Under the pieces are notes generated by a model. It did not search any database. It was not told the DNA's origin and worked only from the letters and a program-made list of their open reading frames with translations. From Bryobacteraceae bacterium (lineage in GTDB: Bacteria; Acidobacteriota; Terriglobia; Bryobacterales; Bryobacteraceae): 64,000 bases of DNA. Positions 1 to 64,000 of the stretch are shown piece after piece (the stretch's first letter is position 1; each line of letters starts with the position of its first letter). The position numbers and the translations under genes were made by a program. The stretch lies in the NCBI GenBank assembly GCA_030041495.1, contig JASHNT010000130.1, positions 1 to 64,000 of the forward strand. The letters are read 5' to 3'.

Positions 1-804
1 ACAAAATTTTCGGCCGATCTTCAGAGGCTGGCTCCGCTCTACGACTATTCGCAGAACGCGCCCTTGGTGGCTCAGGAATACACGCGCAGCCAGTGGGTGG
101 ACCTGGCGACGGAGTGCTTTATCAAGGCTGTGGAAAGCCGCATCGACCGGAAACCGGCGCTCGCGCAACAGGCGCTGAAGGAAGGCTACATCCTGACGCC
201 CGCCTTCGCCGAACAGTTGGCTGCGTTCGAGGCCCAGGATACGCCCCTGCGCTCGTACTTTCCGGACCTGGTGGCCAAGATCGACCTGAAGCATGAGGAA
301 AAGCGCGCGGCCAACGTCCAATTCGTGAGCGAAGGCGCGGTACGGACGGTGCATGTGAGACCTCCGGCGGCTCCTGCCCCGCCTCCGCTTACTGGCGCGG
401 CGAAGACTCTGGCTGACGCCGAAAAGGAGTTCGACCAGCACGCGCTATCGGACCGCAAAATGGACTCGGCCAAGGAACTGTTCCTGCGGGCCCTTCAGGA
501 AACCGACGAGAAACCGCTGCACGCGAAGGCGTATTATGGTTTAGCGCGGTCGGCTTTGGCGGAGAACGATCCGGATGCGGGGGAACGGCTGTTCCACAAG
601 GCTCTGGATCTGGATCCGGACCCGGTGGTCAAGTCGTGGTGCCTGTATTATCTCGGGCGGCTCTCCGACAACATGCAAGGCGGACGCGAGCAGGCTCAGG
701 AATTCTATAGGCAAGCAATAGCGGTAGAAGGCGTGCCTCAACAGGTGCGCAAGGCGGCGGAGCAGGGGCTCAACCAGGCATATTCAAATCCAAGCACAAA
801 GTGA
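1..804 (+). CDS. TPR-containing protein, 5' end outside the window
   Basis: The frame is open from the first base, so the N-terminus is missing. The first in-window start-like codon (TTG at 64) is internal. About 267 codons are visible. An N-terminal part of unknown fold is followed by a Pro/Ala-rich linker (APAPPPL) and then a C-terminal stretch of helical TPR-like repeats (for example KAYYGLARSALAENDPDAGE and CLYYLGRLSDNMQGGR). TPRs usually mediate protein-protein contacts. A second TPR protein follows 15 nt downstream, so the two are probably co-transcribed. I cannot name the family of the missing N-terminal part. A secreted or membrane-associated acidobacterial TPR protein is the likely class. 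Confidence 0.8.
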   Translation, partial: TKFSADLQRLAPLYDYSQNAPLVAQEYTRSQWVDLATECFIKAVESRIDRKPALAQQALKEGYILTPAFAEQLAAFEAQDTPLRSYFPDLVAKIDLKHEEKRAANVQFVSEGAVRTVHVRPPAAPAPPPLTGAAKTLADAEKEFDQHALSDRKMDSAKELFLRALQETDEKPLHAKAYYGLARSALAENDPDAGERLFHKALDLDPDPVVKSWCLYYLGRLSDNMQGGREQAQEFYRQAIAVEGVPQQVRKAAEQGLNQAYSNPSTK

Positions 805-819
805 GCAAGAGGAATTCAA

Positions 820-1608
820 ATGAGAACACGAGTACTAGTGGTGATGATGGCGTTGACCGGCGTGGCGGCGGTCGCACAGCAGGCCCAGACGCCTCCTAAG
901 GAGGCCACGGGTAACCTTCCCAAGGCTAAGTCTAAGGAAGAAGCGGCGGCCATCAAGAAGATTACCGAGGCCAAGACCCCGGATGAGAGAATCGCCGCAG
1001 TGGATGCGTTCGTGACCGGTTTCCCGGATAGCGTATTCAAGGCGACGGCGCTGATGGAGGCGGCTGAAGCCGCGGATTCCAAGAGCGATTACGCCAAGGC
1101 GGTTTCCTATGGTGAACTGGCGATTCAGGCCGATCCGCAAAGCTTCTACGCCATGCTGCTGGTTTCCGGAGAGCTGGCCCAGCACACCCAAAAGTACGAT
1201 CTGGACAAGGAACAGAAGCTCAGCAAAGCCGAGAACTACGTCAATCAGGCCATGATGATCATCTCCTCCAACACCAAACCTCCCGCCGGCATTGGGGAAA
1301 AGGATTGGGCCGAATTCAAGAAGGATCAGACCGCGGCGGCGCACAAAGACTTGGGCCTTATTGCAGCCGCGCGCGAGAAATATGATGTTGCGGCGACCGA
1401 GTATAAAGCCGCCGTGGACGGCTTGAACTCGCCTGACCTGGTCACCATGGCGCGCCTCGCCGATGCCTACAACAAAACGGGCCAGTACAACGACGCTCTT
1501 ACCGAGGCCAACAAGGTCCTGGCCACACAGAATCTGAATCCGACGGTTAAAGCATTCGTTGAGCAGGCTAAGGCAACGGCAGAAAAGGGTCTTGCGGGCA
1601 AGAAGTAA
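820..1608 (+). CDS. Secreted tetratricopeptide-repeat protein
   Basis: The protein has 262 residues. The N-terminus (MRTRVLVVMMALTGVAAVAQQ) is a signal peptide with an AVAQ-type cleavage region near residue 20, so the protein is probably periplasmic. The rest is alpha-helical with several TPR-like units, for example around residues 65-110 and 180-255 (AREKYDVAATEYKAAVDG; ARLADAYNKTGQYNDALTEA). The start at 820 is supported by an AAGAGGAA ribosome-binding site a few bases upstream. It follows the upstream TPR gene by 15 nt. No catalytic motif is visible. A scaffold or assembly role is inferred from the fold only. Confidence 0.85.
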   Translation: MRTRVLVVMMALTGVAAVAQQAQTPPKEATGNLPKAKSKEEAAAIKKITEAKTPDERIAAVDAFVTGFPDSVFKATALMEAAEAADSKSDYAKAVSYGELAIQADPQSFYAMLLVSGELAQHTQKYDLDKEQKLSKAENYVNQAMMIISSNTKPPAGIGEKDWAEFKKDQTAAAHKDLGLIAAAREKYDVAATEYKAAVDGLNSPDLVTMARLADAYNKTGQYNDALTEANKVLATQNLNPTVKAFVEQAKATAEKGLAGKK

Positions 1609-1672
1609 CGAAGACCGGTACCGCGCTGTTTACCCACCCCGTGGAAACAGACTCCAGGACTGCCCTCTCTTT

Positions 1673-1678
1673 TATACT
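1673..1678 (+). promoter_or_regulatory. Putative -10 element (TATACT) just upstream of rnc
   Basis: TATACT ends 9 nt before the rnc ATG at 1688. Transcription starting about 7 nt after a -10 would leave a leader of only a few bases. No convincing -35 lies 16-18 nt upstream. The short GAGG between the element and the ATG could also act as a weak ribosome-binding site. Confidence 0.4.
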
Positions 1679-1687
1679 TGAGGCAGC

Positions 1688-2389
1688 ATGGCGGACCTGG
1701 AGGTTCTGGAGCAGAGATTAGGGCACGTATTCCGCGACCGCGGCCTCTTGGAACGTGCCCTTACCCATACCTCCCACATTTACGAACGTCCCTTCGAGGG
1801 CGCCCCCAGCGGCGATAACGAGCAGCTTGAGTTCCTGGGCGACGCGATCCTGGGATTCGTGGTCAGCGAATACCTGGTGCGGCATAACCCGGGATTTCCG
1901 GAGGGCCGGCTTTCCAAGCTGAAGGCTCGCCTGGTCAGCGCCGCGCGCTTGCACGAGGTCGCGCAGGAGCTGGGATTGGGCGAGTTCCTGTACCTCGGCC
2001 GGGGCGAAGAAATGAGCGGCGGCCGTAGCAAGAAAGCGCTCCTGTCCGACGCGGTGGAGGCTCTGATCGCGGCGCTGCATCTGGATGCAGGGCTCGAGAC
2101 GGCGCGGGCGTTCATCGAGGGCCGCGTGGCCGGCGGCGTGGAAACATCGGAAAACAGCACGGACGCCTCGGTGGCCGATTACAAAAGCGCGTTGCAGGAG
2201 GCGGCCCAGGCGCTGAAGTTGCCGGCTCCGCGGTACGTGGTGGTGGATGAAACGGGCCCGGAGCATTCCAAGATATTTACGGTGGAAGTCCGGCTGGGCA
2301 AGGACTGGGTCAGCCGGGCGGAAGGCCAATCCAAGAAGAGCGCAGGACAGAAAGCGGCCCAGCAAGTGCTCCAACAACTCAACGAATGA
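1688..2389 (+). CDS. rnc: Ribonuclease III
   Basis: The product is a double-strand-specific endoribonuclease that processes rRNA precursors and structured mRNAs. It has 233 residues, normal for bacterial RNase III. The catalytic RIII signature is at residues 45-53 (EQLEFLGDA) with acidic residues E48 and D52. The second acidic cluster lies around residues 120-126 (LLSDAVEAL). A C-terminal dsRNA-binding domain spans about 160-232 and includes the QSKKSAGQKAA helix. The ATG at 1688 gives a complete N-terminus. In many bacteria rnc is followed by era; here the next gene is an unrelated secreted protein. Confidence 0.97.
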   Translation: MADLEVLEQRLGHVFRDRGLLERALTHTSHIYERPFEGAPSGDNEQLEFLGDAILGFVVSEYLVRHNPGFPEGRLSKLKARLVSAARLHEVAQELGLGEFLYLGRGEEMSGGRSKKALLSDAVEALIAALHLDAGLETARAFIEGRVAGGVETSENSTDASVADYKSALQEAAQALKLPAPRYVVVDETGPEHSKIFTVEVRLGKDWVSRAEGQSKKSAGQKAAQQVLQQLNE

Positions 2390-2478
2390 GGACGTTAACG
2401 GTATTGAAGTTTCCGCGGATTGGGCCATAATACTGAATACCGGTTCCTCCGATAGGAGAGCATCCGGAGTGACCGCGA

Positions 2479-3711
2479 GTGCGCAGAGGGATTAAAAATC
2501 GGTTGGCGGGGGTGTCCGCCCTAGTTTTGCCTGCCACGCTGCTGTGCCCCGTGGCGATGCGGGCACAGTTGCCGCTAGGAAGTTCGCTATTGCTCAATGC
2601 CGGCGATCAAGCCGTGCTGGAGGCTCGGGAAGTCCGCAAGGACCTAAACTGCACGGTCTATCCGGTCAAACCGGAGTTGGGCTTCGATTTGCGCTTTCAC
2701 AGCGGATTCGACGTGAGCCTGCCTCTGAGCGACGTGGCGGGTGAAGAGAATGAACTCACCATGCTGTTCCGCGTGATTCCGGACGCGCACAAGGATCAGC
2801 CCGCCTACTTTGTGAAGCACATCCACGTGCCCAAGATCGAGGACGACGCCAAGGGCGACGCGAACCTGCATGGCTCCTTCGATCTAGGCGAAGGCAGCTA
2901 TCACGTGGACTGGCTGATGCGCGACCGCACTGAGCGCGTGTGCTCCTTCTACTGGGATTCGGAAGCGGTGCTGGGGCCAAAGGACAAACAGATCGAGGTT
3001 GCACTGCCGGCGGGAACGGCAGCGCCAGTGGTGAAGGAGCCGTTCCACGAAGATCCGCCGGTGGAACGCGCCCAGGACTCGCCGCCGTTGAGCATCAAGG
3101 TGTTGGTGAATTTCGCGCCGCAAATGCCGGACTCGGCTGCGATGCGGCCCAGCGATACCACCGCGCTGGTGACGTTGCTTCGCCGCATCTCCCGCGAGCC
3201 GCACTTCGGGAAGTTTTCCCTGGTTGCGTTCAACATTCAGGAGCAACGCGTGGTGTACCGGCAATCCAGCGCGGATAAGATCGATTTCCCGGCGTTGGGC
3301 GAGGCGGTGCGCAAGATCAAGCTCGGCACAGTGGACGCGAAGCTTCTCGCCAACAAGCATAGCGAGATGGAATTTCTCTCGGATTTGATCCTGAAGGAGA
3401 TCTCTGCCGGACCGCATCCGGACGCGGTGATCTTCGCCGGGCCCAAGATCATGCTGGACGATTCGGTGCCGGATGAGCTGCTGAAGCCGTTTGCCAGCGA
3501 CGTCGACTTCCCGGTGTTCTACATGAATTACAACCTGTACCCGCTCGACATGCCATGGCACGATTCTGTGAGCCACGCGGTGAAGCTGTTCAAAGGGACG
3601 GAGTATACCATCAGCCGGCCCCGCGATCTATGGTTTGCGGCGACCGAGATGATCCAGCGTGTAGTAAAATCCAGTCATGGGCGGACCTCGAATGCAGCTT
3701 CGGCCCAGTAA
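2479..3711 (+). CDS. Secreted protein of unknown function with a possible VWA-like C-terminal half
   Basis: The protein has 410 residues. The start is GTG at 2479, with GGAG 9 nt upstream. An N-terminal hydrophobic stretch (LAGVSALVLPATLLCPVAMRAQ) looks like a signal peptide, so export is likely. The N-terminal half reads as a beta-rich domain. The C-terminal half (about residues 200-390) alternates strands and helices (SIKVLVNFAP; FSLVAFNIQEQRVVY; PDAVIFAGPK) in a way that recalls von Willebrand A-like folds, but no intact MIDAS motif is visible. The 3' end overlaps the next gene by 35 nt. I do not recognise a named family. Confidence 0.8.
   Translation: MRRGIKNRLAGVSALVLPATLLCPVAMRAQLPLGSSLLLNAGDQAVLEAREVRKDLNCTVYPVKPELGFDLRFHSGFDVSLPLSDVAGEENELTMLFRVIPDAHKDQPAYFVKHIHVPKIEDDAKGDANLHGSFDLGEGSYHVDWLMRDRTERVCSFYWDSEAVLGPKDKQIEVALPAGTAAPVVKEPFHEDPPVERAQDSPPLSIKVLVNFAPQMPDSAAMRPSDTTALVTLLRRISREPHFGKFSLVAFNIQEQRVVYRQSSADKIDFPALGEAVRKIKLGTVDAKLLANKHSEMEFLSDLILKEISAGPHPDAVIFAGPKIMLDDSVPDELLKPFASDVDFPVFYMNYNLYPLDMPWHDSVSHAVKLFKGTEYTISRPRDLWFAATEMIQRVVKSSHGRTSNAASAQ
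3665..3670 (+). promoter_or_regulatory. Putative -10 element (TAAAAT) inside the end of the upstream gene
   Basis: TAAAAT ends 6 nt before the ATG at 3677 and lies within the last codons of the preceding gene. If it is used, the transcript for the methyltransferase-like gene would begin at or next to its start codon. No clear -35 is seen. Confidence 0.35.
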
Positions 3712-4273
3712 TTCCGCGCTGCGCAGGCGACTGGCGCTAGTGGCGCTCGCCGGGTTTTCCGCATTTCCTGCGCTTGCTCAAGACTCGTCGAAGTACGTCA
3801 ACAAGTTAGCTCCCTACGTCAGTTCACCCGCAAAAGTAGTCGACCGGATGCTGGAGCTGGCCAACATCCATCCGGGTGAAACGGTCTACGACCTGGGTTG
3901 CGGCGACGGCCGGATCCTGATCGAGGCGGCCCAGAAGTACAAGGCCAAGGCGGTTGGAATCGAGATCTCGCCCAAGGTGGCCGCGGAAGCGCGTGCGCAC
4001 GTAAAGAAAGCGGGCCTCTCGCAAAGGGTGCAGGTGATCGAAGGCGATCTTCTACAAGCGGACCTTACCGGCGCCGACGTGGTCACCATTTATCTGGCTA
4101 CTTCACTCAACGAAGAGCTGCGGCCGCGGCTGGAGAAATTCCTCAAGCCGGGCGCGCGGGTCGTCTCCCACGATTATGCCGTGCCGGGCTGGAAGCCGAC
4201 CGAAGTGGTCGAAGCCGAAGGCCGCCAGAAGCATCGCATCTATCTTTACGAAATGCCCCCGGTGAAGCAGTAG
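3677..4273 (+). CDS. SAM-dependent methyltransferase with an N-terminal signal peptide
   Basis: The protein has 198 residues. A typical class I methyltransferase motif I (VYDLGCGDGRI) lies near residues 71-81. Motif II with an acidic ribose contact (AVGIEIS) and a downstream GDLLQADL motif follow. The substrate cannot be told from sequence. The odd feature is the N-terminus: an Arg-rich start followed by a hydrophobic segment ending in PALAQ looks like a cleavable signal peptide, although S-adenosylmethionine is cytosolic. There is no obvious internal start that would remove the signal and keep the fold. The gene overlaps its upstream neighbour by 35 nt and may have its own short-leader promoter. 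Confidence 0.85.
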   Translation: MGGPRMQLRPSNSALRRRLALVALAGFSAFPALAQDSSKYVNKLAPYVSSPAKVVDRMLELANIHPGETVYDLGCGDGRILIEAAQKYKAKAVGIEISPKVAAEARAHVKKAGLSQRVQVIEGDLLQADLTGADVVTIYLATSLNEELRPRLEKFLKPGARVVSHDYAVPGWKPTEVVEAEGRQKHRIYLYEMPPVKQ

Positions 4274-4353
4274 CGGATTCGCGCAGGCTGCCGCATTCGC
4301 TCTGCTATGCTGTTGCTCAAGGCCCCTTCGCGCGAAGTTCGCTCGAGGCACGT

Positions 4354-5019
4354 ATGCTCATTCCTCTGCGCTCCTCCGAGCGCGTCTACGCTCTGGCTAA
4401 AGTCACCACGACGCTGATTGCGTTGAACATGGCGATATTTCTGTACCAGGTGTCGATGCCGCCGGAACAGCTCAACGACTTCGTCATGCAGTGGGGCATC
4501 GTGCCGGACCATCTGCAACTGGCCTCGCTGGTGACCTCCATGTTCCTGCACGGCGGATGGATGCACATCCTGGGCAACATGCTGTTCCTGTGGGTATTCG
4601 GGCGCAATGTGGAGGATTTGATCGGCGGTACCCGATTCCTGGCATTGTACATGGTGACGGGAGTGTTAGCCGGCATCGTGCAGGTGATTTTCAATCCCTA
4701 TTCACGCGTGCCGACCATCGGAGCCAGCGGGGCCATCGCGGGCGTGATGGGCGCGTACCTGGTTAAACTGCCCCGGTCGCGCATCTATACGCTCTTGTTC
4801 TTTCTCTTTGTGACGACGGTGGAAATTCCTGCGCCATTTCTGCTGCTGTTCTGGTTCTTGATGCAGTTTTTGAACGGCATCGGCTCGCTGACCTCGACCG
4901 ATTACAGCGGAGGAGGAGTGGCATGGTTCGCGCACGTGGGAGGGTTCATCGCGGGGATGGTGCTGGCGCGCTTCTTCCCGGACCGGCGCAAGTGGCGAAG
5001 TTGGTACGAAGAAGGGTAG
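4354..5019 (+). CDS. Rhomboid-family intramembrane serine protease
   Basis: The protein has 221 residues and about six hydrophobic membrane segments. The catalytic dyad is visible: Ser125 in the GASG motif (residues 123-126) and His194 in the motif AHVGG. The conserved HGGWMHILGNM loop lies at about residues 66-76. Rhomboids cleave membrane-spanning substrates within the bilayer. The reading frame stays open far upstream, but ATG 4354 is the first start that gives a normal N-terminus (MLIPLRSSER). The upstream extension would have overlapped the methyltransferase gene out of frame. A TATGCT sequence about 42 nt upstream could be its -10. Confidence 0.93.
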   Translation: MLIPLRSSERVYALAKVTTTLIALNMAIFLYQVSMPPEQLNDFVMQWGIVPDHLQLASLVTSMFLHGGWMHILGNMLFLWVFGRNVEDLIGGTRFLALYMVTGVLAGIVQVIFNPYSRVPTIGASGAIAGVMGAYLVKLPRSRIYTLLFFLFVTTVEIPAPFLLLFWFLMQFLNGIGSLTSTDYSGGGVAWFAHVGGFIAGMVLARFFPDRRKWRSWYEEG

Positions 5020-5039
5020 CCCGACGTCTAAGCGGAAGT

Positions 5040-5660
5040 ATGAGAAACGTCAGGAACTACAGCCTGCTGATGTGTCTCGCCCTGGCCAGCTGCGCGAAAC
5101 AAAGGCGCGCGCCGGTCCCGGCGGCGCTTGCGGCTGCGCCGAAGTGGCCGGTGAAATCGCCGGAATTTATCGACCTTCTGCCGAACTGGCAGGTACGCGA
5201 GATCACTCCGATCTTCACCTCGGGCGGCTTCGTGGCCAAGGGCGTAAGCATCGAAAAAGGCAACGTGCTCACCATTTCCGACACGGACTTCGAAGGCTAC
5301 GAAACGGCGCTGTATTCGCTCGCTCCACGCCCCGGTGGCGGAGTGAATCCGAAGCTCGCCTCGGTGGAGACCAACAAGAACGGGCAGATCACCAAAGAGG
5401 CTAATCCGCGAGTCATGCTGTTTCAATTTCCGCGCCGCGTGCGCTATATCCGGCTGTTGTATTTGCTGCGGGTCAGCACGGCCGACCACAACATGGCGAT
5501 GCTCGGCTCCACTGACGTGGATGAATTGAATACGCTCACCAAGCAGGTGCAGAGCGACCCGGACAAGGGATGCAGAAACCTGCGGCGGGCTTACTGCAGT
5601 TGGGTTCCGCAGGGGATCGCGGTGACCGCCGGTGAGCCGGGCGGCGCTAGTTTTCGCTGA
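5040..5660 (+). CDS. Putative lipoprotein of unknown function
   Basis: The protein has 206 residues. The N-terminus is a hydrophobic stretch ending in a lipobox-like LASC (Cys17 or so), followed by basic and Ala-rich residues, so it is probably a lipid-anchored envelope protein. The mature part has no motif I recognise. Several strand-like segments and four later cysteines or aromatic patches near the C-terminus (CRNLRRAYCSW) could support a disulphide. ATG 5040 was chosen because upstream codons overlap the rhomboid gene. The 3' end overlaps the convergent nicotinamidase gene by 14 nt. Confidence 0.7.
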   Translation: MRNVRNYSLLMCLALASCAKQRRAPVPAALAAAPKWPVKSPEFIDLLPNWQVREITPIFTSGGFVAKGVSIEKGNVLTISDTDFEGYETALYSLAPRPGGGVNPKLASVETNKNGQITKEANPRVMLFQFPRRVRYIRLLYLLRVSTADHNMAMLGSTDVDELNTLTKQVQSDPDKGCRNLRRAYCSWVPQGIAVTAGEPGGASFR

Positions 5661-6246
5661 ATACCTCTTTGGTGGTCGTCAACGTGCCGCCCGCAGCGGT
5701 GAATTCAGCCAGAGTTTTCGCGGCCTCGCTTGCGTCGAGCTCCTTGACGGCGTCCGTGACGATCGCGACCTTGCGGCCAGTGCGTAACAGACCGAACGCC
5801 GCGCGCCTCACGCAAATCTCCGTGACCACGCCATAGACGAAACACTGGTTGGGATTCAGACAGTCGAGCAATGCGGACAGATTCACATTCGTGAAGCAAT
5901 CGAGCGCCTGTTTTTCGAGGAGAATCTGCCGAGCTCCAGCGACCTCGGGAAAACCGGGCGAGTTTTGAATCACGACGCGCGGGTCGAGCAGAGTGGCCTC
6001 GGGCTTGCGTTGGCCGGAAGTGCCGGCGATGCAATGCGGCGGCCAATCGCTGAACTCGGGATCGTCGGGCGTGTGTGCGTCCATGGTGGAGATCACGGGG
6101 ATGCCGTGCGCGGCCGCGAATCGGTTCAAGGCGGCGACACGATCGACAATCGTCTCCGCTCCCGGAACGTACAGCGCGCCGGAGGAATCGAGAAAATCGG
6201 CCTGCGTGTCGACGTCAAAAAAAACGGCTTTTTCGAACCTGCTCAT
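5647..6246 (-). CDS. pncA: Nicotinamidase-type cysteine hydrolase
   Basis: The 199-residue product has the isochorismatase fold. The metal-site pattern of nicotinamidases is present: D56, H58 (DAHTP) and H71 (PPHC). The catalytic residues fit D11 or D13 (DVDTQADF), K112 and C145 (VTEIC). The reaction is nicotinamide to nicotinate plus ammonia in NAD salvage. The neighbouring upstream gene on the same strand encodes the next enzyme, nicotinate phosphoribosyltransferase, and the two overlap by 32 nt, so co-translation is likely. The context makes nicotinamidase much more likely than another isochorismatase-family hydrolase. Confidence 0.92.
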   Translation of the reverse strand: MSRFEKAVFFDVDTQADFLDSSGALYVPGAETIVDRVAALNRFAAAHGIPVISTMDAHTPDDPEFSDWPPHCIAGTSGQRKPEATLLDPRVVIQNSPGFPEVAGARQILLEKQALDCFTNVNLSALLDCLNPNQCFVYGVVTEICVRRAAFGLLRTGRKVAIVTDAVKELDASEAAKTLAEFTAAGGTLTTTKEVFSEN

Positions 6247-7579
6247 CGAGCGCTTCCAATTCCGAGCTTAGCTCGACTTGCCATCCTTGAGCTTCGAACA
6301 GGCTGTGGCATGGCGGGGGCAGCTTTGCCAGGGAAGCGGCGGCATGGGCGCGGGCTTCGGAGGCGCATGGCGGGAGCTCCAGCAACTGGCCTCCCAGCAT
6401 GACGGGCTGCAGCAGCGCCTCCACCTCGGAGCCGGATACCACCGCGCCGTCCGGCGTCGGTCCCGGGCAAGAGAGGCACTCGCTCGATCGCGCCAATACG
6501 TCGCGGTTCGCGTAGCGGAAAATCTGTTTCGCGCCCGGGAGGGTGGCTTTGTCGAGGCTGAGCTTGAGAGTATAGCGGGGCCCTTCGCCGGGGCTCTGCA
6601 TCTCGACCATTTTGTAGACCACGCCGAGGGAGGGCGCATCGGCGGAAGTAGCGAGCTCGGTTCCGACGCCGAATACGTCGATAGGCGCGCCGGCTGCGAC
6701 CAACTCGTGAATCTTGTACTCATTGAGATCGCCGGTGGCCATGATTTTAGCTTCGCGGAGACCGCTGTGATCGAGAATGGCCCGGACCGCAGGCGCAAGC
6801 TCAACTAGGTTGCCACTATCCAGGCGCACGCCCCACAAAGGCCGGCCAAGCTCTGCCGCAAGACGCGCGCCGGCCAGCGTGTCGTAGCTGTCGATCAACT
6901 GGACGGTGTGCTCGCCCAACAGGCGCTGAAGTTGTTCGAAGGAGGCACGCTCCGTGGGAAAAGACATCACCCAGGAATGCGCGGCGGTTCCGAAAACCGG
7001 GACGCCGTAAAGCTTACCCGCTTCCGCATTGCTGGTTCCCGCGCAGCCGCCGATATAAGCGGCGCGGCCGGCCAGCACCCCGGCCTGAGGCGAATGCGCG
7101 CGGCGCGTGCCGAATTCGACCACCTCGCGGCCGAGGGCAGCTTTGACCACTCGCGCGGCTTTGGTCGCGATCAGCGATTGGAACCCTATGATCGCGAGCA
7201 GATACGTTTCCGCCAATTGCGCTTCGATCAGTGGCGCGCGAATGGTGAGGAACGGCTCCCCCGCGAACATCGGAGTGCCTTCGGGCACCGCAAAGACGTC
7301 GCCGGTGAAATTGAGCCCGGCGAGCATTTCGAAAAACGCCGGGGCTGTCCGGTGGAACTGCGGGAGACCGCGCAGGTAAGCGATTTCCTCGGGAGTGAAG
7401 CGCAGGTCGAGCAGGTATTCGACGGCCTGCGCGAGTCCGGCGGCCAAAATGAAATTGCGATTGTGCGGAAGCTGGCGGACGAATAACTCGAAGGTCGCAC
7501 GATCCTGCGTCTTACCGGCCTCGAAGTAGCCCGCCGCCATGGTGAGCTGGTAGAGGTCGGTAAGCAGGCCGCCGGGCAC
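6215..7579 (-). CDS. pncB: Nicotinate phosphoribosyltransferase
   Basis: The 454-residue product converts nicotinate and PRPP to nicotinate mononucleotide, feeding NAD synthesis. The N-terminus (TDLYQLTMAAGYF) is the classical opening motif of the family. The central EFGTRRAHSP stretch carries the catalytic region and the DSGNLVELA and GVGTELATS motifs bind phosphate. The start is GTG at 7579, four bases after the stop of the DUF4340 gene, so it is part of the ABC/GldG operon. Pairing with pncA completes a two-step nicotinamide salvage route. Confidence 0.95.
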   Translation of the reverse strand: MPGGLLTDLYQLTMAAGYFEAGKTQDRATFELFVRQLPHNRNFILAAGLAQAVEYLLDLRFTPEEIAYLRGLPQFHRTAPAFFEMLAGLNFTGDVFAVPEGTPMFAGEPFLTIRAPLIEAQLAETYLLAIIGFQSLIATKAARVVKAALGREVVEFGTRRAHSPQAGVLAGRAAYIGGCAGTSNAEAGKLYGVPVFGTAAHSWVMSFPTERASFEQLQRLLGEHTVQLIDSYDTLAGARLAAELGRPLWGVRLDSGNLVELAPAVRAILDHSGLREAKIMATGDLNEYKIHELVAAGAPIDVFGVGTELATSADAPSLGVVYKMVEMQSPGEGPRYTLKLSLDKATLPGAKQIFRYANRDVLARSSECLSCPGPTPDGAVVSGSEVEALLQPVMLGGQLLELPPCASEARAHAAASLAKLPPPCHSLFEAQGWQVELSSELEALDEQVRKSRFF

Positions 7580-7583
7580 GCGC

Positions 7584-8927
7584 TTACTTCTTTTTTGCGG
7601 GCGGCGGGGGCGCCTCCGGTTTCACATCTCCGGCGGAGGTGCGGAGATCGGCAACCGAGGAGGCGTCGAGCTGATAGAGCGTGGGATCGTTGTCGCGTTT
7701 GGCCAGGAAATCCTTGCCGGAGGCGGCAATTTCCACTTTATCAGTGGTTTTGGCGTCGCTCGAGACGACCGTCATCTCGATGTCCGGTTTTCCAAACGTT
7801 CCTGTGTCGAGCAGCTTGGTGGCAGCCAGGTCGCGCAGCTTGTCGATCAGGCCCTCGACGGAAATGGTGTCCATGGTTTTGCCGTTGGAGGTCCAGTTGT
7901 CGCCCACCTTTTGCACGGAGAGCGTCTTGGCGCCGTCCTTGATCTCGATGCGGCTGGGATCGTTGAATCCGAAGTCGAACAGCTTCTTGGCGCGGAAATC
8001 GTCCAGCTTCTTGCCGAAGAAATTCGTGAGATCGGCGGCGGTGAGCTTGTGGATGCCGTCGATCGCATCGGATTTGGCGTAGTAGTCGTCCTTGGACTTG
8101 TGGACGTCCATCTTGTGCGTGCCGCCGGAATCGGCGACGGTAACCGTGGCCACGACCGGAGCGGAAGCGAAAGCCTCCGTGTACTTTTTCTCGTCGTCGG
8201 CAGAGACGGTGGGATCCATCTGCGCTTCGTGCAAGCGCCCGGCCAAATCCTCTACCTGGGAGTTATCGGCGCGCATTTGCTTGGGCTTCACGATCTGCCA
8301 TTGCATCGACCCGACGTGTTTGAACTCGATGGGCGGCTGTCCGGTGATGTTCAGATCCAAACTGCTCACCAGGTTGGTATCAAAGGGCAGCAGACGGCGG
8401 TCGCGGAGATCCTTGGCGTTCTTGTCGAGGCTGTCCTTGATGCTCTTGCTCATGGTGAACAGCCGGGGATCGCCGTCGAGCTTAGCGTAGGTCGAGCCGC
8501 TGGGTGAATCCTCGCCCACCAGCAGTGTGGTGGACTTGCCGTTAGAGGTGTCGATCTTGATGGTGAGCACGGCGGGCGAGAGGCCATAGGTGGCGAGATC
8601 GGTGACGTTGGGATCGACGACGCGTTCCGAAGAAATGGTCGCGAGCGACGTGGCGAGACTTCCCACGGAAGATTGATCGGTCGGCAGGGTCTTGGGTCCG
8701 ACAATCTGCCATTGATTGGCGTCGTTACGCTTGACCACTGTGTCTTCGCCGCCGCGGTGCTGGATATCGATCTGGCGGATGTCGGAGTCTCTGAGCGAGA
8801 GAATTTTCGGGCTGGCGTCGGCAGGAGGCTGAGCCTCCTTCGCGGCTTCTTTCTTATTCGACCACCAGACCAAACCTCCCAGGCCGGCCATCAGCACGGC
8901 AGCAACGATCAGGCGAGTTAACTTCAT
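7584..8927 (-). CDS. DUF4340 domain protein, membrane-anchored
   Basis: The 447-residue protein has one N-terminal membrane segment (VAAVLMAGLGGLVWW) and a long, repetitive extracytoplasmic region. It has at least three beta-rich repeats with LLVGEDS-like and DFRAKKLFDF-like motifs, and ends in a Pro/Lys tail (APPPPAKKK). DUF4340 proteins commonly accompany GldA/GldF/GldG-type ABC transporters; their function is not established. Here it lies directly downstream of the GldG-like gene and upstream of pncB. It is most likely an accessory periplasmic subunit of the same transporter. Confidence 0.88.
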   Translation of the reverse strand: MKLTRLIVAAVLMAGLGGLVWWSNKKEAAKEAQPPADASPKILSLRDSDIRQIDIQHRGGEDTVVKRNDANQWQIVGPKTLPTDQSSVGSLATSLATISSERVVDPNVTDLATYGLSPAVLTIKIDTSNGKSTTLLVGEDSPSGSTYAKLDGDPRLFTMSKSIKDSLDKNAKDLRDRRLLPFDTNLVSSLDLNITGQPPIEFKHVGSMQWQIVKPKQMRADNSQVEDLAGRLHEAQMDPTVSADDEKKYTEAFASAPVVATVTVADSGGTHKMDVHKSKDDYYAKSDAIDGIHKLTAADLTNFFGKKLDDFRAKKLFDFGFNDPSRIEIKDGAKTLSVQKVGDNWTSNGKTMDTISVEGLIDKLRDLAATKLLDTGTFGKPDIEMTVVSSDAKTTDKVEIAASGKDFLAKRDNDPTLYQLDASSVADLRTSAGDVKPEAPPPPAKKK

Positions 8928-8976
8928 GTCTAGTCTTTAGAATCGCCGGCCCTGTGCCGGCGGGGGCTGACGCGGG

Positions 8977-10356
8977 TCATCGCCGCTTCCACCACACGCT
9001 TCCCCCGATGACGAGGATCAACAGCGGGAGCCCAAACACGCTCGAATAAAACATGACATTGACCTGACGCTGGTTCATGTTGAGCTGGCTGTCGGTAGGC
9101 TGCTTGGGACGGATGGAGATCAGGTCCTCATCGCTGCTCAGCCAGTTCAGCATGTTCAGGAACAAGTCGCGGTTCCCGTTGAAACTGATAAAGCCGTTGG
9201 TGGCGAATCCGGAGGAGCCGACCACCACGAAGCGCCCGGTAACGCCCTCTTTGCCGGTGGTGTAGGTGCCGGCCGCGCCGAGGGTAAAGGGACCCTTCTT
9301 GTCGTTCTTGGAGGGGGTAATGGCGCCGCCCTTGGGCGAAAGATCGGTGGTGGCCAGGCTGTCCTCGGTAGTTTCGAACAGCTTATCGACCTTGGTCTTG
9401 TCGCCGTTCATCACCGTCAGCGAGCGCGGGAACGGGAAGCCCGTCCAGACATTCTTCATGTCATTGACGATGGCGTGAGAATCGTAGGACATGACCACAG
9501 CCAGCTCCGGCCCGACGCCGTACAACTGGCCGACGCCGCTTAAATCCAGAACCAGATTCTTTTCCGGCGTGACACCCCAGCTTTTGAGCACGTCCACCAG
9601 CGCGTCGTTATCGGAGATATTCAGTTGGCCGACTTTCAGCGGAGCATCCAGCATCACCAGCAAGCGGCCGCCGTCTTCGACGTAGTCCTTCAGCGCCATG
9701 ACTTCAGGCGCAAGGAAATCGTGCGAGGGTCCGGGGACTACCACGATCGTGCAGTCCATCGGAATCTCCGGCTTGATCAGCAGGCGGATGACGTCCGTCT
9801 TGTAGTTAGACTTTTCGGTGTCTTGTTTCGCGGCGGAAAGACCGTCGCGCTCGGTGTTGTCGGTGTCGGCTTCGCCGGAGCCTACGGTGAAGCAGACTTT
9901 GCGGTCGCCCCCTTTGAGGTCGCGAACGATGGCTCCGGTGATGTCTTCCTCGGTGAGGCTCTTGGCTTCTTCTTTCTTGTTGCCAACCTCGACGAAGATG
10001 TTGGGGATGGGATTCTTGACACCCGCGGCGAGGGCCTCCGTGCGCTTCTTGTCGACGTCCTGATACTCGACGTCGATCTTGTGGGAGAGATCCGCGTAAC
10101 GGTCTAGAAGGTCGTGTGCCGGCTGAAAACCGGAGCTCTGGCCCCAGTAGGTGATCTTGACGTCCTGCTTGAGGTTCTTGGCGATTTTCTCGGTCTGGTC
10201 GGAGAGCGTGAACTTCTTGTTAACGGTGGAGTCGTAGCTCTTGTTGTAGCGGTTGGCCAGGAAGTTCAAGCCGCCCAGGATAAGCACGATGATGATGGAG
10301 TAAACAACGGCGCTGGCCAGAGTCGCGACGCGGCGCTTTCCTGTCTCGGCTGCCAT
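8977..10356 (-). CDS. GldG-like ABC transporter-associated protein
   Basis: The protein has 459 residues from ATG 10356, which has GGAGG six bases upstream and overlaps the permease stop codon (TAATG), indicating translational coupling. A GTG four codons upstream is a weaker alternative. There is an N-terminal membrane helix (VVYSIIIVLILGGLNFLA), a large extracytoplasmic domain of the ABC_transp_aux type (VEYQDVDKKRTEA; IVVVPGPSHDFLAPE; LLVMLDAPL) and a C-terminal helix (VFGLPLLILVIGGSVWW). GldG was named in bacteroidete gliding, but homologues are widespread in non-gliding bacteria. Motility should not be inferred from it. Confidence 0.92.
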   Translation of the reverse strand: MAAETGKRRVATLASAVVYSIIIVLILGGLNFLANRYNKSYDSTVNKKFTLSDQTEKIAKNLKQDVKITYWGQSSGFQPAHDLLDRYADLSHKIDVEYQDVDKKRTEALAAGVKNPIPNIFVEVGNKKEEAKSLTEEDITGAIVRDLKGGDRKVCFTVGSGEADTDNTERDGLSAAKQDTEKSNYKTDVIRLLIKPEIPMDCTIVVVPGPSHDFLAPEVMALKDYVEDGGRLLVMLDAPLKVGQLNISDNDALVDVLKSWGVTPEKNLVLDLSGVGQLYGVGPELAVVMSYDSHAIVNDMKNVWTGFPFPRSLTVMNGDKTKVDKLFETTEDSLATTDLSPKGGAITPSKNDKKGPFTLGAAGTYTTGKEGVTGRFVVVGSSGFATNGFISFNGNRDLFLNMLNWLSSDEDLISIRPKQPTDSQLNMNQRQVNVMFYSSVFGLPLLILVIGGSVWWKRR

Positions 10357-11119
10357 TATGCCCTCCACCGGATCGATTCCATGGACCGGCCGGTAAGGAA
10401 CAGGCCCAGGAAGATCATGCTCAAGAAATAGAACGAGTCCTTGGCATCCAGCACTCCTTTAGTGAAGGAGTCGAGATGGTCCAGAATCGAGAAGTAGCTG
10501 ACCACGCGCATGGTCGGCGTGGAGTCGAGCTGGCCCAGCCAACTAATCACCCACAGCAGCAGCAGAACGGCGAAGGTCGCAACGACGGCGACAATCTGGT
10601 TGCGGGTACAAGAGGAAACGAATGTGCCGAGCGCTAGCATGCATCCGCCTTGCAGCAGCAGGCCCAGGTAGCCGATCAGCATCGCTTTCCATTCCGGCTT
10701 GCCGTAGAAGTACAGGGTCAGCAGATTGAGCAGCGAGATCCCCAACATGCAGGCGTAGAGAATCAGAGCGGCCAGGAATTTGCCGCCGATGATCTCCCAA
10801 TTGTTGAGAGGCGAGGTGACCAGCAGCTCAATAGTGCCGGTGCGCTTCTCTTCGGCGAACAGGCGCATGGTGATCATGGGGCACATGAACAATCCGATGA
10901 CGCTGATGTTGGAAAGCAGATTGCGCACCACCCATTCGTTCACGTCCATGGGCTGAGCCTGTCCCATCATGGCGGACTGAAGGCTCTGGCGGACGAAAGA
11001 GGCGGTGGCCAAGGAGAAGAAGTAACCCGCGATCAAAGCGAAGAAGAACATCACGCCATAAGCGATCGGCGAGCGGAAGTAGGAGTTCAATTCCTTACGG
11101 CAGATGGTAAATGCGTTCA

Positions 11120-11120
<1 letters not shown>
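10356..11120 (-). CDS. ABC transporter permease, GldF-type (ABC-2 family)
   Basis: The 254-residue product has about six membrane segments. The N-terminus (TICRKELNSYFRSPIAYG) is characteristic of ABC-2 permeases of the GldF/NosY group. The conserved loop PMITMRLFAEEKRTGTIELL lies near the middle. It overlaps the ATPase gene by the TAATG arrangement at 11118-11122 and likewise overlaps the downstream GldG gene, so the three are translationally coupled. It is probably the membrane channel of the complex. The substrate is unknown. Confidence 0.94.
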
Positions 11121-12175
<1,055 letters not shown>

Positions 12176-12347
12176 AAGTGTTTATTATTCAGGACGAGCA
12201 AGATCGCTCTTTGTTACAGCAAACCTGATTACCGCGGACCTTGGTCACTCGAAACCTACGAGCGCAGAACAAACAACCCATACTATAGTGCGGTGGGCCT
12301 GACTGAGTCAATCGCGCCGCCAAGGGGTGTGGAGAGCCGAAAGACCG

Positions 12348-12581
12348 TTATACGGTGGCAGCGGGAGCGGTCTTCTTGCGGGAAGCCCGGCGTTTTTCCG
12401 CCGGCGGTTGACGGTCGCTCTTTTTCAAATTGGGGAGGACGATGGAGAGGACAAATTTCTTCTCTCCGTGGTCATCGAACTTGATGACGATGTACTCTTC
12501 CGTGCAGGATAGAACGCTGCCCAACCCAAACTTGGGGTGCTCGACCTGCGCACTCTGCGCAAAGGGCGGTTTAGTAGCCAT
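12348..12581 (-). CDS. Small Tudor-like protein resembling the C-terminal module of UvrD/PcrA helicases
   Basis: The protein has 77 residues. The core pattern V-x-H-P-x-F-G-x-G-x-V (residues 13-23) followed by IVIKFDDHGEKKF is the signature of the small beta-barrel found at the C-terminus of UvrD/PcrA helicases and in DUF3553-like stand-alone proteins. In helicases this module contacts RNA polymerase. The C-terminal third is basic (KRRASRKKT), which fits nucleic-acid contact. The gene is monocistronic with its own close -10. The function as a free-standing protein is unknown. Confidence 0.75.
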   Translation of the reverse strand: MATKPPFAQSAQVEHPKFGLGSVLSCTEEYIVIKFDDHGEKKFVLSIVLPNLKKSDRQPPAEKRRASRKKTAPAATV

Positions 12582-12586
12582 GGGGT

Positions 12587-12592
12587 ATAGTA
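12587..12592 (-). promoter_or_regulatory. Putative -10 element (TACTAT) five bases before a start codon
   Basis: On the minus strand TACTAT is followed by five bases (ACCCC) and then the ATG of the Tudor-like gene at 12581. There is no Shine-Dalgarno sequence. A start about 7 nt after the -10 would fall on the ATG itself, so a leaderless mRNA is predicted. Confidence 0.45.
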
Positions 12593-12722
12593 TTTCCCTT
12601 TTCGGAAAACCTGTACTTCATTCTAACAAAAGAAGAAGCTGAACGCCAAATGGCCGCGGGATCGTGGCTAACTCCGTCTACGGAAGGGGGTTGCGGATAT
12701 CGAGGTCATCTCCTATTCCTGC

Positions 12723-12775
12723 CCGGGTGTAAGACCCTAGGTGCCGCTAAGTGTAACTTAGGGACGCTTGCCCGG
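12723..12775 (+). other. Extended hairpin of unknown function upstream of the sigma factor gene
   Basis: An inner 8-bp stem (CCCTAGGT at 12735-12742 with ACTTAGGG at 12756-12763, one G-T pair) is enclosed by AAG/CTT and by a 5-bp outer stem (CCGGG at 12723-12727 with CCCGG at 12771-12775). It lies in the 242-nt region between the Tudor-like gene and the sigma factor start and has no U-tract, so a simple terminator is unlikely. It could be a structured leader, a small RNA or a protein-binding site. Confidence 0.3.
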
Positions 12776-12823
12776 AACCTGCATGCAGCCGGCGGTGTCA
12801 AAGGGTTTGCAGGTCGCGGTAGA

Positions 12824-13516
12824 ATGAATTTCGGAACAGGTACCGTGGCGGATTCAACGGTTGGATTTCAATTCGAGGCGCTGCGAGCGGCGGATACGCT
12901 GCCGCCGGAAGATGCGGCTTTGCTGGCTGGTTTACGGGAGGGTGACGAAGCCTCCTACGAAGTCTTGATCCAGCGCTACGAAAGGCCGGTTTACAACCTG
13001 GTCAGCCGCCTGGTGGACGATCCGGCCGATGCCGCGGACGCGGTCCAGGAGGTGTTCCTCAAAGTTTTCCGTAAAGTAGCCTGGTTCCGCGGTGACAGCA
13101 GCCTGAAGACCTGGATCTACCGCATCGCGATCAATGAGGCTCGCAATCAGAGGCGCTGGTTTGGGCGGCACAAGCAGAGAGAAGTGGGGCTGGAGCCACT
13201 GCCGGGCGAGTCCTCGGGCGGATACACGAATTATCTGGAGGACCAGCAACCGTCTCCGTTCGACATTGCGCTCGATCATGAAACCCGGGCGCTGATAGAG
13301 CAAGCTCTCAATGAGGTGAGTCCGGCTTTCCGCGCGGCTCTGGTGCTGCGCGAAATCGAGGGGTTAAGTTACGAGGAGATTTCTGAAATTCTTGAGGTTT
13401 CTCTCGGAACCGTGAAGTCCCGGATCTTGCGCGGGCGCGAGGCGCTCCGCAAGGCTCTGGGGGCCCGGTTGGAGGCGTCGCCAACGGTACGGCTGGCGCT
13501 GCAGCCGGCGGAGTGA
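12824..13516 (+). CDS. RNA polymerase sigma factor, ECF (RpoE-like) subfamily
   Basis: The product has 230 residues from ATG 12824. Region 2 spans about residues 45-110 (YNLVSRLVDDPADAADAVQEVFLKVFR; TWIYRIAINEARN) and region 4 about 160-215 (REIEGLSYEEISEILEVSLGTVKSRILRGRE). The frame is open back to 12650, but that part is low-scoring leader sequence with a strong hairpin, so the later ATG is preferred. GTG 12845 is another option because a TAGAAT overlaps the ATG. The downstream membrane protein is a likely regulator. Confidence 0.92.
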   Translation: MNFGTGTVADSTVGFQFEALRAADTLPPEDAALLAGLREGDEASYEVLIQRYERPVYNLVSRLVDDPADAADAVQEVFLKVFRKVAWFRGDSSLKTWIYRIAINEARNQRRWFGRHKQREVGLEPLPGESSGGYTNYLEDQQPSPFDIALDHETRALIEQALNEVSPAFRAALVLREIEGLSYEEISEILEVSLGTVKSRILRGREALRKALGARLEASPTVRLALQPAE

Positions 13517-13530
13517 AGGAACAGGGTTGT

Positions 13531-14148
13531 ATGAGTTTCAACTTTGCATCGTCGCACCACGTAGGTGAAGTCCCGGCCGAGGAGCGGTTACGCCAAGCCC
13601 TGCGGAGCCTTCCGGCGCGGATTCCGCCGGCGGGCTTGACCACAAGTCTACGCGTCATCGCCTCCCGGGAGCGCAAGCGCTTCCTTGAGCGGCGCACATG
13701 GCGGCAAGCGGTGGTGACCTGGTACGGAAACATGAGCGTACGCGCCGGCGAGATGATTCGCACCGCCGCGCTGCCGGTGGCCGGCGGATTGGTTTCGGCC
13801 GTGGTGCTGTTCAGCACCTGGCTGGTGCCGACCTATCCTGTGCTTGCCAATAACGGCTCCGACGTGCCCACAGTGCTCAGCACGGAAGCCACCCTGCAAC
13901 AGACTGCGGCAACGGCTCTGCCCAGTGGCGATGCCGTCGACGTGACGGTGAACGACCAAGGCCGGGTGGTGGATATTTCCTTCGTCGGCGGACCCGGTGC
14001 GCAGCCGAGCTCCACCCAACGGCGTGAAACTATGGAGAATCTGCTGCTGTTTACGCGTTTTGCTCCGGCGACCGAGTTCGGGCACCCCATGTCCAGCAAG
14101 ATCCGGCTGTACTTCAGCCAGCCCAGCCAGGTGGACGTCAAGGACTAA
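13531..14148 (+). CDS. Putative membrane anti-sigma partner lacking the usual zinc motif
   Basis: The protein has 205 residues from ATG 13531, with AAGGA 10 nt upstream. An in-frame GTG at 13513 overlapping the sigma stop is an alternative. A cytoplasmic N-terminal region of about 70 residues (LRQALRSLPARIPPAG; FLERRTWRQAV) is followed by one membrane segment near 72-95 (AALPVAGGLVSAVVLFSTWLV) and a periplasmic domain of about 110 residues. The architecture and position immediately after an ECF sigma gene suggest an anti-sigma factor, but the HxxxCxxC zinc motif of the ZAS class is absent. The role is inferred from position. Confidence 0.7.
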   Translation: MSFNFASSHHVGEVPAEERLRQALRSLPARIPPAGLTTSLRVIASRERKRFLERRTWRQAVVTWYGNMSVRAGEMIRTAALPVAGGLVSAVVLFSTWLVPTYPVLANNGSDVPTVLSTEATLQQTAATALPSGDAVDVTVNDQGRVVDISFVGGPGAQPSSTQRRETMENLLLFTRFAPATEFGHPMSSKIRLYFSQPSQVDVKD

Positions 14149-14158
14149 GCGAGCCTCA

Positions 14159-14932
14159 TTGGGCAGGCGCTTCGGTCAACATTTCCTCGCGCGAAAATCC
14201 ATTCTGGATCGCATTGCGGCGGCAGCCTGCCCGGAGCAGGCGCCATCCGTCATCGAGATCGGACCGGGCCGGGGCGCTCTCACCGAATCCCTGCTCGAGC
14301 GCGCTCGAAAGGTGATCGCGATCGAAATCGACCCGGTGCTGGTGCATTACCTGCAGCAGAAATTTCGCGAGCAGATCGAAGCCGGACGTCTGGAGCTGCT
14401 CGCCGCTGACGTGCTGAAAATCGACCTGGCGGAGTTGGTTGCGCCCTCGCGCGCGGTACTGGCGGGCAATCTCCCCTACTACATCACCTCTCCCATTCTG
14501 GAGCGGGTTTTCGCGCTGGGCGACAAATGGGAACGCGCTGTGTTTCTGGTGCAAGCGGAGGTAGCTGCGCGCCTGGCGGCCGTGCCGGGCACCAGAGACT
14601 ACGGTTATTTGAGCGTGCTCACTCAAGTTCACGCGCGTCCGCGGATTTTGTGCGACGTGCCGCGGACGGCGTTCCGCCCTCCGCCCAAAGTGGACAGCGC
14701 GGTGGTTCTGCTGGAGCCTTGCGACACGCGTGCGGACCGGGGCATCGCGGATCGCGAGGCTTTTCTGCGCTTCGCATCGGATTGCTTCCGGCACAAGCGC
14801 AAAACCCTGCGCAACAACCTGATCGCGCGGTACGGGCGCGAGAAAATAGACGCGGCTAAGGTCGGGAAACTGCGAGCAGAGCAGCTAGATGTCGCCGAGC
14901 TCGCGGAGCTGCACCGCGTCCTGGGAGAATGA
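14159..14932 (+). CDS. rsmA: 16S rRNA dimethyladenosine transferase
   Basis: The product (also called KsgA) dimethylates two adjacent adenosines in the 3' end of 16S rRNA. From TTG 14159 it has 257 residues and opens with the family's GRRFGQHFL. There is no ATG in a suitable place, and upstream extension would overlap the preceding gene. SAM motif I (EIGPGRG) is at residues 33-39, and the adenine-binding NLPYY motif is at 104-108. The C-terminal helical domain includes CFRHKRKTLRNNL. It ends in an ATGATG overlap with the next gene, so the two are coupled. Confidence 0.95.
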   Translation: MGRRFGQHFLARKSILDRIAAAACPEQAPSVIEIGPGRGALTESLLERARKVIAIEIDPVLVHYLQQKFREQIEAGRLELLAADVLKIDLAELVAPSRAVLAGNLPYYITSPILERVFALGDKWERAVFLVQAEVAARLAAVPGTRDYGYLSVLTQVHARPRILCDVPRTAFRPPPKVDSAVVLLEPCDTRADRGIADREAFLRFASDCFRHKRKTLRNNLIARYGREKIDAAKVGKLRAEQLDVAELAELHRVLGE

Positions 14933-15627
14933 TGGATCTCTTTCCAGCAAAGTTGGGTGCGCTGATGCGCGAGGTGATCGCCTGCGAGCGTTGCCCTCGT
15001 TTACGCGATCATTGCCGCAACGTCGCCCAGATCAAGCGCCGCGCGTATCTCGAATGGGAGTATTGGGCGAAGCCGGTGCCGTCTTTCGGCGATCCCAAGG
15101 CTCGTGTGCTGATTATCGGACTGGCGCCCGGCGCGCATGGAGCAAATCGAACCGGAAGGATCTTCACGGGCGACAGCTCCGGCGATTTTCTATATCGCGC
15201 GCTATACGAGACCGGATTTGCGTCGCAGCCGGTGAGCCGGTCGCGCAATGATGGGCTGAAGCTCAAAGGCGCCTACATTACTGCTTCGGCCCGTTGCGCG
15301 CCCCCGGATAACAAGCCTGCGCCAGGCGAACTCGCCAATTGCCGTCCGTATCTGGAGCGGGAGCTGGACCTGCTCAAGGATATTAGCGTGGTGGTGGCGC
15401 TGGGGCGCGTGGCTTTCGACGGATACCTGAAGATTCTGCATGATCGCGGCCAGATCGCGAGCCGGGGATCGTTTCCTTTCGCGCATGGCGCAGAGCATCA
15501 CATCGGGCAGGGCCGGCCGGTGCTGATCGCGTCCTACCATCCCAGCCAGCAAAACACCTCGACGGGGAAGTTGACGGCGGAGATGTTGCGTAGAATCTTC
15601 GAGCGCGCGAGGAAGCTAAGTGCCTAG
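14929..15627 (+). CDS. Family 5 (UDGb-type) uracil-DNA glycosylase
   Basis: The 232-residue protein removes uracil, and in related enzymes other deaminated bases, from DNA. Motif A (GLAPGAHGANRTGR, residues 64-77) has the Ala-rich form typical of UDGb rather than the GEAPG form of family 4. The C-terminal motif SYHPSQQN carries the second active-site region. Four cysteines (C19, C22, C123, C138) fit the [4Fe-4S] cluster of this group. The family is common in thermophiles, actinobacteria and acidobacteria. It overlaps rsmA by four bases. dUTPase, another uracil-exclusion enzyme, is elsewhere in this window. Confidence 0.92.
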   Translation: MMDLFPAKLGALMREVIACERCPRLRDHCRNVAQIKRRAYLEWEYWAKPVPSFGDPKARVLIIGLAPGAHGANRTGRIFTGDSSGDFLYRALYETGFASQPVSRSRNDGLKLKGAYITASARCAPPDNKPAPGELANCRPYLERELDLLKDISVVVALGRVAFDGYLKILHDRGQIASRGSFPFAHGAEHHIGQGRPVLIASYHPSQQNTSTGKLTAEMLRRIFERARKLSA

Positions 15628-15631
15628 CGCC

Positions 15632-16420
15632 TCAAGCCTCAGCCAGCGTCAGAGGGACGGGTTGGCGGCCATCGAGGTCGGTTATGCCGAACTCTCGCGC
15701 GACTTCGGCGGCAACCAATCCATGTCCAGAGCGCTCCATGAGCTTTGCGTCACGCGAGAGAGCCGCGATGACCCTGCCAATGAACTCCGGGCTTTCGCTG
15801 TTTGAAAGATCGAGCCATCCGGCTTTGGCCGCTTCCATGACTGATTCGGTTCTCACCAGCCCCGGGTAGAGCGAGACCACGGCGACGCCGCTTTCTCGTA
15901 ACTCATGCGCCATATCCGCGGACATTTTGTCGGTGGCCGCCTTGGCGATTCCGTAAATGGCGTTCCCGATGTATTTCTGCGCTGCCCAGAAACTGATGTT
16001 GACGATCAGTCCGCTTCGCTGTGCTGTCATCTCGCGGGCCGCAAGCGCGGAAGCGACAAAAGCAGCTCGAACGCCCCCGTCCATCATGCTGGCCCATCGG
16101 TGCATCGGCTGTTGCCAAAAAGGAAGGTTCCAGGTGAAGTGGCCGTTCTCGACCATCCTCTCATAGCCGCCCCAGGCCGAGTTCACGAGCACGTCCAGAC
16201 CGCTACCAGCGTCGGCGCCGTTCTCGCGAATGCGCTCGAACACGCGCTCGGTGTCGCTGTCATTGCGATGATCGCAAGGGATGCGCACTACTTGCGTGGG
16301 CAGGTCGGCCGTAGCGATCGTTCGGCCGGTGGCGAACACCCGCAAGTTCTGGGTCGCGAGCTCCGCGGCCACGCCCCTTCCGATTCCTCTGGATGCGCCC
16401 GTAACGAGTGCGGTTGGCAC
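15632..16420 (-). CDS. Short-chain dehydrogenase/reductase
   Basis: The protein has 262 residues. A Rossmann NAD(P) motif TGASRGIGRG is at residues 7-16. The usual active-site order follows: NSAWGG in place of NNAG, a serine after INISF, and Y-x-x-x-K (YGIAK) near residue 170. The start is GTG at 16420 with TATAAT five bases upstream. The gene converges on the glycosylase gene with four bases between. The substrate cannot be predicted. The 50-60 residue insertion around WNLPFWQQPMHRW is typical of a subgroup related to human DHRS1. Confidence 0.9.
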   Translation of the reverse strand: MPTALVTGASRGIGRGVAAELATQNLRVFATGRTIATADLPTQVVRIPCDHRNDSDTERVFERIRENGADAGSGLDVLVNSAWGGYERMVENGHFTWNLPFWQQPMHRWASMMDGGVRAAFVASALAAREMTAQRSGLIVNISFWAAQKYIGNAIYGIAKAATDKMSADMAHELRESGVAVVSLYPGLVRTESVMEAAKAGWLDLSNSESPEFIGRVIAALSRDAKLMERSGHGLVAAEVAREFGITDLDGRQPVPLTLAEA

Positions 16421-16425
16421 GTCCG

Positions 16426-16431
16426 ATTATA
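16426..16431 (-). promoter_or_regulatory. Putative -10 element (TATAAT) five bases before the SDR start
   Basis: A perfect TATAAT on the minus strand is separated by CGGAC from the GTG start codon at 16420. There is no ribosome-binding site, so the mRNA is probably leaderless. No consensus -35 is evident. Confidence 0.5.
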
Positions 16432-16474
16432 GGCGAAGACGCGGCGAACGAGCAAGGTACCGCTGAGGATTCGC

Positions 16475-16480
16475 TATACT
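16475..16480 (+). promoter_or_regulatory. Putative -10 element (TATACT) ten bases before a start codon
   Basis: TATACT lies 10 nt upstream of the ATG at 16491. It sits in the 70-nt intergenic region shared with the divergent SDR gene. A start about 7 nt after the element would give a leader of only a few bases. Confidence 0.4.
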
Positions 16481-16490
16481 GCCAAGGTCA

Positions 16491-16910
16491 ATGGCCTCGA
16501 ATCCCACCTTCATCAAGGCTGCGGCGCTAGTGGTCGCTGTACTGGGGGCGGCGGGAGCATTCAGCTCCTACCAGGTTTCGGCCGCCTATGCGCAACAATA
16601 TCCCGACGCCTACGGCGGAGAGCGCGCGGAAATACGCTTCGCTCCGCTCGCCGAACGCGTGCCCGAATCCGCCGAGCTGGGTTACTTCACCGATCTCGAT
16701 CCCTCGCAACCGGCTTACGCTCCGGCGTTCTTAGCCGCGCAGTATGCAGTCGCTCCACGCATGCTGGTGTTTCTGAATGGGAAGGAACAGCCCGACTGGG
16801 CGGTCGGCAATTTCTCCAAGCCAGTGGACTTCGCGGCAGCGGGAGAGGCTCACGGCTATGCGATGACGGCGGATTTAGGCAACGGCGTGGTACTGTTCCG
16901 GCGAAAATGA
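16491..16910 (+). CDS. Small exported or membrane-anchored protein of unknown function
   Basis: The protein has 139 residues. A hydrophobic N-terminal segment (AAALVVAVLGAAGAFSSYQVSAAYAQQ) could be a signal peptide or an anchor. The mature part contains strand-like segments such as APRMLVFLNGK and GNGVVLFRRK and many Tyr and Pro residues. No family is recognised. The next gene, a polytopic membrane protein, begins 10 nt downstream, so they are probably co-expressed and may work together in envelope glycan metabolism, which is only a guess from the neighbour. Confidence 0.7.
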   Translation: MASNPTFIKAAALVVAVLGAAGAFSSYQVSAAYAQQYPDAYGGERAEIRFAPLAERVPESAELGYFTDLDPSQPAYAPAFLAAQYAVAPRMLVFLNGKEQPDWAVGNFSKPVDFAAAGEAHGYAMTADLGNGVVLFRRK

Positions 16911-16920
16911 CGAAGCTGAA

Positions 16921-18357
16921 ATGATGTGGGCGCTTACCTTCGCGATGACGCTGGCCGCGGGCTGGTTTCTGGCTGGTGCGCTGACGGCAGGAGCGTCCCA
17001 TGGCCCTAGATGGGCCTCTCTGTTGGTCGAGATCGCGTTAGGCGCATTGTTCGGGCCGGGGCTTGCGTCGATTTTGTACTTCGCGCTGGTGGGGATGGGC
17101 GTTGCGAATCGCGGGACCGTGATGGGGATGTGCGCGGCCTTGCTTGCGGCCAGCGCCATGCTGTTCTGGCGGAGCCCAGCAACCCAGAAACCACAAGAAG
17201 AGAAACGAAGCTTCCCGTGGACCTGGGTATTGTGGATCGGCGTGGCGGCGGGGCTGATCTTCTTCGTCCTTGATTTTCAGGCCGCCTCCAACGCGAATCC
17301 CGCCGGTGAATGGGACGCTATGTCCATCTGGAATTTGCGCGCGCACTACCTGGCTTCCGGACCTGATTTGTGGCGGCGTGCAGTATCGGCCGATCTAGGC
17401 GGGCAGATGAGTGGCGCAGCGCATCCGGGTTATCCGCTGTTCCTTTCCGGATTCATCGGACTCCAATGGTCGGCGTCGGGCACGTTCGACGAAGCGGTGC
17501 CGATCGCGGTGTCGCTGCTGTTTGCGATGGGCGCACTCATCTTGTTAGGCGCGAGCCTGGCAAGCCGGAGATCAGTCGCGCTGGGGTTGCTGGCGTGGCT
17601 GGTCTTGCTGGCATCCGAAGTCTTCGCGTCGCAAGCCGCGGCGCAATATTCGGATTTGCTTCAAGGCCTGGCTTTCTTGAGCGCGCTAGTGCTGCTGGAA
17701 GGGGCGTGGGAACGCAAAGGCGATTCGCGATTGTTGGCTGCAGCGGGCCTCGCCATCGGGCTTTCGTGCTGGATCAAGAATGAGGGCTTGCCTTTCGCGC
17801 TGGCGGCGCTCGCCGTGGCCGCCTGGCGTTTCCGGCCGGGCATTGAGAAGATCGCGTGGGTGGTGGTGGGCGCGCTGCCTGGCTTGCTGGGGACGGTGGT
17901 ACTGAAACTGTTCGTCGCGCACGGAAGCGAGGCCGTTTTTCCCCACACGATGAGCGAAGCGATCCAAAAGATTGCTGGACCGGGCCGATGGTGGCAGGCG
18001 GCGCTGGGATTCGTCAAGGCGGTCTATGACGCGGGCAATCCGTGGACACATCCGGTGCTGTTGGCGGCTGTGTTGGCGCTGGCGCTGCGTTTCGTGCCTC
18101 ACGCGGAGCGGCGCAGCCGGATGTGGCTGCTGATTCCGGTCGCCGCGACCGCCGCAGCGGAATACGGACTGTACCTGGTCACTACCGCCGATCTTAACTG
18201 GCACATTTCGACCTCGGTCAGCCGCTTGGTTGCCCAACTTTGGCCGTCGCTGATCTGGCTGTTCTTCCTGGTGTTGCGGACTCCGGAGGAGGCCTTCGCG
18301 CCAAAGCCGGAGCCGGTGCGCGCGGCAGCCGCAAAAGCCGGGCGCAAGCGTAGGTGA
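16921..18357 (+). CDS. Polytopic membrane protein resembling GT-C type glycosyltransferases
   Basis: The 478-residue protein has about 11-13 hydrophobic segments and a large loop after the second to fourth helices containing NPAGEWDAMSIWNLRAHYL, where acidic residues next to a membrane segment recall the DxD-type site of GT-C/ArnT-like transferases. The C-terminus is basic (AAAKAGRKRR). No soluble catalytic domain is present. It follows the small exported protein by 10 nt. Transfer of a lipid-linked sugar is a plausible activity but is not proven by the sequence. Confidence 0.7.
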   Translation: MMWALTFAMTLAAGWFLAGALTAGASHGPRWASLLVEIALGALFGPGLASILYFALVGMGVANRGTVMGMCAALLAASAMLFWRSPATQKPQEEKRSFPWTWVLWIGVAAGLIFFVLDFQAASNANPAGEWDAMSIWNLRAHYLASGPDLWRRAVSADLGGQMSGAAHPGYPLFLSGFIGLQWSASGTFDEAVPIAVSLLFAMGALILLGASLASRRSVALGLLAWLVLLASEVFASQAAAQYSDLLQGLAFLSALVLLEGAWERKGDSRLLAAAGLAIGLSCWIKNEGLPFALAALAVAAWRFRPGIEKIAWVVVGALPGLLGTVVLKLFVAHGSEAVFPHTMSEAIQKIAGPGRWWQAALGFVKAVYDAGNPWTHPVLLAAVLALALRFVPHAERRSRMWLLIPVAATAAAEYGLYLVTTADLNWHISTSVSRLVAQLWPSLIWLFFLVLRTPEEAFAPKPEPVRAAAAKAGRKRR

Positions 18358-18384
18358 GCGGAAAGAGGCAAACTAAAGGAGTCG

Positions 18385-20649
18385 ATGCGCACCCTCTCTC
18401 GCGTGGCCGTGCTTGGAGCAGGCACCATGGGCTCCCGCATCGCGGCCCATTTCGCCAATTCAGGAATTGCGTCCTTGCTTCTGGACCTGAGCCCGGAAAT
18501 CGCGCGCAAGGGAATCGACGCGGCGATCAAGCAGAAGCCTGCTGGATTCTTTCTCGACTCCGAAGCCTCGTGCATTACTGCTGGTAGCTTCGAGCACGAT
18601 CTGGCGGCGATCGCCGATTGCGATTGGGTGATCGAGGCGGTCACCGAGAACCTGGAGATCAAGCGCGGGCTGTGGCGCAAGGTGGAAGCGGTATGTGGGC
18701 CAGAGGCGATCCTTTCGACCAACACCAGCGGGATTCCTCTGCGCAAGATCGCGGAGGGTTTTTCCACCGGTTTCCGGCGGCGATTTCTGGGCACGCACTT
18801 CTTCAATCCGCCGCGCTACCTGCATTTGCTGGAAGTGATTCCCGGTCCGGAAACGGATCTTCAATTGATCGAATTCGTCTCTGCGTTCGGCGACCTTCGC
18901 CTGGGTAAGGGAATCGTGCCGTGCAAGGACACGCCCAACTTCATCGGCAACCGGATCGGGTTCTTTCTGCTGGGCACCATCGCGAAGATCGCCGTGGAGG
19001 ATGGGTACACGGTGGAAGAGGTTGATGCGCTCACGGGGCCTTTGATCGGACTGCCCAGGAGCGCGACGTTCCGATTGTTGGATATCGTCGGGCTGGATGT
19101 AGCCTGGCATGTCGGCTTGAACTTATACAACGCAGTTCCCGGCGATCCCTGGCGCGAGCGTTATCTGCTGCCCGGTTTTCACAAACAGATGCTCGACCGA
19201 GGCTGGCTGGGCGAAAAGTCGGGACAAGGATATTACCAGCGCGTCGGCAAGGCGAAAGAGATTCATGCAATCGACTTGAAGAGGCTGGACTACCATCCTG
19301 CCGTGACGCCGCAATTCCCGGCAGTGGAATCGGCGAAGAGCATTCGTGATTTGGGTGAACGCCTGCGGACCCTGGTGGCCGGCCAAGACCGCGCCGGGAC
19401 ATTTCTGTGGAAGCTCTTCAGCGACTACCTGGTGTACTCGGCCGAGCGGATTCCCGAGATTGCCGATCGGATGATCGAAATCGATCGCGCCATGCGCTGG
19501 GGCTACGCGCATACACTGGGTCCGTTCGAGTTGTGGGATGCGCTGGGGTTCAAAGCGGTCTGCGAGCGGTTGGGGAACCGTTGTCCGGCGAACATAGAGA
19601 AGATGCGCCGGGAAGGCCGCGAGTCTCTCTACGCGAATTCCGGAGCATCGCCCACCTATTTCGATTTCGGCTCGAACGAATACCGGGCCTTCGAAGAGCC
19701 GGGTATCCTTCTTTCGCGGCAGACGCGGATCGAAAGCAATGCGGGCGCGTCGCTGGTCGACTTAGGCGACGGGGTCCTCTGCGTCGAGTTCCACAGCAAG
19801 ATGAACACGATCGGCGAGGATCAGTTCCGCATGATCCACGCGGGTCTGGAAGAGACAGAGAAGAATTTTGCGGCCATGGTCATCGCCAATCAGGGCGAGG
19901 TCTTCAGCGCAGGCGCGAACTTGATGTATGTCCTGATGGCCGCGCAGAACGGCGAATGGGATGAACTGGGCGAGATGATTCATCGCTTCCAGCAAATGAA
20001 CCTGGCGATGAAATACGCCAAGCGTCCGGTGATCGCCGCGCCGTTTTCTCGCGTGCTGGGCGGCGGAGCGGAGATCGTTCTTCATTCGGCGGCGGTACAG
20101 GCGTCGGCTGAAACGTACATCGGATTGGTCGAAGCCGGCGTCGGCGTCCTTCCCGCTGCGGGCGGTTGCAAGGAGATGCTGCTGCGCGTGGGCGATGTGC
20201 GCGCGATCGCCGAGCGAATCGGTCAGGCGAAGGTTTCCTCGAGTGCGGCCGAAGCAGGCCAGCTCGGCTTCCTGCGAGCGAGCGATCGTATCACCATGAA
20301 TCCGGATCGGCTGATCGGCGACGCCAAGGAGTTGGCTCTCGAACGTGGTCGCGACTACGCGCCGCCGGAGCGGGCGCAGGTGAAAGTGGGCGGCGAAACC
20401 ACGTTCGCTCTGTTGAAGCTCGGCATCTGGAGCTACCGGCAGGGTGGCTATATCTCGGATTACGATGTGACGGTACTCGAAAAAGTGGCGCATGTCCTTT
20501 CCGGAGGCCGGCTGACGGGCGAGCAGATGGTACCGGAGCAATACATTCTGGATCTGGAGCGCGAGGCATTCCTGAGTTTGTGCGGCAACGCCAAGACGCA
20601 GGAGCGGATTCAATACACGCTCAAGACGGGAAAGCCGCTAAGGAATTAA
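18385..20649 (+). CDS. fadN: 3-hydroxyacyl-CoA dehydrogenase/enoyl-CoA hydratase fusion
   Basis: The product has 754 residues. The N-terminal NAD-binding domain has GAGTMG at 11-16, followed by the dehydrogenase signature HFFNPPRY near 138-145 and two C-terminal dehydrogenase domains. The last third, about residues 440-640, is a crotonase domain (NQGEVFSAGANL; PFSRVLGGGAEIVLH). The dehydrogenase-first order matches Bacillus FadN rather than Escherichia FadB. It catalyses hydration and oxidation in beta-oxidation. ATG 18385 follows AAAGGAG by five bases. It is the first gene of an operon with thiolase and acyl-CoA dehydrogenase. Confidence 0.95.
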   Translation: MRTLSRVAVLGAGTMGSRIAAHFANSGIASLLLDLSPEIARKGIDAAIKQKPAGFFLDSEASCITAGSFEHDLAAIADCDWVIEAVTENLEIKRGLWRKVEAVCGPEAILSTNTSGIPLRKIAEGFSTGFRRRFLGTHFFNPPRYLHLLEVIPGPETDLQLIEFVSAFGDLRLGKGIVPCKDTPNFIGNRIGFFLLGTIAKIAVEDGYTVEEVDALTGPLIGLPRSATFRLLDIVGLDVAWHVGLNLYNAVPGDPWRERYLLPGFHKQMLDRGWLGEKSGQGYYQRVGKAKEIHAIDLKRLDYHPAVTPQFPAVESAKSIRDLGERLRTLVAGQDRAGTFLWKLFSDYLVYSAERIPEIADRMIEIDRAMRWGYAHTLGPFELWDALGFKAVCERLGNRCPANIEKMRREGRESLYANSGASPTYFDFGSNEYRAFEEPGILLSRQTRIESNAGASLVDLGDGVLCVEFHSKMNTIGEDQFRMIHAGLEETEKNFAAMVIANQGEVFSAGANLMYVLMAAQNGEWDELGEMIHRFQQMNLAMKYAKRPVIAAPFSRVLGGGAEIVLHSAAVQASAETYIGLVEAGVGVLPAAGGCKEMLLRVGDVRAIAERIGQAKVSSSAAEAGQLGFLRASDRITMNPDRLIGDAKELALERGRDYAPPERAQVKVGGETTFALLKLGIWSYRQGGYISDYDVTVLEKVAHVLSGGRLTGEQMVPEQYILDLEREAFLSLCGNAKTQERIQYTLKTGKPLRN

Positions 20650-20655
20650 TCGCGC

Positions 20656-21834
20656 ATGAAAGAAGCGGTGATTGTCGAGTGCGTGCGGACGGCGGTGGGC
20701 AAGGCCGGGCGTGGCGCGCTGAAGAACACGCGGCCGGATGACCTGGCGGCGTTCGCCATTCGCGGCTTGTTGGACCGGTGCCCGCAGGTGGAAGCCGCGG
20801 CGATTGAAGACGTCATTCTGGGATGCGCGATGCCTGAGGGCGAAGCGGGCTTGAATATGGCCCGCATCGCGGCTCTACGCGCGGGCTTGCCGGATTCGGT
20901 GCCCGGCGTAACTATCAATCGATTCTGTTCTTCCGGATTGCAGGCGATTGCGATGGCAGCGGAGCGGATTCGTTCCGGTGGCGCGGAGATCATTGTCGCC
21001 GGCGGGGCTGAATCCATGAGCATGGTGCCGATGATCGGCAACAAATTCTCGGCGAATCCGTGGATGGTGGATCATCGGCCCGAAATCTACATCAGTATGG
21101 GGCTGACCGCGGAGCGCGTCTATCAGAAATACGGCATTTCGCGCGAAGAGCAGGATCAATTTTCGCTTGCGAGCCATCAGAAGGCTTTGGCGGCGCAGGC
21201 GGCGGGAAAATTCGACGAGGAGATCGTACCACTAGAGGTCGCGACGACGGTACTCGAAAGCGGCAAGCCAGTGACGCACCGCTTCACTTTCCAGCGAGAC
21301 GAAGGCCCCCGCGCGGATACATCGCTCGAAGCTTTGGCGAAACTGAAACCGGTGTTTCACGCGGCCGGATCGGTGACGGCAGGAAATTCGTCGCAGACTA
21401 GCGATGGCGCGGCGGCTGCACTGGTGATGTCGGCTGAGGCCGCGAACAGGCTGAGCTTGCTGCCCAAGGCTCGGTTCGTCAGCTTCGCGGTCGCTGGAGT
21501 TGCGCCGGAGCTGATGGGGCTCGGGCCGGTGCCTGCGATTCCGAAGGCTCTCACGATGGCCGGATTAAAGCTCGCTGATATCGGCGTGGTGGAGTTGAAC
21601 GAAGCTTTCGCAGTACAGGCGCTCGCGGTGATTCGCGAAGCGGGTCTCCATCCGGGGACGCTGAACGTGAACGGTGGCGCGATCGCGCTGGGCCATCCGC
21701 TGGGCTGCACGGGGGCCAAGCTGACGGCGACGATTCTACGCGAAATGGAGCGACGCAAGGCTCGCTATGGCATGGTGACCATGTGCATCGGCGGCGGGCA
21801 AGGCGCAGCCGGCATTTTCGAGAGGCTTTCCTGA
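20656..21834 (+). CDS. fadA: Acetyl-CoA acyltransferase (thiolase)
   Basis: The 392-residue thiolase catalyses the cleavage step of beta-oxidation. The acyl-binding nucleophile is C91 in NRFCSSG. The second site has [16 protein letters not shown] near residues 343-358, and the C-terminal catalytic cysteine lies in MCIGGGQG near 381. It starts six bases after fadN and its stop overlaps the start of the acyl-CoA dehydrogenase gene. The gene order fadN-fadA-fadE is that of the Bacillus operon. Confidence 0.96.
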
Positions 21835-23549
21835 TGCAAGGCGGGGCGTTCTTGCTGGAGTCGCCGAAGCCGGAGGAGATTTTCACTCTCGAAGATTTCA
21901 CTGAAGAGCATCGCGCCATCGCGAAAACCACCGAGGAGTTTTGGGCGCAGGAGGTCGCGCCGCATCTGGAGGAGATCCAGCACCAGAACTTCGACGTGCT
22001 GAAGCAAGTTTTGCGGAAGTCGTCGGAGTTGGGGCTGACTGCCGTGTTTCTTCCCGAAAAATATGGCGGCATGGAAATGGATCTGACCTCAATGGTGATC
22101 GTCGGTCAGGTTCTGGCGCGCGACGGGTCGTACGCGGCGTGCCACGGAGCGCAGACGGGAATCGGATCTTTGCCGCTCCTGTTGTTCGGCACGGAGCAAC
22201 AGAAGCAAAAATATCTGCCTAGGCTGGCTTCTGCCGAAATGATTGCGGCCTACGCTTTGACCGAGCCCCACGCGGGGTCGGACGCCCTGGCGGCACGGAC
22301 GCGGGCGGATTTGTCGCCCGATGGTTCCCATTACGTGCTGAACGGGCAAAAAATGTGGATCACCAACGGAGCGATCGCGGATCTGTACACGGTGTTCGCG
22401 AAGGTGGACGGTGAAAAATTCACGGCGTTCCTGGTGGAGCGAGCCTGGCCCGGAGTCTCACCGGGTAGGGAAGAAAAAAAGATGGGGCTCAAAGGCAGCT
22501 CCACCACCGCGGTGTATTTCGACAACGTGAAAGTGCCGGTGGAGAACGTGCTGGGGGAGATCGGGCGCGGGCATATCATTGCGTTCAACATTTTGAATCT
22601 GGGCCGGCTGAAGCTGGGCTTGTTCGCACATGGGGGCGCGGCCGAGGCGCTGGCCGACTCGGTCCGTTACGCCGGGGAGCGCAAGGCGTTCGGAAAATCG
22701 ATCGCGGAATTCGGCATGATTCAGGCCAAGCTTGCGGAGATGGCCGTACGGATTTACGCCAATGAGAGCGCAGCGTACCGCGTGGTGGGCGAAATCGAGG
22801 CGCGCCTCCAAGGGATGTCCTGGAACGACGGGGACGCGAGCACCCGCGTACTCAAGGCCGCCGAAGAGTTCGCCGTCGAATGTTCTTTCGTCAAGATTTT
22901 CGGCTCGGAGATGCTGGATTACGTGGTCGATGAGGCGGTGCAGATTCACGGAGGCTACGGCTACCATCAGGATTACGCCGTGGAGCGGGCGTACCGGGAT
23001 TCGCGCATCAATCGCATCTTCGAAGGCACCAATGAGATCAATCGGCTGCTGGCCACCGGCATGCTGCTCAAGCGCGCGCAGCGCGGAACGCTCGCGTTGG
23101 TGGCTGCGGTGAAGAGGCTACAATCGGAGATTTTGAGTGGACCGGGCTCGGGCGAAACGGATGTCGTCGCGAATGCCAAGAAGATCGGCCTGTTGCTGCT
23201 GGGTGCGGCGTATCAGCGCTTTGGCGACAAAATCGAGGAACAGCAGGAAGTGATCGCCGGCATCACGGACGTGCTAATGAACGGTTACGCGATGGAATCG
23301 GCGATGCTGCGCGCGCGCAAGAGCAAGCGCGAAAATGCCGCCGATATGGCGGTCGTGTTCTCTTCCGACGCCATGGATGCTATCGAGACTTCGGCCCGCA
23401 CGGTGCTGGCCGTGTGCGCGGAGGGAGATGAGTTGCGCACCAGCCTCGCCGTGCTGCGGCGGTTCACCAAGCGCGAGGTGATGGACACGATTACTCTGCG
23501 CCGCAGGATCGCCGGGCGGCTGCTTGAATCCGGACGCTACACGATATGA
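21834..23549 (+). CDS. fadE: Acyl-CoA dehydrogenase
   Basis: The FAD enzyme opens each beta-oxidation cycle. From ATG 21834, overlapping the thiolase stop, it has 571 residues, longer than the usual 380-400 and close to Bacillus FadE. Signatures are [12 protein letters not shown] near 135, [13 protein letters not shown] near 168, and [19 protein letters not shown] with [10 protein letters not shown] near 380-410. The extra C-terminal domain of about 150 residues is helical. An in-frame start at 21783 would overlap fadA for 52 bases and is less likely. The next gene overlaps by four bases. Confidence 0.95.
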
Positions 23550-24916
23550 TCCGCATCGCCAACGGTCAGGGGTTCTGGGGCGACTCGCTGGAAGCGCCGG
23601 TGCACTTGGTGCGGCGCGGGCCGCTGGATTATCTGACGCTCGATTATCTGGCGGAGGTCACCATGTCCATCCTCCAGAAGCAGCGCGCGCGCGACCCCAA
23701 GACCGGCTATGCGCGCGACTTCGTCGATCTGATCGCCCGTGTGCTGCCGGATTTGAAGGAGCGCAGAGTTTGTGTAATTGCCAACGCGGGCGGAGTGAAT
23801 CCCAAGGCGTGTTGCGAGGCTGTGCTTGAAACAGCGCGGCGCCAAGGGATCGATGTGCGCGTGGCGATGGTGAGGGGCGACGACATCATGGACAGGCTCG
23901 ACGATTTCCTCAAGCGCGGAGTCGAGCTGAACAACATGGAGACAGGCGAGCCCCTTTCGGCGATTCGCGACCAGGTCCGAAGCGCCAACGCCTACTTGGG
24001 AGCTTTTCCAGTGGCCGAGGCGCTCGGCCGCGGCGCAGAAATTGTAGTCACCGGGCGCGTGGCCGACCCATGCCTCGCCTTGGCTCCCATGATCCACGAA
24101 TTCCGTTGGGAGCGCGGGGATTGGGACAAGCTTTCGGCCGGGATCATCGCCGGCCACACCATCGAATGCGGCGCGCAATCGACGGGCGGAAATTGCCAAG
24201 TGGATTGGGAGACGATTCCGGATATGGCTGATATCGGCTATCCCATCGTTGAAGCGGAACCGGATGGAAGCTTTGTCATCACAAAGCATGCGGGAACCGG
24301 GGGCCGGGTGAACCTGGATACGGTCAAGGAACAATTGCTATACGAATTGGGCGACCCCCGCGAATACATTACGCCGGATTGCCTCGCCAACTTTACTTCG
24401 ATTCAACTCGCGCAAGTTGGCCCCGATCGCGTGCGCTTTAGCGGAATCAAGGGCCGTGCGGCGACGTCGTTCTACAAGGTCTCCATCAGTTATTCGGCTG
24501 GGTACAAGGCGATCGGGTCGCTGGTGTATGCGTGGCCGGACGCGTACAAGAAGGCTCGCGCGGCAGAGAAGATTCTGCGGCAGAGGCTCGACCGGCTTGG
24601 TTTGCGCTTCGACCATATCCGCGTGGAGTTCCTGGGCGCGAACGCCTGCCACGGAATTGCAGCGGCTGAACCAACATCCGCGGCGGAGCCGCTGTTGAAT
24701 GAAGTGGTCCTCCGGTTCGGTGTGCGCGGCGAAAATCGGGCGGCCATCGAGCGCTTCACTCGTGAAATTCCACCGCTGGCGCTGAACGGGCCGCCGGTGG
24801 TTTCGGGGCTCGGCAGCGGGAGACCGCAAGTGGAGGAGATCATTGCGTATTGGCCTGCGCTGCTCGCAAAACGCGAGGTTCAACCGGAGGTGACGGTATG
24901 GCCAAGCGAAAGTTGA
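23546..24916 (+). CDS. AtuA family (DUF1446) protein
   Basis: The 456-residue protein contains the DUF1446/AtuA motifs, including GFWGDS near the N-terminus, [18 protein letters not shown] near residues 75-92, and [13 protein letters not shown] near 170. AtuA was named for acyclic terpene utilisation and the biochemical activity is unknown. It overlaps fadE by four bases (ATGA) and is followed by a separate small AtuA C-terminal-like protein. The location inside a beta-oxidation operon suggests a role in degrading branched or isoprenoid acyl-CoAs. Confidence 0.9.
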
Positions 24917-25215
24917 TCGAGCTGGCGCACGCGCGTTCCGGCGATAAGGGCGATATGTCCAATATCGGACTGATCGCGCGCAAGCCGGAGTACTATCCGA
25001 TTCTGGTTCGCGAGGTCACCGCGGAGCGGGTGAAACAACATTTCGCGGGAGTTTGTTTGGGGAAAGTGGAGCGTTTCGAGCTGCCCAATCTGGGGGCGCT
25101 GAATTTCCTCCTGCACCAAGCCCTGGACGGCGGCGGGACGGTCGGGCTGAAGGCGGACCCTCAGGGTAAGACCTATTCAAGCGCTTTGCTGCGCATGGAA
25201 ATCGATGTCGATTAA
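24898..25215 (+). CDS. Small AtuA C-terminal-like protein
   Basis: The protein has 105 residues from ATG 24898. It corresponds to the small domain that is fused to the C-terminus of AtuA in some organisms: [20 protein letters not shown] near the N-terminus and [16 protein letters not shown] near residue 70. Here it is a separate gene overlapping the end of the AtuA gene by 19 nt. ATG 24898 with GGAGG close upstream gives the better start than the open frame to 24850. The gene's end overlaps the following crotonase by 11 nt, so all three are coupled. Confidence 0.88.
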
Positions 25216-25960
25216 ATACTCCGCTGGCGGCGCTGTCGCCCGCATTACGCTGAGCCGTCCAGAGAAGCGCAACGCCATCGACGAACGGATGATGGCGGAG
25301 CTTAGCGAGGCTCTGGCAAAGGCGGCCTTCGACGCAGAGTCTCGCGTGGTTGTGCTGGCCGCTGAAGGCCCGGATTTTTGCGCGGGCATGGATCTCCAGA
25401 TGATGGCGGAGACGGTGAATGCCGGCGCGGAGGAGTTTTCACGGCAAGCCGGGCGGCTTGCTGACTTGTACCAATCTTTTCGAGATCATCCCAAGCCGGT
25501 GGTCGCCACGGTGCGAGGCAGGGCGCTGGGCGGCGGATGCGGGCTGGCGCTGGCTTGCGACGCCGTGTTGGCTGCGGAGTCCGCGAAGTTCGGATTTCCC
25601 GAAGTGAACATCGGCTTCGTTCCGGCGATCGTCACGGTGTTTTTGCGAAGGTCGGTGGGGGAAAAACAAGCCTTCGAGCTGCTGACTTCCGGCGAGCCCA
25701 TTGACGCGCGCCGAGCGTGCGAGCTGGGGATGATCACTCACGTTTCTCCGGACGCCGGGTTCGAGGCTGGTGCCGAAGCGTACCTCGCCAAACTCTCAGC
25801 CAAGTCAGCCTCGGCGATCGGGATGACTAAAGAGCTGCTGTACACCATCGATGGCATGAGCTTCGAAGCGGCACTCCAGGCCGGCACGCGGATGAACGCG
25901 CTGGCGCGGGCAACCGAAGACGCGAAGCGCGGGTTTGAGCGCTTCGCCAAACGGAAGTAA
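25205..25960 (+). CDS. Enoyl-CoA hydratase/isomerase family protein
   Basis: The 251-residue crotonase-fold protein has an oxyanion-hole sequence AAEGPDFCAGMDL near residues 55-67 and GRALGGGCGLALACD near 100-114. The catalytic glutamates of classical enoyl-CoA hydratase would sit at about 109 and 129-135; the first position is not Glu here and FGFPEVNIGFVPA supplies one acidic residue, so an isomerase or a methylglutaconyl-CoA hydratase activity is possible. It overlaps the upstream gene by 11 nt, which places it in the same fatty-acid/isoprenoid operon. Confidence 0.88.
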   Translation: MSIKYSAGGAVARITLSRPEKRNAIDERMMAELSEALAKAAFDAESRVVVLAAEGPDFCAGMDLQMMAETVNAGAEEFSRQAGRLADLYQSFRDHPKPVVATVRGRALGGGCGLALACDAVLAAESAKFGFPEVNIGFVPAIVTVFLRRSVGEKQAFELLTSGEPIDARRACELGMITHVSPDAGFEAGAEAYLAKLSAKSASAIGMTKELLYTIDGMSFEAALQAGTRMNALARATEDAKRGFERFAKRK

Positions 25961-25999
25961 AGGGTACAGACGGAAGCAAGAAAGATAAGCTGGAATAAC

Positions 26000-26755
26000 A
26001 TGACAACCCAAATCGCGCAAAAACTTTCAGAATCTTTGCAACTGACCCAGCCGCCGGTGGCGATTGCCTTCCCGGATCGAGTGCCGGAGGGCGTGAAGAC
26101 TTACGCAGGATCCGCTCCTGCGGGCTGCCGCTTCTGGCAGGAGGCTACTACGCAGGTGTTCGCAACCATGCCGCAGCAGCACGACTTGTGCTCGATCGGG
26201 ATGTACACGCATCATCTGGAAGACGGCCCGCAGGTTCAAACCGATTTACAGGATGCGCTGAAGGTTTTCGGCGATTTGAGCTACGTGCGTCCCGAGGACT
26301 TGCCGCTCATCCCGGTGCTGAATCTTCCGTCGAAGAAAGCCCCGAAAGTGGTGGTGTATGGGCCGCTCTCGTCCATGCCGATCTCCCCAGATGTGGTGCT
26401 GCTGTTCGTGAAGGCGGATCAGACGCTGATTCTTTCGGAGGCCTCGCAGCAGCTTGAGAATGGCCTTCCCCCGGCGATGGGGCGTCCAGCTTGTGGCGTG
26501 ATTCCGCAGGCATTCAACACCGGCCGCACGGCTCTGAGCCTGGGATGTTGCGGCGCCCGGGCGTACCTGGACGTGCTGACTCCGGATGTGGCGCTCTACG
26601 CGATTCCCGGATCGAAGCTGGAGGCGTTCACGGAGCGGGTTGCGGCTCTGGCTAAGGCGAACTCGGTCCTGACGCAATTCCATGCCATCCGCCGCAAGGA
26701 CGTGGAAGCGGGGAAGCACCCGACTGTGAAGGACTCGCTGGCGGCGATGAGGTAG
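26000..26755 (+). CDS. DUF169 family protein
   Basis: The 251-residue protein has the DUF169 pattern PPVAIAFPDRVPEG near residue 15, AGCRFWQEAT near 37, HDLCSIGMYTHHL near 60 and FNTGRTALSLGCCGAR near 180. The cysteines at those places are a family feature and may bind metal or a cofactor, but no biochemical role is established. It begins 39 nt after the crotonase and may belong to the same operon. It converges with the next gene, with 11 bases between. Confidence 0.85.
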   Translation: MTTQIAQKLSESLQLTQPPVAIAFPDRVPEGVKTYAGSAPAGCRFWQEATTQVFATMPQQHDLCSIGMYTHHLEDGPQVQTDLQDALKVFGDLSYVRPEDLPLIPVLNLPSKKAPKVVVYGPLSSMPISPDVVLLFVKADQTLILSEASQQLENGLPPAMGRPACGVIPQAFNTGRTALSLGCCGARAYLDVLTPDVALYAIPGSKLEAFTERVAALAKANSVLTQFHAIRRKDVEAGKHPTVKDSLAAMR

Positions 26756-26766
26756 CGCGGAAGCCC

Positions 26767-28008
26767 CTACTTCTGGCGCAGGACAGAGATCACGTCATCG
26801 GCGGTGATCACTCCGGCGAGCTTGTGCTGCTCGTCGACCACAGGCAGCGCCAGCAGGTTGTATTTGTCGAACAGCTCCGTCACCTGCTCCCGCTGTTCGC
26901 TCACCGCGACCTCGATCAGCGTCTCCGAGGCAAGCTCACGCAAAGGCTTGGCGCCTTCGTGCAGGAACAAACGGGCCAGCGGAACGGAGCCCTTGAGCTG
27001 CTCGCAGCCGTCCACCAGGAAGATGGTGTTGAGCGATTCGAGCAGCTCTTCGTTGGCCTTGAGCGCGGCGATGGCGTCGGCCACGGTACCGGATTCCGGC
27101 AGCGATACGTACTCCGTGTTCATCATGCCGCCGGCCGTGTCTTCTTCGAACTCCATGAGCTCGGTAACCTCGCTCTTGGGTTCGTGCTCCATTTCCTCCA
27201 AGATTTCGTGTGAGGTTTCCTCTTCCAGGCCGGCTAACACGTCGGCGGCTTCGTCGGGAGCCATCTCCTCGACGATATCCGCGGCTTTTTCCGTCTCGAG
27301 CGACTCCAAAATACTGGCCTGAATATCGGGATCGATTTCCGATAGCGCGTCCGCGGCGACTTCGCTATCGATGTTTTCGAAGATCGCCTCGCGGTCGGCG
27401 GGGCCCAGGTCTTCCACGATGTCGGCCAGGTCCGCCGGGTGCATCCCTTCCAGCAGTTTGTTGGAGATGTTTAGGCGCAGGCGGCGCTGCGGATCAGGCT
27501 CCAAGATGTTGCAAAATTCCCAGCGGATAGAGCGCGGAGGAATGCGGCTTTGCAGCTTGCGCACCAGCCGGGGCGGAATTACTCCCTGCACCAAACGCCG
27601 CAACACACTGCGAATGCCCACATCCACATCGAGTACCCACAGCACCTGACAATCGCCGTCCTGCCGGATTTCGAAGGTGATGTCGGTAACGCGCACCACC
27701 TTGCGGCCTTGCGCGTCAATGATCTGCTGGTCCAGCAGGTCGCGCGACACGCGCAGGACGTATTCATCGGAGTGGTGCGGGGTGAGGATCTCGTCGAGCA
27801 GGAAGATGCCGTCGAGCGAGATTGAGCGGACCTGTTCATAGCGGACCTTGAGCCAGGCGGCGCCGCTGCCGATCAGGAAACGATCCACGCGGACGGGGTC
27901 AACCAGCGGAACGATTGCGGCGTCTTTGACCACACCGATCTTGCGCCCCTTAAGGTCGAAGACCTTGAGGCCCAACAGTTCGGTGAGGAACAGTCTCTCG
28001 TCCGCCAT
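26767..28008 (-). CDS. Soluble PRC-barrel, MgtE N-terminal and CBS domain protein
   Basis: The 413-residue protein has two PRC-barrel-like segments at about 8-85 and 85-165 (GLKVFDLKGRKIGVVKDAA; QIIDAQGRKVVRVTD), a MgtE_N superhelix at about 185-300 (GMHPADLADIVEDLGPADREAIFENID, given here in parts) and two CBS motifs at about 300-413 ending KLAGVITADDVISVLRQK. MgtE magnesium channels have the same N-terminal and CBS domains followed by five membrane helices, which are absent here. A cytosolic Mg or nucleotide sensor is a reasonable reading. The segments quoted are short extracts. Confidence 0.85.
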   Translation of the reverse strand: MADERLFLTELLGLKVFDLKGRKIGVVKDAAIVPLVDPVRVDRFLIGSGAAWLKVRYEQVRSISLDGIFLLDEILTPHHSDEYVLRVSRDLLDQQIIDAQGRKVVRVTDITFEIRQDGDCQVLWVLDVDVGIRSVLRRLVQGVIPPRLVRKLQSRIPPRSIRWEFCNILEPDPQRRLRLNISNKLLEGMHPADLADIVEDLGPADREAIFENIDSEVAADALSEIDPDIQASILESLETEKAADIVEEMAPDEAADVLAGLEEETSHEILEEMEHEPKSEVTELMEFEEDTAGGMMNTEYVSLPESGTVADAIAALKANEELLESLNTIFLVDGCEQLKGSVPLARLFLHEGAKPLRELASETLIEVAVSEQREQVTELFDKYNLLALPVVDEQHKLAGVITADDVISVLRQK

Positions 28009-28134
28009 CGGTGACCCGAAGACATACTCAAGTTAATTTGGGGCGATCCCATGGCCAAGATAGAGTTCACCCAATTCCTACTATGACCGAAGCCCCCGGA
28101 GGGCGCAACAATTTTTTGGATTTTCGTCCAGGTA

Positions 28135-29124
28135 CTAAAGCAACTTCGCGGCATCGAAGACAAAAGCGTTACGAGGCTCGCCTGTGCGCTCGCGAAGGGG
28201 CGCGAGCGAATCGGTGAAGTAGGCCCTTTGGAGCCAGCGTTCGCCTGAAAACGCGTCGCGTCCGTGGAGTACGCGGTCGTTCTTAAACATCAGGGCGTCG
28301 CCCGGCCCGAGCACAACCCTCTCGGTTTCGAGGGTGTCAAGGAGGGCGCGCAACTGCGCGATGGCCTCGCGAGCTTCGTCATTGACGGGCTGGACGGCGT
28401 GAGTCTGCACGGCGATGCGGAAAATGCCGGCCGCGTCGCGCCACACGATCGGCGCAGTCACTGCGGCGGCAATTTCGAAACTGGAGGGCGATGGATGGCG
28501 GAAGACCGGTTTTTCGAGCGAGCGGACCAGGCCGGGGGGGGCTGCCGCCAGAATCCGGTCGAGAGACAGCACGGCAGTGGGCGCGGAGGGTTCATTCAGC
28601 AGACCGAACAGCAGCAGCCCGCGGGGCGAAAAACGCGGCGCCAGGAACGCGGCGTCTGTGTGGCAGGCGAAGGGCGCGCGGCCGGCACTGGAAGTGGTGT
28701 GCTCGGAACCGGCCACGGGCGTGATCTCGTGAATCGGTGCGCCGGATTTTTCGTTGACGTAGGAAAGGATAGACGCGCGGCCCTCGATCAGTCCGGCGAT
28801 CACGGCTTCCGAAACGGCGGTCTTGGATGCCGGGCGCTTGCCATCTTTCGGCGGCCGCGGCAGGCGCGGATCGACGGGCAGCTTTTCGAAGAGCAGAGCG
28901 TCGGAACCCTCCGGCATGAAGAAAGCGGCCATAGCTTCCTGGGCATCCGCGGGCAAGTGGCGCTGCGCCAGCGCGACGGAGGCGTCCACGAAATCGCGCC
29001 ACCCGGTGAGGTTAAGCGGGTCGGGGAAGGTCAGCGCCAGGGCCTCGCGCAGCCAAGCCTTTCTAGCGGCTTGGGGTAAGGAGATGCGACGCAAGGCGGT
29101 CGGTTGCAACAGTGTTGGCGGCAT
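28135..29124 (-). CDS. TauD/TfdA-family Fe(II)/2-oxoglutarate dioxygenase
   Basis: The 329-residue protein has the metal-binding H-x-D as CHTDAAF near residue 165, the distal His in VLHGRDAF near 285 and the 2-oxoglutarate-binding Arg in RWLQRAYF near 300. Such enzymes hydroxylate amino acids or small acids, or release sulphite from taurine. The closest-looking group by motif is the asparagine oxygenase/clavaminate synthase-like set. The substrate is unknown. A TATACT lies 28 nt upstream of its ATG and is a likely -10. Confidence 0.85.
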   Translation of the reverse strand: MPPTLLQPTALRRISLPQAARKAWLREALALTFPDPLNLTGWRDFVDASVALAQRHLPADAQEAMAAFFMPEGSDALLFEKLPVDPRLPRPPKDGKRPASKTAVSEAVIAGLIEGRASILSYVNEKSGAPIHEITPVAGSEHTTSSAGRAPFACHTDAAFLAPRFSPRGLLLFGLLNEPSAPTAVLSLDRILAAAPPGLVRSLEKPVFRHPSPSSFEIAAAVTAPIVWRDAAGIFRIAVQTHAVQPVNDEAREAIAQLRALLDTLETERVVLGPGDALMFKNDRVLHGRDAFSGERWLQRAYFTDSLAPLRERTGEPRNAFVFDAAKLL

Positions 29125-29151
29125 GCTGGAGGGCGTTGCTCTTTGCCCTTC

Positions 29152-29157
29152 AGTATA
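29152..29157 (-). promoter_or_regulatory. Putative -10 element (TATACT) for the TauD-like gene
   Basis: TATACT on the minus strand is 27 nt from the ATG at 29124, leaving about a 20-nt leader. It lies in the 43-nt gap after the actin-like gene. Confidence 0.35.
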
Positions 29158-29167
29158 ACGAGATGCT

Positions 29168-30163
29168 TCAGGCTTCGCTCAGGGCGCAGGTCAAAGCGCC
29201 TTTTGCCGTCGAATAAAGCGGCTTATCTGCTAGGCGGATTTCCGAGACTTTGATGGGGAACTCCAGTTCCCACAACAACTTCTCGAAGCGATCCCGAAAA
29301 CCGGACGGGAGCGCCGTGCCGCCGCTTAACACGATTGGAATCGAGCGGTTGAACTTGGGCAGGCTGGAGGTGCGGGCAAAAGCCTCTTTGAGCGCGGCGA
29401 CCAGGGAGCGCAGCATGTCGTCATAATAAACGCCGATCACCTGCTGCATTTTATCCGCGAAGAAGCCGTTGAAGTGGAACGAATCTTCCTTGGCCAAGCG
29501 GACCAGGTTGGCGCGTTCGCCGGTGACCTGCGCGGCGTTCAAGTCGATGTAGTCGCCGGCCTTGGGGATGGAAAAACTCAGAACCGGGACGGAAAGATAG
29601 GCGAGGCAGACGTTGCACAGCCCTCCGCCGCAACTGATGCCGATGCCGGTGTAATTGGAATCCTCCAGTTCGCCGTAAACTACCGCCAGGCCTTCGTTGA
29701 TGCTGGTCGGCTCAAAGCCGAGCTCCTCCAGGGTCTGGCGCAGGGTAGCTTCGTGATAAGTCAGCGAATCGGTGCCGCCCAGTGGAGCGGCGGGGACGGT
29801 GAAGCAGACTTTGGTGGGTGGGCGGGACTTCTCCTGACCGGCGGGGGTGAGCATGCGCGAAAGGATCTCGCGAGTCACTTTCAGGCTGTCCGGCTCCTTG
29901 GGGTCCAACACGCCTTGGTTCATGGGGCGGCGGATTTCGGCGTTGAGCAGGCCCGCGAATTTTTCGCTTTCGTTTCCGTGAACCAGAATCTGTTGCGCTT
30001 CCACGGTGTGCGGCACGTTTTCGCGGAGCAGCGTGGCGGCGGTGATCTTCGAGTAGGGAACGCTGACAAAGGCGTTCAATTGCGAATCGTAGGAATTGTC
30101 GGCGCCGGAGCGGCGCGCGGCCACGATCCGGCTGGTGCCGACGTCCAAACCCAGTGCGCTCAT
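29168..30163 (-). CDS. Actin/Hsp70-superfamily ATPase (MreB/ParM-like)
   Basis: The protein has 331 residues from ATG 30163, which has GGGAGG nine bases upstream. A longer frame to 30214 would overlap the neighbour. Phosphate-1 motif is GLDVGTSRIV (residues 4-13), phosphate-2 resembles GIGISCGGGLCN near 183-194, and the adenosine motif is IVLSGGTALPSGF near 285-297. This is an actin-fold ATPase, but it lacks the clear signatures of MreB, FtsA, ParM, DnaK or the pilus protein PilM. It starts one base after the stop of the membrane amidase gene (TGAGATG), so the two are almost certainly co-translated. A filament or switch controlling the amidase is inferred. Confidence 0.88.
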   Translation of the reverse strand: MSALGLDVGTSRIVAARRSGADNSYDSQLNAFVSVPYSKITAATLLRENVPHTVEAQQILVHGNESEKFAGLLNAEIRRPMNQGVLDPKEPDSLKVTREILSRMLTPAGQEKSRPPTKVCFTVPAAPLGGTDSLTYHEATLRQTLEELGFEPTSINEGLAVVYGELEDSNYTGIGISCGGGLCNVCLAYLSVPVLSFSIPKAGDYIDLNAAQVTGERANLVRLAKEDSFHFNGFFADKMQQVIGVYYDDMLRSLVAALKEAFARTSSLPKFNRSIPIVLSGGTALPSGFRDRFEKLLWELEFPIKVSEIRLADKPLYSTAKGALTCALSEA

Positions 30164-30164
30164 C

Positions 30165-31403
30165 TCAACTACCTCCCTCTTCACTCTCGGCGCCGGTGAC
30201 CACGCCGAGGACATCCGAGTAACGATGCTGCAATATAGCGCGGTAGCGGGCCACGGACATTCCCCGCTCCGCCGCTTCGCGTTCCACTTGCGCCTCCGCC
30301 AGCCCCAGTCCCTTCCACGGCCCGCCGGTGGCCTGCACGAACGCGGAATCGTATTCGAAGCCGAAAGCGGTAAGACTGGGCAGGGGCCGGGCGTAATTGT
30401 CGGGCAGACCGACCTCGGCGAACGGGAACTGCGAGGCCCAATCGAAATGCACTCCGATGTGGTTGTTGACGCCGCTGACGGAAACTTGCGCGTGCGTCAC
30501 GCAGTTGCCGGCCGGAATCGAGTACTTGGAGCGCAGCATCTCGGTCAGCATGCGGGCGGCCTCAATCTGCGCGGCGGTGACGGAATTCGCCTCACCGGTC
30601 TGAGCCTCGAAGGCGACCGCTAAGAAACTATCGTTCAGATTGACATAGATCCCGCTCGAATCGGCCCAAACCGAATGGCCGGCGTGGTTGGCAATGTCGC
30701 TTTCCTCAACCACGCGGAACACGCGCCCGAAACGGTCGATGACGTAGTGGTAGGCGTGCTCGTCGTGAACCACCTCCAGCAGGTTGCGGCCCAGCCACTG
30801 GAGCCGCCGGTTCTCAGTCTCCTCAAAATCTGCCAGGTTGCTTTCAGTCGTGTGATACACGATCCCGGCAGGAGCGCTTTGATAACGCACCGGCGTCGCG
30901 CCCCCTTCCAGCGGAAACACTGGGTAAGGATTGCGCGCCTTGTTCGCTTCCGCAAAGGTGAGATCCACGCGCAGGCCGTTACTATAGGTCTCAAGGGTGC
31001 CCGAACTCTCCACGCGCCAAACTTTCTCGGGCACTGCCAGGGTGCTCAGCGTGCGGGGCGCCGAAACCAGAGGCGTTCGTGCAAGTGGAGCTGGTTGGGG
31101 TGCGATGGCCGCGACGTGCGCCGGACGGACGGCGGCCAGAGTCGCAATCAACGCCACGCCCGCGCCGACGGCCCATCGCCAATGCCCGGTGGAACGCCTT
31201 GGCCCGCGTGGCGAAACACCTTCCGATTCAAGAGCTTGCATCTCCTGCCTGAGGAATCGTAGCCGCTCCACCGGGTCCTGAATCTTGTAAGCGCGCAAGT
31301 CCAGCCAGGGGGCAAAAACCGGGTTGCGATCCGACGCAGCCACAACAGAGTCCTTTTCAACTGGAGTGCCCATTCGGGGAGAAAGCTCTCCAAGCGTGAG
31401 CAT
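30165..31403 (-). CDS. Membrane-anchored N-acetylmuramoyl-L-alanine amidase-like protein
   Basis: The 412-residue protein has a cytoplasmic N-terminal region of about 75 residues (PVERLRFLRQEMQALES), one membrane helix near 77-93 and an extracytoplasmic amidase_2/PGRP-type domain in the range 180-330. Zinc-ligand candidates are in IVYHTTES and NCVTHAQVS, with downstream GVHFDW. Amidases of this class cut the bond between muramic acid and the peptide of peptidoglycan. The long C-terminal tail is acidic. It forms a two-gene unit with the actin-like ATPase. Whether all zinc ligands are functional needs an alignment. Confidence 0.82.
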   Translation of the reverse strand: MLTLGELSPRMGTPVEKDSVVAASDRNPVFAPWLDLRAYKIQDPVERLRFLRQEMQALESEGVSPRGPRRSTGHWRWAVGAGVALIATLAAVRPAHVAAIAPQPAPLARTPLVSAPRTLSTLAVPEKVWRVESSGTLETYSNGLRVDLTFAEANKARNPYPVFPLEGGATPVRYQSAPAGIVYHTTESNLADFEETENRRLQWLGRNLLEVVHDEHAYHYVIDRFGRVFRVVEESDIANHAGHSVWADSSGIYVNLNDSFLAVAFEAQTGEANSVTAAQIEAARMLTEMLRSKYSIPAGNCVTHAQVSVSGVNNHIGVHFDWASQFPFAEVGLPDNYARPLPSLTAFGFEYDSAFVQATGGPWKGLGLAEAQVEREAAERGMSVARYRAILQHRYSDVLGVVTGAESEEGGS

Positions 31404-31486
31404 CGGCTGCGGCAGGGGAAAACCTTAGTTCTTGATGGCCTTAAGGGCTATGCCGGGTTATCTGCGTCGTTCGCTGGGCAGAATCT

Positions 31487-31912
31487 TTATCGCCCAGACG
31501 ACCCGAATCCGCCTGCGTCTCGCGCCGAATCCCCGAGTTCGCCCTCCACCCATTCGATGGCCTCATAGCGGGCGATCACCAGTTGCGCGATGCGGTCACC
31601 TTTTTCAACCGTATAATCGGCCCGGCCAAGGTTGAACATGACCACGCGAATCTCGCCGCGATAGCCGGGGTCGATGGTGCCGAAGTTGACGGTGAGGGAA
31701 TGCTTCAGCGCCATGCCACTGCGGGGGCGCACTTGCGCCTCATAGCCTGGAGGGAGCTCGATCGCGATGCCGGTGGGAACGGCCTGCGCGATGCCCGGCT
31801 GAAGCACGACGCGCTCCACCGCCCGCAGGTCGAGGCCGGCGTCTTCGGAGGGTCCGTGAGCGTAAACGGGCGCGTGCGCGTCCGGATGAAGTTTCTTGAT
31901 GCGGATGGTCAT
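31487..31912 (-). CDS. dut: dUTP diphosphatase
   Basis: The 141-residue enzyme hydrolyses dUTP to dUMP, keeping uracil out of DNA and supplying the thymidylate precursor. All five motifs of the trimeric family are present: DAGLDLRA, RSGMAL, NFGTIDPGYRGE, GDRIAQLVI and the C-terminal Gly-rich GGFGSSGR. ATG 31912 begins the standard N-terminus (MTIRIKKLH). An ATG at 31930 is a less likely alternative. It is divergent from a tandem ThyX-like gene, consistent with a shared role in pyrimidine deoxynucleotide metabolism. Confidence 0.95.
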   Translation of the reverse strand: MTIRIKKLHPDAHAPVYAHGPSEDAGLDLRAVERVVLQPGIAQAVPTGIAIELPPGYEAQVRPRSGMALKHSLTVNFGTIDPGYRGEIRVVMFNLGRADYTVEKGDRIAQLVIARYEAIEWVEGELGDSARDAGGFGSSGR

Positions 31913-31913
31913 G

Positions 31914-31925
31914 AGCGAATTCGCT
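31914..31925. promoter_or_regulatory. Perfect 12-bp palindrome between dut and the ThyX-like gene
   Basis: AGCGAATTCGCT reads the same on both strands and sits just upstream of the dut ATG, between it and the overlapping -10 sequences. A dimeric repressor binding here would cover the dut transcription start. No repressor is identified. Confidence 0.35.
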
Positions 31926-31931
31926 ATCATA
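31925..31931. promoter_or_regulatory. Overlapping divergent -10 elements (TATCAT/TATGAT)
   Basis: On the plus strand TATCAT (31925-31930) could serve the ThyX-like gene, with its ATG 25 nt further on. On the minus strand TATGAT (31931-31926) could serve dut, with its ATG 13 nt further on. Each matches TATAAT at five of six positions. Confidence 0.4.
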
Positions 31932-31955
31932 ACCGTTTCGCCGTACCATTTCCCG

Positions 31956-33386
31956 ATGCCCAATTCTTCCCGAGTCATCACTGTGGCTCCCATGCCTCCG
32001 GAAAAGAGCGCCTACGCGCTGGCGCGCTACAGCCGCTCGCCGGATTCGATCCGCGATTCCATCGCCTGGGTGCGCACGCACGATTCCACTAAGTTTCTGG
32101 AGAGCTTCTATTTTCAGTACGGCCACGCGTCGATCGCGGATCTGGGCCACGTGGCGCTGTGCTTCGAAGGCGTCTCCGAACTGGCCGCGACGGAAATTGA
32201 AGACGAGCAGTTGTGGGACGGGCAGGCCCGTTCCTCGCGTTATCAGGATTTCTCGCGCAGCGGATTTGTGAGGCCTCCGGGCCTGGATCCCACGCAGGAG
32301 GAAATCTACGCGAGCGCTGCGGCGCGGCTGCTCGAAGCCTATCACGCGATCCACAAAAAGACCGTCGAGTATCTGACGGAGAAGCTGCCGCGTCCGGAGG
32401 AGATGAAGCCGGACGCCTACCAGCGCAACATCGCCGCCCGGGCCTTCGACCTGGCTCGCTACACGCTGTTCTTCGGCATTCCGACCGGCGTCGGCCAGGT
32501 TACCAGCATTCGCACGCTGGAGCGACAGATCCGGCGATTGAAAACGTCGGAGTACGCGGAGCTGCGCGAGATCGCCGGTGAGATCGCGGCGGCGTGCGCG
32601 GCAAAGCCCGAGTGTGTTTGGGATCCGTCGGCTCCGGCCGAGCCGGTGGCTCCGACGCTGGCGCGGCACGTCGATCCGGATGAGCATGCGATAAGCTCGC
32701 GCCGCAATCTGGCGCTGTGGGCGGAGCAGAATCTGCCTCGGGCAGGCGGCGAGCCCGCGGAAGCCGTCGATCTTCTTAAGCCCGAGGACACGCACGCCGA
32801 AATCGCCGCGACGCTGCTCTATCCGGCGACGGACCGCCGCTTTCGCGAGTTGTATGAGCTGGCTCGATCCTGGCCAGCGGCGCGGCGCAATGAAGTGATC
32901 GATCTGGCCCTTGGCGCGCGATCGCGTCGCGAAGAACTGCTCCGCGCCTTCCGCGGCGGACCGTACGTCTTCGATATCGTGATGGACATCGGGGCGTATC
33001 GAGACCTGCACCGTCATCGGCGATGCCAGCAGTTCCGCCAGGCTTATTCGGGACGGCTGGGGTATGACACGCCGGAGGCGATCGGCGCGGCGGGGCTGTC
33101 CGAGGTTTACACCACGGCGATGAAGGAAACTTTTGCCGCGATGGCGCAACTGCCCGGCGAATCCGCGCATTACCTGCTACCCTTCGCCGCCCGCTCGCGT
33201 TTCCTCTTCAAGATGGATTTCGCCGAAGCCGAATACATCGCGCGGCTGCGCAGCGGCGTCAAAGGCCACTTCAGCTACCGCAAAATCGCCTGGGAGATGA
33301 TGCTCGCCATGGAAACCCTGGAGCCGGAGCTTGGGCGGCTGATGGAGGCAACGCCTCCCTGGGTGGAAGACCCATTAAAGAGATAG
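31956..33386 (+). CDS. Tandem ThyX-fold protein, related to flavin-dependent thymidylate synthase
   Basis: The 476-residue protein contains two ThyX-like units in a row. The first (about 20-210) has YGHASIADLGH and SSRYQDFS but has WDGQAR where the RHR motif of ThyX would be. The second (about 280-460) keeps RHR at 353-355 but is followed by RCQQFRQ in place of the usual S-x-N pattern, and has HYLLPFAARSRF and KGHFSYRKIA at the C-terminus. True ThyX is a tetramer of single 220-residue subunits. The protein may use dUMP/flavin or may have a different activity. The ATG at 31956 was chosen over upstream in-frame codons because it begins the conserved region and avoids overlap with dut. Confidence 0.8.
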   Translation: MPNSSRVITVAPMPPEKSAYALARYSRSPDSIRDSIAWVRTHDSTKFLESFYFQYGHASIADLGHVALCFEGVSELAATEIEDEQLWDGQARSSRYQDFSRSGFVRPPGLDPTQEEIYASAAARLLEAYHAIHKKTVEYLTEKLPRPEEMKPDAYQRNIAARAFDLARYTLFFGIPTGVGQVTSIRTLERQIRRLKTSEYAELREIAGEIAAACAAKPECVWDPSAPAEPVAPTLARHVDPDEHAISSRRNLALWAEQNLPRAGGEPAEAVDLLKPEDTHAEIAATLLYPATDRRFRELYELARSWPAARRNEVIDLALGARSRREELLRAFRGGPYVFDIVMDIGAYRDLHRHRRCQQFRQAYSGRLGYDTPEAIGAAGLSEVYTTAMKETFAAMAQLPGESAHYLLPFAARSRFLFKMDFAEAEYIARLRSGVKGHFSYRKIAWEMMLAMETLEPELGRLMEATPPWVEDPLKR

Positions 33387-33427
33387 CCCTCGTTAAAGCG
33401 ATAACCCAACGGCTCTTGAAGGGCTGG

Positions 33428-36400
33428 CTACTTCATTTCGTCTTGCAAAACTTCGACAGCTTTCTTAAGCTGCGGGTCCTCGGCGGCAAGAAAATCGGCG
33501 GGCGTGTCGTCGATGTAGATGTCCGGGGGCACGCCGTAATTTTCCATGTTCTGCCCGGTTGCGGTGTAGATGCCGATTTCCGGAGTCCGGATGGTCGAGC
33601 CGTCCAGCAGCTCATATTCGCCGGTGCCGATCACCGCGCCGTAGGTCGGCACGCCGACGATCTTGCCTAGCTTGAGCGTGCGGAAGCCATCCGGGAACAT
33701 TTCGGCGTCGCTGGCGGAGCGCTCATTTTGCAGTACTACCATGGGGCCGAAGAAGCCCTCAGTGGGACGGGAGACTTCCGAGGAATCGCGCGCACGGGAA
33801 GTCTGATAGCGAATGTGCTGGTTCAGGATTTGCAGCAACTGCTGGTCGATTCCGCCGCCGCTATTGAAGCGCACGTCGAGGATCAGAGCCTTCTTATCGA
33901 GATTTTCAATGAGCTCCTGCTCGAAGCGGCGTAACGACGCACCTTCCATGTCGCGAATGTGCAGGTAGCCGATCTCGCCGTTGGAGGCTTTCTCGACGGT
34001 AGCGCGGCGCTGGTCGACCCATCGCTGATATTCGAGATCGTCCTGCTGGCGCGCGGTGAGTGGCTCCAGAGCCACGGTCCAGGAGCTGTCGAGGTCGGGT
34101 TTCGCGTTCACCGTGAACTCGAATTTCTGCCCGGTGAGGACGTTGAAATCCTTCCAGTAATTGTCGCTGGTCTTGAGCTCCTGGCCATTCACGGCCAGAA
34201 TCAAGTCGCCAACGTGCAGCTTTACGTAATCGTGATCCGCAGGCCCTTTTTTGTAGATATAGGAGACTTTGTAATAACCGGAGGCGTCCGGGGCGAGATC
34301 GAACCCGGGGTAGCGCGTCTGCACGCCGATCTCGCGAGCCTCGCCGGGGAGCGAGCCTCCGCTGATGCCGGTATGCGAGGAGTTGAGTTTGCCGATCATG
34401 TCCATGACCAGCACGTGAAATTCGTCTTCATCGGCGACGTACGGCAGGATGGATTCGTAGGTGTCTTTGAGCCCCTGCCAATCGACGCCGTTCATGTTGG
34501 GATCGTAGAAGCGGTACTTCATGGTGCGCCAAGCCTCTTCGAAGACCTGCTGACGCTCCGCGGCTTCGTCAATCTGCATGCGGATGGTGAAAGGAATGCG
34601 GTGCGGAGTGGGACCGTTGGCGATGGTCAGTCCGCCGGGTCCGCCGCGACCGCCGCCTCTTCCGCCGCGGCCTCCGGCAGCGCCTCCGCCCTCATCTGGG
34701 CCGATATCAACCCCGCCACCGGTGACGGTGGCCGCGTAAATCGCGCCGTCTTGCAGGAAGTAGAGATTGCGGCTATCGCGAGACCACTGGGGCTCGCTAA
34801 CGCCGCCTGCCGGTCCGCCCTGCGACACGCGGGTGATGCGGGTGCCATCTTCGGAGACCGCGAAGATTCCGCCGCCTCCGCGGCCTCCTCCTTCAGCCAG
34901 GATCGCGTAGGTACGGCTGTCCGGCGAGGGAAGGACATAGGAGACCGAACCGACGCCGCGCGTAAGCAACTGGGCGCGATGGTCCAATCCATCCCAATCG
35001 ATCTTGACTTGCGGACCCAGGGATTCGGAATCGCCGCCTCCGCGAAAGGCGCGCCCGCGGCCGAATCCGCGTCCCCCGCCGCCGTTAGTCTCCGGCGCTT
35101 CGGCCTGCGCCTCCGTGTTGATGTCGCGGTCATTCGGATCTTTTTCGACCGGGGTCAGCGCGAAACTATAAAGCTGATAGGTCACTCCGTCCGATCCAAC
35201 CGTGCTAGCGGTGCCGGTTCCGCCCAGCACCAGAAGCCGCTTACCATCCGCGGTCCACTGGGCTCCGGTGGACATCAGGAACTCCGGCGAGGTGATCATC
35301 TGCTCCTGGCCGCCATCCAGTTGCCGCACGTAGACATGGCTGCGCGAGAGCTTGTCTTCCTTGGCGTAGGAAATCCATTTGCCGTCGGGCGAAAAGGCGG
35401 GCGAATCCAGATTGCCGACGTCGTTGCTGGCCACGACCTCTGTCTCGCCGCTCTCCACGGTAGTCAGCCGCAGCTTGTGGTCCGAACAATTCCACATCAC
35501 GGACTTGGAATCCGGCGACCATTCAAACTCGCCCTTCTCACAATCGGCGTCGCTCAGCTTCTCGACATCCTTGCCCAACTCATCCGAGATCCAGATCTCT
35601 TCGTGTCCTGTGCGATCGGAGATGAAGGCGATCCATTTCCCGTCGGGCGACCACTTGGGGCTTTGGTCGCGCCACGGCGTATCGGTGACGCGCTGGGTTT
35701 CGCCGCGTTCGGCGGCGATGGTGAAAATTTCGCCATGCACCCCCACGGCGATGCGCCTGCCCGAGGGGGACACGTTAAAATCGTCGGCGTTGTTGTTGAA
35801 GGTGACCGTTTGAACGTTGTTGTCCTTGAGATCGGCCTTGATGTCGACGTGAATTTCGGTGCTCTTTCCGCTTGAGACGTCCAGTTTCCACAGACCGAAG
35901 TTGTCCTCGTAGACGATAACCTTGCCGTCGGCCGACATGCTGGGATAGTAGAGGTTGCCGTCGGTGTGATGCGTGACCTGAACCGGTTTGCCGCCTTTCT
36001 CCGGAATTTTCCAGATGTTGTTGACGCTCTGCATCACTTCCGGACCGCCGAACTTGATGCCCCTTTCCACGGGGAGTTCGTCGGCGACGTAGTAGATGTG
36101 GCCGTCATGGCCGTACATCGGCCACAGGTAGTTGCCCTTGTAATCCTCGTCGCCCAGTTTCCCGAAGGTTTGCGCCTTCACGTCCTCGACCCAGAGATCC
36201 GCCGCGAAACTGCCGCGATAGTGCTGCCGGTTCCATTCGCTGGGGTGGCGAGTGAACGCCATTTTAGAGCCGTCAGGCGAGAAGCTGGCCCAAGCGCCCC
36301 AATCGGTCTTGATCGGTTCCTCCATGCCGCCGTCCGCGGAGATTTCATAGAGGGTACGCAGCTCAGGAAACGCGCCATCTCCGCGAGCCGAAACGAAGAT

Positions 36401-36757
36401 GATCTTCTTGCCGTCGGGAGTCCAGCCGACCACCATGTCGTCGCCCGAATAAAACGTCAACTGGCGAGGAGCGCCGCCTGAAGCCGGCATCACGTACACG
36501 TCGTAATTGCCGGCGCGGTTGGAAGAGAAGGCGATGGAGTTGCCGTCCGGCGAAAACCGCGGCAGGATGTCCCGAGCCTTGTTATCGGTGAGACGCTGGG
36601 GGTTCTTTCCATCCTCATTGACCACCCAGATATCGCCCAGATACGTGAAGGCGATGCGGCCCTTAGAGTAGGTGGGGTGGCGGAGCATCTTGGCCTCGCC
36701 GAAAACCAAACAAGGCAAAAAGAGGACGGCGAAGCCCAGCGCCAACTTGCGAATCAT
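33428..36757 (-). CDS. Tricorn protease homologue, secreted
   Basis: The 1109-residue serine protease has a signal peptide (LALGFAVLFLPCLVFGEA). Two beta-propellers of WD/TolB-type repeats follow, with many SPDG(K/N)-type motifs in residues 25-620. The later C1 and C2 regions contain a PDZ-like domain and the catalytic NERSASDAEMFPDGF segment with the nucleophilic Ser, as in archaeal tricorn. Glycine/arginine-rich linkers occur near residues 555-570 and 705-722. Tricorn degrades short peptides; in acidobacteria it is common and probably periplasmic. ATG 36757 has GGGAGG seven bases upstream. Confidence 0.94.
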   Translation of the reverse strand: MIRKLALGFAVLFLPCLVFGEAKMLRHPTYSKGRIAFTYLGDIWVVNEDGKNPQRLTDNKARDILPRFSPDGNSIAFSSNRAGNYDVYVMPASGGAPRQLTFYSGDDMVVGWTPDGKKIIFVSARGDGAFPELRTLYEISADGGMEEPIKTDWGAWASFSPDGSKMAFTRHPSEWNRQHYRGSFAADLWVEDVKAQTFGKLGDEDYKGNYLWPMYGHDGHIYYVADELPVERGIKFGGPEVMQSVNNIWKIPEKGGKPVQVTHHTDGNLYYPSMSADGKVIVYEDNFGLWKLDVSSGKSTEIHVDIKADLKDNNVQTVTFNNNADDFNVSPSGRRIAVGVHGEIFTIAAERGETQRVTDTPWRDQSPKWSPDGKWIAFISDRTGHEEIWISDELGKDVEKLSDADCEKGEFEWSPDSKSVMWNCSDHKLRLTTVESGETEVVASNDVGNLDSPAFSPDGKWISYAKEDKLSRSHVYVRQLDGGQEQMITSPEFLMSTGAQWTADGKRLLVLGGTGTASTVGSDGVTYQLYSFALTPVEKDPNDRDINTEAQAEAPETNGGGGRGFGRGRAFRGGGDSESLGPQVKIDWDGLDHRAQLLTRGVGSVSYVLPSPDSRTYAILAEGGGRGGGGIFAVSEDGTRITRVSQGGPAGGVSEPQWSRDSRNLYFLQDGAIYAATVTGGGVDIGPDEGGGAAGGRGGRGGGRGGPGGLTIANGPTPHRIPFTIRMQIDEAAERQQVFEEAWRTMKYRFYDPNMNGVDWQGLKDTYESILPYVADEDEFHVLVMDMIGKLNSSHTGISGGSLPGEAREIGVQTRYPGFDLAPDASGYYKVSYIYKKGPADHDYVKLHVGDLILAVNGQELKTSDNYWKDFNVLTGQKFEFTVNAKPDLDSSWTVALEPLTARQQDDLEYQRWVDQRRATVEKASNGEIGYLHIRDMEGASLRRFEQELIENLDKKALILDVRFNSGGGIDQQLLQILNQHIRYQTSRARDSSEVSRPTEGFFGPMVVLQNERSASDAEMFPDGFRTLKLGKIVGVPTYGAVIGTGEYELLDGSTIRTPEIGIYTATGQNMENYGVPPDIYIDDTPADFLAAEDPQLKKAVEVLQDEMK

Positions 36758-36849
36758 CCAAAACCTCCCGAACTGTTACACAAGTAAGACGATCTTAGTC
36801 CTTTGCCCGTTAGCACGCAAGTTTGGGGCGTTCTCCAACCCCGCTCAGG

Positions 36850-36855
36850 TAAAAT
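36850..36855 (+). promoter_or_regulatory. Putative -10 element (TAAAAT) for the SET-domain gene
   Basis: TAAAAT lies 17 nt upstream of the ATG at 36873, giving about a 10-nt leader. No clear ribosome-binding site precedes the ATG. Confidence 0.35.
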
Positions 36856-36872
36856 ACAAGCATTCACCGCGC

Positions 36873-37322
36873 ATGGGAAAACTGGTCGAATCACCGCGGA
36901 TCGATCCGCGCTATGTCTGCTTTAAGCTCGCCATCAAGCCCTCCAAGATCCACCGCTTCGGGGTTTACGCGGAGCAGCGCATCCCCGCCAACCGCAAGGT
37001 GATCGAATACACCGGCGAACGCATCAGCAACCGCGAAGCCAACCGCCGCGATTGGGGCGAGTACACCTACCTGTTCGAGGTGAACCGCTATTGGACTCTG
37101 GACGGGGCGGTGGGCGGCAGCGGCGCGGAGATCATCAACCATAGCTGCGAGCCGAACCTGGTGGCTCGGGTGATGAAGGGGCACATCCTTTACATGAGTC
37201 TGCGGCCGATCAAACGCGGCGAAGAGCTGACCGTGAACTACAACTTCGCCAAGGATACCGAGGTGCCGCCGTGCTGCTGCGGGGCGAAGAACTGCCGCGG
37301 CACCATGGTGCGGCAGGGCTGA
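36873..37322 (+). CDS. SET-domain protein, lysine methyltransferase-like
   Basis: The 149-residue protein is little more than a SET domain. It has GVYAEQRIPANRKVIEYTGE near 30-49, the SAM-binding NHSCEPN at 89-95, ELTVNYNF at 118-125 and a post-SET cysteine set (CCC at 134-136 and C141). SET methyltransferases usually modify lysines, and bacterial examples outside chlamydiae are less studied. The frame is open upstream to 36672, but that stretch is antisense to the tricorn gene, so ATG 36873 is used. The protein target is unknown. Confidence 0.9.
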   Translation: MGKLVESPRIDPRYVCFKLAIKPSKIHRFGVYAEQRIPANRKVIEYTGERISNREANRRDWGEYTYLFEVNRYWTLDGAVGGSGAEIINHSCEPNLVARVMKGHILYMSLRPIKRGEELTVNYNFAKDTEVPPCCCGAKNCRGTMVRQG

Positions 37323-37346
37323 CGGCTACCCCTTGGTAGCCCCGTC
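37319..37346 (+). terminator. Strong hairpin just after the SET-domain gene
   Basis: GGCTACC (37324-37330), loop CCTT, GGTAGCC (37335-37341) forms a 7-bp stem, which can be extended by flanking GAC/GTC bases with a bulge. It begins two bases after the stop codon. There is no T-rich run after it, so a factor-dependent end or an RNA-stability element is more likely than a classical intrinsic terminator. Confidence 0.4.
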
Positions 37347-37405
37347 GACCTGAGAACGCCAGCAGTCTGAGGTCCGCGCCGATCGGACACGATTTTCGCT
37401 AACCT

Positions 37406-38098
37406 TCAGGCGCTCTTGTGCAGCGTCAGCTCCAGGCCGATCAGGTCTTCCCGGATCTCGATTGGCCCGAATCCGGTTTCGCTGAGGAAGCGTTCGAAAT
37501 CGCTACGCGTATACGCGCGCTTCAACAGCATCAGGCGGAAGCAGGATTTGGTGAGGAAGGCGTTGACCACCCCGAGATGCATCTGGTCCACCGCCCGGCC
37601 GACGGATTGCGGAGGCGCATCACGGCGCAGGTCGATGATTACCGCGCGGCCGCCGGGCGCGAGCACGCGATGCATTTCCTGAAGCGCCCGCATAGGCTCC
37701 GTGAAGTTCTTGAACGCCGCGCGGCACAGCAGAAAATCGAAAGTGCCGTCCTCGAACGGCATATTGGCTGCATCGCCTTGGCGGAATTTGACCGCGACTC
37801 CAGCGTCTCTGGCGTTGCTCCGCGCGATTTCGACAAAGGTGCGGCTGATATCGAGGCCGGTGATTTTATAGGATCCCAACTTCGCCAGCTCGATCGCGAA
37901 ATATCCTGGGCCGGGCGCCACTTCCAGCACCTGATTTCCCGGCGCGAGGTCCTCGGCCACGCGGCGCGCCAGCGCCTTGAAATCCTGGATTGATTTGTGG
38001 GTGAGCGAAGCATACCAGCGGGCGGTAAAGCCCTCCATGCCCAGCCCCTTGTAGCCTTTTTGAGAAACCTGACCTTTTTGAGAGAGTGCGTATTCCAT
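37406..38098 (-). CDS. Class I SAM-dependent methyltransferase
   Basis: The 230-residue methyltransferase has motif I VLEVAPGPGYFAIELA near residues 60-75, acidic residue in TGLDIS near 80, motif GDAANMPFEDGTFDFL near 105-120 and the post-motif VLAPGGRAVIIDL near 145-157, a pattern seen in UbiE-like small-molecule methyltransferases. ATG 38098 has AAGGAG eight bases upstream. The substrate cannot be assigned. The gene precedes a divergent regulatory gap of about 115 nt and is transcribed away from the MBL hydrolase cluster. Confidence 0.92.
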   Translation of the reverse strand: MEYALSQKGQVSQKGYKGLGMEGFTARWYASLTHKSIQDFKALARRVAEDLAPGNQVLEVAPGPGYFAIELAKLGSYKITGLDISRTFVEIARSNARDAGVAVKFRQGDAANMPFEDGTFDFLLCRAAFKNFTEPMRALQEMHRVLAPGGRAVIIDLRRDAPPQSVGRAVDQMHLGVVNAFLTKSCFRLMLLKRAYTRSDFERFLSETGFGPIEIREDLIGLELTLHKSA

Positions 38099-38216
38099 TG
38101 TGAAAGCTCCTTCCGTAGATCGATGCTACGGCCGGAGTTCACGATTTCCCACCTCGATTCGGCGATTAGCGGATGGTTACCGGCAAGCGGCGAAGCCGCG
38201 TCAGCGAAACGCCGCG

Positions 38217-39068
38217 TCACTCGTAGTAGGCGGGGGACTTTTTCAATTTCTCGTAGCCGATCATGTCGTGCTGAATCCAGAACTGCGCGTGCGTGTCCTT
38301 GAGGAATTTTTCGATCACCGCGCGGGACGCAACGGTTTGATCGGCGTTGTATTCGGTGGTCGGCACCAGCCCGCGTTGGCGCTCTTCCGGATAGTGATAT
38401 AGGTCCCCGCTCAGAACCAGCGGCCCGAATTTAGCGAGCTTCAGATACAACACCTGGTGCCCCGGCGAGTGGCCCGGCGCAGCTTTGATGATGACGGTCT
38501 TGTCGCCGAAGACGTCGTAGTCGGCCGTAGTGATATAAACCGTCTTGGCGTTCTTGAGCGCGCTGAAATTCTCCGGCTCCGTGCGAGTGGAGGGAGGATC
38601 CATGAACATGTAGTCGCGCTCGGCTTTGGGCGTTAACCAGATCGAGCCGGCGAACAGGTTCGCGTTACCCACGTGGTCCCAGTGGAAATGCGACAGCGCA
38701 AGATAAGTGATATCGGAAGGTTTGCAGCCGATTTGTGCGAGCTGTGACGTCAGCGTCTTGGTGGTGGTGGCGTAGCGTAGTTTGCCCACGCCGTTCTGGA
38801 ACGTGCCATCGGCCACCGGGCCCGTGTCCCACATCAACGTTCCTTTCGGATGTGCGACCAGGAAGCACGGCGCGGACATCGCGCTGCTGGCGAGCTCTTC
38901 CTTCTTCAGCCGGTAGGCTGAGGTGTCCGGAATGTCCAAACGTCCGCAATCGAAGACGTAGAGACGGAGGGATTTCGGCGGCTGAGCTTTTGATGGCAAA
39001 GCCTTCTGCGTTTGCGCCGAAGCGCCAAAAGACAACAACAACCCGATGAAGATACCAGATCTTTTCAT
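38217..39068 (-). CDS. Secreted metallo-beta-lactamase fold hydrolase, lactonase-like
   Basis: The 283-residue protein has a signal peptide (FIGLLLSFGASAQ). The metal site is HFHWDHVG, matching HxHxDH apart from W in place of the second spacer, with further His and Asp in APGHSPGHQ and LSGDLYH. This pattern fits the AHL-lactonase/quorum-quenching branch of the family, but many such enzymes hydrolyse other lactones or esters. ATG 39068 has GAGGGAA upstream. It lies seven bases from the 3' end of the dehydrogenase gene and may share its transcript. Confidence 0.88.
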   Translation of the reverse strand: MKRSGIFIGLLLSFGASAQTQKALPSKAQPPKSLRLYVFDCGRLDIPDTSAYRLKKEELASSAMSAPCFLVAHPKGTLMWDTGPVADGTFQNGVGKLRYATTTKTLTSQLAQIGCKPSDITYLALSHFHWDHVGNANLFAGSIWLTPKAERDYMFMDPPSTRTEPENFSALKNAKTVYITTADYDVFGDKTVIIKAAPGHSPGHQVLYLKLAKFGPLVLSGDLYHYPEERQRGLVPTTEYNADQTVASRAVIEKFLKDTHAQFWIQHDMIGYEKLKKSPAYYE

Positions 39069-39075
39069 GATTCCC

Positions 39076-40907
39076 TCAAGGCTCAACCCGAAAAGCTAGC
39101 AGCACGTTCCCCGACATTCCGCCTCGCGACGGAAAACCGGAGACGGAGAACAGCATGCCGTCGGCCACAATGGGCCCGGCAACGTCGATGGTACCCCCGT
39201 GGCCGGGCACGCCATTGACGGTTTTATACTCATGCGCGCTATCGTAATCCCACACGATCTTGCCATCGTTGGTCGAATACGCGCGCAGGTGCCCATCTTC
39301 CGCGCCCGACCAAACCACTCCGGGGATGCCTGTGATCGCCGCCGATTGGGCGGGACTGCAGGCGGGCCGTCCATTGCAGCCCGGCGGAGGAGTCTTCCAC
39401 ACGCGTTCGCCGTTATCGGCGCGAAGCGCGAACAAGCCGCCGCCTTTATCTGGGTCGAGCTGGTAGACGCGGTCGTTGCTGCCCGGTTTGCGGTCGACTT
39501 TGTAGCGGATATCGGACAATGCAACATAAATGTTGCGCCCGTCGCTGGCGGAGCCCCATTCGATTCCGCCGACGATACCACCTTCGCCGATGCGTGTCCG
39601 CCACAGCGCGGCGCCCTTACGGTCCGGATCCACGGCGAAGACAACCGCAGATTTCTGGCCAAGCAGCAGCGCGCGTTTACCGTTCGCCAGCGTTACCAGA
39701 ATTGCCGGCGAGGCGAAATCGTAATCCGGCCCTTCCACGTCCGGGCAATTGACTTTATCGGAAACCTGGCAGGAGCTGTTGTAGACATCTTTCGCGGTGA
39801 ACTGTTTCGACCAGAGGATCTCGCCCGTGGACATTTTGAGCGCAACCAGCGCGTCGCTCAGAGCCGTGGGAGGCTCGGAATAATTGTCGCCGGTGACGAC
39901 GTACATTGAGTCATGCGAGGGATCGAGCGTGGCCGCGGTCCAGATGCCCGCGCCCGAAGGGCCATAAATCTTCGCGCCGCGGCGCGTCTTACCGCGCTCC
40001 TTGGCGACCTCGTTGATTGTGTAACGTTTCCAGACGATCTTGCCGGTCGCTGCATCGATGGCGGTTTCGCTGCCGCGGAACGTACAGCAAAGGTAGCTGG
40101 GCGTGATCGAGAGCGACTCTTCGCGTGATGCCGAGCCGATGTACAACCGCCCCTGATAGAGCACCGGCGTCGAGGTCTGCGTGGCCGAAGGATGGTCCTC
40201 CGCGCGCATTTTCCACAACTGCTTTCCGGTGGTTGCGTCCAAGGCGTAGAGGAATCCCGACGAATCGCCAAAGAACAGCACCGGAGCGCCGTTGACCTCG
40301 CCGACCGCCATGCCGGAGCGTACCTGCGATTCCACGCTCGCGGCCCAGTGGACGCACCCGGTGGCCGCGTCGAGCGCGTAGACGAACCATCTTGCGCGCC
40401 TGCAAACACGCGGCCGCGGTAAATCGCTGGCTGCGAGCGCAGGGTCGATGTATCGGGAAACGCGAAGGCCCAGGCGAGCTTCAGCTTCGGTACATCCTCG
40501 GCACGAAAGCCGACGGCTGCGCCGGACTGAAAACGAGTGTTCGAGAGATCGCCGCCCCAGCTTGCGAAGGATGGGCCACTCTTCCATTCAGCATTTGCGG
40601 GACAAGGATTGGCGATTTGATCGCGCTGTTTCTGTTGCGTTGCCGTGATGCCCAGATAGCTGGCGACCTTCGACCGCTCATCGGCCGAAAGCGGCGCGGC
40701 CTGCGTCTTCATGATGCCGCTCTCGAGCGTCTTCTGAATCGCGGCCGATGTCATCTTGCGCAGAGCGTCGATTTGCGGAATGCGCCCGCTCGCACCAGCT
40801 TCCGACTGGTGGCAGGACGCGCAATGCTGGGCGAAGACTTCGGCGGCAAAAGGGTCGTCGGCGGCCTGCAGCCACGCCGCTAACGCAAATAGAAGCACGA
40901 TCCGCAT
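39076..40907 (-). pseudogene. Cytochrome c/PQQ-dependent dehydrogenase interrupted by a frameshift
   Basis: Two frames together encode one protein. The first (from ATG 40907, or 40919) has a signal peptide and a cytochrome c haem site (CASCH), ending in GRVFAGAQDG. The second frame continues with FVYALDAATG and a complete PQQ-type beta-propeller with repeated YALDxxTGK(Q/I)xW motifs. One base is missing near 40381-40387: GGTTCGTC where GGTTTCGTC would keep the frame. The intact enzyme would oxidise an alcohol or sugar in the periplasm and pass electrons to its own haem. A sequencing error in the T run is possible. Confidence 0.8.
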
Positions 40908-40967
40908 CTCAAGGAGCATATCTTGAACGCGGAGCCGGTACAAGGGAGCGGCACTAGCGGACTGGAT

Positions 40968-41639
40968 CTAATGCATCACCGTTCGCAGCAGTGCGCTTAA
41001 GCCGTTCCACAAAATCTGCACCCCGATGCACACCAGGATGAACGACGACAGGCGAATCAGAATGTTCATTGCAGAATTCCCCAGCGTGCGTCCAATGCGT
41101 TCCGCGAAGCGGTAGCTCAAATAGATGGACGCCGCAATGATGGCCGACCCCAGCAGCATCCCCGCGATCAGCGGCCAGCGCCATTCCGAGCCCTCCGGCC
41201 GGTTTGCGCCCACCGTGATCGCGACCGAAATCGACCCCGGCCCCACGGTCAACGGCAGCGTCAACGGGTAGAACGCCTGGCTTTCGCAATCCTCCGGTCC
41301 TATCTCGTGGCCGGGATTCTTCTCGCCGCCCAGCTCCTCATTCGGCCTGCGTAGCAGAGCCCAGCCGGTGGAGATCACCACCAACCCGCCTCCCACTTGG
41401 ACGACCGGCAGCGATATGCCGAAGAACGCAAGAATGTGGGTCCCGATGAAGATGGATACCAGAATCAGAGCGAGCCCGTTCAGCGCGATCGCTTTGGCAA
41501 GCGAACTTCGCGCCTGACTCGATAATCCTTGCGTCAGGGACAAAAAGATTGGCGTATTGCCGATCGGATTCACGATCGGGAACAGAGCGCCGACCACCAG
41601 CAGGGCGTATTTGAAGAGGTCGATCAGAGTGACCGGCAT
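40968..41639 (-). CDS. MarC-family integral membrane protein
   Basis: The 223-residue protein has six hydrophobic segments. The N-terminal PIVNPIGNTPIFL and the middle AFYPLTLPLTVGPGSISV are MarC/UPF0056 signatures. The family was once linked to multiple antibiotic resistance, but that link has not held up, and its function is unknown. The gene is about 30 nt from the GMC-side small ORF and 60 nt from the cytochrome dehydrogenase start. It has no clear ribosome-binding site. Confidence 0.93.
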   Translation of the reverse strand: MPVTLIDLFKYALLVVGALFPIVNPIGNTPIFLSLTQGLSSQARSSLAKAIALNGLALILVSIFIGTHILAFFGISLPVVQVGGGLVVISTGWALLRRPNEELGGEKNPGHEIGPEDCESQAFYPLTLPLTVGPGSISVAITVGANRPEGSEWRWPLIAGMLLGSAIIAASIYLSYRFAERIGRTLGNSAMNILIRLSSFILVCIGVQILWNGLSALLRTVMH

Positions 41640-41668
41640 CGGGATCTCTAGAGGCGCGGCCGCCGCAG

Positions 41669-41749
41669 CTATAGCGTGCGCCTGCCTATGGCCATCGCCG
41701 CCAAGCCTGCCAGCGACGCTAAAATCCGGTCGATTTCGTTCTGCTGCAT
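41669..41749 (-). CDS. Possible 26-residue small protein
   Basis: A very short frame with an AAGGAG ribosome-binding site a few bases upstream of its ATG (41749) encodes a peptide with an amphipathic or weakly hydrophobic helix (ILASLAGLAAMAIGRR). It lies directly after the GMC oxidoreductase gene on the same strand and before MarC. The good start signal is the main support. It may be a real small protein or chance. Confidence 0.3.
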   Translation of the reverse strand: MQQNEIDRILASLAGLAAMAIGRRTL

Positions 41750-41794
41750 GGGGTCTCCTTCAGTCTGTTCCTCGCGCCGCGTTTGGATTGTTGC

Positions 41795-43501
41795 CTACCC
41801 CGCGATCGACTTCCAGTTCTTTACCAATCGCTCCGCTGTTCGCCAGGCGAGCGCTTGCACGGTTAGTGTGGGGTTGCGGGCGCCGCCCGAGCCCATTACC
41901 GATGCTCCCAGCACGCCGAGATTCGGCACTTCGTGCGAAAAGCACCACGGGTCGACCACGTTGGTCTCGGGATTATCGCCCATGCGCGTGCCACCGAAGG
42001 CGTGCGTCGAAATACCCGGGCCGTTCACCGGATTCTTCAGCACGTCGGTTGCTCCGGCCGCCCGGAACCACTGCTCCATCTTGGTTTGCGCGTACAGCGC
42101 GGCGCGCTGCTCATTCTCCTTCGGACCTCCCGTGGTGATGCGGCACACCGGATCGCCGAGGGGATCTTTCACCACCGGGTCCAGATCCAGGTACGAAGTC
42201 TCGTAGGGAAAACTACTGGTTTGCAGATAGGTCACCGCGAAGCGCGCGGCGTTGTCATGGACGAACTCCTTCCACCGCGAGCCCCACCTCGGCGCGCGCC
42301 CGAAGGTAGTCATGTCCGCTGCCTCAATCGGGTGCCGCTCTGTTCGCACGTGCAAGCTGGTCCCGCCGATGAAATCGTGCCCGTTGTGATCGTATTGATC
42401 GTCGGCCCAATCGTCGACGCAGGCGCCCTGCGCGGGCAACCCGTACCAGATGTTTACGTCGAAGGGAAACAAAGCGCCCACGTTATCGACCCAATGACCG
42501 AAGTAATGCTTGCCCACCTGGCCGCGATTGTTGGAGAGGCCGTTCGGGAACTTCGGCGATTTCGAAAGCAGCAGCAGGCGGGAGTTCTCGTAGGTATAAG
42601 AAGCGAGCAGCACCACTTTGGCGGGCTGAATGAATTCCTTGCCGCCGCGCAGATAGTGTACGCCACTCGCGCGGTCCTTCGCGTCCACCACAATACGCGT
42701 GACCTGCGCGCGGTCGAAAATCGTCAGATGCTTGGTCTTGACTGCGGCCGGGATGGTCGTCACCGCAGTCGAGTTCTTCGCGCTAACGTGGCAGCCGCCG
42801 GTGGCGCAGTAGCCGTGGTAGGCGCACGACCCGCGACCGGCGTGGGGAACTGAATTAATCGCTGCCGGCGGAGCAAACGGATGCCATCCCAGTTGCTTCG
42901 CCACCTGCGCCATGTGATCGGTGAAGCCGCTCCCGCGCAATGGCGGCATCGGGTATTCCACCCGTCGAGGCGCCTCAAAAATGTTGCCCGCCGGATCGAT
43001 CTTTCCCTGAATGTTGCCGGCCTTGCCGCTTACGCCGACCTCTTTTTCGATGATCTCGTAATACGGTTCCAGTTCGTCGTAGGTGATGGGCCAATCTTCG
43101 AGCGTCGAACCTCTGGGAATCCGGCTCGAGCCGTAGCGCGCGGCGACTGCGGAGAGAGTGCGAAAATCCCACTCCTTCAGCCGCCAGCTCTGCGCCCAGT
43201 AATGAATGGTTGTGCCGCCGACTGCGTTCATCATGGGATGCGGACGCGCGGGCTGTGCGGTTTCGTCGGGATGTTGCCGCAGAGTCGGGCATTCGGCCTG
43301 AGCCTTGTTGCTCGAAGTTACCAGCCGCCGGACGTTGTTGTAGATTTCGTCAGGATGAAAGTCGCGGTGCGGGTCCATCCAAGTGCCGGCTTCGATTCCC
43401 GCGACGTTGAGACCGGCTCGCGCCAGAGGCAGCACGGCAACGCCTCCGGCTGCTCCCAGGCCGATCACCGCGACGTCAACGGGCTTGAGCGTAGTCGCCA
43501 T
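41795..43501 (-). CDS. GMC-family FAD oxidoreductase
   Basis: The 568-residue enzyme has an N-terminal FAD-binding motif (VIGLGAAGG) near residue 12, and the C-terminal GMC segment around GTRMGDNPETNVVD and GASVMGSGGARNPTLT. The family includes gluconate 2-dehydrogenase large subunits, cholesterol oxidase and choline dehydrogenase. A gluconate dehydrogenase-like membrane enzyme is the best match by length and motif style. No Tat or Sec signal is visible and no small subunit is adjacent, though it could be exported with a partner. It is divergent from the MmgE/PrpD gene with only 22 bases between. Confidence 0.9.
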   Translation of the reverse strand: MATTLKPVDVAVIGLGAAGGVAVLPLARAGLNVAGIEAGTWMDPHRDFHPDEIYNNVRRLVTSSNKAQAECPTLRQHPDETAQPARPHPMMNAVGGTTIHYWAQSWRLKEWDFRTLSAVAARYGSSRIPRGSTLEDWPITYDELEPYYEIIEKEVGVSGKAGNIQGKIDPAGNIFEAPRRVEYPMPPLRGSGFTDHMAQVAKQLGWHPFAPPAAINSVPHAGRGSCAYHGYCATGGCHVSAKNSTAVTTIPAAVKTKHLTIFDRAQVTRIVVDAKDRASGVHYLRGGKEFIQPAKVVLLASYTYENSRLLLLSKSPKFPNGLSNNRGQVGKHYFGHWVDNVGALFPFDVNIWYGLPAQGACVDDWADDQYDHNGHDFIGGTSLHVRTERHPIEAADMTTFGRAPRWGSRWKEFVHDNAARFAVTYLQTSSFPYETSYLDLDPVVKDPLGDPVCRITTGGPKENEQRAALYAQTKMEQWFRAAGATDVLKNPVNGPGISTHAFGGTRMGDNPETNVVDPWCFSHEVPNLGVLGASVMGSGGARNPTLTVQALAWRTAERLVKNWKSIAG

Positions 43502-43510
43502 CAGACTTTA

Positions 43511-43516
43511 TATACT
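43511..43516. promoter_or_regulatory. Overlapping divergent -10 region in a 22-bp intergenic gap
   Basis: On the plus strand TATACT lies 7 nt upstream of the PrpD-like ATG (43524). On the minus strand the same A/T block reads AGTATATAAAG, giving TATATA or TATAAA 5-10 nt upstream of the GMC ATG (43501). Both genes would have leaders of a few bases or none. Confidence 0.45.
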
Positions 43517-43523
43517 GTACGCC

Positions 43524-44999
43524 ATGTTGCAGGACGGAACGACGCTCCGGCACCAATTGTCACGGCGAGCAATTTTGCGCGGCGCGGGAGGAATGATCGC
43601 TGCCGCGGCGCTCGGCCCGATCGCGCGGGCTGAGGATTCGCCCAGCTCCGTCATGCTGCGCCTCAGCTCCTACATGGCCGGGGCTCGCGAGCATGCCCTG
43701 CCCGCCGAGGTGATCGAGAAAACCAAGCAGCACACGCTCGATACTTTCGCCGCGATGGTTTCCGGCTCGAAGCTGCCTCCCGGACGCCTGGCGATCGCAT
43801 TCGCGGGAGCCAACGCGGGATCTGACGTCGCTACGGTAGCTGGATCGACGGTGCTCTGCGGACCGATGGAAGCGGCGCTGGTCAACGGCATGCTCGCGCA
43901 TTCGGACGAAACCGACGATTCACATGCGCCCTCGCAATCCCACCCGGGCTGCGGCGTCGTACCGGCGGCGCTGGCGGCGGGTGAGAAATTCGGAATCGAC
44001 GGAACCCGATTCCTTCGCGCCATCGCTCTGGGTTACGACATCGGCCCACGTGTCACCATGACGCTGGGAGCGCTGGCGTATATGGATGATAGCCATCGCA
44101 GCACGCATACGATCTCGAGCGAATTCGGAGCGGCCGCCGCGGCTGGAAGCGCGGCCAATCTCAATGAACGGCAGATGCGCTGGCTGCTGGATTACGCCGC
44201 GCAACAGGCCTCTGGCATCGCCGCTTGGCAGCGTGACACCGAGCACATCGAAAAGAGCCTGGTCTTCGCCGGATTCGGCGCGCGCAGCGGAGTCACGGCG
44301 GCATTATTGGTCCAGGCCGGAGGCACTGGGCTCGCCGACATCTTCACTGGAGCGGACAACTTCTTCGCGGCTTTCAATCCTAGCGCCGACCCTGAAAAAC
44401 TCATCGAGAAGCTGGGCGAACGTTACGAAGTCACTCGCACCAGCATCAAGAAATGGACTGTGGGTTCGCCGATTCAGGCGCCCTTGGACGCCCTCCAGAT
44501 CATCTTCGGCAAACGCATCTTCACCGCGGACGACGTTCGTTCCGTGACCGTCCGCGTCGCCACCAACGAGGCCTCCATCGTCAACAATCGCGAGATTCCG
44601 GACATCTGTCTCCAGCACATGGTCGCGGTGATGCTGATCGATAAGACGGCGTCGTTCCAAGCCGCGCATGACCTCGCGCGGATGAAAGATCCGGCAGTGT
44701 TGAAGCAGCGCGCCAAGGTGCAACTTATTCCCGACGAAGAGCTGCAACGCCGCTTGCCGCAGCGGGAAGCGATCGTCGAAGTCGCGCTCAACGACGGCAC
44801 GAAGCTCACCGAACGCGTGGAGGCCGTGCGCGGCGCGCCGGAAAACCCCATGACTCGCGAAGAGGTGGTCGCAAAAGCGCGCGATCTGATGACGCCGGTG
44901 CTGGGCGCGGAGAAGTGCAACCGGTTGATCGATCGCGTTCTACATCTGGAGAACGTCCCGAACATCCGCGACCTGCGGCCTCTTTTGCAGGTTGCGTGA
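43524..44999 (+). CDS. MmgE/PrpD family protein with a Tat signal
   Basis: The 491-residue protein has an N-terminal twin-arginine signal (SRRAILRGAGG) followed by a hydrophobic stretch to about residue 40 (IAAAALGPIARAE). The mature part is a standard MmgE/PrpD fold with VNGMLAHSDETDDSH near 120 and KKWTVGSPIQAPLDAL near 310. The family includes 2-methylcitrate dehydratase and cis-aconitate decarboxylase, which are cytosolic, so export is unusual. The frame is open to 43383, but ATG 43524 is preferred because it begins the Tat signal. It ends next to the convergent MBL gene with no gap. Confidence 0.88.
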   Translation: MLQDGTTLRHQLSRRAILRGAGGMIAAAALGPIARAEDSPSSVMLRLSSYMAGAREHALPAEVIEKTKQHTLDTFAAMVSGSKLPPGRLAIAFAGANAGSDVATVAGSTVLCGPMEAALVNGMLAHSDETDDSHAPSQSHPGCGVVPAALAAGEKFGIDGTRFLRAIALGYDIGPRVTMTLGALAYMDDSHRSTHTISSEFGAAAAAGSAANLNERQMRWLLDYAAQQASGIAAWQRDTEHIEKSLVFAGFGARSGVTAALLVQAGGTGLADIFTGADNFFAAFNPSADPEKLIEKLGERYEVTRTSIKKWTVGSPIQAPLDALQIIFGKRIFTADDVRSVTVRVATNEASIVNNREIPDICLQHMVAVMLIDKTASFQAAHDLARMKDPAVLKQRAKVQLIPDEELQRRLPQREAIVEVALNDGTKLTERVEAVRGAPENPMTREEVVAKARDLMTPVLGAEKCNRLIDRVLHLENVPNIRDLRPLLQVA

Positions 45000-45938
45000 T
45001 TATTTGGCGGTTTTCAACTGCGAATACACCATGCTGACAAAGCGATCCGCGCTGGTGCCGTTGCCCGCCCGTTCCAGTCCTCCGGGGACCTTGGCATCAT
45101 AAGGCGTAGTCACCTTCGCGGCTATCACTTCCTGCACGCTCTTGCCCTGATCGATCATCTTCTGCACCTTGCTCTGCACGTCCAGGATCATGTCGCGATA
45201 CGGAACAATGTCCTCACGATGAATGATGGTGCCGTGGCCCGGAACCAGGCGCGTGTTCGGACCGGCGATCTTCATCGTCTCATCCAGAGCTTCCAGCGCG
45301 CCCTTGAGCGTACCGCCGTTATTAGTGTCGATGAATGGGTATCCGTAGTTGCGGTAGAAATCGCCGATCATGATCACGTCCGCGTTTTCGAAGCGGATCA
45401 TGGTGTCGCCGCCGGTGTGCGCCGCGCGAACCGGAATCAGGTCGACGATTTCGCCGTTCAGGCGCAGCTTCACCGGATCGCCCATCCCGTAAGTCACCAC
45501 GGGCAGCCGAGCCGGATCAGCGGGCGGAGCATTGCCGCGAGCAGGCTGGCGCAGGAGCTCATCCCGCAGCTCTTCGCGGTCAAATAGGAGAGCGCCTTGC
45601 TTGACGAAAAACGCATCGCCGGCCGTGTGGTCGGGATGGACGTGAGTGTTCACCAGAAAACGAATCGGCTCATTGCTGATCTTGCGGATCGAAGCGAGTA
45701 CTTTATCCGTGATCTGCGCGTACTGCGCGTCGACCATGAAGATGCCGTCCGGACCCACGAGTATGCCGATCCTGCCGCCAGCCGCGTCCTCATGGCCGGG
45801 GTCCGCACCCGCGGAGCCGGAGAGAATGTAGAGGTTCGGCGCGAGTTTTTCTGTCAAGATCTCGATCTTGGCGTAGTCGATGCCCTGCGCCCATACAGTC
45901 GAAGACATCGCCGCGGCGGCCAGGATTACTCGCATCAT
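45000..45938 (-). CDS. Secreted metallo-beta-lactamase fold hydrolase
   Basis: The 312-residue protein has a signal peptide (VILAAAAMSSTVWAQ). The zinc site is THVHPDHTAGD near residue 110, with a further His in VPGHGTIIH near 230 and Asp in MIGDFYRN near 190. It resembles quinoprotein relay or cyclase-type MBL proteins often found with PQQ systems. It is the last gene of the seven-gene secreted operon and follows the aldolase-like gene by 13 bases. The substrate is unknown. Confidence 0.9.
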   Translation of the reverse strand: MMRVILAAAAMSSTVWAQGIDYAKIEILTEKLAPNLYILSGSAGADPGHEDAAGGRIGILVGPDGIFMVDAQYAQITDKVLASIRKISNEPIRFLVNTHVHPDHTAGDAFFVKQGALLFDREELRDELLRQPARGNAPPADPARLPVVTYGMGDPVKLRLNGEIVDLIPVRAAHTGGDTMIRFENADVIMIGDFYRNYGYPFIDTNNGGTLKGALEALDETMKIAGPNTRLVPGHGTIIHREDIVPYRDMILDVQSKVQKMIDQGKSVQEVIAAKVTTPYDAKVPGGLERAGNGTSADRFVSMVYSQLKTAK

Positions 45939-45951
45939 CGCCTTTGCTCCT

Positions 45952-46707
45952 CTACTTCACTTGACTCTTCCAATAATTCCAGGCGCGCTCGAAGCCATCC
46001 TGCGCCCCGGTTTTCTGCGCTTCCACCGGATCGAGGTACGTCACCGAGCCGCCCAGTGAGATCGCCTGCATTTCCAGGCGCGCGTTCATGTTCATGTAGT
46101 AGGCTCGGCCGACGACAACGTGCAGCGAATCCGCGACTACCACCGCTCCATGGCCCCGCATCAGAGCCGCGGGCTTGGCCCCGAGCGTCTGCGCCAGAGC
46201 CTTGCCCAACTCCGGCGTGCGGATCAGCATGTCCGTCAAACCGGCTGCATCGCGAATTTCGAAGATCGGCACCGGGACTTCCAAAAATCCAGCCATGTGA
46301 TACACCGGCCGCAGCGGCACGGAACTCACGCCGAACGGAATCACGTCCGGAGCGTGGCAATGCACAATAGCCATCACGTCCGGACGCGCGCGGTAAATTT
46401 CGCCGTGAATAAAGCGCTCCGTGTAGCCGGCGGATGCGTCGGCGTTCACCGGCTTGCTGTCGAGGTCGTATTGGATGATGTCAGCGGCAGTGACCGTTCC
46501 CGCGGCCATGTGCCGCGCGAGCCAAAAATGCGCCGGATCTTTGGGATCGCGGACGCTGACGTGGCCGTAGGCGTCGAGCACGCCTTCGTGCGCCAGGATG
46601 TGATTCGCGAGAACCAGCTCCTGGACCAGCGGCGGAACGGATTTTTTCACCGGAGTTTGTCCCTTGGCAACGACACAGCCCGCAAGCGCGAGGATGACAA
46701 ATCGCAT
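45952..46707 (-). CDS. Exported class II aldolase/adducin-family protein
   Basis: The 251-residue protein has a signal peptide (FVILALAGCVVAKGQ). The aldolase fold has HVSVRDPKDPAHFWLAR near 45, a metal-binding VHCHAPDVI near 120 and RGHGAVVVADSLH near 180. The fold usually acts in the cytosol on sugar phosphates such as fuculose 1-phosphate, but many members decarboxylate or act on unphosphorylated substrates, which would fit a periplasmic enzyme. ATG 46707 has AAGGGAG upstream. The frame is open to 46752, but that would remove the signal-peptide start. Confidence 0.88.
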   Translation of the reverse strand: MRFVILALAGCVVAKGQTPVKKSVPPLVQELVLANHILAHEGVLDAYGHVSVRDPKDPAHFWLARHMAAGTVTAADIIQYDLDSKPVNADASAGYTERFIHGEIYRARPDVMAIVHCHAPDVIPFGVSSVPLRPVYHMAGFLEVPVPIFEIRDAAGLTDMLIRTPELGKALAQTLGAKPAALMRGHGAVVVADSLHVVVGRAYYMNMNARLEMQAISLGGSVTYLDPVEAQKTGAQDGFERAWNYWKSQVK

Positions 46708-46717
46708 GATACTCCCT

Positions 46718-47512
46718 TCATTTGTTCGCCACGTGCTGGGCATCCTTTTCATTGTCCGTGCAGAAGTAGTCCAGCAGCTCTGTATTCAGCACGATGTTTT
46801 GATTCAGCTTCACGGTCCACGCTTTTGTGTACGCTCCCGGATCGTTTACGGTCAGCTCGATTTCCAGGCGCCCGTAGTTCACGCGGCGAAATCGCTCCGT
46901 GAGCTTGGCAGCTTCCGTTAGCGGACTACCGTTGCGGTCGAGCCAGGTGCCATTGCGCAAACCGTTAGTCCGGACCACCAACGTGTCGCCTTCCCAATTG
47001 CCTGTCGAATACCCGTTCCAATTGGGAGCAGGATCGACGGGCAAGGGCCGTCCGTCGGCGAAGATTTGCTGGAAGGTGACGTCGCGTTCCGAAAGGATCA
47101 CGATCTCGCCGGGAAGCTGGAGGATTTTTCGCGGCGGGGGAAAGGTGAGCAGGCGCACGACTCCGGCGGGAAGGCAGCGGGCGACGGGATCGTCGCGACC
47201 CTCCGCGGCGGTGCGCTGTTTCACCAATGTTGCGGCCCAGGGCTGATAGGGCAAGCCTCCGGGAAGCTTCGCGCCCAGGTTCAGAAACTCCGGTCCCGCA
47301 AGGTAATCGCCGCATCCGTCCTTCGGGCACGGCGCGTGTTCTAGTTCCCAGATTCCCGAAAGGTCCGGGAGACCCTCCGCGGTGCGCGGCGCGGGAGCGG
47401 AAAGATTCGGCTTGCCGTCGGGCGTGCGAGGAATTCCGGGAGTCGGATAATGCAACCATTGCGCGAACGCAGGAGCGCTGAACAGCACGCAGCACGCCAG
47501 CTTCGCTGTCAT
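46718..47512 (-). CDS. Secreted protein of an acidobacterial family, unknown function
   Basis: The 264-residue protein has a signal peptide (LACCVLFSAPAFAQ) and a mature start rich in PDG/PDLSGIW. Later motifs are QIFADGRPLP near 155 and GNWEGDTLVVRTNGL near 180, shared with three other genes in this window. These proteins are common in Solibacter-type genomes, and I cannot assign a function. The start is ATG 47512, preceded by an A-rich GAAAAAAAAGAA. The frame continues upstream to 47797, but that part overlaps the neighbouring gene and lacks a start signal. Confidence 0.82.
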   Translation of the reverse strand: MTAKLACCVLFSAPAFAQWLHYPTPGIPRTPDGKPNLSAPAPRTAEGLPDLSGIWELEHAPCPKDGCGDYLAGPEFLNLGAKLPGGLPYQPWAATLVKQRTAAEGRDDPVARCLPAGVVRLLTFPPPRKILQLPGEIVILSERDVTFQQIFADGRPLPVDPAPNWNGYSTGNWEGDTLVVRTNGLRNGTWLDRNGSPLTEAAKLTERFRRVNYGRLEIELTVNDPGAYTKAWTVKLNQNIVLNTELLDYFCTDNEKDAQHVANK

Positions 47513-47526
47513 TTCTTTTTTTTCAA

Positions 47527-47940
47527 TTATTGTTTCGGCTTCGCGGAGGCCGCCGTAATCGATCGCTCCGTCAGCGTGGTTCCGTCGGCCAGGGTCAGCG
47601 ACACGAACAGAGCCCCCGGCTCGCCCGAGATCAACGGAGCCGCCACGATGCTGACTTTGTCGCCCGGCTGAACTACGGTCTTTTTCCATCCCGCGCGGGC
47701 CAGATAACCCGGCGCGGTCATCTCCACGTTCCAGGTTTTGACGGCGCCGTCTTTTCCCGGAACCTCGATTTCGATGTAGCAGTGCGGATTCTGCCAACTG
47801 AAGGTTTTGACCGTCCCGATGAGCGTGACGGGATTCTTGCGGTCGAAGCCGGCCATCGAATGGTGCGCGGAGAGCGGCGCGGTGAAGCTAAAACCCAGCG
47901 CCAACGCGCCGGCGATCCAAAGGGCATTCATGATTCTCAT
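47527..47940 (-). CDS. Secreted DUF6152-like protein
   Basis: The 137-residue protein has a signal peptide (LWIAGALALGFSFTAPLSA) followed by HHSMAGFDRKNPVTLIG and FSWQNPHCYIEIEV. The N-terminal HHS of the mature protein and the NPH motif are conserved with the second copy at 49437-49835 and could bind metal, since the mature protein begins with His. ATG 47940 has GAGGAAGCC upstream. The family has no known function. It occurs twice in this operon, each time followed by a PDLSG-type protein gene. Confidence 0.85.
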   Translation of the reverse strand: MRIMNALWIAGALALGFSFTAPLSAHHSMAGFDRKNPVTLIGTVKTFSWQNPHCYIEIEVPGKDGAVKTWNVEMTAPGYLARAGWKKTVVQPGDKVSIVAAPLISGEPGALFVSLTLADGTTLTERSITAASAKPKQ

Positions 47941-47951
47941 TGGCTTCCTCA

Positions 47952-48740
47952 CTAACGGTCGGAATTGGTGCTGAGCAAGTGCTCATTCAAGTCCGGCAGG
48001 CACTCGGCTTCCGTAATTTCCTGATCGTCCACGCGGCGCCAACGCTTGGTCCACTTCCATTCGCCCTCCCAGCTCTTGGGATCGGTCATGGTGTACTGGA
48101 TCTCGAGCGTTGCGCCATTATCGAGCATCCGCATCCGTTCGATCACGTGCAAAGCATCGCTGGCCGGGACACCGTTGTCGATCCAGTGATGATCGTTGAC
48201 GAAGCCGGTTGTATCCACCACCAGCGAGTCGCCCTCCCAATGCCCGATGGATTCGCCGTTGAAGCTGGAGATGATCACGTCGGGATCGGTGTGCTTGCGT
48301 CCGTCCAGATAAATGATGCGGACGCTGTTCATGAATCCGCTGACCATAAAGATTACGGTCGGCTTCTGGATCATGGCGATGGGCCACACGCGCGTCATGA
48401 TGATGGGCAATCCGGCGGGCCAGCAATGGCCGATATCGTCCCGGTAGGATTTGCCCGCAGCCTGAGCTTTCTTGTAGGCGTCATACTGCGCCTGCGCCGG
48501 AGGGGTCAGCTTGAACCCCGGAGGAGGACTGAATTGCCACGGATTGGCCGGACCTCCGGCGTGCAGCCAGGTCCCGGTCACATCAAACGCGGGTTTGGGC
48601 CGCTGCTTGGCGATGGCGGCGGGCGCAAGAGCGCCTAGCGGCTTGCCATTTTCATCGAGCGGCGCGGGCGACTGCGCCTTAAGATACGCCCCGGCGCACA
48701 GCACCAAGGCCGCTAAAATGTTCATGCTTTTACTTGTCAT
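47952..48740 (-). CDS. Secreted protein of the same acidobacterial family, unknown function
   Basis: The 262-residue protein has a signal peptide (MNILAALVLCAGAYLKAQ). The core has VTGTWLHAGGP near residue 55, WPIAMIQKPTVIFMV near 120 and IGHWEGDSLVVDTTGF near 170, sharing the HWEGDTLVV motif with its neighbours. The start is ATG 48740, which overlaps the preceding gene's end by 11 bases. The in-frame ATG 48725 is also possible. It is flanked by its paralogue and by a DUF6152-like gene. Confidence 0.82.
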   Translation of the reverse strand: MTSKSMNILAALVLCAGAYLKAQSPAPLDENGKPLGALAPAAIAKQRPKPAFDVTGTWLHAGGPANPWQFSPPPGFKLTPPAQAQYDAYKKAQAAGKSYRDDIGHCWPAGLPIIMTRVWPIAMIQKPTVIFMVSGFMNSVRIIYLDGRKHTDPDVIISSFNGESIGHWEGDSLVVDTTGFVNDHHWIDNGVPASDALHVIERMRMLDNGATLEIQYTMTDPKSWEGEWKWTKRWRRVDDQEITEAECLPDLNEHLLSTNSDR

Positions 48741-49431
48741 GCAGCCTCATCCGGACCACGCCGTTCTGGTCCACGTACTCGCGGTTGTTTTCGCACACGA
48801 ACTCGACCATTTCGTAATTGGGGACGAACTTGTAGTTGAGCGTGTACGTGTACGGTTTCTCCAGCACCACCGGATCATCGATGGTGATTTGGTCCTGTAA
48901 CGTGTTGGCCCCAGTCTTGCGGATGCGCTCGCCGATGCGCATCTGCTCGCTGTGCGGCATCTCCTGGTAGCCGCGGACGGATTCCTTGATGCCGATGGTA
49001 TCGACAACCAGCGTATCGCCGTCCCAATGCCCGACGGAATGCCCGTAGTAGCCTGGATCGACGTCATCGAGCGAGAGCTGTTTCTTGCCGATGTAGATGC
49101 GCCGGACTTCGCTGAACGCCTCGCCGATGATGGTGACTTGTTCCGGCCGCTGGATGATTTCCATCGGGTAGATGGCGACCTGCATCATGCTCGGCATGCC
49201 ATAGGGTTCGCAAAGCCCGGCGGCGGCCAATTGCTCGCCCTTTGCGGCGGCTTCGCGTTCTTTGGCTCGCTTGGCGTCGTAGGTTTGCTTGTATGTGGGC
49301 TTAAGGAGCATAGGCTGCGGAGGGGCTCCGCCGCGGCCGCCGGCCGGGCTCCAGACTCCGCTAAGGTCGGGCGGCTGAGCAAAGACCACCGGCAAAGCCA
49401 GAAATAGAACCATCAGGCTTCGTGCATTCAT
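48730..49431 (-). CDS. Secreted protein of the same acidobacterial family, unknown function
   Basis: The 233-residue protein has a signal peptide (LMVLFLALPVVFAQ) and a mature start PPDLSGVWSPAGGRGG. Shared motifs are RIYIGKKQLSLDD near 110 and VGHWDGDTLVVDTIG near 135, followed by a C-terminal segment with aromatic residues (YTYTLNYKFVPNYEMVEFVC). It starts five bases after the first gene of the operon. All members of the family in this window are secreted and lie next to each other or to redox genes, so they are probably part of an exported catabolic unit. Confidence 0.82.
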   Translation of the reverse strand: MNARSLMVLFLALPVVFAQPPDLSGVWSPAGGRGGAPPQPMLLKPTYKQTYDAKRAKEREAAAKGEQLAAAGLCEPYGMPSMMQVAIYPMEIIQRPEQVTIIGEAFSEVRRIYIGKKQLSLDDVDPGYYGHSVGHWDGDTLVVDTIGIKESVRGYQEMPHSEQMRIGERIRKTGANTLQDQITIDDPVVLEKPYTYTLNYKFVPNYEMVEFVCENNREYVDQNGVVRMRLHDK

Positions 49432-49436
49432 GGTCT

Positions 49437-49835
49437 TCAGCGCTTCCCTTCGGGCCCGCGCCCGGGCCCATTGCCGAGCTTGCGTCCGTCCGCCAGATCC
49501 GCTTGCAGCAGCAAACCGCCCGCACTCCCGTCTTTAAGCGGATTGATGATGAGCGTAACCTTGTCGCCGGCCTTGAGGGTCGAATGAGTCCACCCGCTGT
49601 TGCGCAGAATGCTGGGACTGCCCAATTCGATACTCCAGTGCTTGATGGCGCCGTTCGTGTCCGCGGCGTCGATCTCGATGTAAGTGTGAGGATTGGTCCA
49701 TTCGAAGGAGGACACCACTCCGCTCAGCGTCACCTGCTTGGTGGTGTCGAACATCACGAAGGAATGATGCGCGGCCGCCGGCAGCGCAGCGAGCGTCGTC
49801 CCTGCAATTAGAGCACAAATTACGCGTCGGTTCAT
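49437..49835 (-). CDS. Secreted DUF6152-like protein, first gene of the operon
   Basis: The 132-residue protein has a signal peptide (VICALIAGTTLAALPAAA) directly followed by HHSFVMFDTTKQVTLSG and FEWTNPHTYIEIDA, so the mature protein probably begins with His-His. It is a paralogue of the gene at 47527-47940. ATG 49835 has a GGGGGGAG ribosome-binding site. A strong promoter lies about 42-70 nt upstream. The frame is open to 50027, but the extra codons have no initiation signal. Confidence 0.85.
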   Translation of the reverse strand: MNRRVICALIAGTTLAALPAAAHHSFVMFDTTKQVTLSGVVSSFEWTNPHTYIEIDAADTNGAIKHWSIELGSPSILRNSGWTHSTLKAGDKVTLIINPLKDGSAGGLLLQADLADGRKLGNGPGRGPEGKR

Positions 49836-49876
49836 GGCTCCCCCCAACGGCGCAGAAATGCGCGCGCCGAAAGGAT

Positions 49877-49905
49877 GCATCCTATCCCGCCGGGCCGCGG
49901 AAGTC
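49877..49905 (-). promoter_or_regulatory. Sigma-70 type promoter for the seven-gene secreted operon
   Basis: On the minus strand TTGACT (49905-49900), a 17-bp spacer and TAGGAT (49882-49877) fit a housekeeping promoter, the best -35/-10 pair seen in the window. Transcription should start near 49870, leaving about a 35-nt leader with a ribosome-binding site before the ATG at 49835. Confidence 0.6.
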
Positions 49906-50009
49906 AATCGCCACGGGCGAAAACACCGGGAAAAAACGCTGACGGGATTGACCCTAACCGCACAGTTGCATCTGATTTTCGTCCGGGGATTCTCTCCTTC
50001 CGATAGATA

Positions 50010-50837
50010 GGAGATCTTCTTGAGCATACGAGAGCAGGCGCAATCCCAGCGGCAGCAGCGGTGCTGATTGCGCTGGCCGGATTTGCCGGCGATCGCGCGG
50101 GTGCGCAGCAGAATGCACCAAGGGTCTCAATCAGCCCTGGAGCATGGCTTTCCTGACTCGTGGGCGTCCAGGATATTAATCTCCGCGATCCAGAGCGGTA
50201 ACGCTTCGCGCATTATTTTCGGCCCGGACGGAATGATCTACGACCGTCGGCGTGGCCGATCCTCCCGGGGCCGCGACGGCGCAGGACCCCAACGACCTCG
50301 CCGGCAAGGTGCTGCGCCTGCGTGACGAGGGCGCTGTTCCACCGGATAATCCGTTCGTCGGCCGCGCCGGCTACCGGCCGGAGATCTACACCATGGGCCA
50401 TCGCAACCCCCTGGGACTCGCGGTCGAGCCGGATAACGGCGGGATTTGGGAGTGCGAGGACGGACCCAACGGCGGCAACGAAGTCAACATTCTGCAGCCA
50501 GGCAAGAACTATGGCTGGCCCGTGGTCAGCTTCGGCCGTTTCTACCTCGGCCCGCGCGTCAGCGACAACCCGTGGCACGAGGGCATGGAGCTGCCGGTGG
50601 TTTACTGGGTTCCAGCGATCGCCATCTCCGGCATGACATTCTCACTGGCGACAAATTCCCAACTGGAAGAACAACGTTTTCGTCGGGGGCATGCGGCGCG
50701 GCGAAGTCCCGCGTTCGGGCCACCTGGAGCGGATCGACTTCAACGGCAAATGGGAAGAGCCCCACCGTGAGTCGATCCTCGAGGAGCTGCACAATCGCAT
50801 TCGCGACGTGCGGCAGAGCCCGCGACGGCCGCGCTGA
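50010..50837 (+). pseudogene. Decayed PQQ-dependent sugar dehydrogenase
   Basis: This stretch encodes pieces of a soluble aldose (glucose/sorbosone-type) dehydrogenase in several frames. A signal-like part (AVLIALAGFAG) is followed by PWSMAFL, then much of the N-terminal propeller is missing. FGPDGMIY and GVADPPGAATAQDPNDL come next, separated by a 2-base loss near 50240. The TMGHRNPLGLAVEP and GPNGGNEVN motifs follow, and then single-base losses near 50642 and 50661. The end (GGMRRGEVPRSG to TGA 50835) is in a third frame. The missing blade block cannot be explained by single sequencing errors, so real decay is likely. It fills the only stretch of about 1 kb without an intact gene. Confidence 0.8.
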
Positions 50838-50844
50838 GTCCGAG

Positions 50845-51918
50845 CTACGGGTGCAGCGTCAGCTTCTGCACTCTCCAGTTGCCCAGCTCGCCGACGTACA
50901 GCTCGTTTTCGCTGCGGCAGTCGATGGCATTGACCGTGCCGAACTCCTTGGGCAGCTTGCCGGCTTTGCCGAACTTGCCCAGGATCTTCCCGTCCAGCTC
51001 GACCTTGTAAATTTCGCCGCCGCTGTCGATATCGTCTTCCGGATTTGAATCGGAAGTGTAGAGATATTGATGCAAGCCTGGAGTGATGCAAATCGCCGCA
51101 GGCTCGCCGACATTCTCAATCTGCGATTTGAAGTTGCCGTCGCCATCGAATACCTGGATGCGCTTGTTGCCGGTATCGGCGACGTAGACGTTGCCCTGCG
51201 TGTCAATGGCGATGCCGTGCACGGTGTTGAACTGCCCTTGCTCGGAACCACGCGATCCCCAGCTCTTGATGAACTTGCCGTGCTTGTCGAACTTGGCGAC
51301 GCGATCGTTGCCGAAACCGTCCGCGACATATATATCGCCCGCCGCATCCCAAGCAACGTCGGTGGGCCGTTGAAAGACATCGCTCTGTTGTCCGGCTCCA
51401 GGAAGTCCGCGCCCGCGGCCACGGCCAGCCGGCGCCGCTCCGGGCACTGGAGCCGGCACGCGCTCAGATTCCGACTTCCGCCCCAACAGGAGCTGGTACT
51501 GGCCATTGGGATCGAACTTGATCACCATGCTCGACATCTGGTCTACCATCCAGACGTTGTCCTGCGGATCGACGCGCACCTGCTGCGCCACCAGCATCGC
51601 GTAGGTGTTCTGGCCGATCTCGCGCACGAATTTTCCGGTCTTATCGAATTCGAACAAGCGCGAGCCTCCATGCGCGAACGGCCGCGAAGTGCCAAGCGAA
51701 AGCGTCGGATGGCCGGTGCGGGTGTAGACAAAGATGTCGCCCTTGGAATTTGTGGCCACGCCTGCGACTTCGCCGAGAAAGATATTGTCCGGCAGCTTCA
51801 ACACGTCGGCGGAGTCGAAACGGATCTCCGGCACGGAGGCCGATGCGGAAGATTGCCCTGCCGCGGGAATCCCAGCGAGCATCGCAGCGGCGAGTGAAAT
51901 TTCAAATATGCGTCTCAT
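50845..51918 (-). CDS. Secreted NHL-repeat beta-propeller protein
   Basis: The 357-residue protein has a signal peptide (ISLAAAMLAGIPAAGQ) and about six NHL-type blades, for example VRVDPQDNVWMVD, PTDVAWDAAGDIYVADG and GIAIDTQGNVYVADTGNKRIQVF. A Gly/Arg-rich insertion near 165-180 (AAPAGRGRGRGLPG) interrupts one blade. It is a paralogue of the following gene, which is upstream in the operon, at about 15 bases distance. NHL propellers are often binding or lyase (peptidyl-amidoglycolate lyase) scaffolds. Lyase residues were not checked. It is the last gene of the five-gene operon. Confidence 0.88.
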   Translation of the reverse strand: MRRIFEISLAAAMLAGIPAAGQSSASASVPEIRFDSADVLKLPDNIFLGEVAGVATNSKGDIFVYTRTGHPTLSLGTSRPFAHGGSRLFEFDKTGKFVREIGQNTYAMLVAQQVRVDPQDNVWMVDQMSSMVIKFDPNGQYQLLLGRKSESERVPAPVPGAAPAGRGRGRGLPGAGQQSDVFQRPTDVAWDAAGDIYVADGFGNDRVAKFDKHGKFIKSWGSRGSEQGQFNTVHGIAIDTQGNVYVADTGNKRIQVFDGDGNFKSQIENVGEPAAICITPGLHQYLYTSDSNPEDDIDSGGEIYKVELDGKILGKFGKAGKLPKEFGTVNAIDCRSENELYVGELGNWRVQKLTLHP

Positions 51919-51933
51919 GGAGATTCTCCTGGT

Positions 51934-52965
51934 CTATTTCCCCGGCTTCAGCAGCAGCTTCTGCACGCGCCACGATTCGATTTCCGCCACGATGATCTGA
52001 TTGGGGTTGCGGCAATCCATCATGTGCACCACCTGGAAACCGCCCAGATCCTTGCCCGCGTGGCCGAACTTGCCCAGAATTGTCCCGTCCAGCTCCATCT
52101 TGTAAATCTCCCCGGTGATGTCCCACGTCCCCGGCCCGTTGCCGTTGGGATTCGAATTCGATGTGAACAGATACTGATGGGGCCCGGGCGAGATGCACAC
52201 GGTCCAGGAATCGCCGATATTGTCGTAGATCGCTTTGCGCTCCAGGTTGTTGTCGAATACCTGGATGCGATGGTTGGCGCGGTCCGAAACGTAAACATTG
52301 CCCTGCAAGTCCACGGCGAGCGCATGCGGAGTATTGAACTGGCTGGGTTCGGACCCAGGTTTTTCGCTGCCCACTTGCTTCAGGAAGCGGCCGTTCTTGT
52401 CGTACTTCACCACGCGGTGGTTGGTGTATCCGTCGGAGATAAAAATGTTGCCCTGCGGATCCCAAGCAACGTCGGTCGGCCGCGCGAGTGTATATTTTTG
52501 CGCCGGCGGCGCGGGCCCGTTGGTTGTCGCGAGCATCCCTGCCACTACCTCCGGCCGGTGCCCGATCACCATCGCGATCTTGCCCGCCGGGTTGAACTTG
52601 ATCACCATGTTGGTGCCTTCGTCCACGGCCCAGACGTTGTCCTGCGGATCGACGCGGACGGAATGCGCGAACTCGAAGCCGTAGTTGCCCTCACCCCACT
52701 CCTTCACGAACACGCCATTCTGGTCGAACTCGAACAGACGCGTGTTGGCGCTGCGCGTGAAGACGAAGAGGTGCCCCTTGGAGTCGGTGGCCACGCCCAT
52801 CGCCTCACCCAGGTACAGGCCGGACGGGAGCTTGAGATAATTCGGCACCGAGGTGTAGGGAATCTCCGGCACGTTCTGCGCCTTGGCCTTGGTCTGTGCC
52901 AGAGCGGACCCGGCCGGAAACAACAGGCCCACCGCGAGCGTGCAGTTAAGAAGAGATCGCTTCAT
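51934..52965 (-). CDS. Secreted NHL-repeat beta-propeller protein
   Basis: The 343-residue protein has a signal peptide (CTLAVGLLFPAGSALAQ) and about six blades, for example VRVDPQDNVWAVDEGTN, PTDVAWDPQGNIFISDG and ALAVDLQGNVYVSDRANHRIQVF. It is clearly paralogous to the neighbour at 50845-51918 but lacks the Gly/Arg-rich insertion. ATG 52965 has GGGAGG in the leader. The two NHL genes and the PQQ propeller upstream of them form a run of three propeller genes. Confidence 0.88.
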   Translation of the reverse strand: MKRSLLNCTLAVGLLFPAGSALAQTKAKAQNVPEIPYTSVPNYLKLPSGLYLGEAMGVATDSKGHLFVFTRSANTRLFEFDQNGVFVKEWGEGNYGFEFAHSVRVDPQDNVWAVDEGTNMVIKFNPAGKIAMVIGHRPEVVAGMLATTNGPAPPAQKYTLARPTDVAWDPQGNIFISDGYTNHRVVKYDKNGRFLKQVGSEKPGSEPSQFNTPHALAVDLQGNVYVSDRANHRIQVFDNNLERKAIYDNIGDSWTVCISPGPHQYLFTSNSNPNGNGPGTWDITGEIYKMELDGTILGKFGHAGKDLGGFQVVHMMDCRNPNQIIVAEIESWRVQKLLLKPGK

Positions 52966-53017
52966 GAAGGAACCTCCCGATTTCGGCGAATAACAGTCTA
53001 CGCTATCACGTCAAGTG

Positions 53018-54676
53018 TCACTCGGTCACTAACGCGAACGTCCACACCGATCCGCCCGCCGGCACCTTGCTGGCCGCCAGGCGCGACGCCGCGATTCCGC
53101 CGATGCCCGACAGAACCGTGACATACTGGCGGCCCTTGTACGTGTAGGTGATGGCCGTCGAGTTGACGCTGGAGCCGGTCTTGAACTGCCACAGAGTCTT
53201 GCCTGTGCTCTCATCCAGCGCCAGAAATTCGCCGGTAAGTTTGCCCGTGAACAACAGACCGCCTCCGGTCGCCAGCATACCCGCCGAGCTCGGCAAATCT
53301 GCCAAGGGAATCTCCCACTTTTTCTCACCGCTCAGAGGATTGATGGCCAGGAAATAGCCGAGCACGTCGCCCGGTTTATTTTCCGGCTGCCTGGCGATAA
53401 CACCGGTAGAAGTGCCGCCCAGTTGAACCGGTTTGGGAGCGTCGAGTTTCTGGATGCGTGGGACGTTCCAGGTGCTCGCGTAAATCAGACCCGTCGAAGG
53501 ATTGAAAGCGATGGGCACCGCGTTGGTGCCGCGGGAGGGCCAGATCTCGACCTCTTCTCCTGCGGCAAAGCGCCGGTACACGCCGGTCAGAATGGGCCGG
53601 CCAGTCTTCATGTCGATTCCCGATGCCCAGTTCACCTTTACGTACGGGTGCGCAGCGATCAACGTGCAATTGGTGCGGTCCAGAACATACAAGAACCCGC
53701 CCTTGTTGGTCTGGATCATCACCTTCCTAAGTTGCCCATTCACGCGAAGATCGGCGAGCACCTGTTCATCGGTGGCATCCACGTCATAGACGTCGTTGGG
53801 AGTGTATTGAAAGTAGCAGGCAACCTCGCCGGTCTTGGGCCGGATGGCCAGCACGCTATTGGTGAACAGACTATCCAGGCCTTGGCGCGGACGAGGATCG
53901 TACGGCTCTGCATTGCCGACGCCCCAGTACACCAGATCGAGATCCGGATCGTAGGAGCCGGAGCGCCACGTCGGGCCTCCGCCCTGTTGCCAGGCGTCCG
54001 AGTTCTTCGGCCAGGTTTCCGAACCGGGTTCACCCGGCGCCGGAATCGTGTATCTGCGCCACAATTTTTTCCCGGTGTCCGGGTCCCAACCGTCTAGAAA
54101 CCCCCGCGTGGTGGACTCGCCTCCGGACTCGCCGGAGATTACCACGCCATTGGCCACGATCGGCGCGCCGGTCGAGTAGTAGCCCTCATGCAAGTCCGCG
54201 AATTTCTGGTTCCACAGCACCTTGCCGGTCTTCATGTCCAACGCGAGGATGTGATTGTCCACAGTTATACGAAACAGCCTGCCGTTATAAATCGCCGGCG
54301 CTCCGCGATTGTAGGCGGAGCGCGTCACTCCGGGTTCAAGATCCACCGCGGTTCGCCAGATCTGGCGTCCGGTTTCGACATCGATGGCGAAGGTCCACTT
54401 GCCGTTGACGACGTACATTACGCCGTCGTAAATCACCGGCGCGGCCAGTTCGCCCTCCTCGTTCATCAGACTCGCATTCCAGACCGGCACCAGCCGCTTC
54501 ACGTTGGATTTGTTGATCTGCTTCAGCGGACTGTAACTCTGGCGGTCATAGCCCATACTCTGGGTGAGAACGTTTTCAGTACTCCGGCCGTCATGCACCA
54601 ACTCGTCATTGCTTTGCGGGTATCCGGGAAGGGCTGCGAAAGCAGCCAGCGCGGCAATCAACCTGAGTCTCTTCAT
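53018..54676 (-). CDS. PQQ-dependent quinoprotein dehydrogenase
   Basis: The 552-residue protein has a signal peptide (LIAALAAFAALPGYPQ) and the eight-bladed PQQ propeller with the repeating ALDxxTGKxLW(Q/N) motif. The catalytic region includes GESGGESTTRGFLDGWDPDTGK (short extract GESGGESTTRG) and the DVYDVDATDE segment supplying the active-site Asp. The adjacent-cysteine pair of methanol dehydrogenase is absent, so another alcohol or sugar is the likelier substrate. No cytochrome domain is attached, so electrons must go to a separate carrier. It starts 11 bases after the carboxymuconolactone decarboxylase-like gene. Confidence 0.92.
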   Translation of the reverse strand: MKRLRLIAALAAFAALPGYPQSNDELVHDGRSTENVLTQSMGYDRQSYSPLKQINKSNVKRLVPVWNASLMNEEGELAAPVIYDGVMYVVNGKWTFAIDVETGRQIWRTAVDLEPGVTRSAYNRGAPAIYNGRLFRITVDNHILALDMKTGKVLWNQKFADLHEGYYSTGAPIVANGVVISGESGGESTTRGFLDGWDPDTGKKLWRRYTIPAPGEPGSETWPKNSDAWQQGGGPTWRSGSYDPDLDLVYWGVGNAEPYDPRPRQGLDSLFTNSVLAIRPKTGEVACYFQYTPNDVYDVDATDEQVLADLRVNGQLRKVMIQTNKGGFLYVLDRTNCTLIAAHPYVKVNWASGIDMKTGRPILTGVYRRFAAGEEVEIWPSRGTNAVPIAFNPSTGLIYASTWNVPRIQKLDAPKPVQLGGTSTGVIARQPENKPGDVLGYFLAINPLSGEKKWEIPLADLPSSAGMLATGGGLLFTGKLTGEFLALDESTGKTLWQFKTGSSVNSTAITYTYKGRQYVTVLSGIGGIAASRLAASKVPAGGSVWTFALVTE

Positions 54677-54687
54677 GTTCTACCCCC

Positions 54688-56010
54688 TCAGGGAAGCGGC
54701 CGCGCAAGATACTTCAATCCGGGTTGCTGATTAGCAGCCAGCGGCAGGCGATCGACATTCATGAACATCGAAACGATCTGGTAGTACGCCGAGCTGACCA
54801 GGAGATCCACCACGCCGCGCTCGCCGAAAATGTTTTTGGCTGCTGCAAAGGTGAGGTCGCCGACCGCCTTGTTCTTGAACAACTCCGTGAGCAGGTTGTA
54901 GACGGCCGCTTCATCGGCTGACATGTTCGCGGGCCGTGTTCCCTCGGCAATGGCTCTCGCGACATCCGCGTTCAAGCCTGCCTGGACTGCCGCGCGGCTG
55001 TGTGCGTTCCACTCCGTCTGCGCGGCCCAATAACGAGCCGTGATCGCCAGCGCCAGTTCCTTGTCTTTGTCCGGCATGCTCATATGAAACCGCACCCGCT
55101 CGCCCATGGCAAAAAACAGTTGACCGGCTTCCGGGCTGCGCAGGAACAAGTTGAACGTCGCGCCGGGACCGCGCCCAGCGACCACCCCTTCGGTGTACTT
55201 CTTCTGCTCCGGCGTCATCTCGTCGTAGGTCAGCGGCCGGAAGCGGTCGCCTCGGATATTCAGCGCCTTTCCATTCACCGTCGAACTTGCGCTCTTCGGC
55301 GAAACCGGCCCGGGCACCGGCGTTGCGAAACCCATTCCGGCAACCGGTAAGGGATTTTCGAGCGGCTTGAGCTCGGGTTGAACGCCCGCTCCCAGCGGAT
55401 ATTCATCGGTATCCAAAATCATCGAGACCAGGCAATACCAGCCGCTCAAGCCGGTCATGTCCACGATGCCTTTTTCGCCGAAGGCCGCCTTGGCCGCCTG
55501 AAATGCGCCATTCGAGACCTGGTGAGTCGTCAGCAGCTCATCGATGAAGTTGTACGCCGCCCCCATTTCCGCGGGCATGCCGGTTGGCCGCCTTCCATTT
55601 GCGATCGCTGCCACGATCTCCGGTTTTACGCCGGCTTGAAGGGCCGCGGCCTTATGGGCGTTCCACTCGTATTGCGCCATCCAGAAACGGCCCGTCGTGA
55701 TGATGACCGTCTCGGAGACATCCTTAGGAAGATCCGTGCGGAAGCGCATGTATTCGCCGTACTTTGCTGCGAGATCACCGGCCTCCGGACTCCGCAACAG
55801 GACGTTGAACGGTCCGCGCACTCCTCCGCGGGGCCCGGCCAGCAGATGATCCACCATGATCTTCTGCTCCGGCGTCATGGCGTCGTATTTGAGCGGCGTA
55901 AAGCGGCCACCCGCCAGCACCAGCGTGTGGGGATCGATGGGCTGCTTGGACTGTGCCGTGGCGATCAGCGCCACGCCCAGAAAAAACGTGCAAGCGGCGA
56001 AAAGACGCAT
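54688..56010 (-). CDS. Secreted tandem carboxymuconolactone decarboxylase-like protein
   Basis: The 440-residue protein has a signal peptide (LFAACTFFLGVALIATAQ) and two homologous CMD-like halves, about 35-190 and 250-425. Each half has the (Y/T)EWNAH(K/S)xA motif (RFWMAQYEWNAHKAAALQAG in the first; YWAAQTEWNAHSRAAVQAG in the second). The usual E-x-x-x-C-x-x-H/CxxC motif of AhpD and CMD is not present, so peroxidase chemistry is unlikely. Decarboxylase or dehalogenase-like chemistry is possible. It is the second gene of the five-gene operon. Confidence 0.85.
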   Translation of the reverse strand: MRLFAACTFFLGVALIATAQSKQPIDPHTLVLAGGRFTPLKYDAMTPEQKIMVDHLLAGPRGGVRGPFNVLLRSPEAGDLAAKYGEYMRFRTDLPKDVSETVIITTGRFWMAQYEWNAHKAAALQAGVKPEIVAAIANGRRPTGMPAEMGAAYNFIDELLTTHQVSNGAFQAAKAAFGEKGIVDMTGLSGWYCLVSMILDTDEYPLGAGVQPELKPLENPLPVAGMGFATPVPGPVSPKSASSTVNGKALNIRGDRFRPLTYDEMTPEQKKYTEGVVAGRGPGATFNLFLRSPEAGQLFFAMGERVRFHMSMPDKDKELALAITARYWAAQTEWNAHSRAAVQAGLNADVARAIAEGTRPANMSADEAAVYNLLTELFKNKAVGDLTFAAAKNIFGERGVVDLLVSSAYYQIVSMFMNVDRLPLAANQQPGLKYLARPLP

Positions 56011-56065
56011 AGGGTCCTCCTTGCGCTTGAGCTATCTTATTCTACTTTGCCGATAACTGCGGGCG

Positions 56066-56887
56066 TCACTTCGCGGATAAATGCGGGTCGTCTTTTTCAT
56101 CTTCCTGGCAGACGAACTCGATCAAGTCCGTCGCCGGCAGCAGGCGCTGGTGCACGGTGACGGTCCAGGGCTTGGTGTAGGCTTTTGGATCGTCGATGGT
56201 GACTTCGATTTCCAGATGGCCGAAATCGACGCGCCGGAAGCGCTCCAGAATTTTGCCCTGATCCGATAAAGGACTGCCTTCCACGTCGAGCCAGCCCAGG
56301 TCGCGAAACCCCGACGTTTCGACCGCCAGCGTATCGCCTTCCCAGTGGCCGGTCGAGTAGCCGAACCACCACGGCTCGGCGTCCGGGCCGGGCAACGACC
56401 GGCCGTCGGTGAAAATCTGCCGCACGCCGCCGTTGGCCTCGTAAAGAATCACGATCACGCCGGGGGTCTGGATCATCTTGCGAGGCTGGCTGTGCGTGTG
56501 AAGCTGCATCAGCCCCAACGGCAAGCAATGCGCGTCCGGATTGTCTTTGCTGTTGGAGGCAACCCGTTGCCGGTGAAGCTCCGCCGCCCAGGGCTGGAAC
56601 GGGAGCCCTCCCGGGAAAGCCGCGCCGAGGTTCCAGAACTGGCTGGTGCGGACCGAAACCGGCGTGATATCGTTCGCTGACCGAGCCGCGGCCACGGCTT
56701 CTTCGGTCGGCGGAGCCGCCTGCCTTACGTATTGCCAGATTCCGGAGAGATCGGGTTTGCCGCCGGCGGTGCGTGGAGCGGGCCCGGTCAAGTCCGGCTT
56801 GTTGCCGGCCGGATAAGCGGGCCACTGCGCGAACAGCCCTCCAGCGCAGAACGCAAGCGTCACGCTGAGCCTCGCCAGCTTCGTCAT
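56066..56887 (-). CDS. Secreted protein of the acidobacterial PDLSGIW family
   Basis: The 273-residue protein has a signal peptide (LARLSVTLAFCAGGLFAQ) and a mature start with KPDLTGPAPRTAGGKPDLSGIW. It is closely related to the protein at 46718-47512, sharing the QIFTDGRSLPG and GHWEGDTLAVETSG motifs and a similar C-terminal DDPHLSAK/KDAQHVANK ending, so this family appears four times in the window. ATG 56887 has GAGGAGG seven bases upstream. It is the first gene of the five-gene operon that continues through CMD, PQQ and two NHL genes. Confidence 0.85.
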   Translation of the reverse strand: MTKLARLSVTLAFCAGGLFAQWPAYPAGNKPDLTGPAPRTAGGKPDLSGIWQYVRQAAPPTEEAVAAARSANDITPVSVRTSQFWNLGAAFPGGLPFQPWAAELHRQRVASNSKDNPDAHCLPLGLMQLHTHSQPRKMIQTPGVIVILYEANGGVRQIFTDGRSLPGPDAEPWWFGYSTGHWEGDTLAVETSGFRDLGWLDVEGSPLSDQGKILERFRRVDFGHLEIEVTIDDPKAYTKPWTVTVHQRLLPATDLIEFVCQEDEKDDPHLSAK

Positions 56888-56927
56888 CGCAAACCTCCTC
56901 AACATCATATACACGCTTCAAATCACG

Positions 56928-56933
56928 TATAAT
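56928..56933 (+). promoter_or_regulatory. Putative -10 element (TATAAT) for the ankyrin operon
   Basis: A perfect TATAAT lies 49 nt upstream of the ankyrin gene ATG (56983), giving about a 40-nt leader containing an AGAGGAGG ribosome-binding site. The -35 is not clear. The region is shared with the divergent 56887 gene, which has a TATGAT/TATATG of its own. Confidence 0.45.
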
Positions 56934-56982
56934 GGCCGCGAGCCGGAAGGCTTTTCGCGAGTTCACCTTAAGAGGAGGCGGC

Positions 56983-58443
56983 ATGTTCCATCGCTTGGTT
57001 CCGGCGTTGCTTGCGGCGACCGCCTTCGCGGGTTTGACCTGCGCAGCCGACTTGGTCGAAGCCGCCCGCAATCAGGACTTTGCCGCCATTCGCACGCTGC
57101 TGAACCAGAAAGCCGACGCAAAAGCGCGATCGAACGACGGTTCGACGGCGCTGCTTTGGGCGGCGCACTGGAACGACACCGGCACCGCCGATCTGCTGCT
57201 CGCCGCCGGCGCGGACCCGAACGCGGCCAACGATTTCGGCATGACGCCGCTATCGCAGGCCTGTACCAACGCAAGCCCTGACCTGGTCCACTCACTCCTA
57301 AAGGCCGGCGCGAATCCGAACACGGCCATCGATACCGGCGAGACTCCTCTGATGACCTGCGCGAAAACCGGCAACGTGGACGCGGTCAAGCTGCTGATCG
57401 AGTTCGGCGCCGCCATCGACGCTGGTGAGTCATCGCAGAACCAGACGGCGTTAATGTGGGCCGCGGCAGAGCGGCATGCAGACGTGGTGAAGGCGCTGAT
57501 CGATGCGCATGCCGATCTCAAAGCCGCGAGCAAACAGGGATTTACGGCGATGCACTTCGCCGCACGGCTCGGCGATTTGGACACCGTCAAGCTGCTGCTG
57601 GCTTCGGGAGTCGATGTGAACATCCTGACGCCCGGCAACGTTGGCTACACGCCTCTGCTGGTGGCCGTGATGCGCGGCCAGATTGATCTCGCGCTGTACC
57701 TGCTGGACCACGGCGCGGACCCCAATGTTGGCGCGGCCGGCTTCACGCCGCTGCACTGGGCCTCGACTACCTGGGAAAGCTTCGCCGCGAATTCGGTCTA
57801 CGGATTCATCGACCCGATGGCCGGCATTCCGGACCGCCAGGCCAAGCTGCGGATCATCAGCGCTCTGATCGCTCACGGCGCGAATGTTAACGCGCGCATG
57901 ACTAAGAAGCAGCCGAACTTCGCCACCGGCTACACGGATTCGGTCGGCGCGACGCCGTTCCTGCTGGCCGCTTCGGCAGACGATGTGGAGGTCATGAAGA
58001 TCCTGCTCGAAGCCGGCGCCGATCCTAAGATCCCCACCACGACCAACGCCACGCCCATCATGGCGGCGACAGGTCTGAATCGCGGCATCGGAGAAAGCCT
58101 CGTTGATGAGGCGCAAGCGAGTGCAGCCGTCAACTTCCTGCTGAAACTCGGCCTTGATCCCAAGGGCGAGACAACTTTCGGTGAAAACGCTTTGTTCGGT
58201 CCGGCTTATCGCGGATGGAACACTCTGCTGGCGCAACTGATCGACCTGGGAGTGAAGGTAAACTCGGTCAGCAAGGCCGGAGTCACGCCCTACCTGGCCG
58301 CCAACGGCCAGGGCGACCGGCTGGGCGGAGTCTTATATAACAGGGAAGGCGCCGAGATGCTTTTGAAGCACGGCGCAGATCCGAAACTCGGGCATCCGTG
58401 CGAAGCCCAGAACAAGTGCCGCGCGCTGGCGGGGGCGCAGTGA
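56983..58443 (+). CDS. Secreted ankyrin-repeat protein
   Basis: The 486-residue protein has a signal peptide (LVPALLAATAFAGLTCAA) and a series of about ten to twelve ankyrin repeats from residue 20 to the end, for example DGSTALLWAAHWNDTGTADLLLAAGADPNA (short extract DGSTALLWAAHW) and GFTAMHFAARLGDLDTVKLLLASGVDVN (short extract GFTAMHFAARLG). Ankyrins are binding scaffolds. ATG 56983 has AGAGGAGG upstream. The frame is open to 56932, but the signal peptide begins at 56983. Its stop overlaps the start of the DUF1592-type gene, so the operon is coupled. Confidence 0.93.
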   Translation: MFHRLVPALLAATAFAGLTCAADLVEAARNQDFAAIRTLLNQKADAKARSNDGSTALLWAAHWNDTGTADLLLAAGADPNAANDFGMTPLSQACTNASPDLVHSLLKAGANPNTAIDTGETPLMTCAKTGNVDAVKLLIEFGAAIDAGESSQNQTALMWAAAERHADVVKALIDAHADLKAASKQGFTAMHFAARLGDLDTVKLLLASGVDVNILTPGNVGYTPLLVAVMRGQIDLALYLLDHGADPNVGAAGFTPLHWASTTWESFAANSVYGFIDPMAGIPDRQAKLRIISALIAHGANVNARMTKKQPNFATGYTDSVGATPFLLAASADDVEVMKILLEAGADPKIPTTTNATPIMAATGLNRGIGESLVDEAQASAAVNFLLKLGLDPKGETTFGENALFGPAYRGWNTLLAQLIDLGVKVNSVSKAGVTPYLAANGQGDRLGGVLYNREGAEMLLKHGADPKLGHPCEAQNKCRALAGAQ

Positions 58444-60848
58444 TGCCACGCGGCAAGTACCTTGTCATCGCGTGCGGGGCGCTGTTTAGTGTCTCAGCCT
58501 TCGGCTTCCAGGCAAGCCCGCCCGCATCGCCGAGCCCGGCGCGGCAGCTCGTCAACACCTACTGCGTCACGTGCCACAACCAGAAAGCCAAGACGGCGAA
58601 TCTTGCTCTCGACGTGGCTGACGCCGACCACCCCGCCAACGCGCCAGAGATTTGGGAAAAAGTTATCGCTAAGCTGCGCAGCCGCGTCATGCCGCCCCCA
58701 GGCATGAAACGTCCGGATAGCGCCGCTTACGATCGCACCGCGGGCTGGCTGGAATCGGAGCTCGACCGCATGGCTGCGGCGCATGTGAATCCGGGGCGCA
58801 CGCCGAGCCTGCATCGTCTCAATCGCGCTGAGTACGCGAATGCGGTGCGCGACCTGCTCGGCGTCGAAGTCGACGCCAATCAAATGCTGCCTCCGGATGA
58901 GCAAGCCTTCGGATTCGAGAACAACGCCGATGTCCTGTCGATCCAGCCGGCTCTGCTCGACCGCTACGTCTCCGCTGCGGCTGCCGTCGCGCGCCGCGCT
59001 GTCGGCGACCCGAGCCTGCCGCCCGCGTTCACGCGCTACGGCGCGATCAAAGACAACGCGAATGATCTGACCTATCTACGCCAGACCGAACGCCTCAGTG
59101 AGGATTTCCCGCTCGGCTCCAAAGGCGGTGTCGCCGCGGAGCACTATTTTCCGGTCGACGGAGAATACGTCTTCAAGCTGCGTCTCCAGCGAGCCTGGGA
59201 CAACATCATTCGCGGCCTCAACGTGCCGACCCGGTTGCAGGCGCGCGTGGATGGAAAAATCGTCGCGGAGTTTACCATTGGCGGCGAGAAATCGCCGTCG
59301 AAGACTTATCAATACGATGCGGATGACGTGTTGCAAGCTCGGGTGCCGGTGAAGGCCGGGTTGCATGAGGTGATGGCGACCATGTTCAAGACCGACGACT
59401 TGGAGCCGGAGGGCGTCGGTCCGGATCGCCTGCCGCTGTACAGCCGCCAGTCCGACAATGCGACCGCGCCCATCGCGATTGCGGCCTTGTTGATCGGCGG
59501 GCCATACAACGCGATTACGCCGTATGAATCGCCCAGCCGGAAGCTTCTGTTCGTGTGCCGTCCTGCGAGTCCGGCCGAGGAAGCACCCTGCGCAACCAGA
59601 ATCCTTTCGACCCTGGCGCGGCGGGCATATCGACGTCCGGCTACCAATGAAGATGTGCAGACGTTGCTCGCGTTCTACCAGCGTACCCGCGCGACAGGGA
59701 GCTTCGATGACGCTATTCGCGCCGCCGTGGAGCGCGTGCTGGTGAGCCCGGATTTCCTGTTTCGCATCGAGACCGATCCTGCGGGCGCGGCTCCCGGCTC
59801 CGTCTATCGCATTTCCGATATCGAGCTGGCTTCGCGCCTATCATTCTTCCTGTGGAGCAGCATTCCGGACGATACTTTGCTTGACCTGGCCATCCGCGGA
59901 AAACTGCACGAGCCCGCGGTGCTGGAGCAGCAGGCCTCGCGCATGTTTGCCGATCCGCGCGCGCGTGAATCGCTGGTTGAGAATTTCTTCTCGGATTGGC
60001 TGGAAACCCGCAACGTGTGGCTGCTGAATCCGGACAGCACGAAATTCCCCTGGTTCGACGACAATCTCCGTGAAGCCTTCGTCACCGAGACCGACTTGTT
60101 TCTTGCCGATCAATTGAAGCAGAACTACAGCGCCATCGACCTGCTGACCTCGGACGAGACGTTCCTGAATGAGCAGTTGGCGCGGCACTACGGCATCCCG
60201 GGAATTTACGGGAGCCATTTCCGGCGCGTGAAACTCACCGATGAGAACCGCTTCGGTCTGCTGGGCAAGGCCAGTGTGCTGGCGGTGACTTCGTATACGA
60301 CGCGCACCTCGCCGACCATTCGCGGCAAGTGGCTGCTCGAAAATATCCTGGCTGCGCCGCCGCCCGCTCCTCCGCCGAACGTACCCGCGCTCGAGACCAG
60401 CAACAAGGACAACAAGCCGCTTTCGGTGCGCCAGATGCTGGAGCTGCATCGCGCGAATCCCGCTTGCGCGAGTTGCCACGCGCGCATGGACCCGCTGGGC
60501 CTGAGCCTAGAAAATTTCGACGCTATCGGGCAATGGCGCACCACCGACACCGGTCATCCGATCGATGCTTCCGGAGTCCTGCTGGACGGCACAAAAGTGG
60601 ACGGCCCGCGCGAACTGCGGCAGGCTTTGCTGGCTCAGAGATCGCAATTCATGACGGCCGTAACCCAGAAGCTGCTGACCTACGCGCTGGGCCGAGGACT
60701 CGAATATTACGATGAGCCCGCGGTTCGCGAAATCGACCGCGCGGCCGCGGCCGATGACTATCGCTGGTCATCGTTGATTTTGGGGATCGTGAAGAGCGCG
60801 CCGTTCGAGATGCGGACGGCGGCGCAGGTATCATCGCAGGCGCAGTGA
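58443..60848 (+). CDS. DUF1587/DUF1592/DUF1588/DUF1585 cytochrome-type protein
   Basis: The 801-residue exported protein has a signal peptide (LVIACGALFSVSAFGFQ), a haem-binding CVTCHNQ near residue 40, DUF1587 (LHRLNRAEYANAVRDLLG, near 122), DUF1595, DUF1592 (IRAAVERVLVSPDFLFRIE; ELASRLSFFLWSSIPDD), DUF1588 (RFGLLGKASVLAVTS; SPTIRGKWLLEN) and DUF1585 with a second CASCHARMDPLG motif near 677 and a C-terminal segment. This multidomain layout is typical of planctomycete and acidobacterial proteins always paired with DUF1552. The function is unknown. It starts within the ankyrin stop codon (TGATG). Confidence 0.92.
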   Translation: MPRGKYLVIACGALFSVSAFGFQASPPASPSPARQLVNTYCVTCHNQKAKTANLALDVADADHPANAPEIWEKVIAKLRSRVMPPPGMKRPDSAAYDRTAGWLESELDRMAAAHVNPGRTPSLHRLNRAEYANAVRDLLGVEVDANQMLPPDEQAFGFENNADVLSIQPALLDRYVSAAAAVARRAVGDPSLPPAFTRYGAIKDNANDLTYLRQTERLSEDFPLGSKGGVAAEHYFPVDGEYVFKLRLQRAWDNIIRGLNVPTRLQARVDGKIVAEFTIGGEKSPSKTYQYDADDVLQARVPVKAGLHEVMATMFKTDDLEPEGVGPDRLPLYSRQSDNATAPIAIAALLIGGPYNAITPYESPSRKLLFVCRPASPAEEAPCATRILSTLARRAYRRPATNEDVQTLLAFYQRTRATGSFDDAIRAAVERVLVSPDFLFRIETDPAGAAPGSVYRISDIELASRLSFFLWSSIPDDTLLDLAIRGKLHEPAVLEQQASRMFADPRARESLVENFFSDWLETRNVWLLNPDSTKFPWFDDNLREAFVTETDLFLADQLKQNYSAIDLLTSDETFLNEQLARHYGIPGIYGSHFRRVKLTDENRFGLLGKASVLAVTSYTTRTSPTIRGKWLLENILAAPPPAPPPNVPALETSNKDNKPLSVRQMLELHRANPACASCHARMDPLGLSLENFDAIGQWRTTDTGHPIDASGVLLDGTKVDGPRELRQALLAQRSQFMTAVTQKLLTYALGRGLEYYDEPAVREIDRAAAADDYRWSSLILGIVKSAPFEMRTAAQVSSQAQ

Positions 60849-60858
60849 GGAGAGGATC

Positions 60859-62199
60859 ATGTTCGTAAGCAAGAAATCCATTTCCCGGCGGACGATGCTT
60901 CGCGGCGCGGGCACGGTGGTTGCATTGCCGCTGCTGGACGCGATGATTCCGGCGTTCGCGGCAGCTTCGGCTCCCGTGCGCCGCTTCGGCGTGGTCTATC
61001 ATCCCAACGGTGTCATCTACGATCAGTGGCTTTGTACCGGCGAAGGGACCGACTTTGAGCTTTCGCCGACACTGAAGGGCCTGGAATCCTTCAAGGACAG
61101 AGTAATCGTGATCACCGGACTGTTCAGCGATCAGGCCGAGGCGCTGGGCGACGGCGGCGGGGACCACTCCCGCGCCTGCGGAAGCTACCTGACCGGCGTG
61201 CACGTCAAGAAATCGGACAGCAACGTCGAAAATTCAGTCTCCATGGACCAGATCCTGGCGAAGAAATTCGAAAGCGAGACGCAGCTTTCTTCGCTGCAAA
61301 TGACCGCGGACGAAAACAGCCTTCTGGGCTCCTGTGATCTGGGCTACAGTTGCGCGTATTCAAGCACTCTTTCCTGGCTCACGCCCACTCTTGCGCTGAT
61401 GGCTGAAAATAATCCGCGCGTGCTGTTCGAGCGCATGTTCGGCGCCAGTGACAGCACCGACGCCAAAGTGCGCACCGCGCGGCTGCAGCAGGATCACAGC
61501 CTGCTCGACTCCGTCAGCGATCGCGTTAATGAGCTGCGCCGCCAGCTTGGCTCATCCGATAATCGCAAAATGGGGGATTATCTCGAATCCCTACGCGACG
61601 TCGAGCGCCGGATTCAGAAAGCGGAGGAGCAGAGCTCGCGCCAGTTACCCGACGTCGCACAGCCCGCGGGAATCCCGGAGAGCTTCGAAGAACAGGTTCG
61701 ATTGCTTTACGATCTGCAACTGCTGGCGTTCCAGTCCGATCTGACGCGCGTCACCACGTTCATGTACGGCCGCGAGCAGACCGGACGACCTTATCCGCAG
61801 ATCGGCGTCCCGGAGCCGCACCATCCGCTCACCCATCACCAAAACAATCCGGAGAAAATGGACAAGTGCTGCAAGATCCAGCGCTATCACATCGGATTGT
61901 TTGCGGAGTACGTGGAAAAACTGCGCAAGACGCCGGATGGAGACGGCACGTTGCTCGATCATGTCGTCCTCTTGTTCGGCTCCGGCATCAGCAATAGCGA
62001 CCGGCACACGCACGGTCCTCTGCCTACGTTCCTGGTGGGCGGCGGAGGCGGATCGCTGAAGGGCGGGCGTCACCTGATCTACCCGGAACACACGCCTCTC
62101 ACGAACCTGCAGTTGACCCTCCTGAACATGCTCGGCGTGCCCGCCGAACATCTCGGCGATAGCACCGGCGAATTCAAGAACCTCTCTGGATTGGCTTGA
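60859..62199 (+). CDS. DUF1552 protein with a Tat signal
   Basis: The 446-residue protein has a twin-arginine signal (SRRTMLRGAGTVVALPLLDAM) and then a DUF1552 fold with motifs RFGVVYHPNGVIYDQW near 50 and SNSDRHTHGPLPTFLVGG near 375. The family belongs to the wider DUF1501/sulfatase-like group of exported proteins. It starts 10 bases after the DUF1592-type gene. The pair is a known co-occurring set and probably acts on extracellular material or in electron transfer. The quoted motifs are short extracts. Confidence 0.93.
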   Translation: MFVSKKSISRRTMLRGAGTVVALPLLDAMIPAFAAASAPVRRFGVVYHPNGVIYDQWLCTGEGTDFELSPTLKGLESFKDRVIVITGLFSDQAEALGDGGGDHSRACGSYLTGVHVKKSDSNVENSVSMDQILAKKFESETQLSSLQMTADENSLLGSCDLGYSCAYSSTLSWLTPTLALMAENNPRVLFERMFGASDSTDAKVRTARLQQDHSLLDSVSDRVNELRRQLGSSDNRKMGDYLESLRDVERRIQKAEEQSSRQLPDVAQPAGIPESFEEQVRLLYDLQLLAFQSDLTRVTTFMYGREQTGRPYPQIGVPEPHHPLTHHQNNPEKMDKCCKIQRYHIGLFAEYVEKLRKTPDGDGTLLDHVVLLFGSGISNSDRHTHGPLPTFLVGGGGGSLKGGRHLIYPEHTPLTNLQLTLLNMLGVPAEHLGDSTGEFKNLSGLA

Positions 62200-62210
62200 G
62201 AGCAGAGCTA

Positions 62211-62216
62211 TATAAT
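62211..62216 (+). promoter_or_regulatory. Putative -10 element (TATAAT) seven bases before a start codon
   Basis: A perfect TATAAT is separated by TCAACCT from the ATG at 62224. There is no Shine-Dalgarno sequence. The mRNA would be leaderless or nearly so. It suggests that the hydrolase gene is not simply part of the upstream operon. Confidence 0.5.
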
Positions 62217-62223
62217 TCAACCT

Positions 62224-63036
62224 ATGCGCTCCCTACTTCCTGTTTTGGCGCTCTCTCTGTCGGTGCTCGCGCCGGCCGCTTCGGTGGATGGCGTCTCCAT
62301 CCATTCGACCGTGCGCGGCAAAGGACCCAAAACCATCGTCTTTGTCCACGGCTGGACTTGCGATGAATCTTCCTGGCGCGAACAAGTGCCCGTCTTCGAT
62401 AAGAACTACCGCGTCATCACTCTGGACCTTCCCGGTCACGGCAAGAGCGGCTCGCCGGCGAACAGTCCGCTGACCATGGAGCTCTTCGCCAAGTCCATCG
62501 AAGCGGTACGCGTGGAAGCAAAAGCGGGAAAAATCGTGCTGGTCGGCCACAGCATGGGTACGCCCGTGATCCGGCAGTACGCGCGAATGTATCCGTCGAA
62601 TGTAGCCGGAATGGTTCCCGTCGATGGAGTTCTGCGCTTGTCGGGAAGCTCCAACGCGCCCAACCCGGACCGTGTGAAGGGGCCGGACGGCTTGAAATAC
62701 CGTGAGACGATGATCCGCGGAATGTTCGGCAAGTCCGCCTCGCCGGGGATTCAGCAACACATTTTGAAAATGATGCTGGCGGCGCCGGAAACCACGGCTT
62801 ACCAGGCGATGGTCGCGACTTTTGCGGCCTCCAATTGGAAAGACGATGAGTTTGACGTTCCTGCCCTGGGCATCTACGCGGATCACTCCGCCTCTGATGA
62901 TCCGGCGTACTTCAAGAAAATCTTCCCGGAGGGCAGAACGGTTGAGGTCCCCGGCACTGGTCACTTCGTGATGTTAGAGAAGCCGGCGGAATTCAACAAG
63001 CTCCTGGCGGACTTCCTCCCCAAAGCCACTTTCTAA
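62224..63036 (+). CDS. Exported alpha/beta hydrolase
   Basis: The 270-residue protein has a signal peptide (LLPVLALSLSVLAPAAS) and an alpha/beta hydrolase fold: oxyanion region VHGWTCDESSW near residue 42, nucleophile elbow GHSMGT near 107-112 with Ser109 as the probable nucleophile, and the C-terminal His in GTGHFVMLE near 246. The family covers esterases, lactonases and haloperoxidase-like enzymes. The substrate is unknown. It is preceded by its own -10 and followed by a divergently or separately expressed kinase. Confidence 0.9.
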   Translation: MRSLLPVLALSLSVLAPAASVDGVSIHSTVRGKGPKTIVFVHGWTCDESSWREQVPVFDKNYRVITLDLPGHGKSGSPANSPLTMELFAKSIEAVRVEAKAGKIVLVGHSMGTPVIRQYARMYPSNVAGMVPVDGVLRLSGSSNAPNPDRVKGPDGLKYRETMIRGMFGKSASPGIQQHILKMMLAAPETTAYQAMVATFAASNWKDDEFDVPALGIYADHSASDDPAYFKKIFPEGRTVEVPGTGHFVMLEKPAEFNKLLADFLPKATF

Positions 63037-63168
63037 ACCCTTCCGGGGACTTGCGCCCGGCGGAAAGAACCTAGGGACTGAAAAGACCGTTCGCTGCATG
63101 GCTCTGTGGATTCGCTGCATCGGCCCTTCGTGCGGCCGGTTCGGGCTTAAACTTTGGATAAGAGTGCG

Positions 63169-64000
63169 ATGTTTGGTCTTCGGTTCCGATATCTGCGGCA
63201 AACCCGCTCCGACGCCTGGTGGATTGCTGTCCTTTGGCTCGCCGTCAGCCTGGTTACAGCCGCCCAGGTGGTGGTTGGCATGGCTGCGGTCGGGAGAAGG
63301 CAAAACTGGATTGTTCTGTTCTTCACCACCGTCGCTGCGTGGCTGATCTTTCCCGCCGCGACGCCGGCCATCCTCTGGCTGAGCCGCCGGTTTCCGTTAG
63401 CCAAGGCCGGCGACTGGAGAAACCTTCCGGTGCATCTGATCGCTGCGCTAGGGATTGGCGTCGGGCACATCGCATGGTCCGCCCTGCTGGAATGGTGGTT
63501 CAATCCGCTCGGCACCCGTCCTCTTCCTTCGTTTCGGCAGGTGTTCTTCACCACGGTCTACATGCAATTTCACACCGGGGTGATCATCTATGCAGCCACA
63601 ATGGCAATCGGCAATACCGTGGATTCCATCCGCCGGCTGGCCCGCCGTGACGCGGAGGCGGCAAGGCTGGCAGGCGAGCTATCAAAAGCCCAATTGGACG
63701 CGCTGCGCCGCCAGCTCGAGCCTCATTTTCTGTTCAACACCCTGAACGGAATTTCCGGGCTGGTGAGAGAAAAGCGAAATGAGACCGCGGTGGAGATGAT
63801 CGCCGGCTTGAGCGACCTGCTACGGCGTGTGCTCGAAGCCTCCGGCAGCCAACTGGTCCCGCTGGCAGAGGAAATTTCGTTCCTTGACAGCTATATCGAC
63901 CTGCAGGCGATGCGCTTTGGCGACCGGCTGAAGGTCACCGTTGATGTCCCGCTCGAGCTTTACGGCGCTCTGGTCCCTCAGCTTGTTCTGCAGCCGCTGG
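63169..64000 (+). CDS. LytS/YehU-type sensor histidine kinase, 3' end outside the window
   Basis: The frame from ATG 63169 runs to the end of the window, about 277 codons. Four hydrophobic segments (WWIAVLWLAVSLV; FFTTVAAWLIFPAA; HLIAALGIGVGHIAW; VIIYAATMAIGN) form a membrane sensor. The His_kinase signature LRRQLEPHFLFNTLNGIS is near residue 187, with the phosphorylated His in EPHFLFN. The ATPase domain begins at the window's end. Such kinases usually pair with a LytTR response regulator, which is probably the next gene. Confidence 0.88.
   Translation, partial: MFGLRFRYLRQTRSDAWWIAVLWLAVSLVTAAQVVVGMAAVGRRQNWIVLFFTTVAAWLIFPAATPAILWLSRRFPLAKAGDWRNLPVHLIAALGIGVGHIAWSALLEWWFNPLGTRPLPSFRQVFFTTVYMQFHTGVIIYAATMAIGNTVDSIRRLARRDAEAARLAGELSKAQLDALRRQLEPHFLFNTLNGISGLVREKRNETAVEMIAGLSDLLRRVLEASGSQLVPLAEEISFLDSYIDLQAMRFGDRLKVTVDVPLELYGALVPQLVLQPL

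Follow-up and report, generated by a model that had tools for sequence, protein, structure and literature searches.

The locus examined here, from a member of the Bryobacteraceae (Acidobacteriota), raises the question of whether exported versions of usually cytosolic catabolic enzymes, encoded next to proteins of the DUF6152 and PDLSG families, form one periplasmic pathway for a plant-derived or aromatic compound, as was originally predicted, or whether the conserved part of the locus is smaller than that. We favor, with moderate confidence, the interpretation that the conserved unit is a two-protein exported module of DUF6152 and PDLSG and that the catabolic-looking enzymes are neighbors that vary from place to place.

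Gene content and leader peptides

All genes listed in the original prediction were found, with the proposed identities and positions, in the window, by which we mean the whole 64,000-nucleotide stretch of DNA that was analysed. They comprise two operons, in which the genes overlap or lie at most 55 bp apart, and a PrpD gene (Table 1). The PrpD gene is convergent with the gene for the metallo-beta-lactamase-fold (MBL) hydrolase and would thus belong to a separate transcript. Both DUF6152 copies score well above the curated Pfam cut-off for PF19649, which is 27 bits. As for the source of the PQQ cofactor, the best match to PqqE in this genome, which is 98% complete, reached 76.6 bits against a cut-off of 381.

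Table 1. Genes of the two operons and the adjoining PrpD gene, with window coordinates
Feature	Position	Strand	Details
MmgE/PrpD, Tat-type leader	43524..44999	+	PF03972 and PF19305
Exported MBL hydrolase	45000..45938	-	PF00753
Exported class II aldolase	45952..46707	-	PF00596, 96 bits; leader rule passed
PDLSG-family protein, 3' of the D-P-P-D block	46718..47515	-	start read as ATG 47512
DUF6152 copy b	47527..47952	-	PF19649, 103.2 bits; predicted cleavage A|HHSM; His-His 47860-47865
PDLSG-family protein, block copy b	47952..48740	-	counting the own genome, in 8/150 family genomes (E<=1e-60)
PDLSG-family protein, block copy a	48730..49431	-	orthologue in locus L133, 62%
DUF6152 copy a, which opens the D-P-P-D block	49437..49835	-	PF19649, 118.4 bits; predicted cleavage A|HHSF; His-His 49764-49769 and NPH histidine 49686-49688 (codons checked)
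Exported NHL propeller	50845..51918	-	PF01436
Exported NHL propeller	51934..52965	-	PF01436
Exported PQQ-dehydrogenase-like beta-propeller	53018..54676	-	TIGR03075, 491.7 bits (cut-off 480)
Exported tandem CMD-like protein	54688..56010	-	PF02627, first half
PDLSG-family protein, first gene of the second operon	56066..56887	-	source of the PDLSG AF2 model

Export was assessed with a rule of our own, which asks for a hydrophobic run, a basic residue and an A-x-A-like site. The claim that nearly all operon genes carry signal peptides is borne out, since 11 of the 12 pass this leader rule from their called starts and the twelfth, the PDLSG gene at 47952, passes from an in-frame upstream ATG at 48740. 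As a control, 6 of 38 genes pass at positions 1-41639 of the window, and there was one evident false positive, a GMC oxidoreductase (41795-43501) with a Rossmann-like start. The PrpD protein passes the rule from ATG 43524 and contains SRRAIL, which we take to be a Tat-type motif, in agreement with the Tat leader proposed for it; it fails on the shorter start picked by the simple gene caller, which misplaces some starts (for example in PrpD, L179, L181, L195 and L199). Tat-type leaders are present on two of the four PrpD genes in the genome.

A conserved pair of exported proteins

The genes between 49835 and 47527 are arranged in the order DUF6152, PDLSG, PDLSG, DUF6152, here called the D-P-P-D block. 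The set of a DUF6152 gene followed by one or two PDLSG genes had been thought to look duplicated. The duplicated appearance is real, but it is old: the block is a conserved arrangement, complete in five of the seven relatives that match the block marker, and all four positions are orthologous across genera.

The association of the two families extends far beyond the block. The genome contains 101 PDLSG matches and 48 DUF6152 genes (50 matches, with two split pairs merged by hand), and a same-strand PDLSG match lies within 1.5 kb of 35 of these 48 genes, where about 1.6 would be expected. Thirteen DUF6152 genes have no same-strand PDLSG match within that distance, 56 of the 101 PDLSG matches have no same-strand DUF6152 gene within it, and DUF6152 is present at just 17 of 78 named PDLSG loci. 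In three gammaproteobacterial metagenome-assembled genomes (MAGs) the two are paired in at least 5 of 14, 18 of 40 and 15 of 30 cases (expected 0.11, 0.51 and 0.51), and in a Terriglobia MAG in at least 30 of 49 (expected 1.28), these figures being lower bounds based on the best 150 of 264 PDLSG matches. Among 72,556 plasmid records, some of the positive ones from near-duplicate strains, DUF6152 occurs on nine and PDLSG on eight, all eight of them shared; the plasmid pairing was seen in Sphingomonadales. The co-occurrence on which the original prediction had staked itself holds widely, in the genome itself, in the MAGs and on plasmids.

Furthermore, the two families are fused into single genes. 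The profile search identified 22 such fusions, in Acidobacteriota and Gammaproteobacteria, 19 of them from 20 regions chosen for long reading frames; another of those regions, L197, held no fusion. Several related genomes contain at least 37 DUF6152 matches each. Although DUF6152 and PDLSG together account for about 150 matches in one genome, the exported pairs are apparently yet to be described; the full-text literature that we searched contains no mention of DUF6152.

Exported enzymes as probably varying neighbors

The exported forms of aldolase, CMD and PrpD, which the original prediction had emphasized, are real and recurring, as judged from the leader rule and the Tat-type PrpD leaders. 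The exported aldolase was found in 11 of 150 family genomes and CMD in 17 of 150, the own genome included in both counts and many of the CMD hits being single-domain matches. Counting the own locus, the leader rule was satisfied at 11 of the 14 aldolase loci, as it was by four of five two-domain CMD relatives; among those that failed are some whose called start appears too short. These recurrences would suit the idea that the two operons and PrpD constitute one periplasmic catabolic pathway, in which DUF6152 and PDLSG serve as dedicated binding proteins, as would two individual loci: in L159 a CMD relative belongs to a same-strand PDLSG-DUF6152-CMD run, and in L158 another adjoins an NHL gene.

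However, we consider a single pathway very unlikely. The genes for aldolase and CMD are on different contigs in all ten relatives that hold both, all of them draft assemblies, and the searches with either enzyme against 150 family genomes found the genes apart, which led us to reject a single conserved enzyme operon. Within flanks of 1.5 kb, a PDLSG gene accompanies 2 of the 13 aldolase loci of relatives, which is not above chance (p 0.22-0.45), and 4 of their 18 CMD loci (p 0.03-0.14). The D-P-P-D block is also found elsewhere without aldolase, CMD and the other enzymes in the fetched flanks. Nor did we find anything that points to a plant-derived or an aromatic substrate in particular.

A survey of neighbor proteins in the genome gave a similarly mixed picture. 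Of 121 such proteins, 113 were scanned, the longest and the smallest (eight in all) being set aside. MBL led the family counts with six members, followed by DUF6644 with five, cytochrome c with five and PQQ with four, so that no single enzyme dominates as a recurrent catabolic partner. The module would be split into a conserved part, DUF6152 and PDLSG, and a local part, the enzymes.

Conserved histidines and predicted folds

The DUF6152 proteins share a histidine pattern. In a set of 103 distinct sequences, 95 of which cover the N-terminus, two histidines that immediately follow the predicted cleavage site and the histidine of an NPH motif are all present in 93 of the 95. Taken singly, the first of them is found in 94/95 and the NPH histidine in 98 of the 100 sequences that cover the position, and H1, H2 and H28 are invariant in the mature-chain alignment A4. 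The first histidine is preceded by alanine in 92 of 94 DUF6152 sequences; in other proteins the same is true of 27 among 260 His-His pairs. At position -3 of the predicted cleavage site, leucine (17/62) and methionine (6/62), residues less usual there for signal peptidase, also occur. The three histidines are kept in nearly all fused DUF6152-PDLSG proteins too. Two fusions break the pattern: L011 is without all three, and L074 retains the His-His pair but has DPR in place of NPH. With two such rows, one lacking both elements and the other the NPH histidine alone, a coupled loss was rejected as unproven.

The AF2 model of DUF6152 copy a (pLDDT 88.7) is a five-stranded barrel with the strand order 1-2-3-helix-4-5 of an OB fold; strand 1 does not begin until residue 13, and the first ten residues are modelled with less certainty (mean pLDDT 78). 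Foldseek matches in the PDB are mostly OB-fold proteins (SSB, PriB, Rim1 and LysRS) and are weak, with a best E of 3.1e-3, none at E<=0.001, and TM-scores by query length of 0.39-0.55 among the matches listed. A sequence comparison of DUF6152 with solved structures gave no match at E<=1. We think it fairly probable that DUF6152 is a small secreted protein with a predicted OB fold.

PDLSG, which belongs to no family in Pfam or NCBIfam, has a predicted fold of a different kind. The AF2 model (pLDDT 86.5) has nine strands and extra helices, and 49 of the 50 fold matches listed are retinoid-binding proteins and one is streptavidin, all of them weak (TM-score 0.24-0.35 by query length and 0.42-0.60 by target, none at E<=0.001). 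The name motif includes G-x-W, with G29 invariant and W31 in at least 90% of 60 sequences, in a model strand spanning residues 29-33; a G-x-W in the first strand is a hallmark of calycins. There are also two near-invariant cysteines, and comparison of the sequence with solved structures gave one chance-level match (E 0.7). We interpret PDLSG as an unnamed family with a predicted calycin-like barrel.

The histidines of DUF6152 might serve structure, cleavage or haem binding, with the N-terminal pair kept for docking on PDLSG or haem. The retention of all three in nearly all fusions fits docking as well, and a barrel partner could hold haem, as is familiar from calycin biology. The residue after the His-His pair nevertheless varies (serine in 77/95, with A, G, P and E also seen), whereas both histidines and the NPH histidine are near-invariant, and such a pattern fits a set of metal ligands better than a general docking patch. 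We regard the docking or haem explanation as unlikely, and lean towards a candidate metal site that N-terminal histidines would form on a new scaffold, in cooperation with PDLSG.

Comparison with known systems

A small exported OB-fold protein that handles metal has a precedent in CusF, a periplasmic copper chaperone whose ligands are internal histidine, methionine and tryptophan residues. DUF6152, for which the fold is predicted and the metal proposed, would differ in that its ligands are N-terminal. Literature searches combining N-terminal histidine with OB-fold, or CusF with OB fold, found no papers, and neither did searches for the calycin motif and for gene-family expansion in Bryobacterales. 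Calycins such as fatty-acid-binding proteins, lipocalins and avidins resemble PDLSG in the predicted beta-barrel, the nearest folds and the G-x-W; in contrast to them, PDLSG contains additional helices and a pair of near-invariant cysteines, and its fold matches are weak.

Histidine-brace proteins are exported, begin the mature chain with histidine and contain a further histidine (PMC10952591). These copper proteins include LPMOs, CopC, site B of pMMO and X325, with YcnI as a mono-histidine variant. DUF6152 is likewise exported, with a predicted mature N-terminal histidine and a further near-invariant one, but starts with His-His and has a predicted OB fold. The brace itself is a T-shaped copper coordination by the N-terminal amine and two histidine nitrogens, which DUF6152 would resemble in its sequence pattern. 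No copper family is among the 25 commonest families of the 113 neighbors scanned in the genome.

DUF4198, DUF6702 and the anglerases Ang-1 and Ang-2 were found by an N-terminal histidine after the signal peptide and bind nickel or copper; DUF4198 and DUF6702 were assayed by thermal shift with metals, and the anglerases are tied to membrane permeases (PMC12537917). DUF6152 is similarly small, predicted to be secreted and equipped with histidine after the leader. It differs from DUF6702 and the anglerases, which are beta-sandwiches, in its predicted OB fold, and its N-terminal histidine is kept in 94/95 sequences, compared with 79% in DUF4198 and 65% in DUF6702 (PMC12537917). The available part of that source describes no calycin-like partner for these families, whereas DUF6152 has PDLSG.

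If the histidine tip binds metal, DUF6152 would provide a new scaffold for this type of site and a first clue to the many proteins of this kind that Bryobacterales and some Gammaproteobacteria export. With its histidine-tipped partner, a large unnamed family becomes testable at the bench.

Proposed mechanism and the role of DUF6644

The explanation that we find most convincing as a whole, and hold to be reasonably probable, is an exported module of metal-tipped DUF6152 and ligand-holding PDLSG. Signal peptidase would cut right before the His-His pair, and the mature protein would start with two histidines. These, together with the NPH histidine and the free N-terminal amine, may form a metal site, most likely for copper or nickel and comparable in principle with the histidine brace. 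The PDLSG barrel would hold a small, probably hydrophobic, ligand. By docking on the barrel DUF6152 would supply the metal, whether for acting on this ligand or for binding a complex of metal and ligand. The various DUF6152 and PDLSG copies would accommodate different ligands. A bolder version, which we put forward tentatively and consider rather less likely, is that the pair represents an unrecognised exported metal-dependent class in which DUF6152 loads metal into or onto a PDLSG barrel with a specific organic ligand and the two oxidise or capture this ligand extracytoplasmically; dozens of pairs per genome with different specificities would provide a repertoire for soil organic compounds.

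DUF6644, a membrane protein for which our literature search found no paper, suggests another role. In the manner of CopC or the anglerases, DUF6152 could scavenge or chaperone metal and pass it to DUF6644, with PDLSG as a second carrier and the catabolism unrelated. Of the 13 rows of the DUF6644 alignment, 12 share a histidine, the other row having a gap there, and all 13 share an arginine, and 3 of 13 DUF6644 clusters in the genome are within 2 kb of a same-strand DUF6152 gene (p 0.002). DUF6644, PDLSG and DUF6152 occur together in three of the four Sphingomonadales plasmid loci examined, the fourth, L205, having no DUF6644 in its annotation, and a TonB receptor is listed at two of the three loci with annotation. 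(The simple caller found few genes there, and annotated coordinates were used, or open frames for L207.) Against this, 10 of the 13 clusters have no same-strand DUF6152 within 2 kb, 48 paralogs in a single genome would be far above the need of metal homeostasis, and no known metal transporter family is among the 25 commonest families of the 113 neighbors. We therefore judge the scavenger role improbable and retain the module of DUF6152 and ligand-holding PDLSG, in which DUF6644, or local enzymes such as MBL, CMD, aldolase and the PQQ and NHL propellers, may act on the captured ligand. Fusions of PDLSG with an MBL domain related to the MBL protein in the window were identified at two loci, L029 and L091.

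Conserved Core and Gene Order

The conserved core is DUF6152 (PF19649) together with the PDLSG family. The 6.12 Mb genome to which the window belongs has 50 matches to DUF6152 (48 genes once two split ones were merged by hand) and 101 to PDLSG; a same-strand PDLSG match lies within 1.5 kb of 35 of the 48 DUF6152 genes, where about 1.6 are expected, and 45 of the 101 PDLSG matches have a DUF6152 equally near. The original prediction proposed a neighborhood search across other genomes, and there the pairing recurs, also outside the Acidobacteriota: at least 30 of 49 DUF6152 matches in a Terriglobia MAG and at least 5 of 14, 18 of 40 and 15 of 30 in MAGs titled Gammaproteobacteria have a same-strand PDLSG within 1.5 kb, these being lower bounds that rest on 150 of 264 PDLSG matches. 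Among 72,556 plasmid records, DUF6152 was found in nine and PDLSG in eight, all among those nine; the eight belong to Novosphingobium, Sphingobium and Croceibacterium, and some are near-duplicate strains. PDLSG itself often stands alone, with DUF6152 in 17 of the 78 loci fetched by PDLSG. No Pfam or NCBIfam family matched the scanned PDLSG proteins (4 from the window and 60 of the PDLSG alignment) beyond chance. Inside one genus, DUF6152 copies per genome range from 2 to at least 37, and the family thus seems to expand and shrink fast.

Both domains were also found joined in 22 single genes: two from the window's genome, 17 spread over two gammaproteobacterial MAGs, two from the Terriglobia MAG and one from an uncultured Acidobacteriia MAG. 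This number is not a frequency, as 19 of the 22 were drawn from 20 regions picked for long open frames. PDLSG is fused with an MBL domain at two fetched loci (L029 and L091), which links the MBL gene of the window to the PDLSG family, a firmer link than that of the aldolase or CMD gene. Tandem PDLSG fusions with two barrels per chain occur at further loci (L017, L060, L081, L082, L096, L099, L106 and L126), and PDLSG is fused with a DoxX-like membrane part in L126.

The first operon opens with a DUF6152-PDLSG-PDLSG-DUF6152 block, which was originally read as a duplicated set. The repeated look is real but not recent: the orthologs in a Terriglobia MAG (L133) are 59–74% identical to the window genes, whereas the two mature DUF6152 copies of the window are 39% identical to each other, so that the block represents an old, kept arrangement. 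The order recurs in relatives, where the best match of each gene is its own counterpart. With the 47952 protein as query, 8 of 150 family genomes, including the source genome, gave matches at E ≤ 1e-60. The fetched stretch contained the complete block in five of the seven others (L178–L182) and part of it in L177, where it ends at 2.4 kb, while the match in L183 is remote (46%) and its genes are arranged differently; L133 is probably the same genome as L180, with identical identities and N-termini, and was counted once. No aldolase or MBL matches were found in the fetched flanks of the relatives' blocks.

Features of the window discussed in the text
Feature	Position	Strand	Content
First operon	49835 to 45000	minus	DUF6152, PDLSG, PDLSG, DUF6152, PDLSG, class II aldolase, MBL
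Block gene 1	49437	minus	DUF6152
Block gene 2	48730	minus	PDLSG
Block gene 3	47952	minus	PDLSG
Block gene 4	47527	minus	DUF6152
Second operon	56887 to 50845	minus	PDLSG, tandem CMD, PQQ propeller, NHL, NHL
Fragment between operons	50252-50770	plus	glucose/sorbosone dehydrogenase, PF07995 positions 138-261 of 332
PQQ-dehydrogenase-like protein	53018-54676	minus	passes TIGR03075
Stretch adjoining second operon	56983-62199	plus	exported ankyrin protein; cytochrome-containing DUF1592-type protein; DUF1552 (HXXSHH) protein with Tat-type leader

Histidine Tip and Predicted Folds

The predicted signal peptide of DUF6152 ends in Ala, followed directly by His-His. We compared 108 proteins (103 distinct), with eight left out as apparently truncated or with a misplaced start; among the 95 in which the N-terminus was covered, 93 have both this pair and the third conserved histidine in the NPH motif. 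The fusion L011 has lost all three, and the fusion L074 keeps the pair with DPR in place of NPH. The first His directly follows an Ala in 92 of 94 DUF6152 proteins, compared with 27 of 260 His-His pairs of other proteins; after the pair comes Ser in 77 of 95 proteins and a variable residue in the rest. Position −3 (n = 62) is Ala in 26, Leu in 17, Val in 8, Met in 6 and another residue in five, and some predicted cleavage sites are therefore less typical. The tip is present in six of six readable Sphingomonadales plasmid copies, one more frame in L207 falling outside this count.

The model of mature DUF6152 (22 sequences; mean pLDDT 88.7, pTM 0.81) follows an OB fold in its order of strands and helix, with the NPH histidine between strands 1 and 2, and its PDB neighbors among the matches listed are mainly SSB, PriB, Rim1 and LysRS OB domains (best E 3.1e-3). 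PDLSG is modeled as a beta-barrel with extra helices (60 sequences; mean pLDDT 86.5, pTM 0.83), and its best 50 neighbors, all weak (best E 1.3e-3), are 49 cellular retinoid-binding proteins and one streptavidin. The motif that names the family includes G-x-W (G29 invariant, W31 near-invariant), a hallmark of the first strand in calycins.

A histidine at the N-terminus chelates metals naturally. Nickel or copper is bound by four exported bacterial families that were identified through this feature alone (PMC12537917), and the histidine brace requires the N-terminal amine, the N-terminal His and a second His (PMC10952591). The DUF6152 sequences show the pattern that such a site requires, on a predicted OB fold that is not mentioned in the available parts of either source (PMC12537917; PMC10952591).

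Dozens of pairs and fusions of DUF6152 with a ligand-binding-like barrel would fit ligand capture or oxidation better than metal housekeeping. DUF6152 may, however, serve in metal delivery with the membrane family DUF6644, a third recurrent partner; this reading is kept alive by the position of DUF6644 within 2 kb of a same-strand DUF6152 in 3 of 13 own-genome clusters (p 0.002), by its presence with DUF6152 in 3 of 4 plasmid loci examined, and by its near-invariant His and invariant Arg. This small family has 24 matches in the 13 own-genome clusters, occurs also in L115, L204, L206 and L207, and is found near DUF6152/PDLSG in Acidobacteriota, Gammaproteobacteria and Alphaproteobacteria. A literature search found no paper naming DUF6152 or DUF6644. 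Exported N-terminal-His metalloproteins are already known as a kind, but one with an OB fold and with an unnamed barrel family as its paired or fused partner would be a new variation on it, and should the pair turn out to be an enzyme system, it would go beyond such a variation.

Leader Peptides and Neighboring Enzymes

Both operons and the PrpD gene were located in the window as first described, and the near-universal export proposed for them agrees with our predictions: with called starts, 11 of the 12 operon genes pass a simple leader rule of our own (hydrophobic run, basic residue, A-x-A-like site), and the twelfth (47952) passes given an in-frame upstream start. The rule is passed by 6 of 38 genes in a control region (window 1–41639), and it gave one false positive, a GMC oxidoreductase at 41795. 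The PrpD gene is oriented opposite to the operon and abuts the MBL stop codon, and is thus a separate transcript. The aldolase retains the Glu/His-x-His/His set at the usual positions and the MBL retains HxHxDH, motifs that presumably bind metal, so that on a reading of the sequence both look capable of doing so.

An exported aldolase was identified in 11 and CMD, frequently as a single-domain match, in 17 of 150 family genomes, each including the source genome. The two lie on different contigs in all 10 other genomes having both, all draft assemblies, which speaks against the single enzyme set and pathway of the original prediction. Among the loci of relatives, PDLSG was present within 1.5 kb of the aldolase in 2 of 13 (chance p 0.22–0.45) and of CMD in 4 of 18 (p 0.03–0.14), the ranges varying with the PDLSG number assumed. 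Judging from predicted leaders, the exported forms are kept despite these scattered loci: the rule is passed at 11 of 14 aldolase loci (the window's own included) and by 4 of 5 two-domain CMD relatives. A Sulfopaludibacter MAG (L068) has a tandem aldolase with a leader that by eye is lipoprotein-like. Of the four own-genome PrpD genes, two (window and L037) begin with Tat-type leaders and pass the rule, and L139 and L140 do not.

The dehydrogenase fragment between the operons looks like a decayed gene. The PQQ-dehydrogenase-like protein also resembles the acido-empty-quinoprotein group TIGR04528 (387 bits, below the cut-off of 650), and a profile search of the genome gave no PqqE above cut-off. 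This protein would either use imported PQQ or be an empty propeller.
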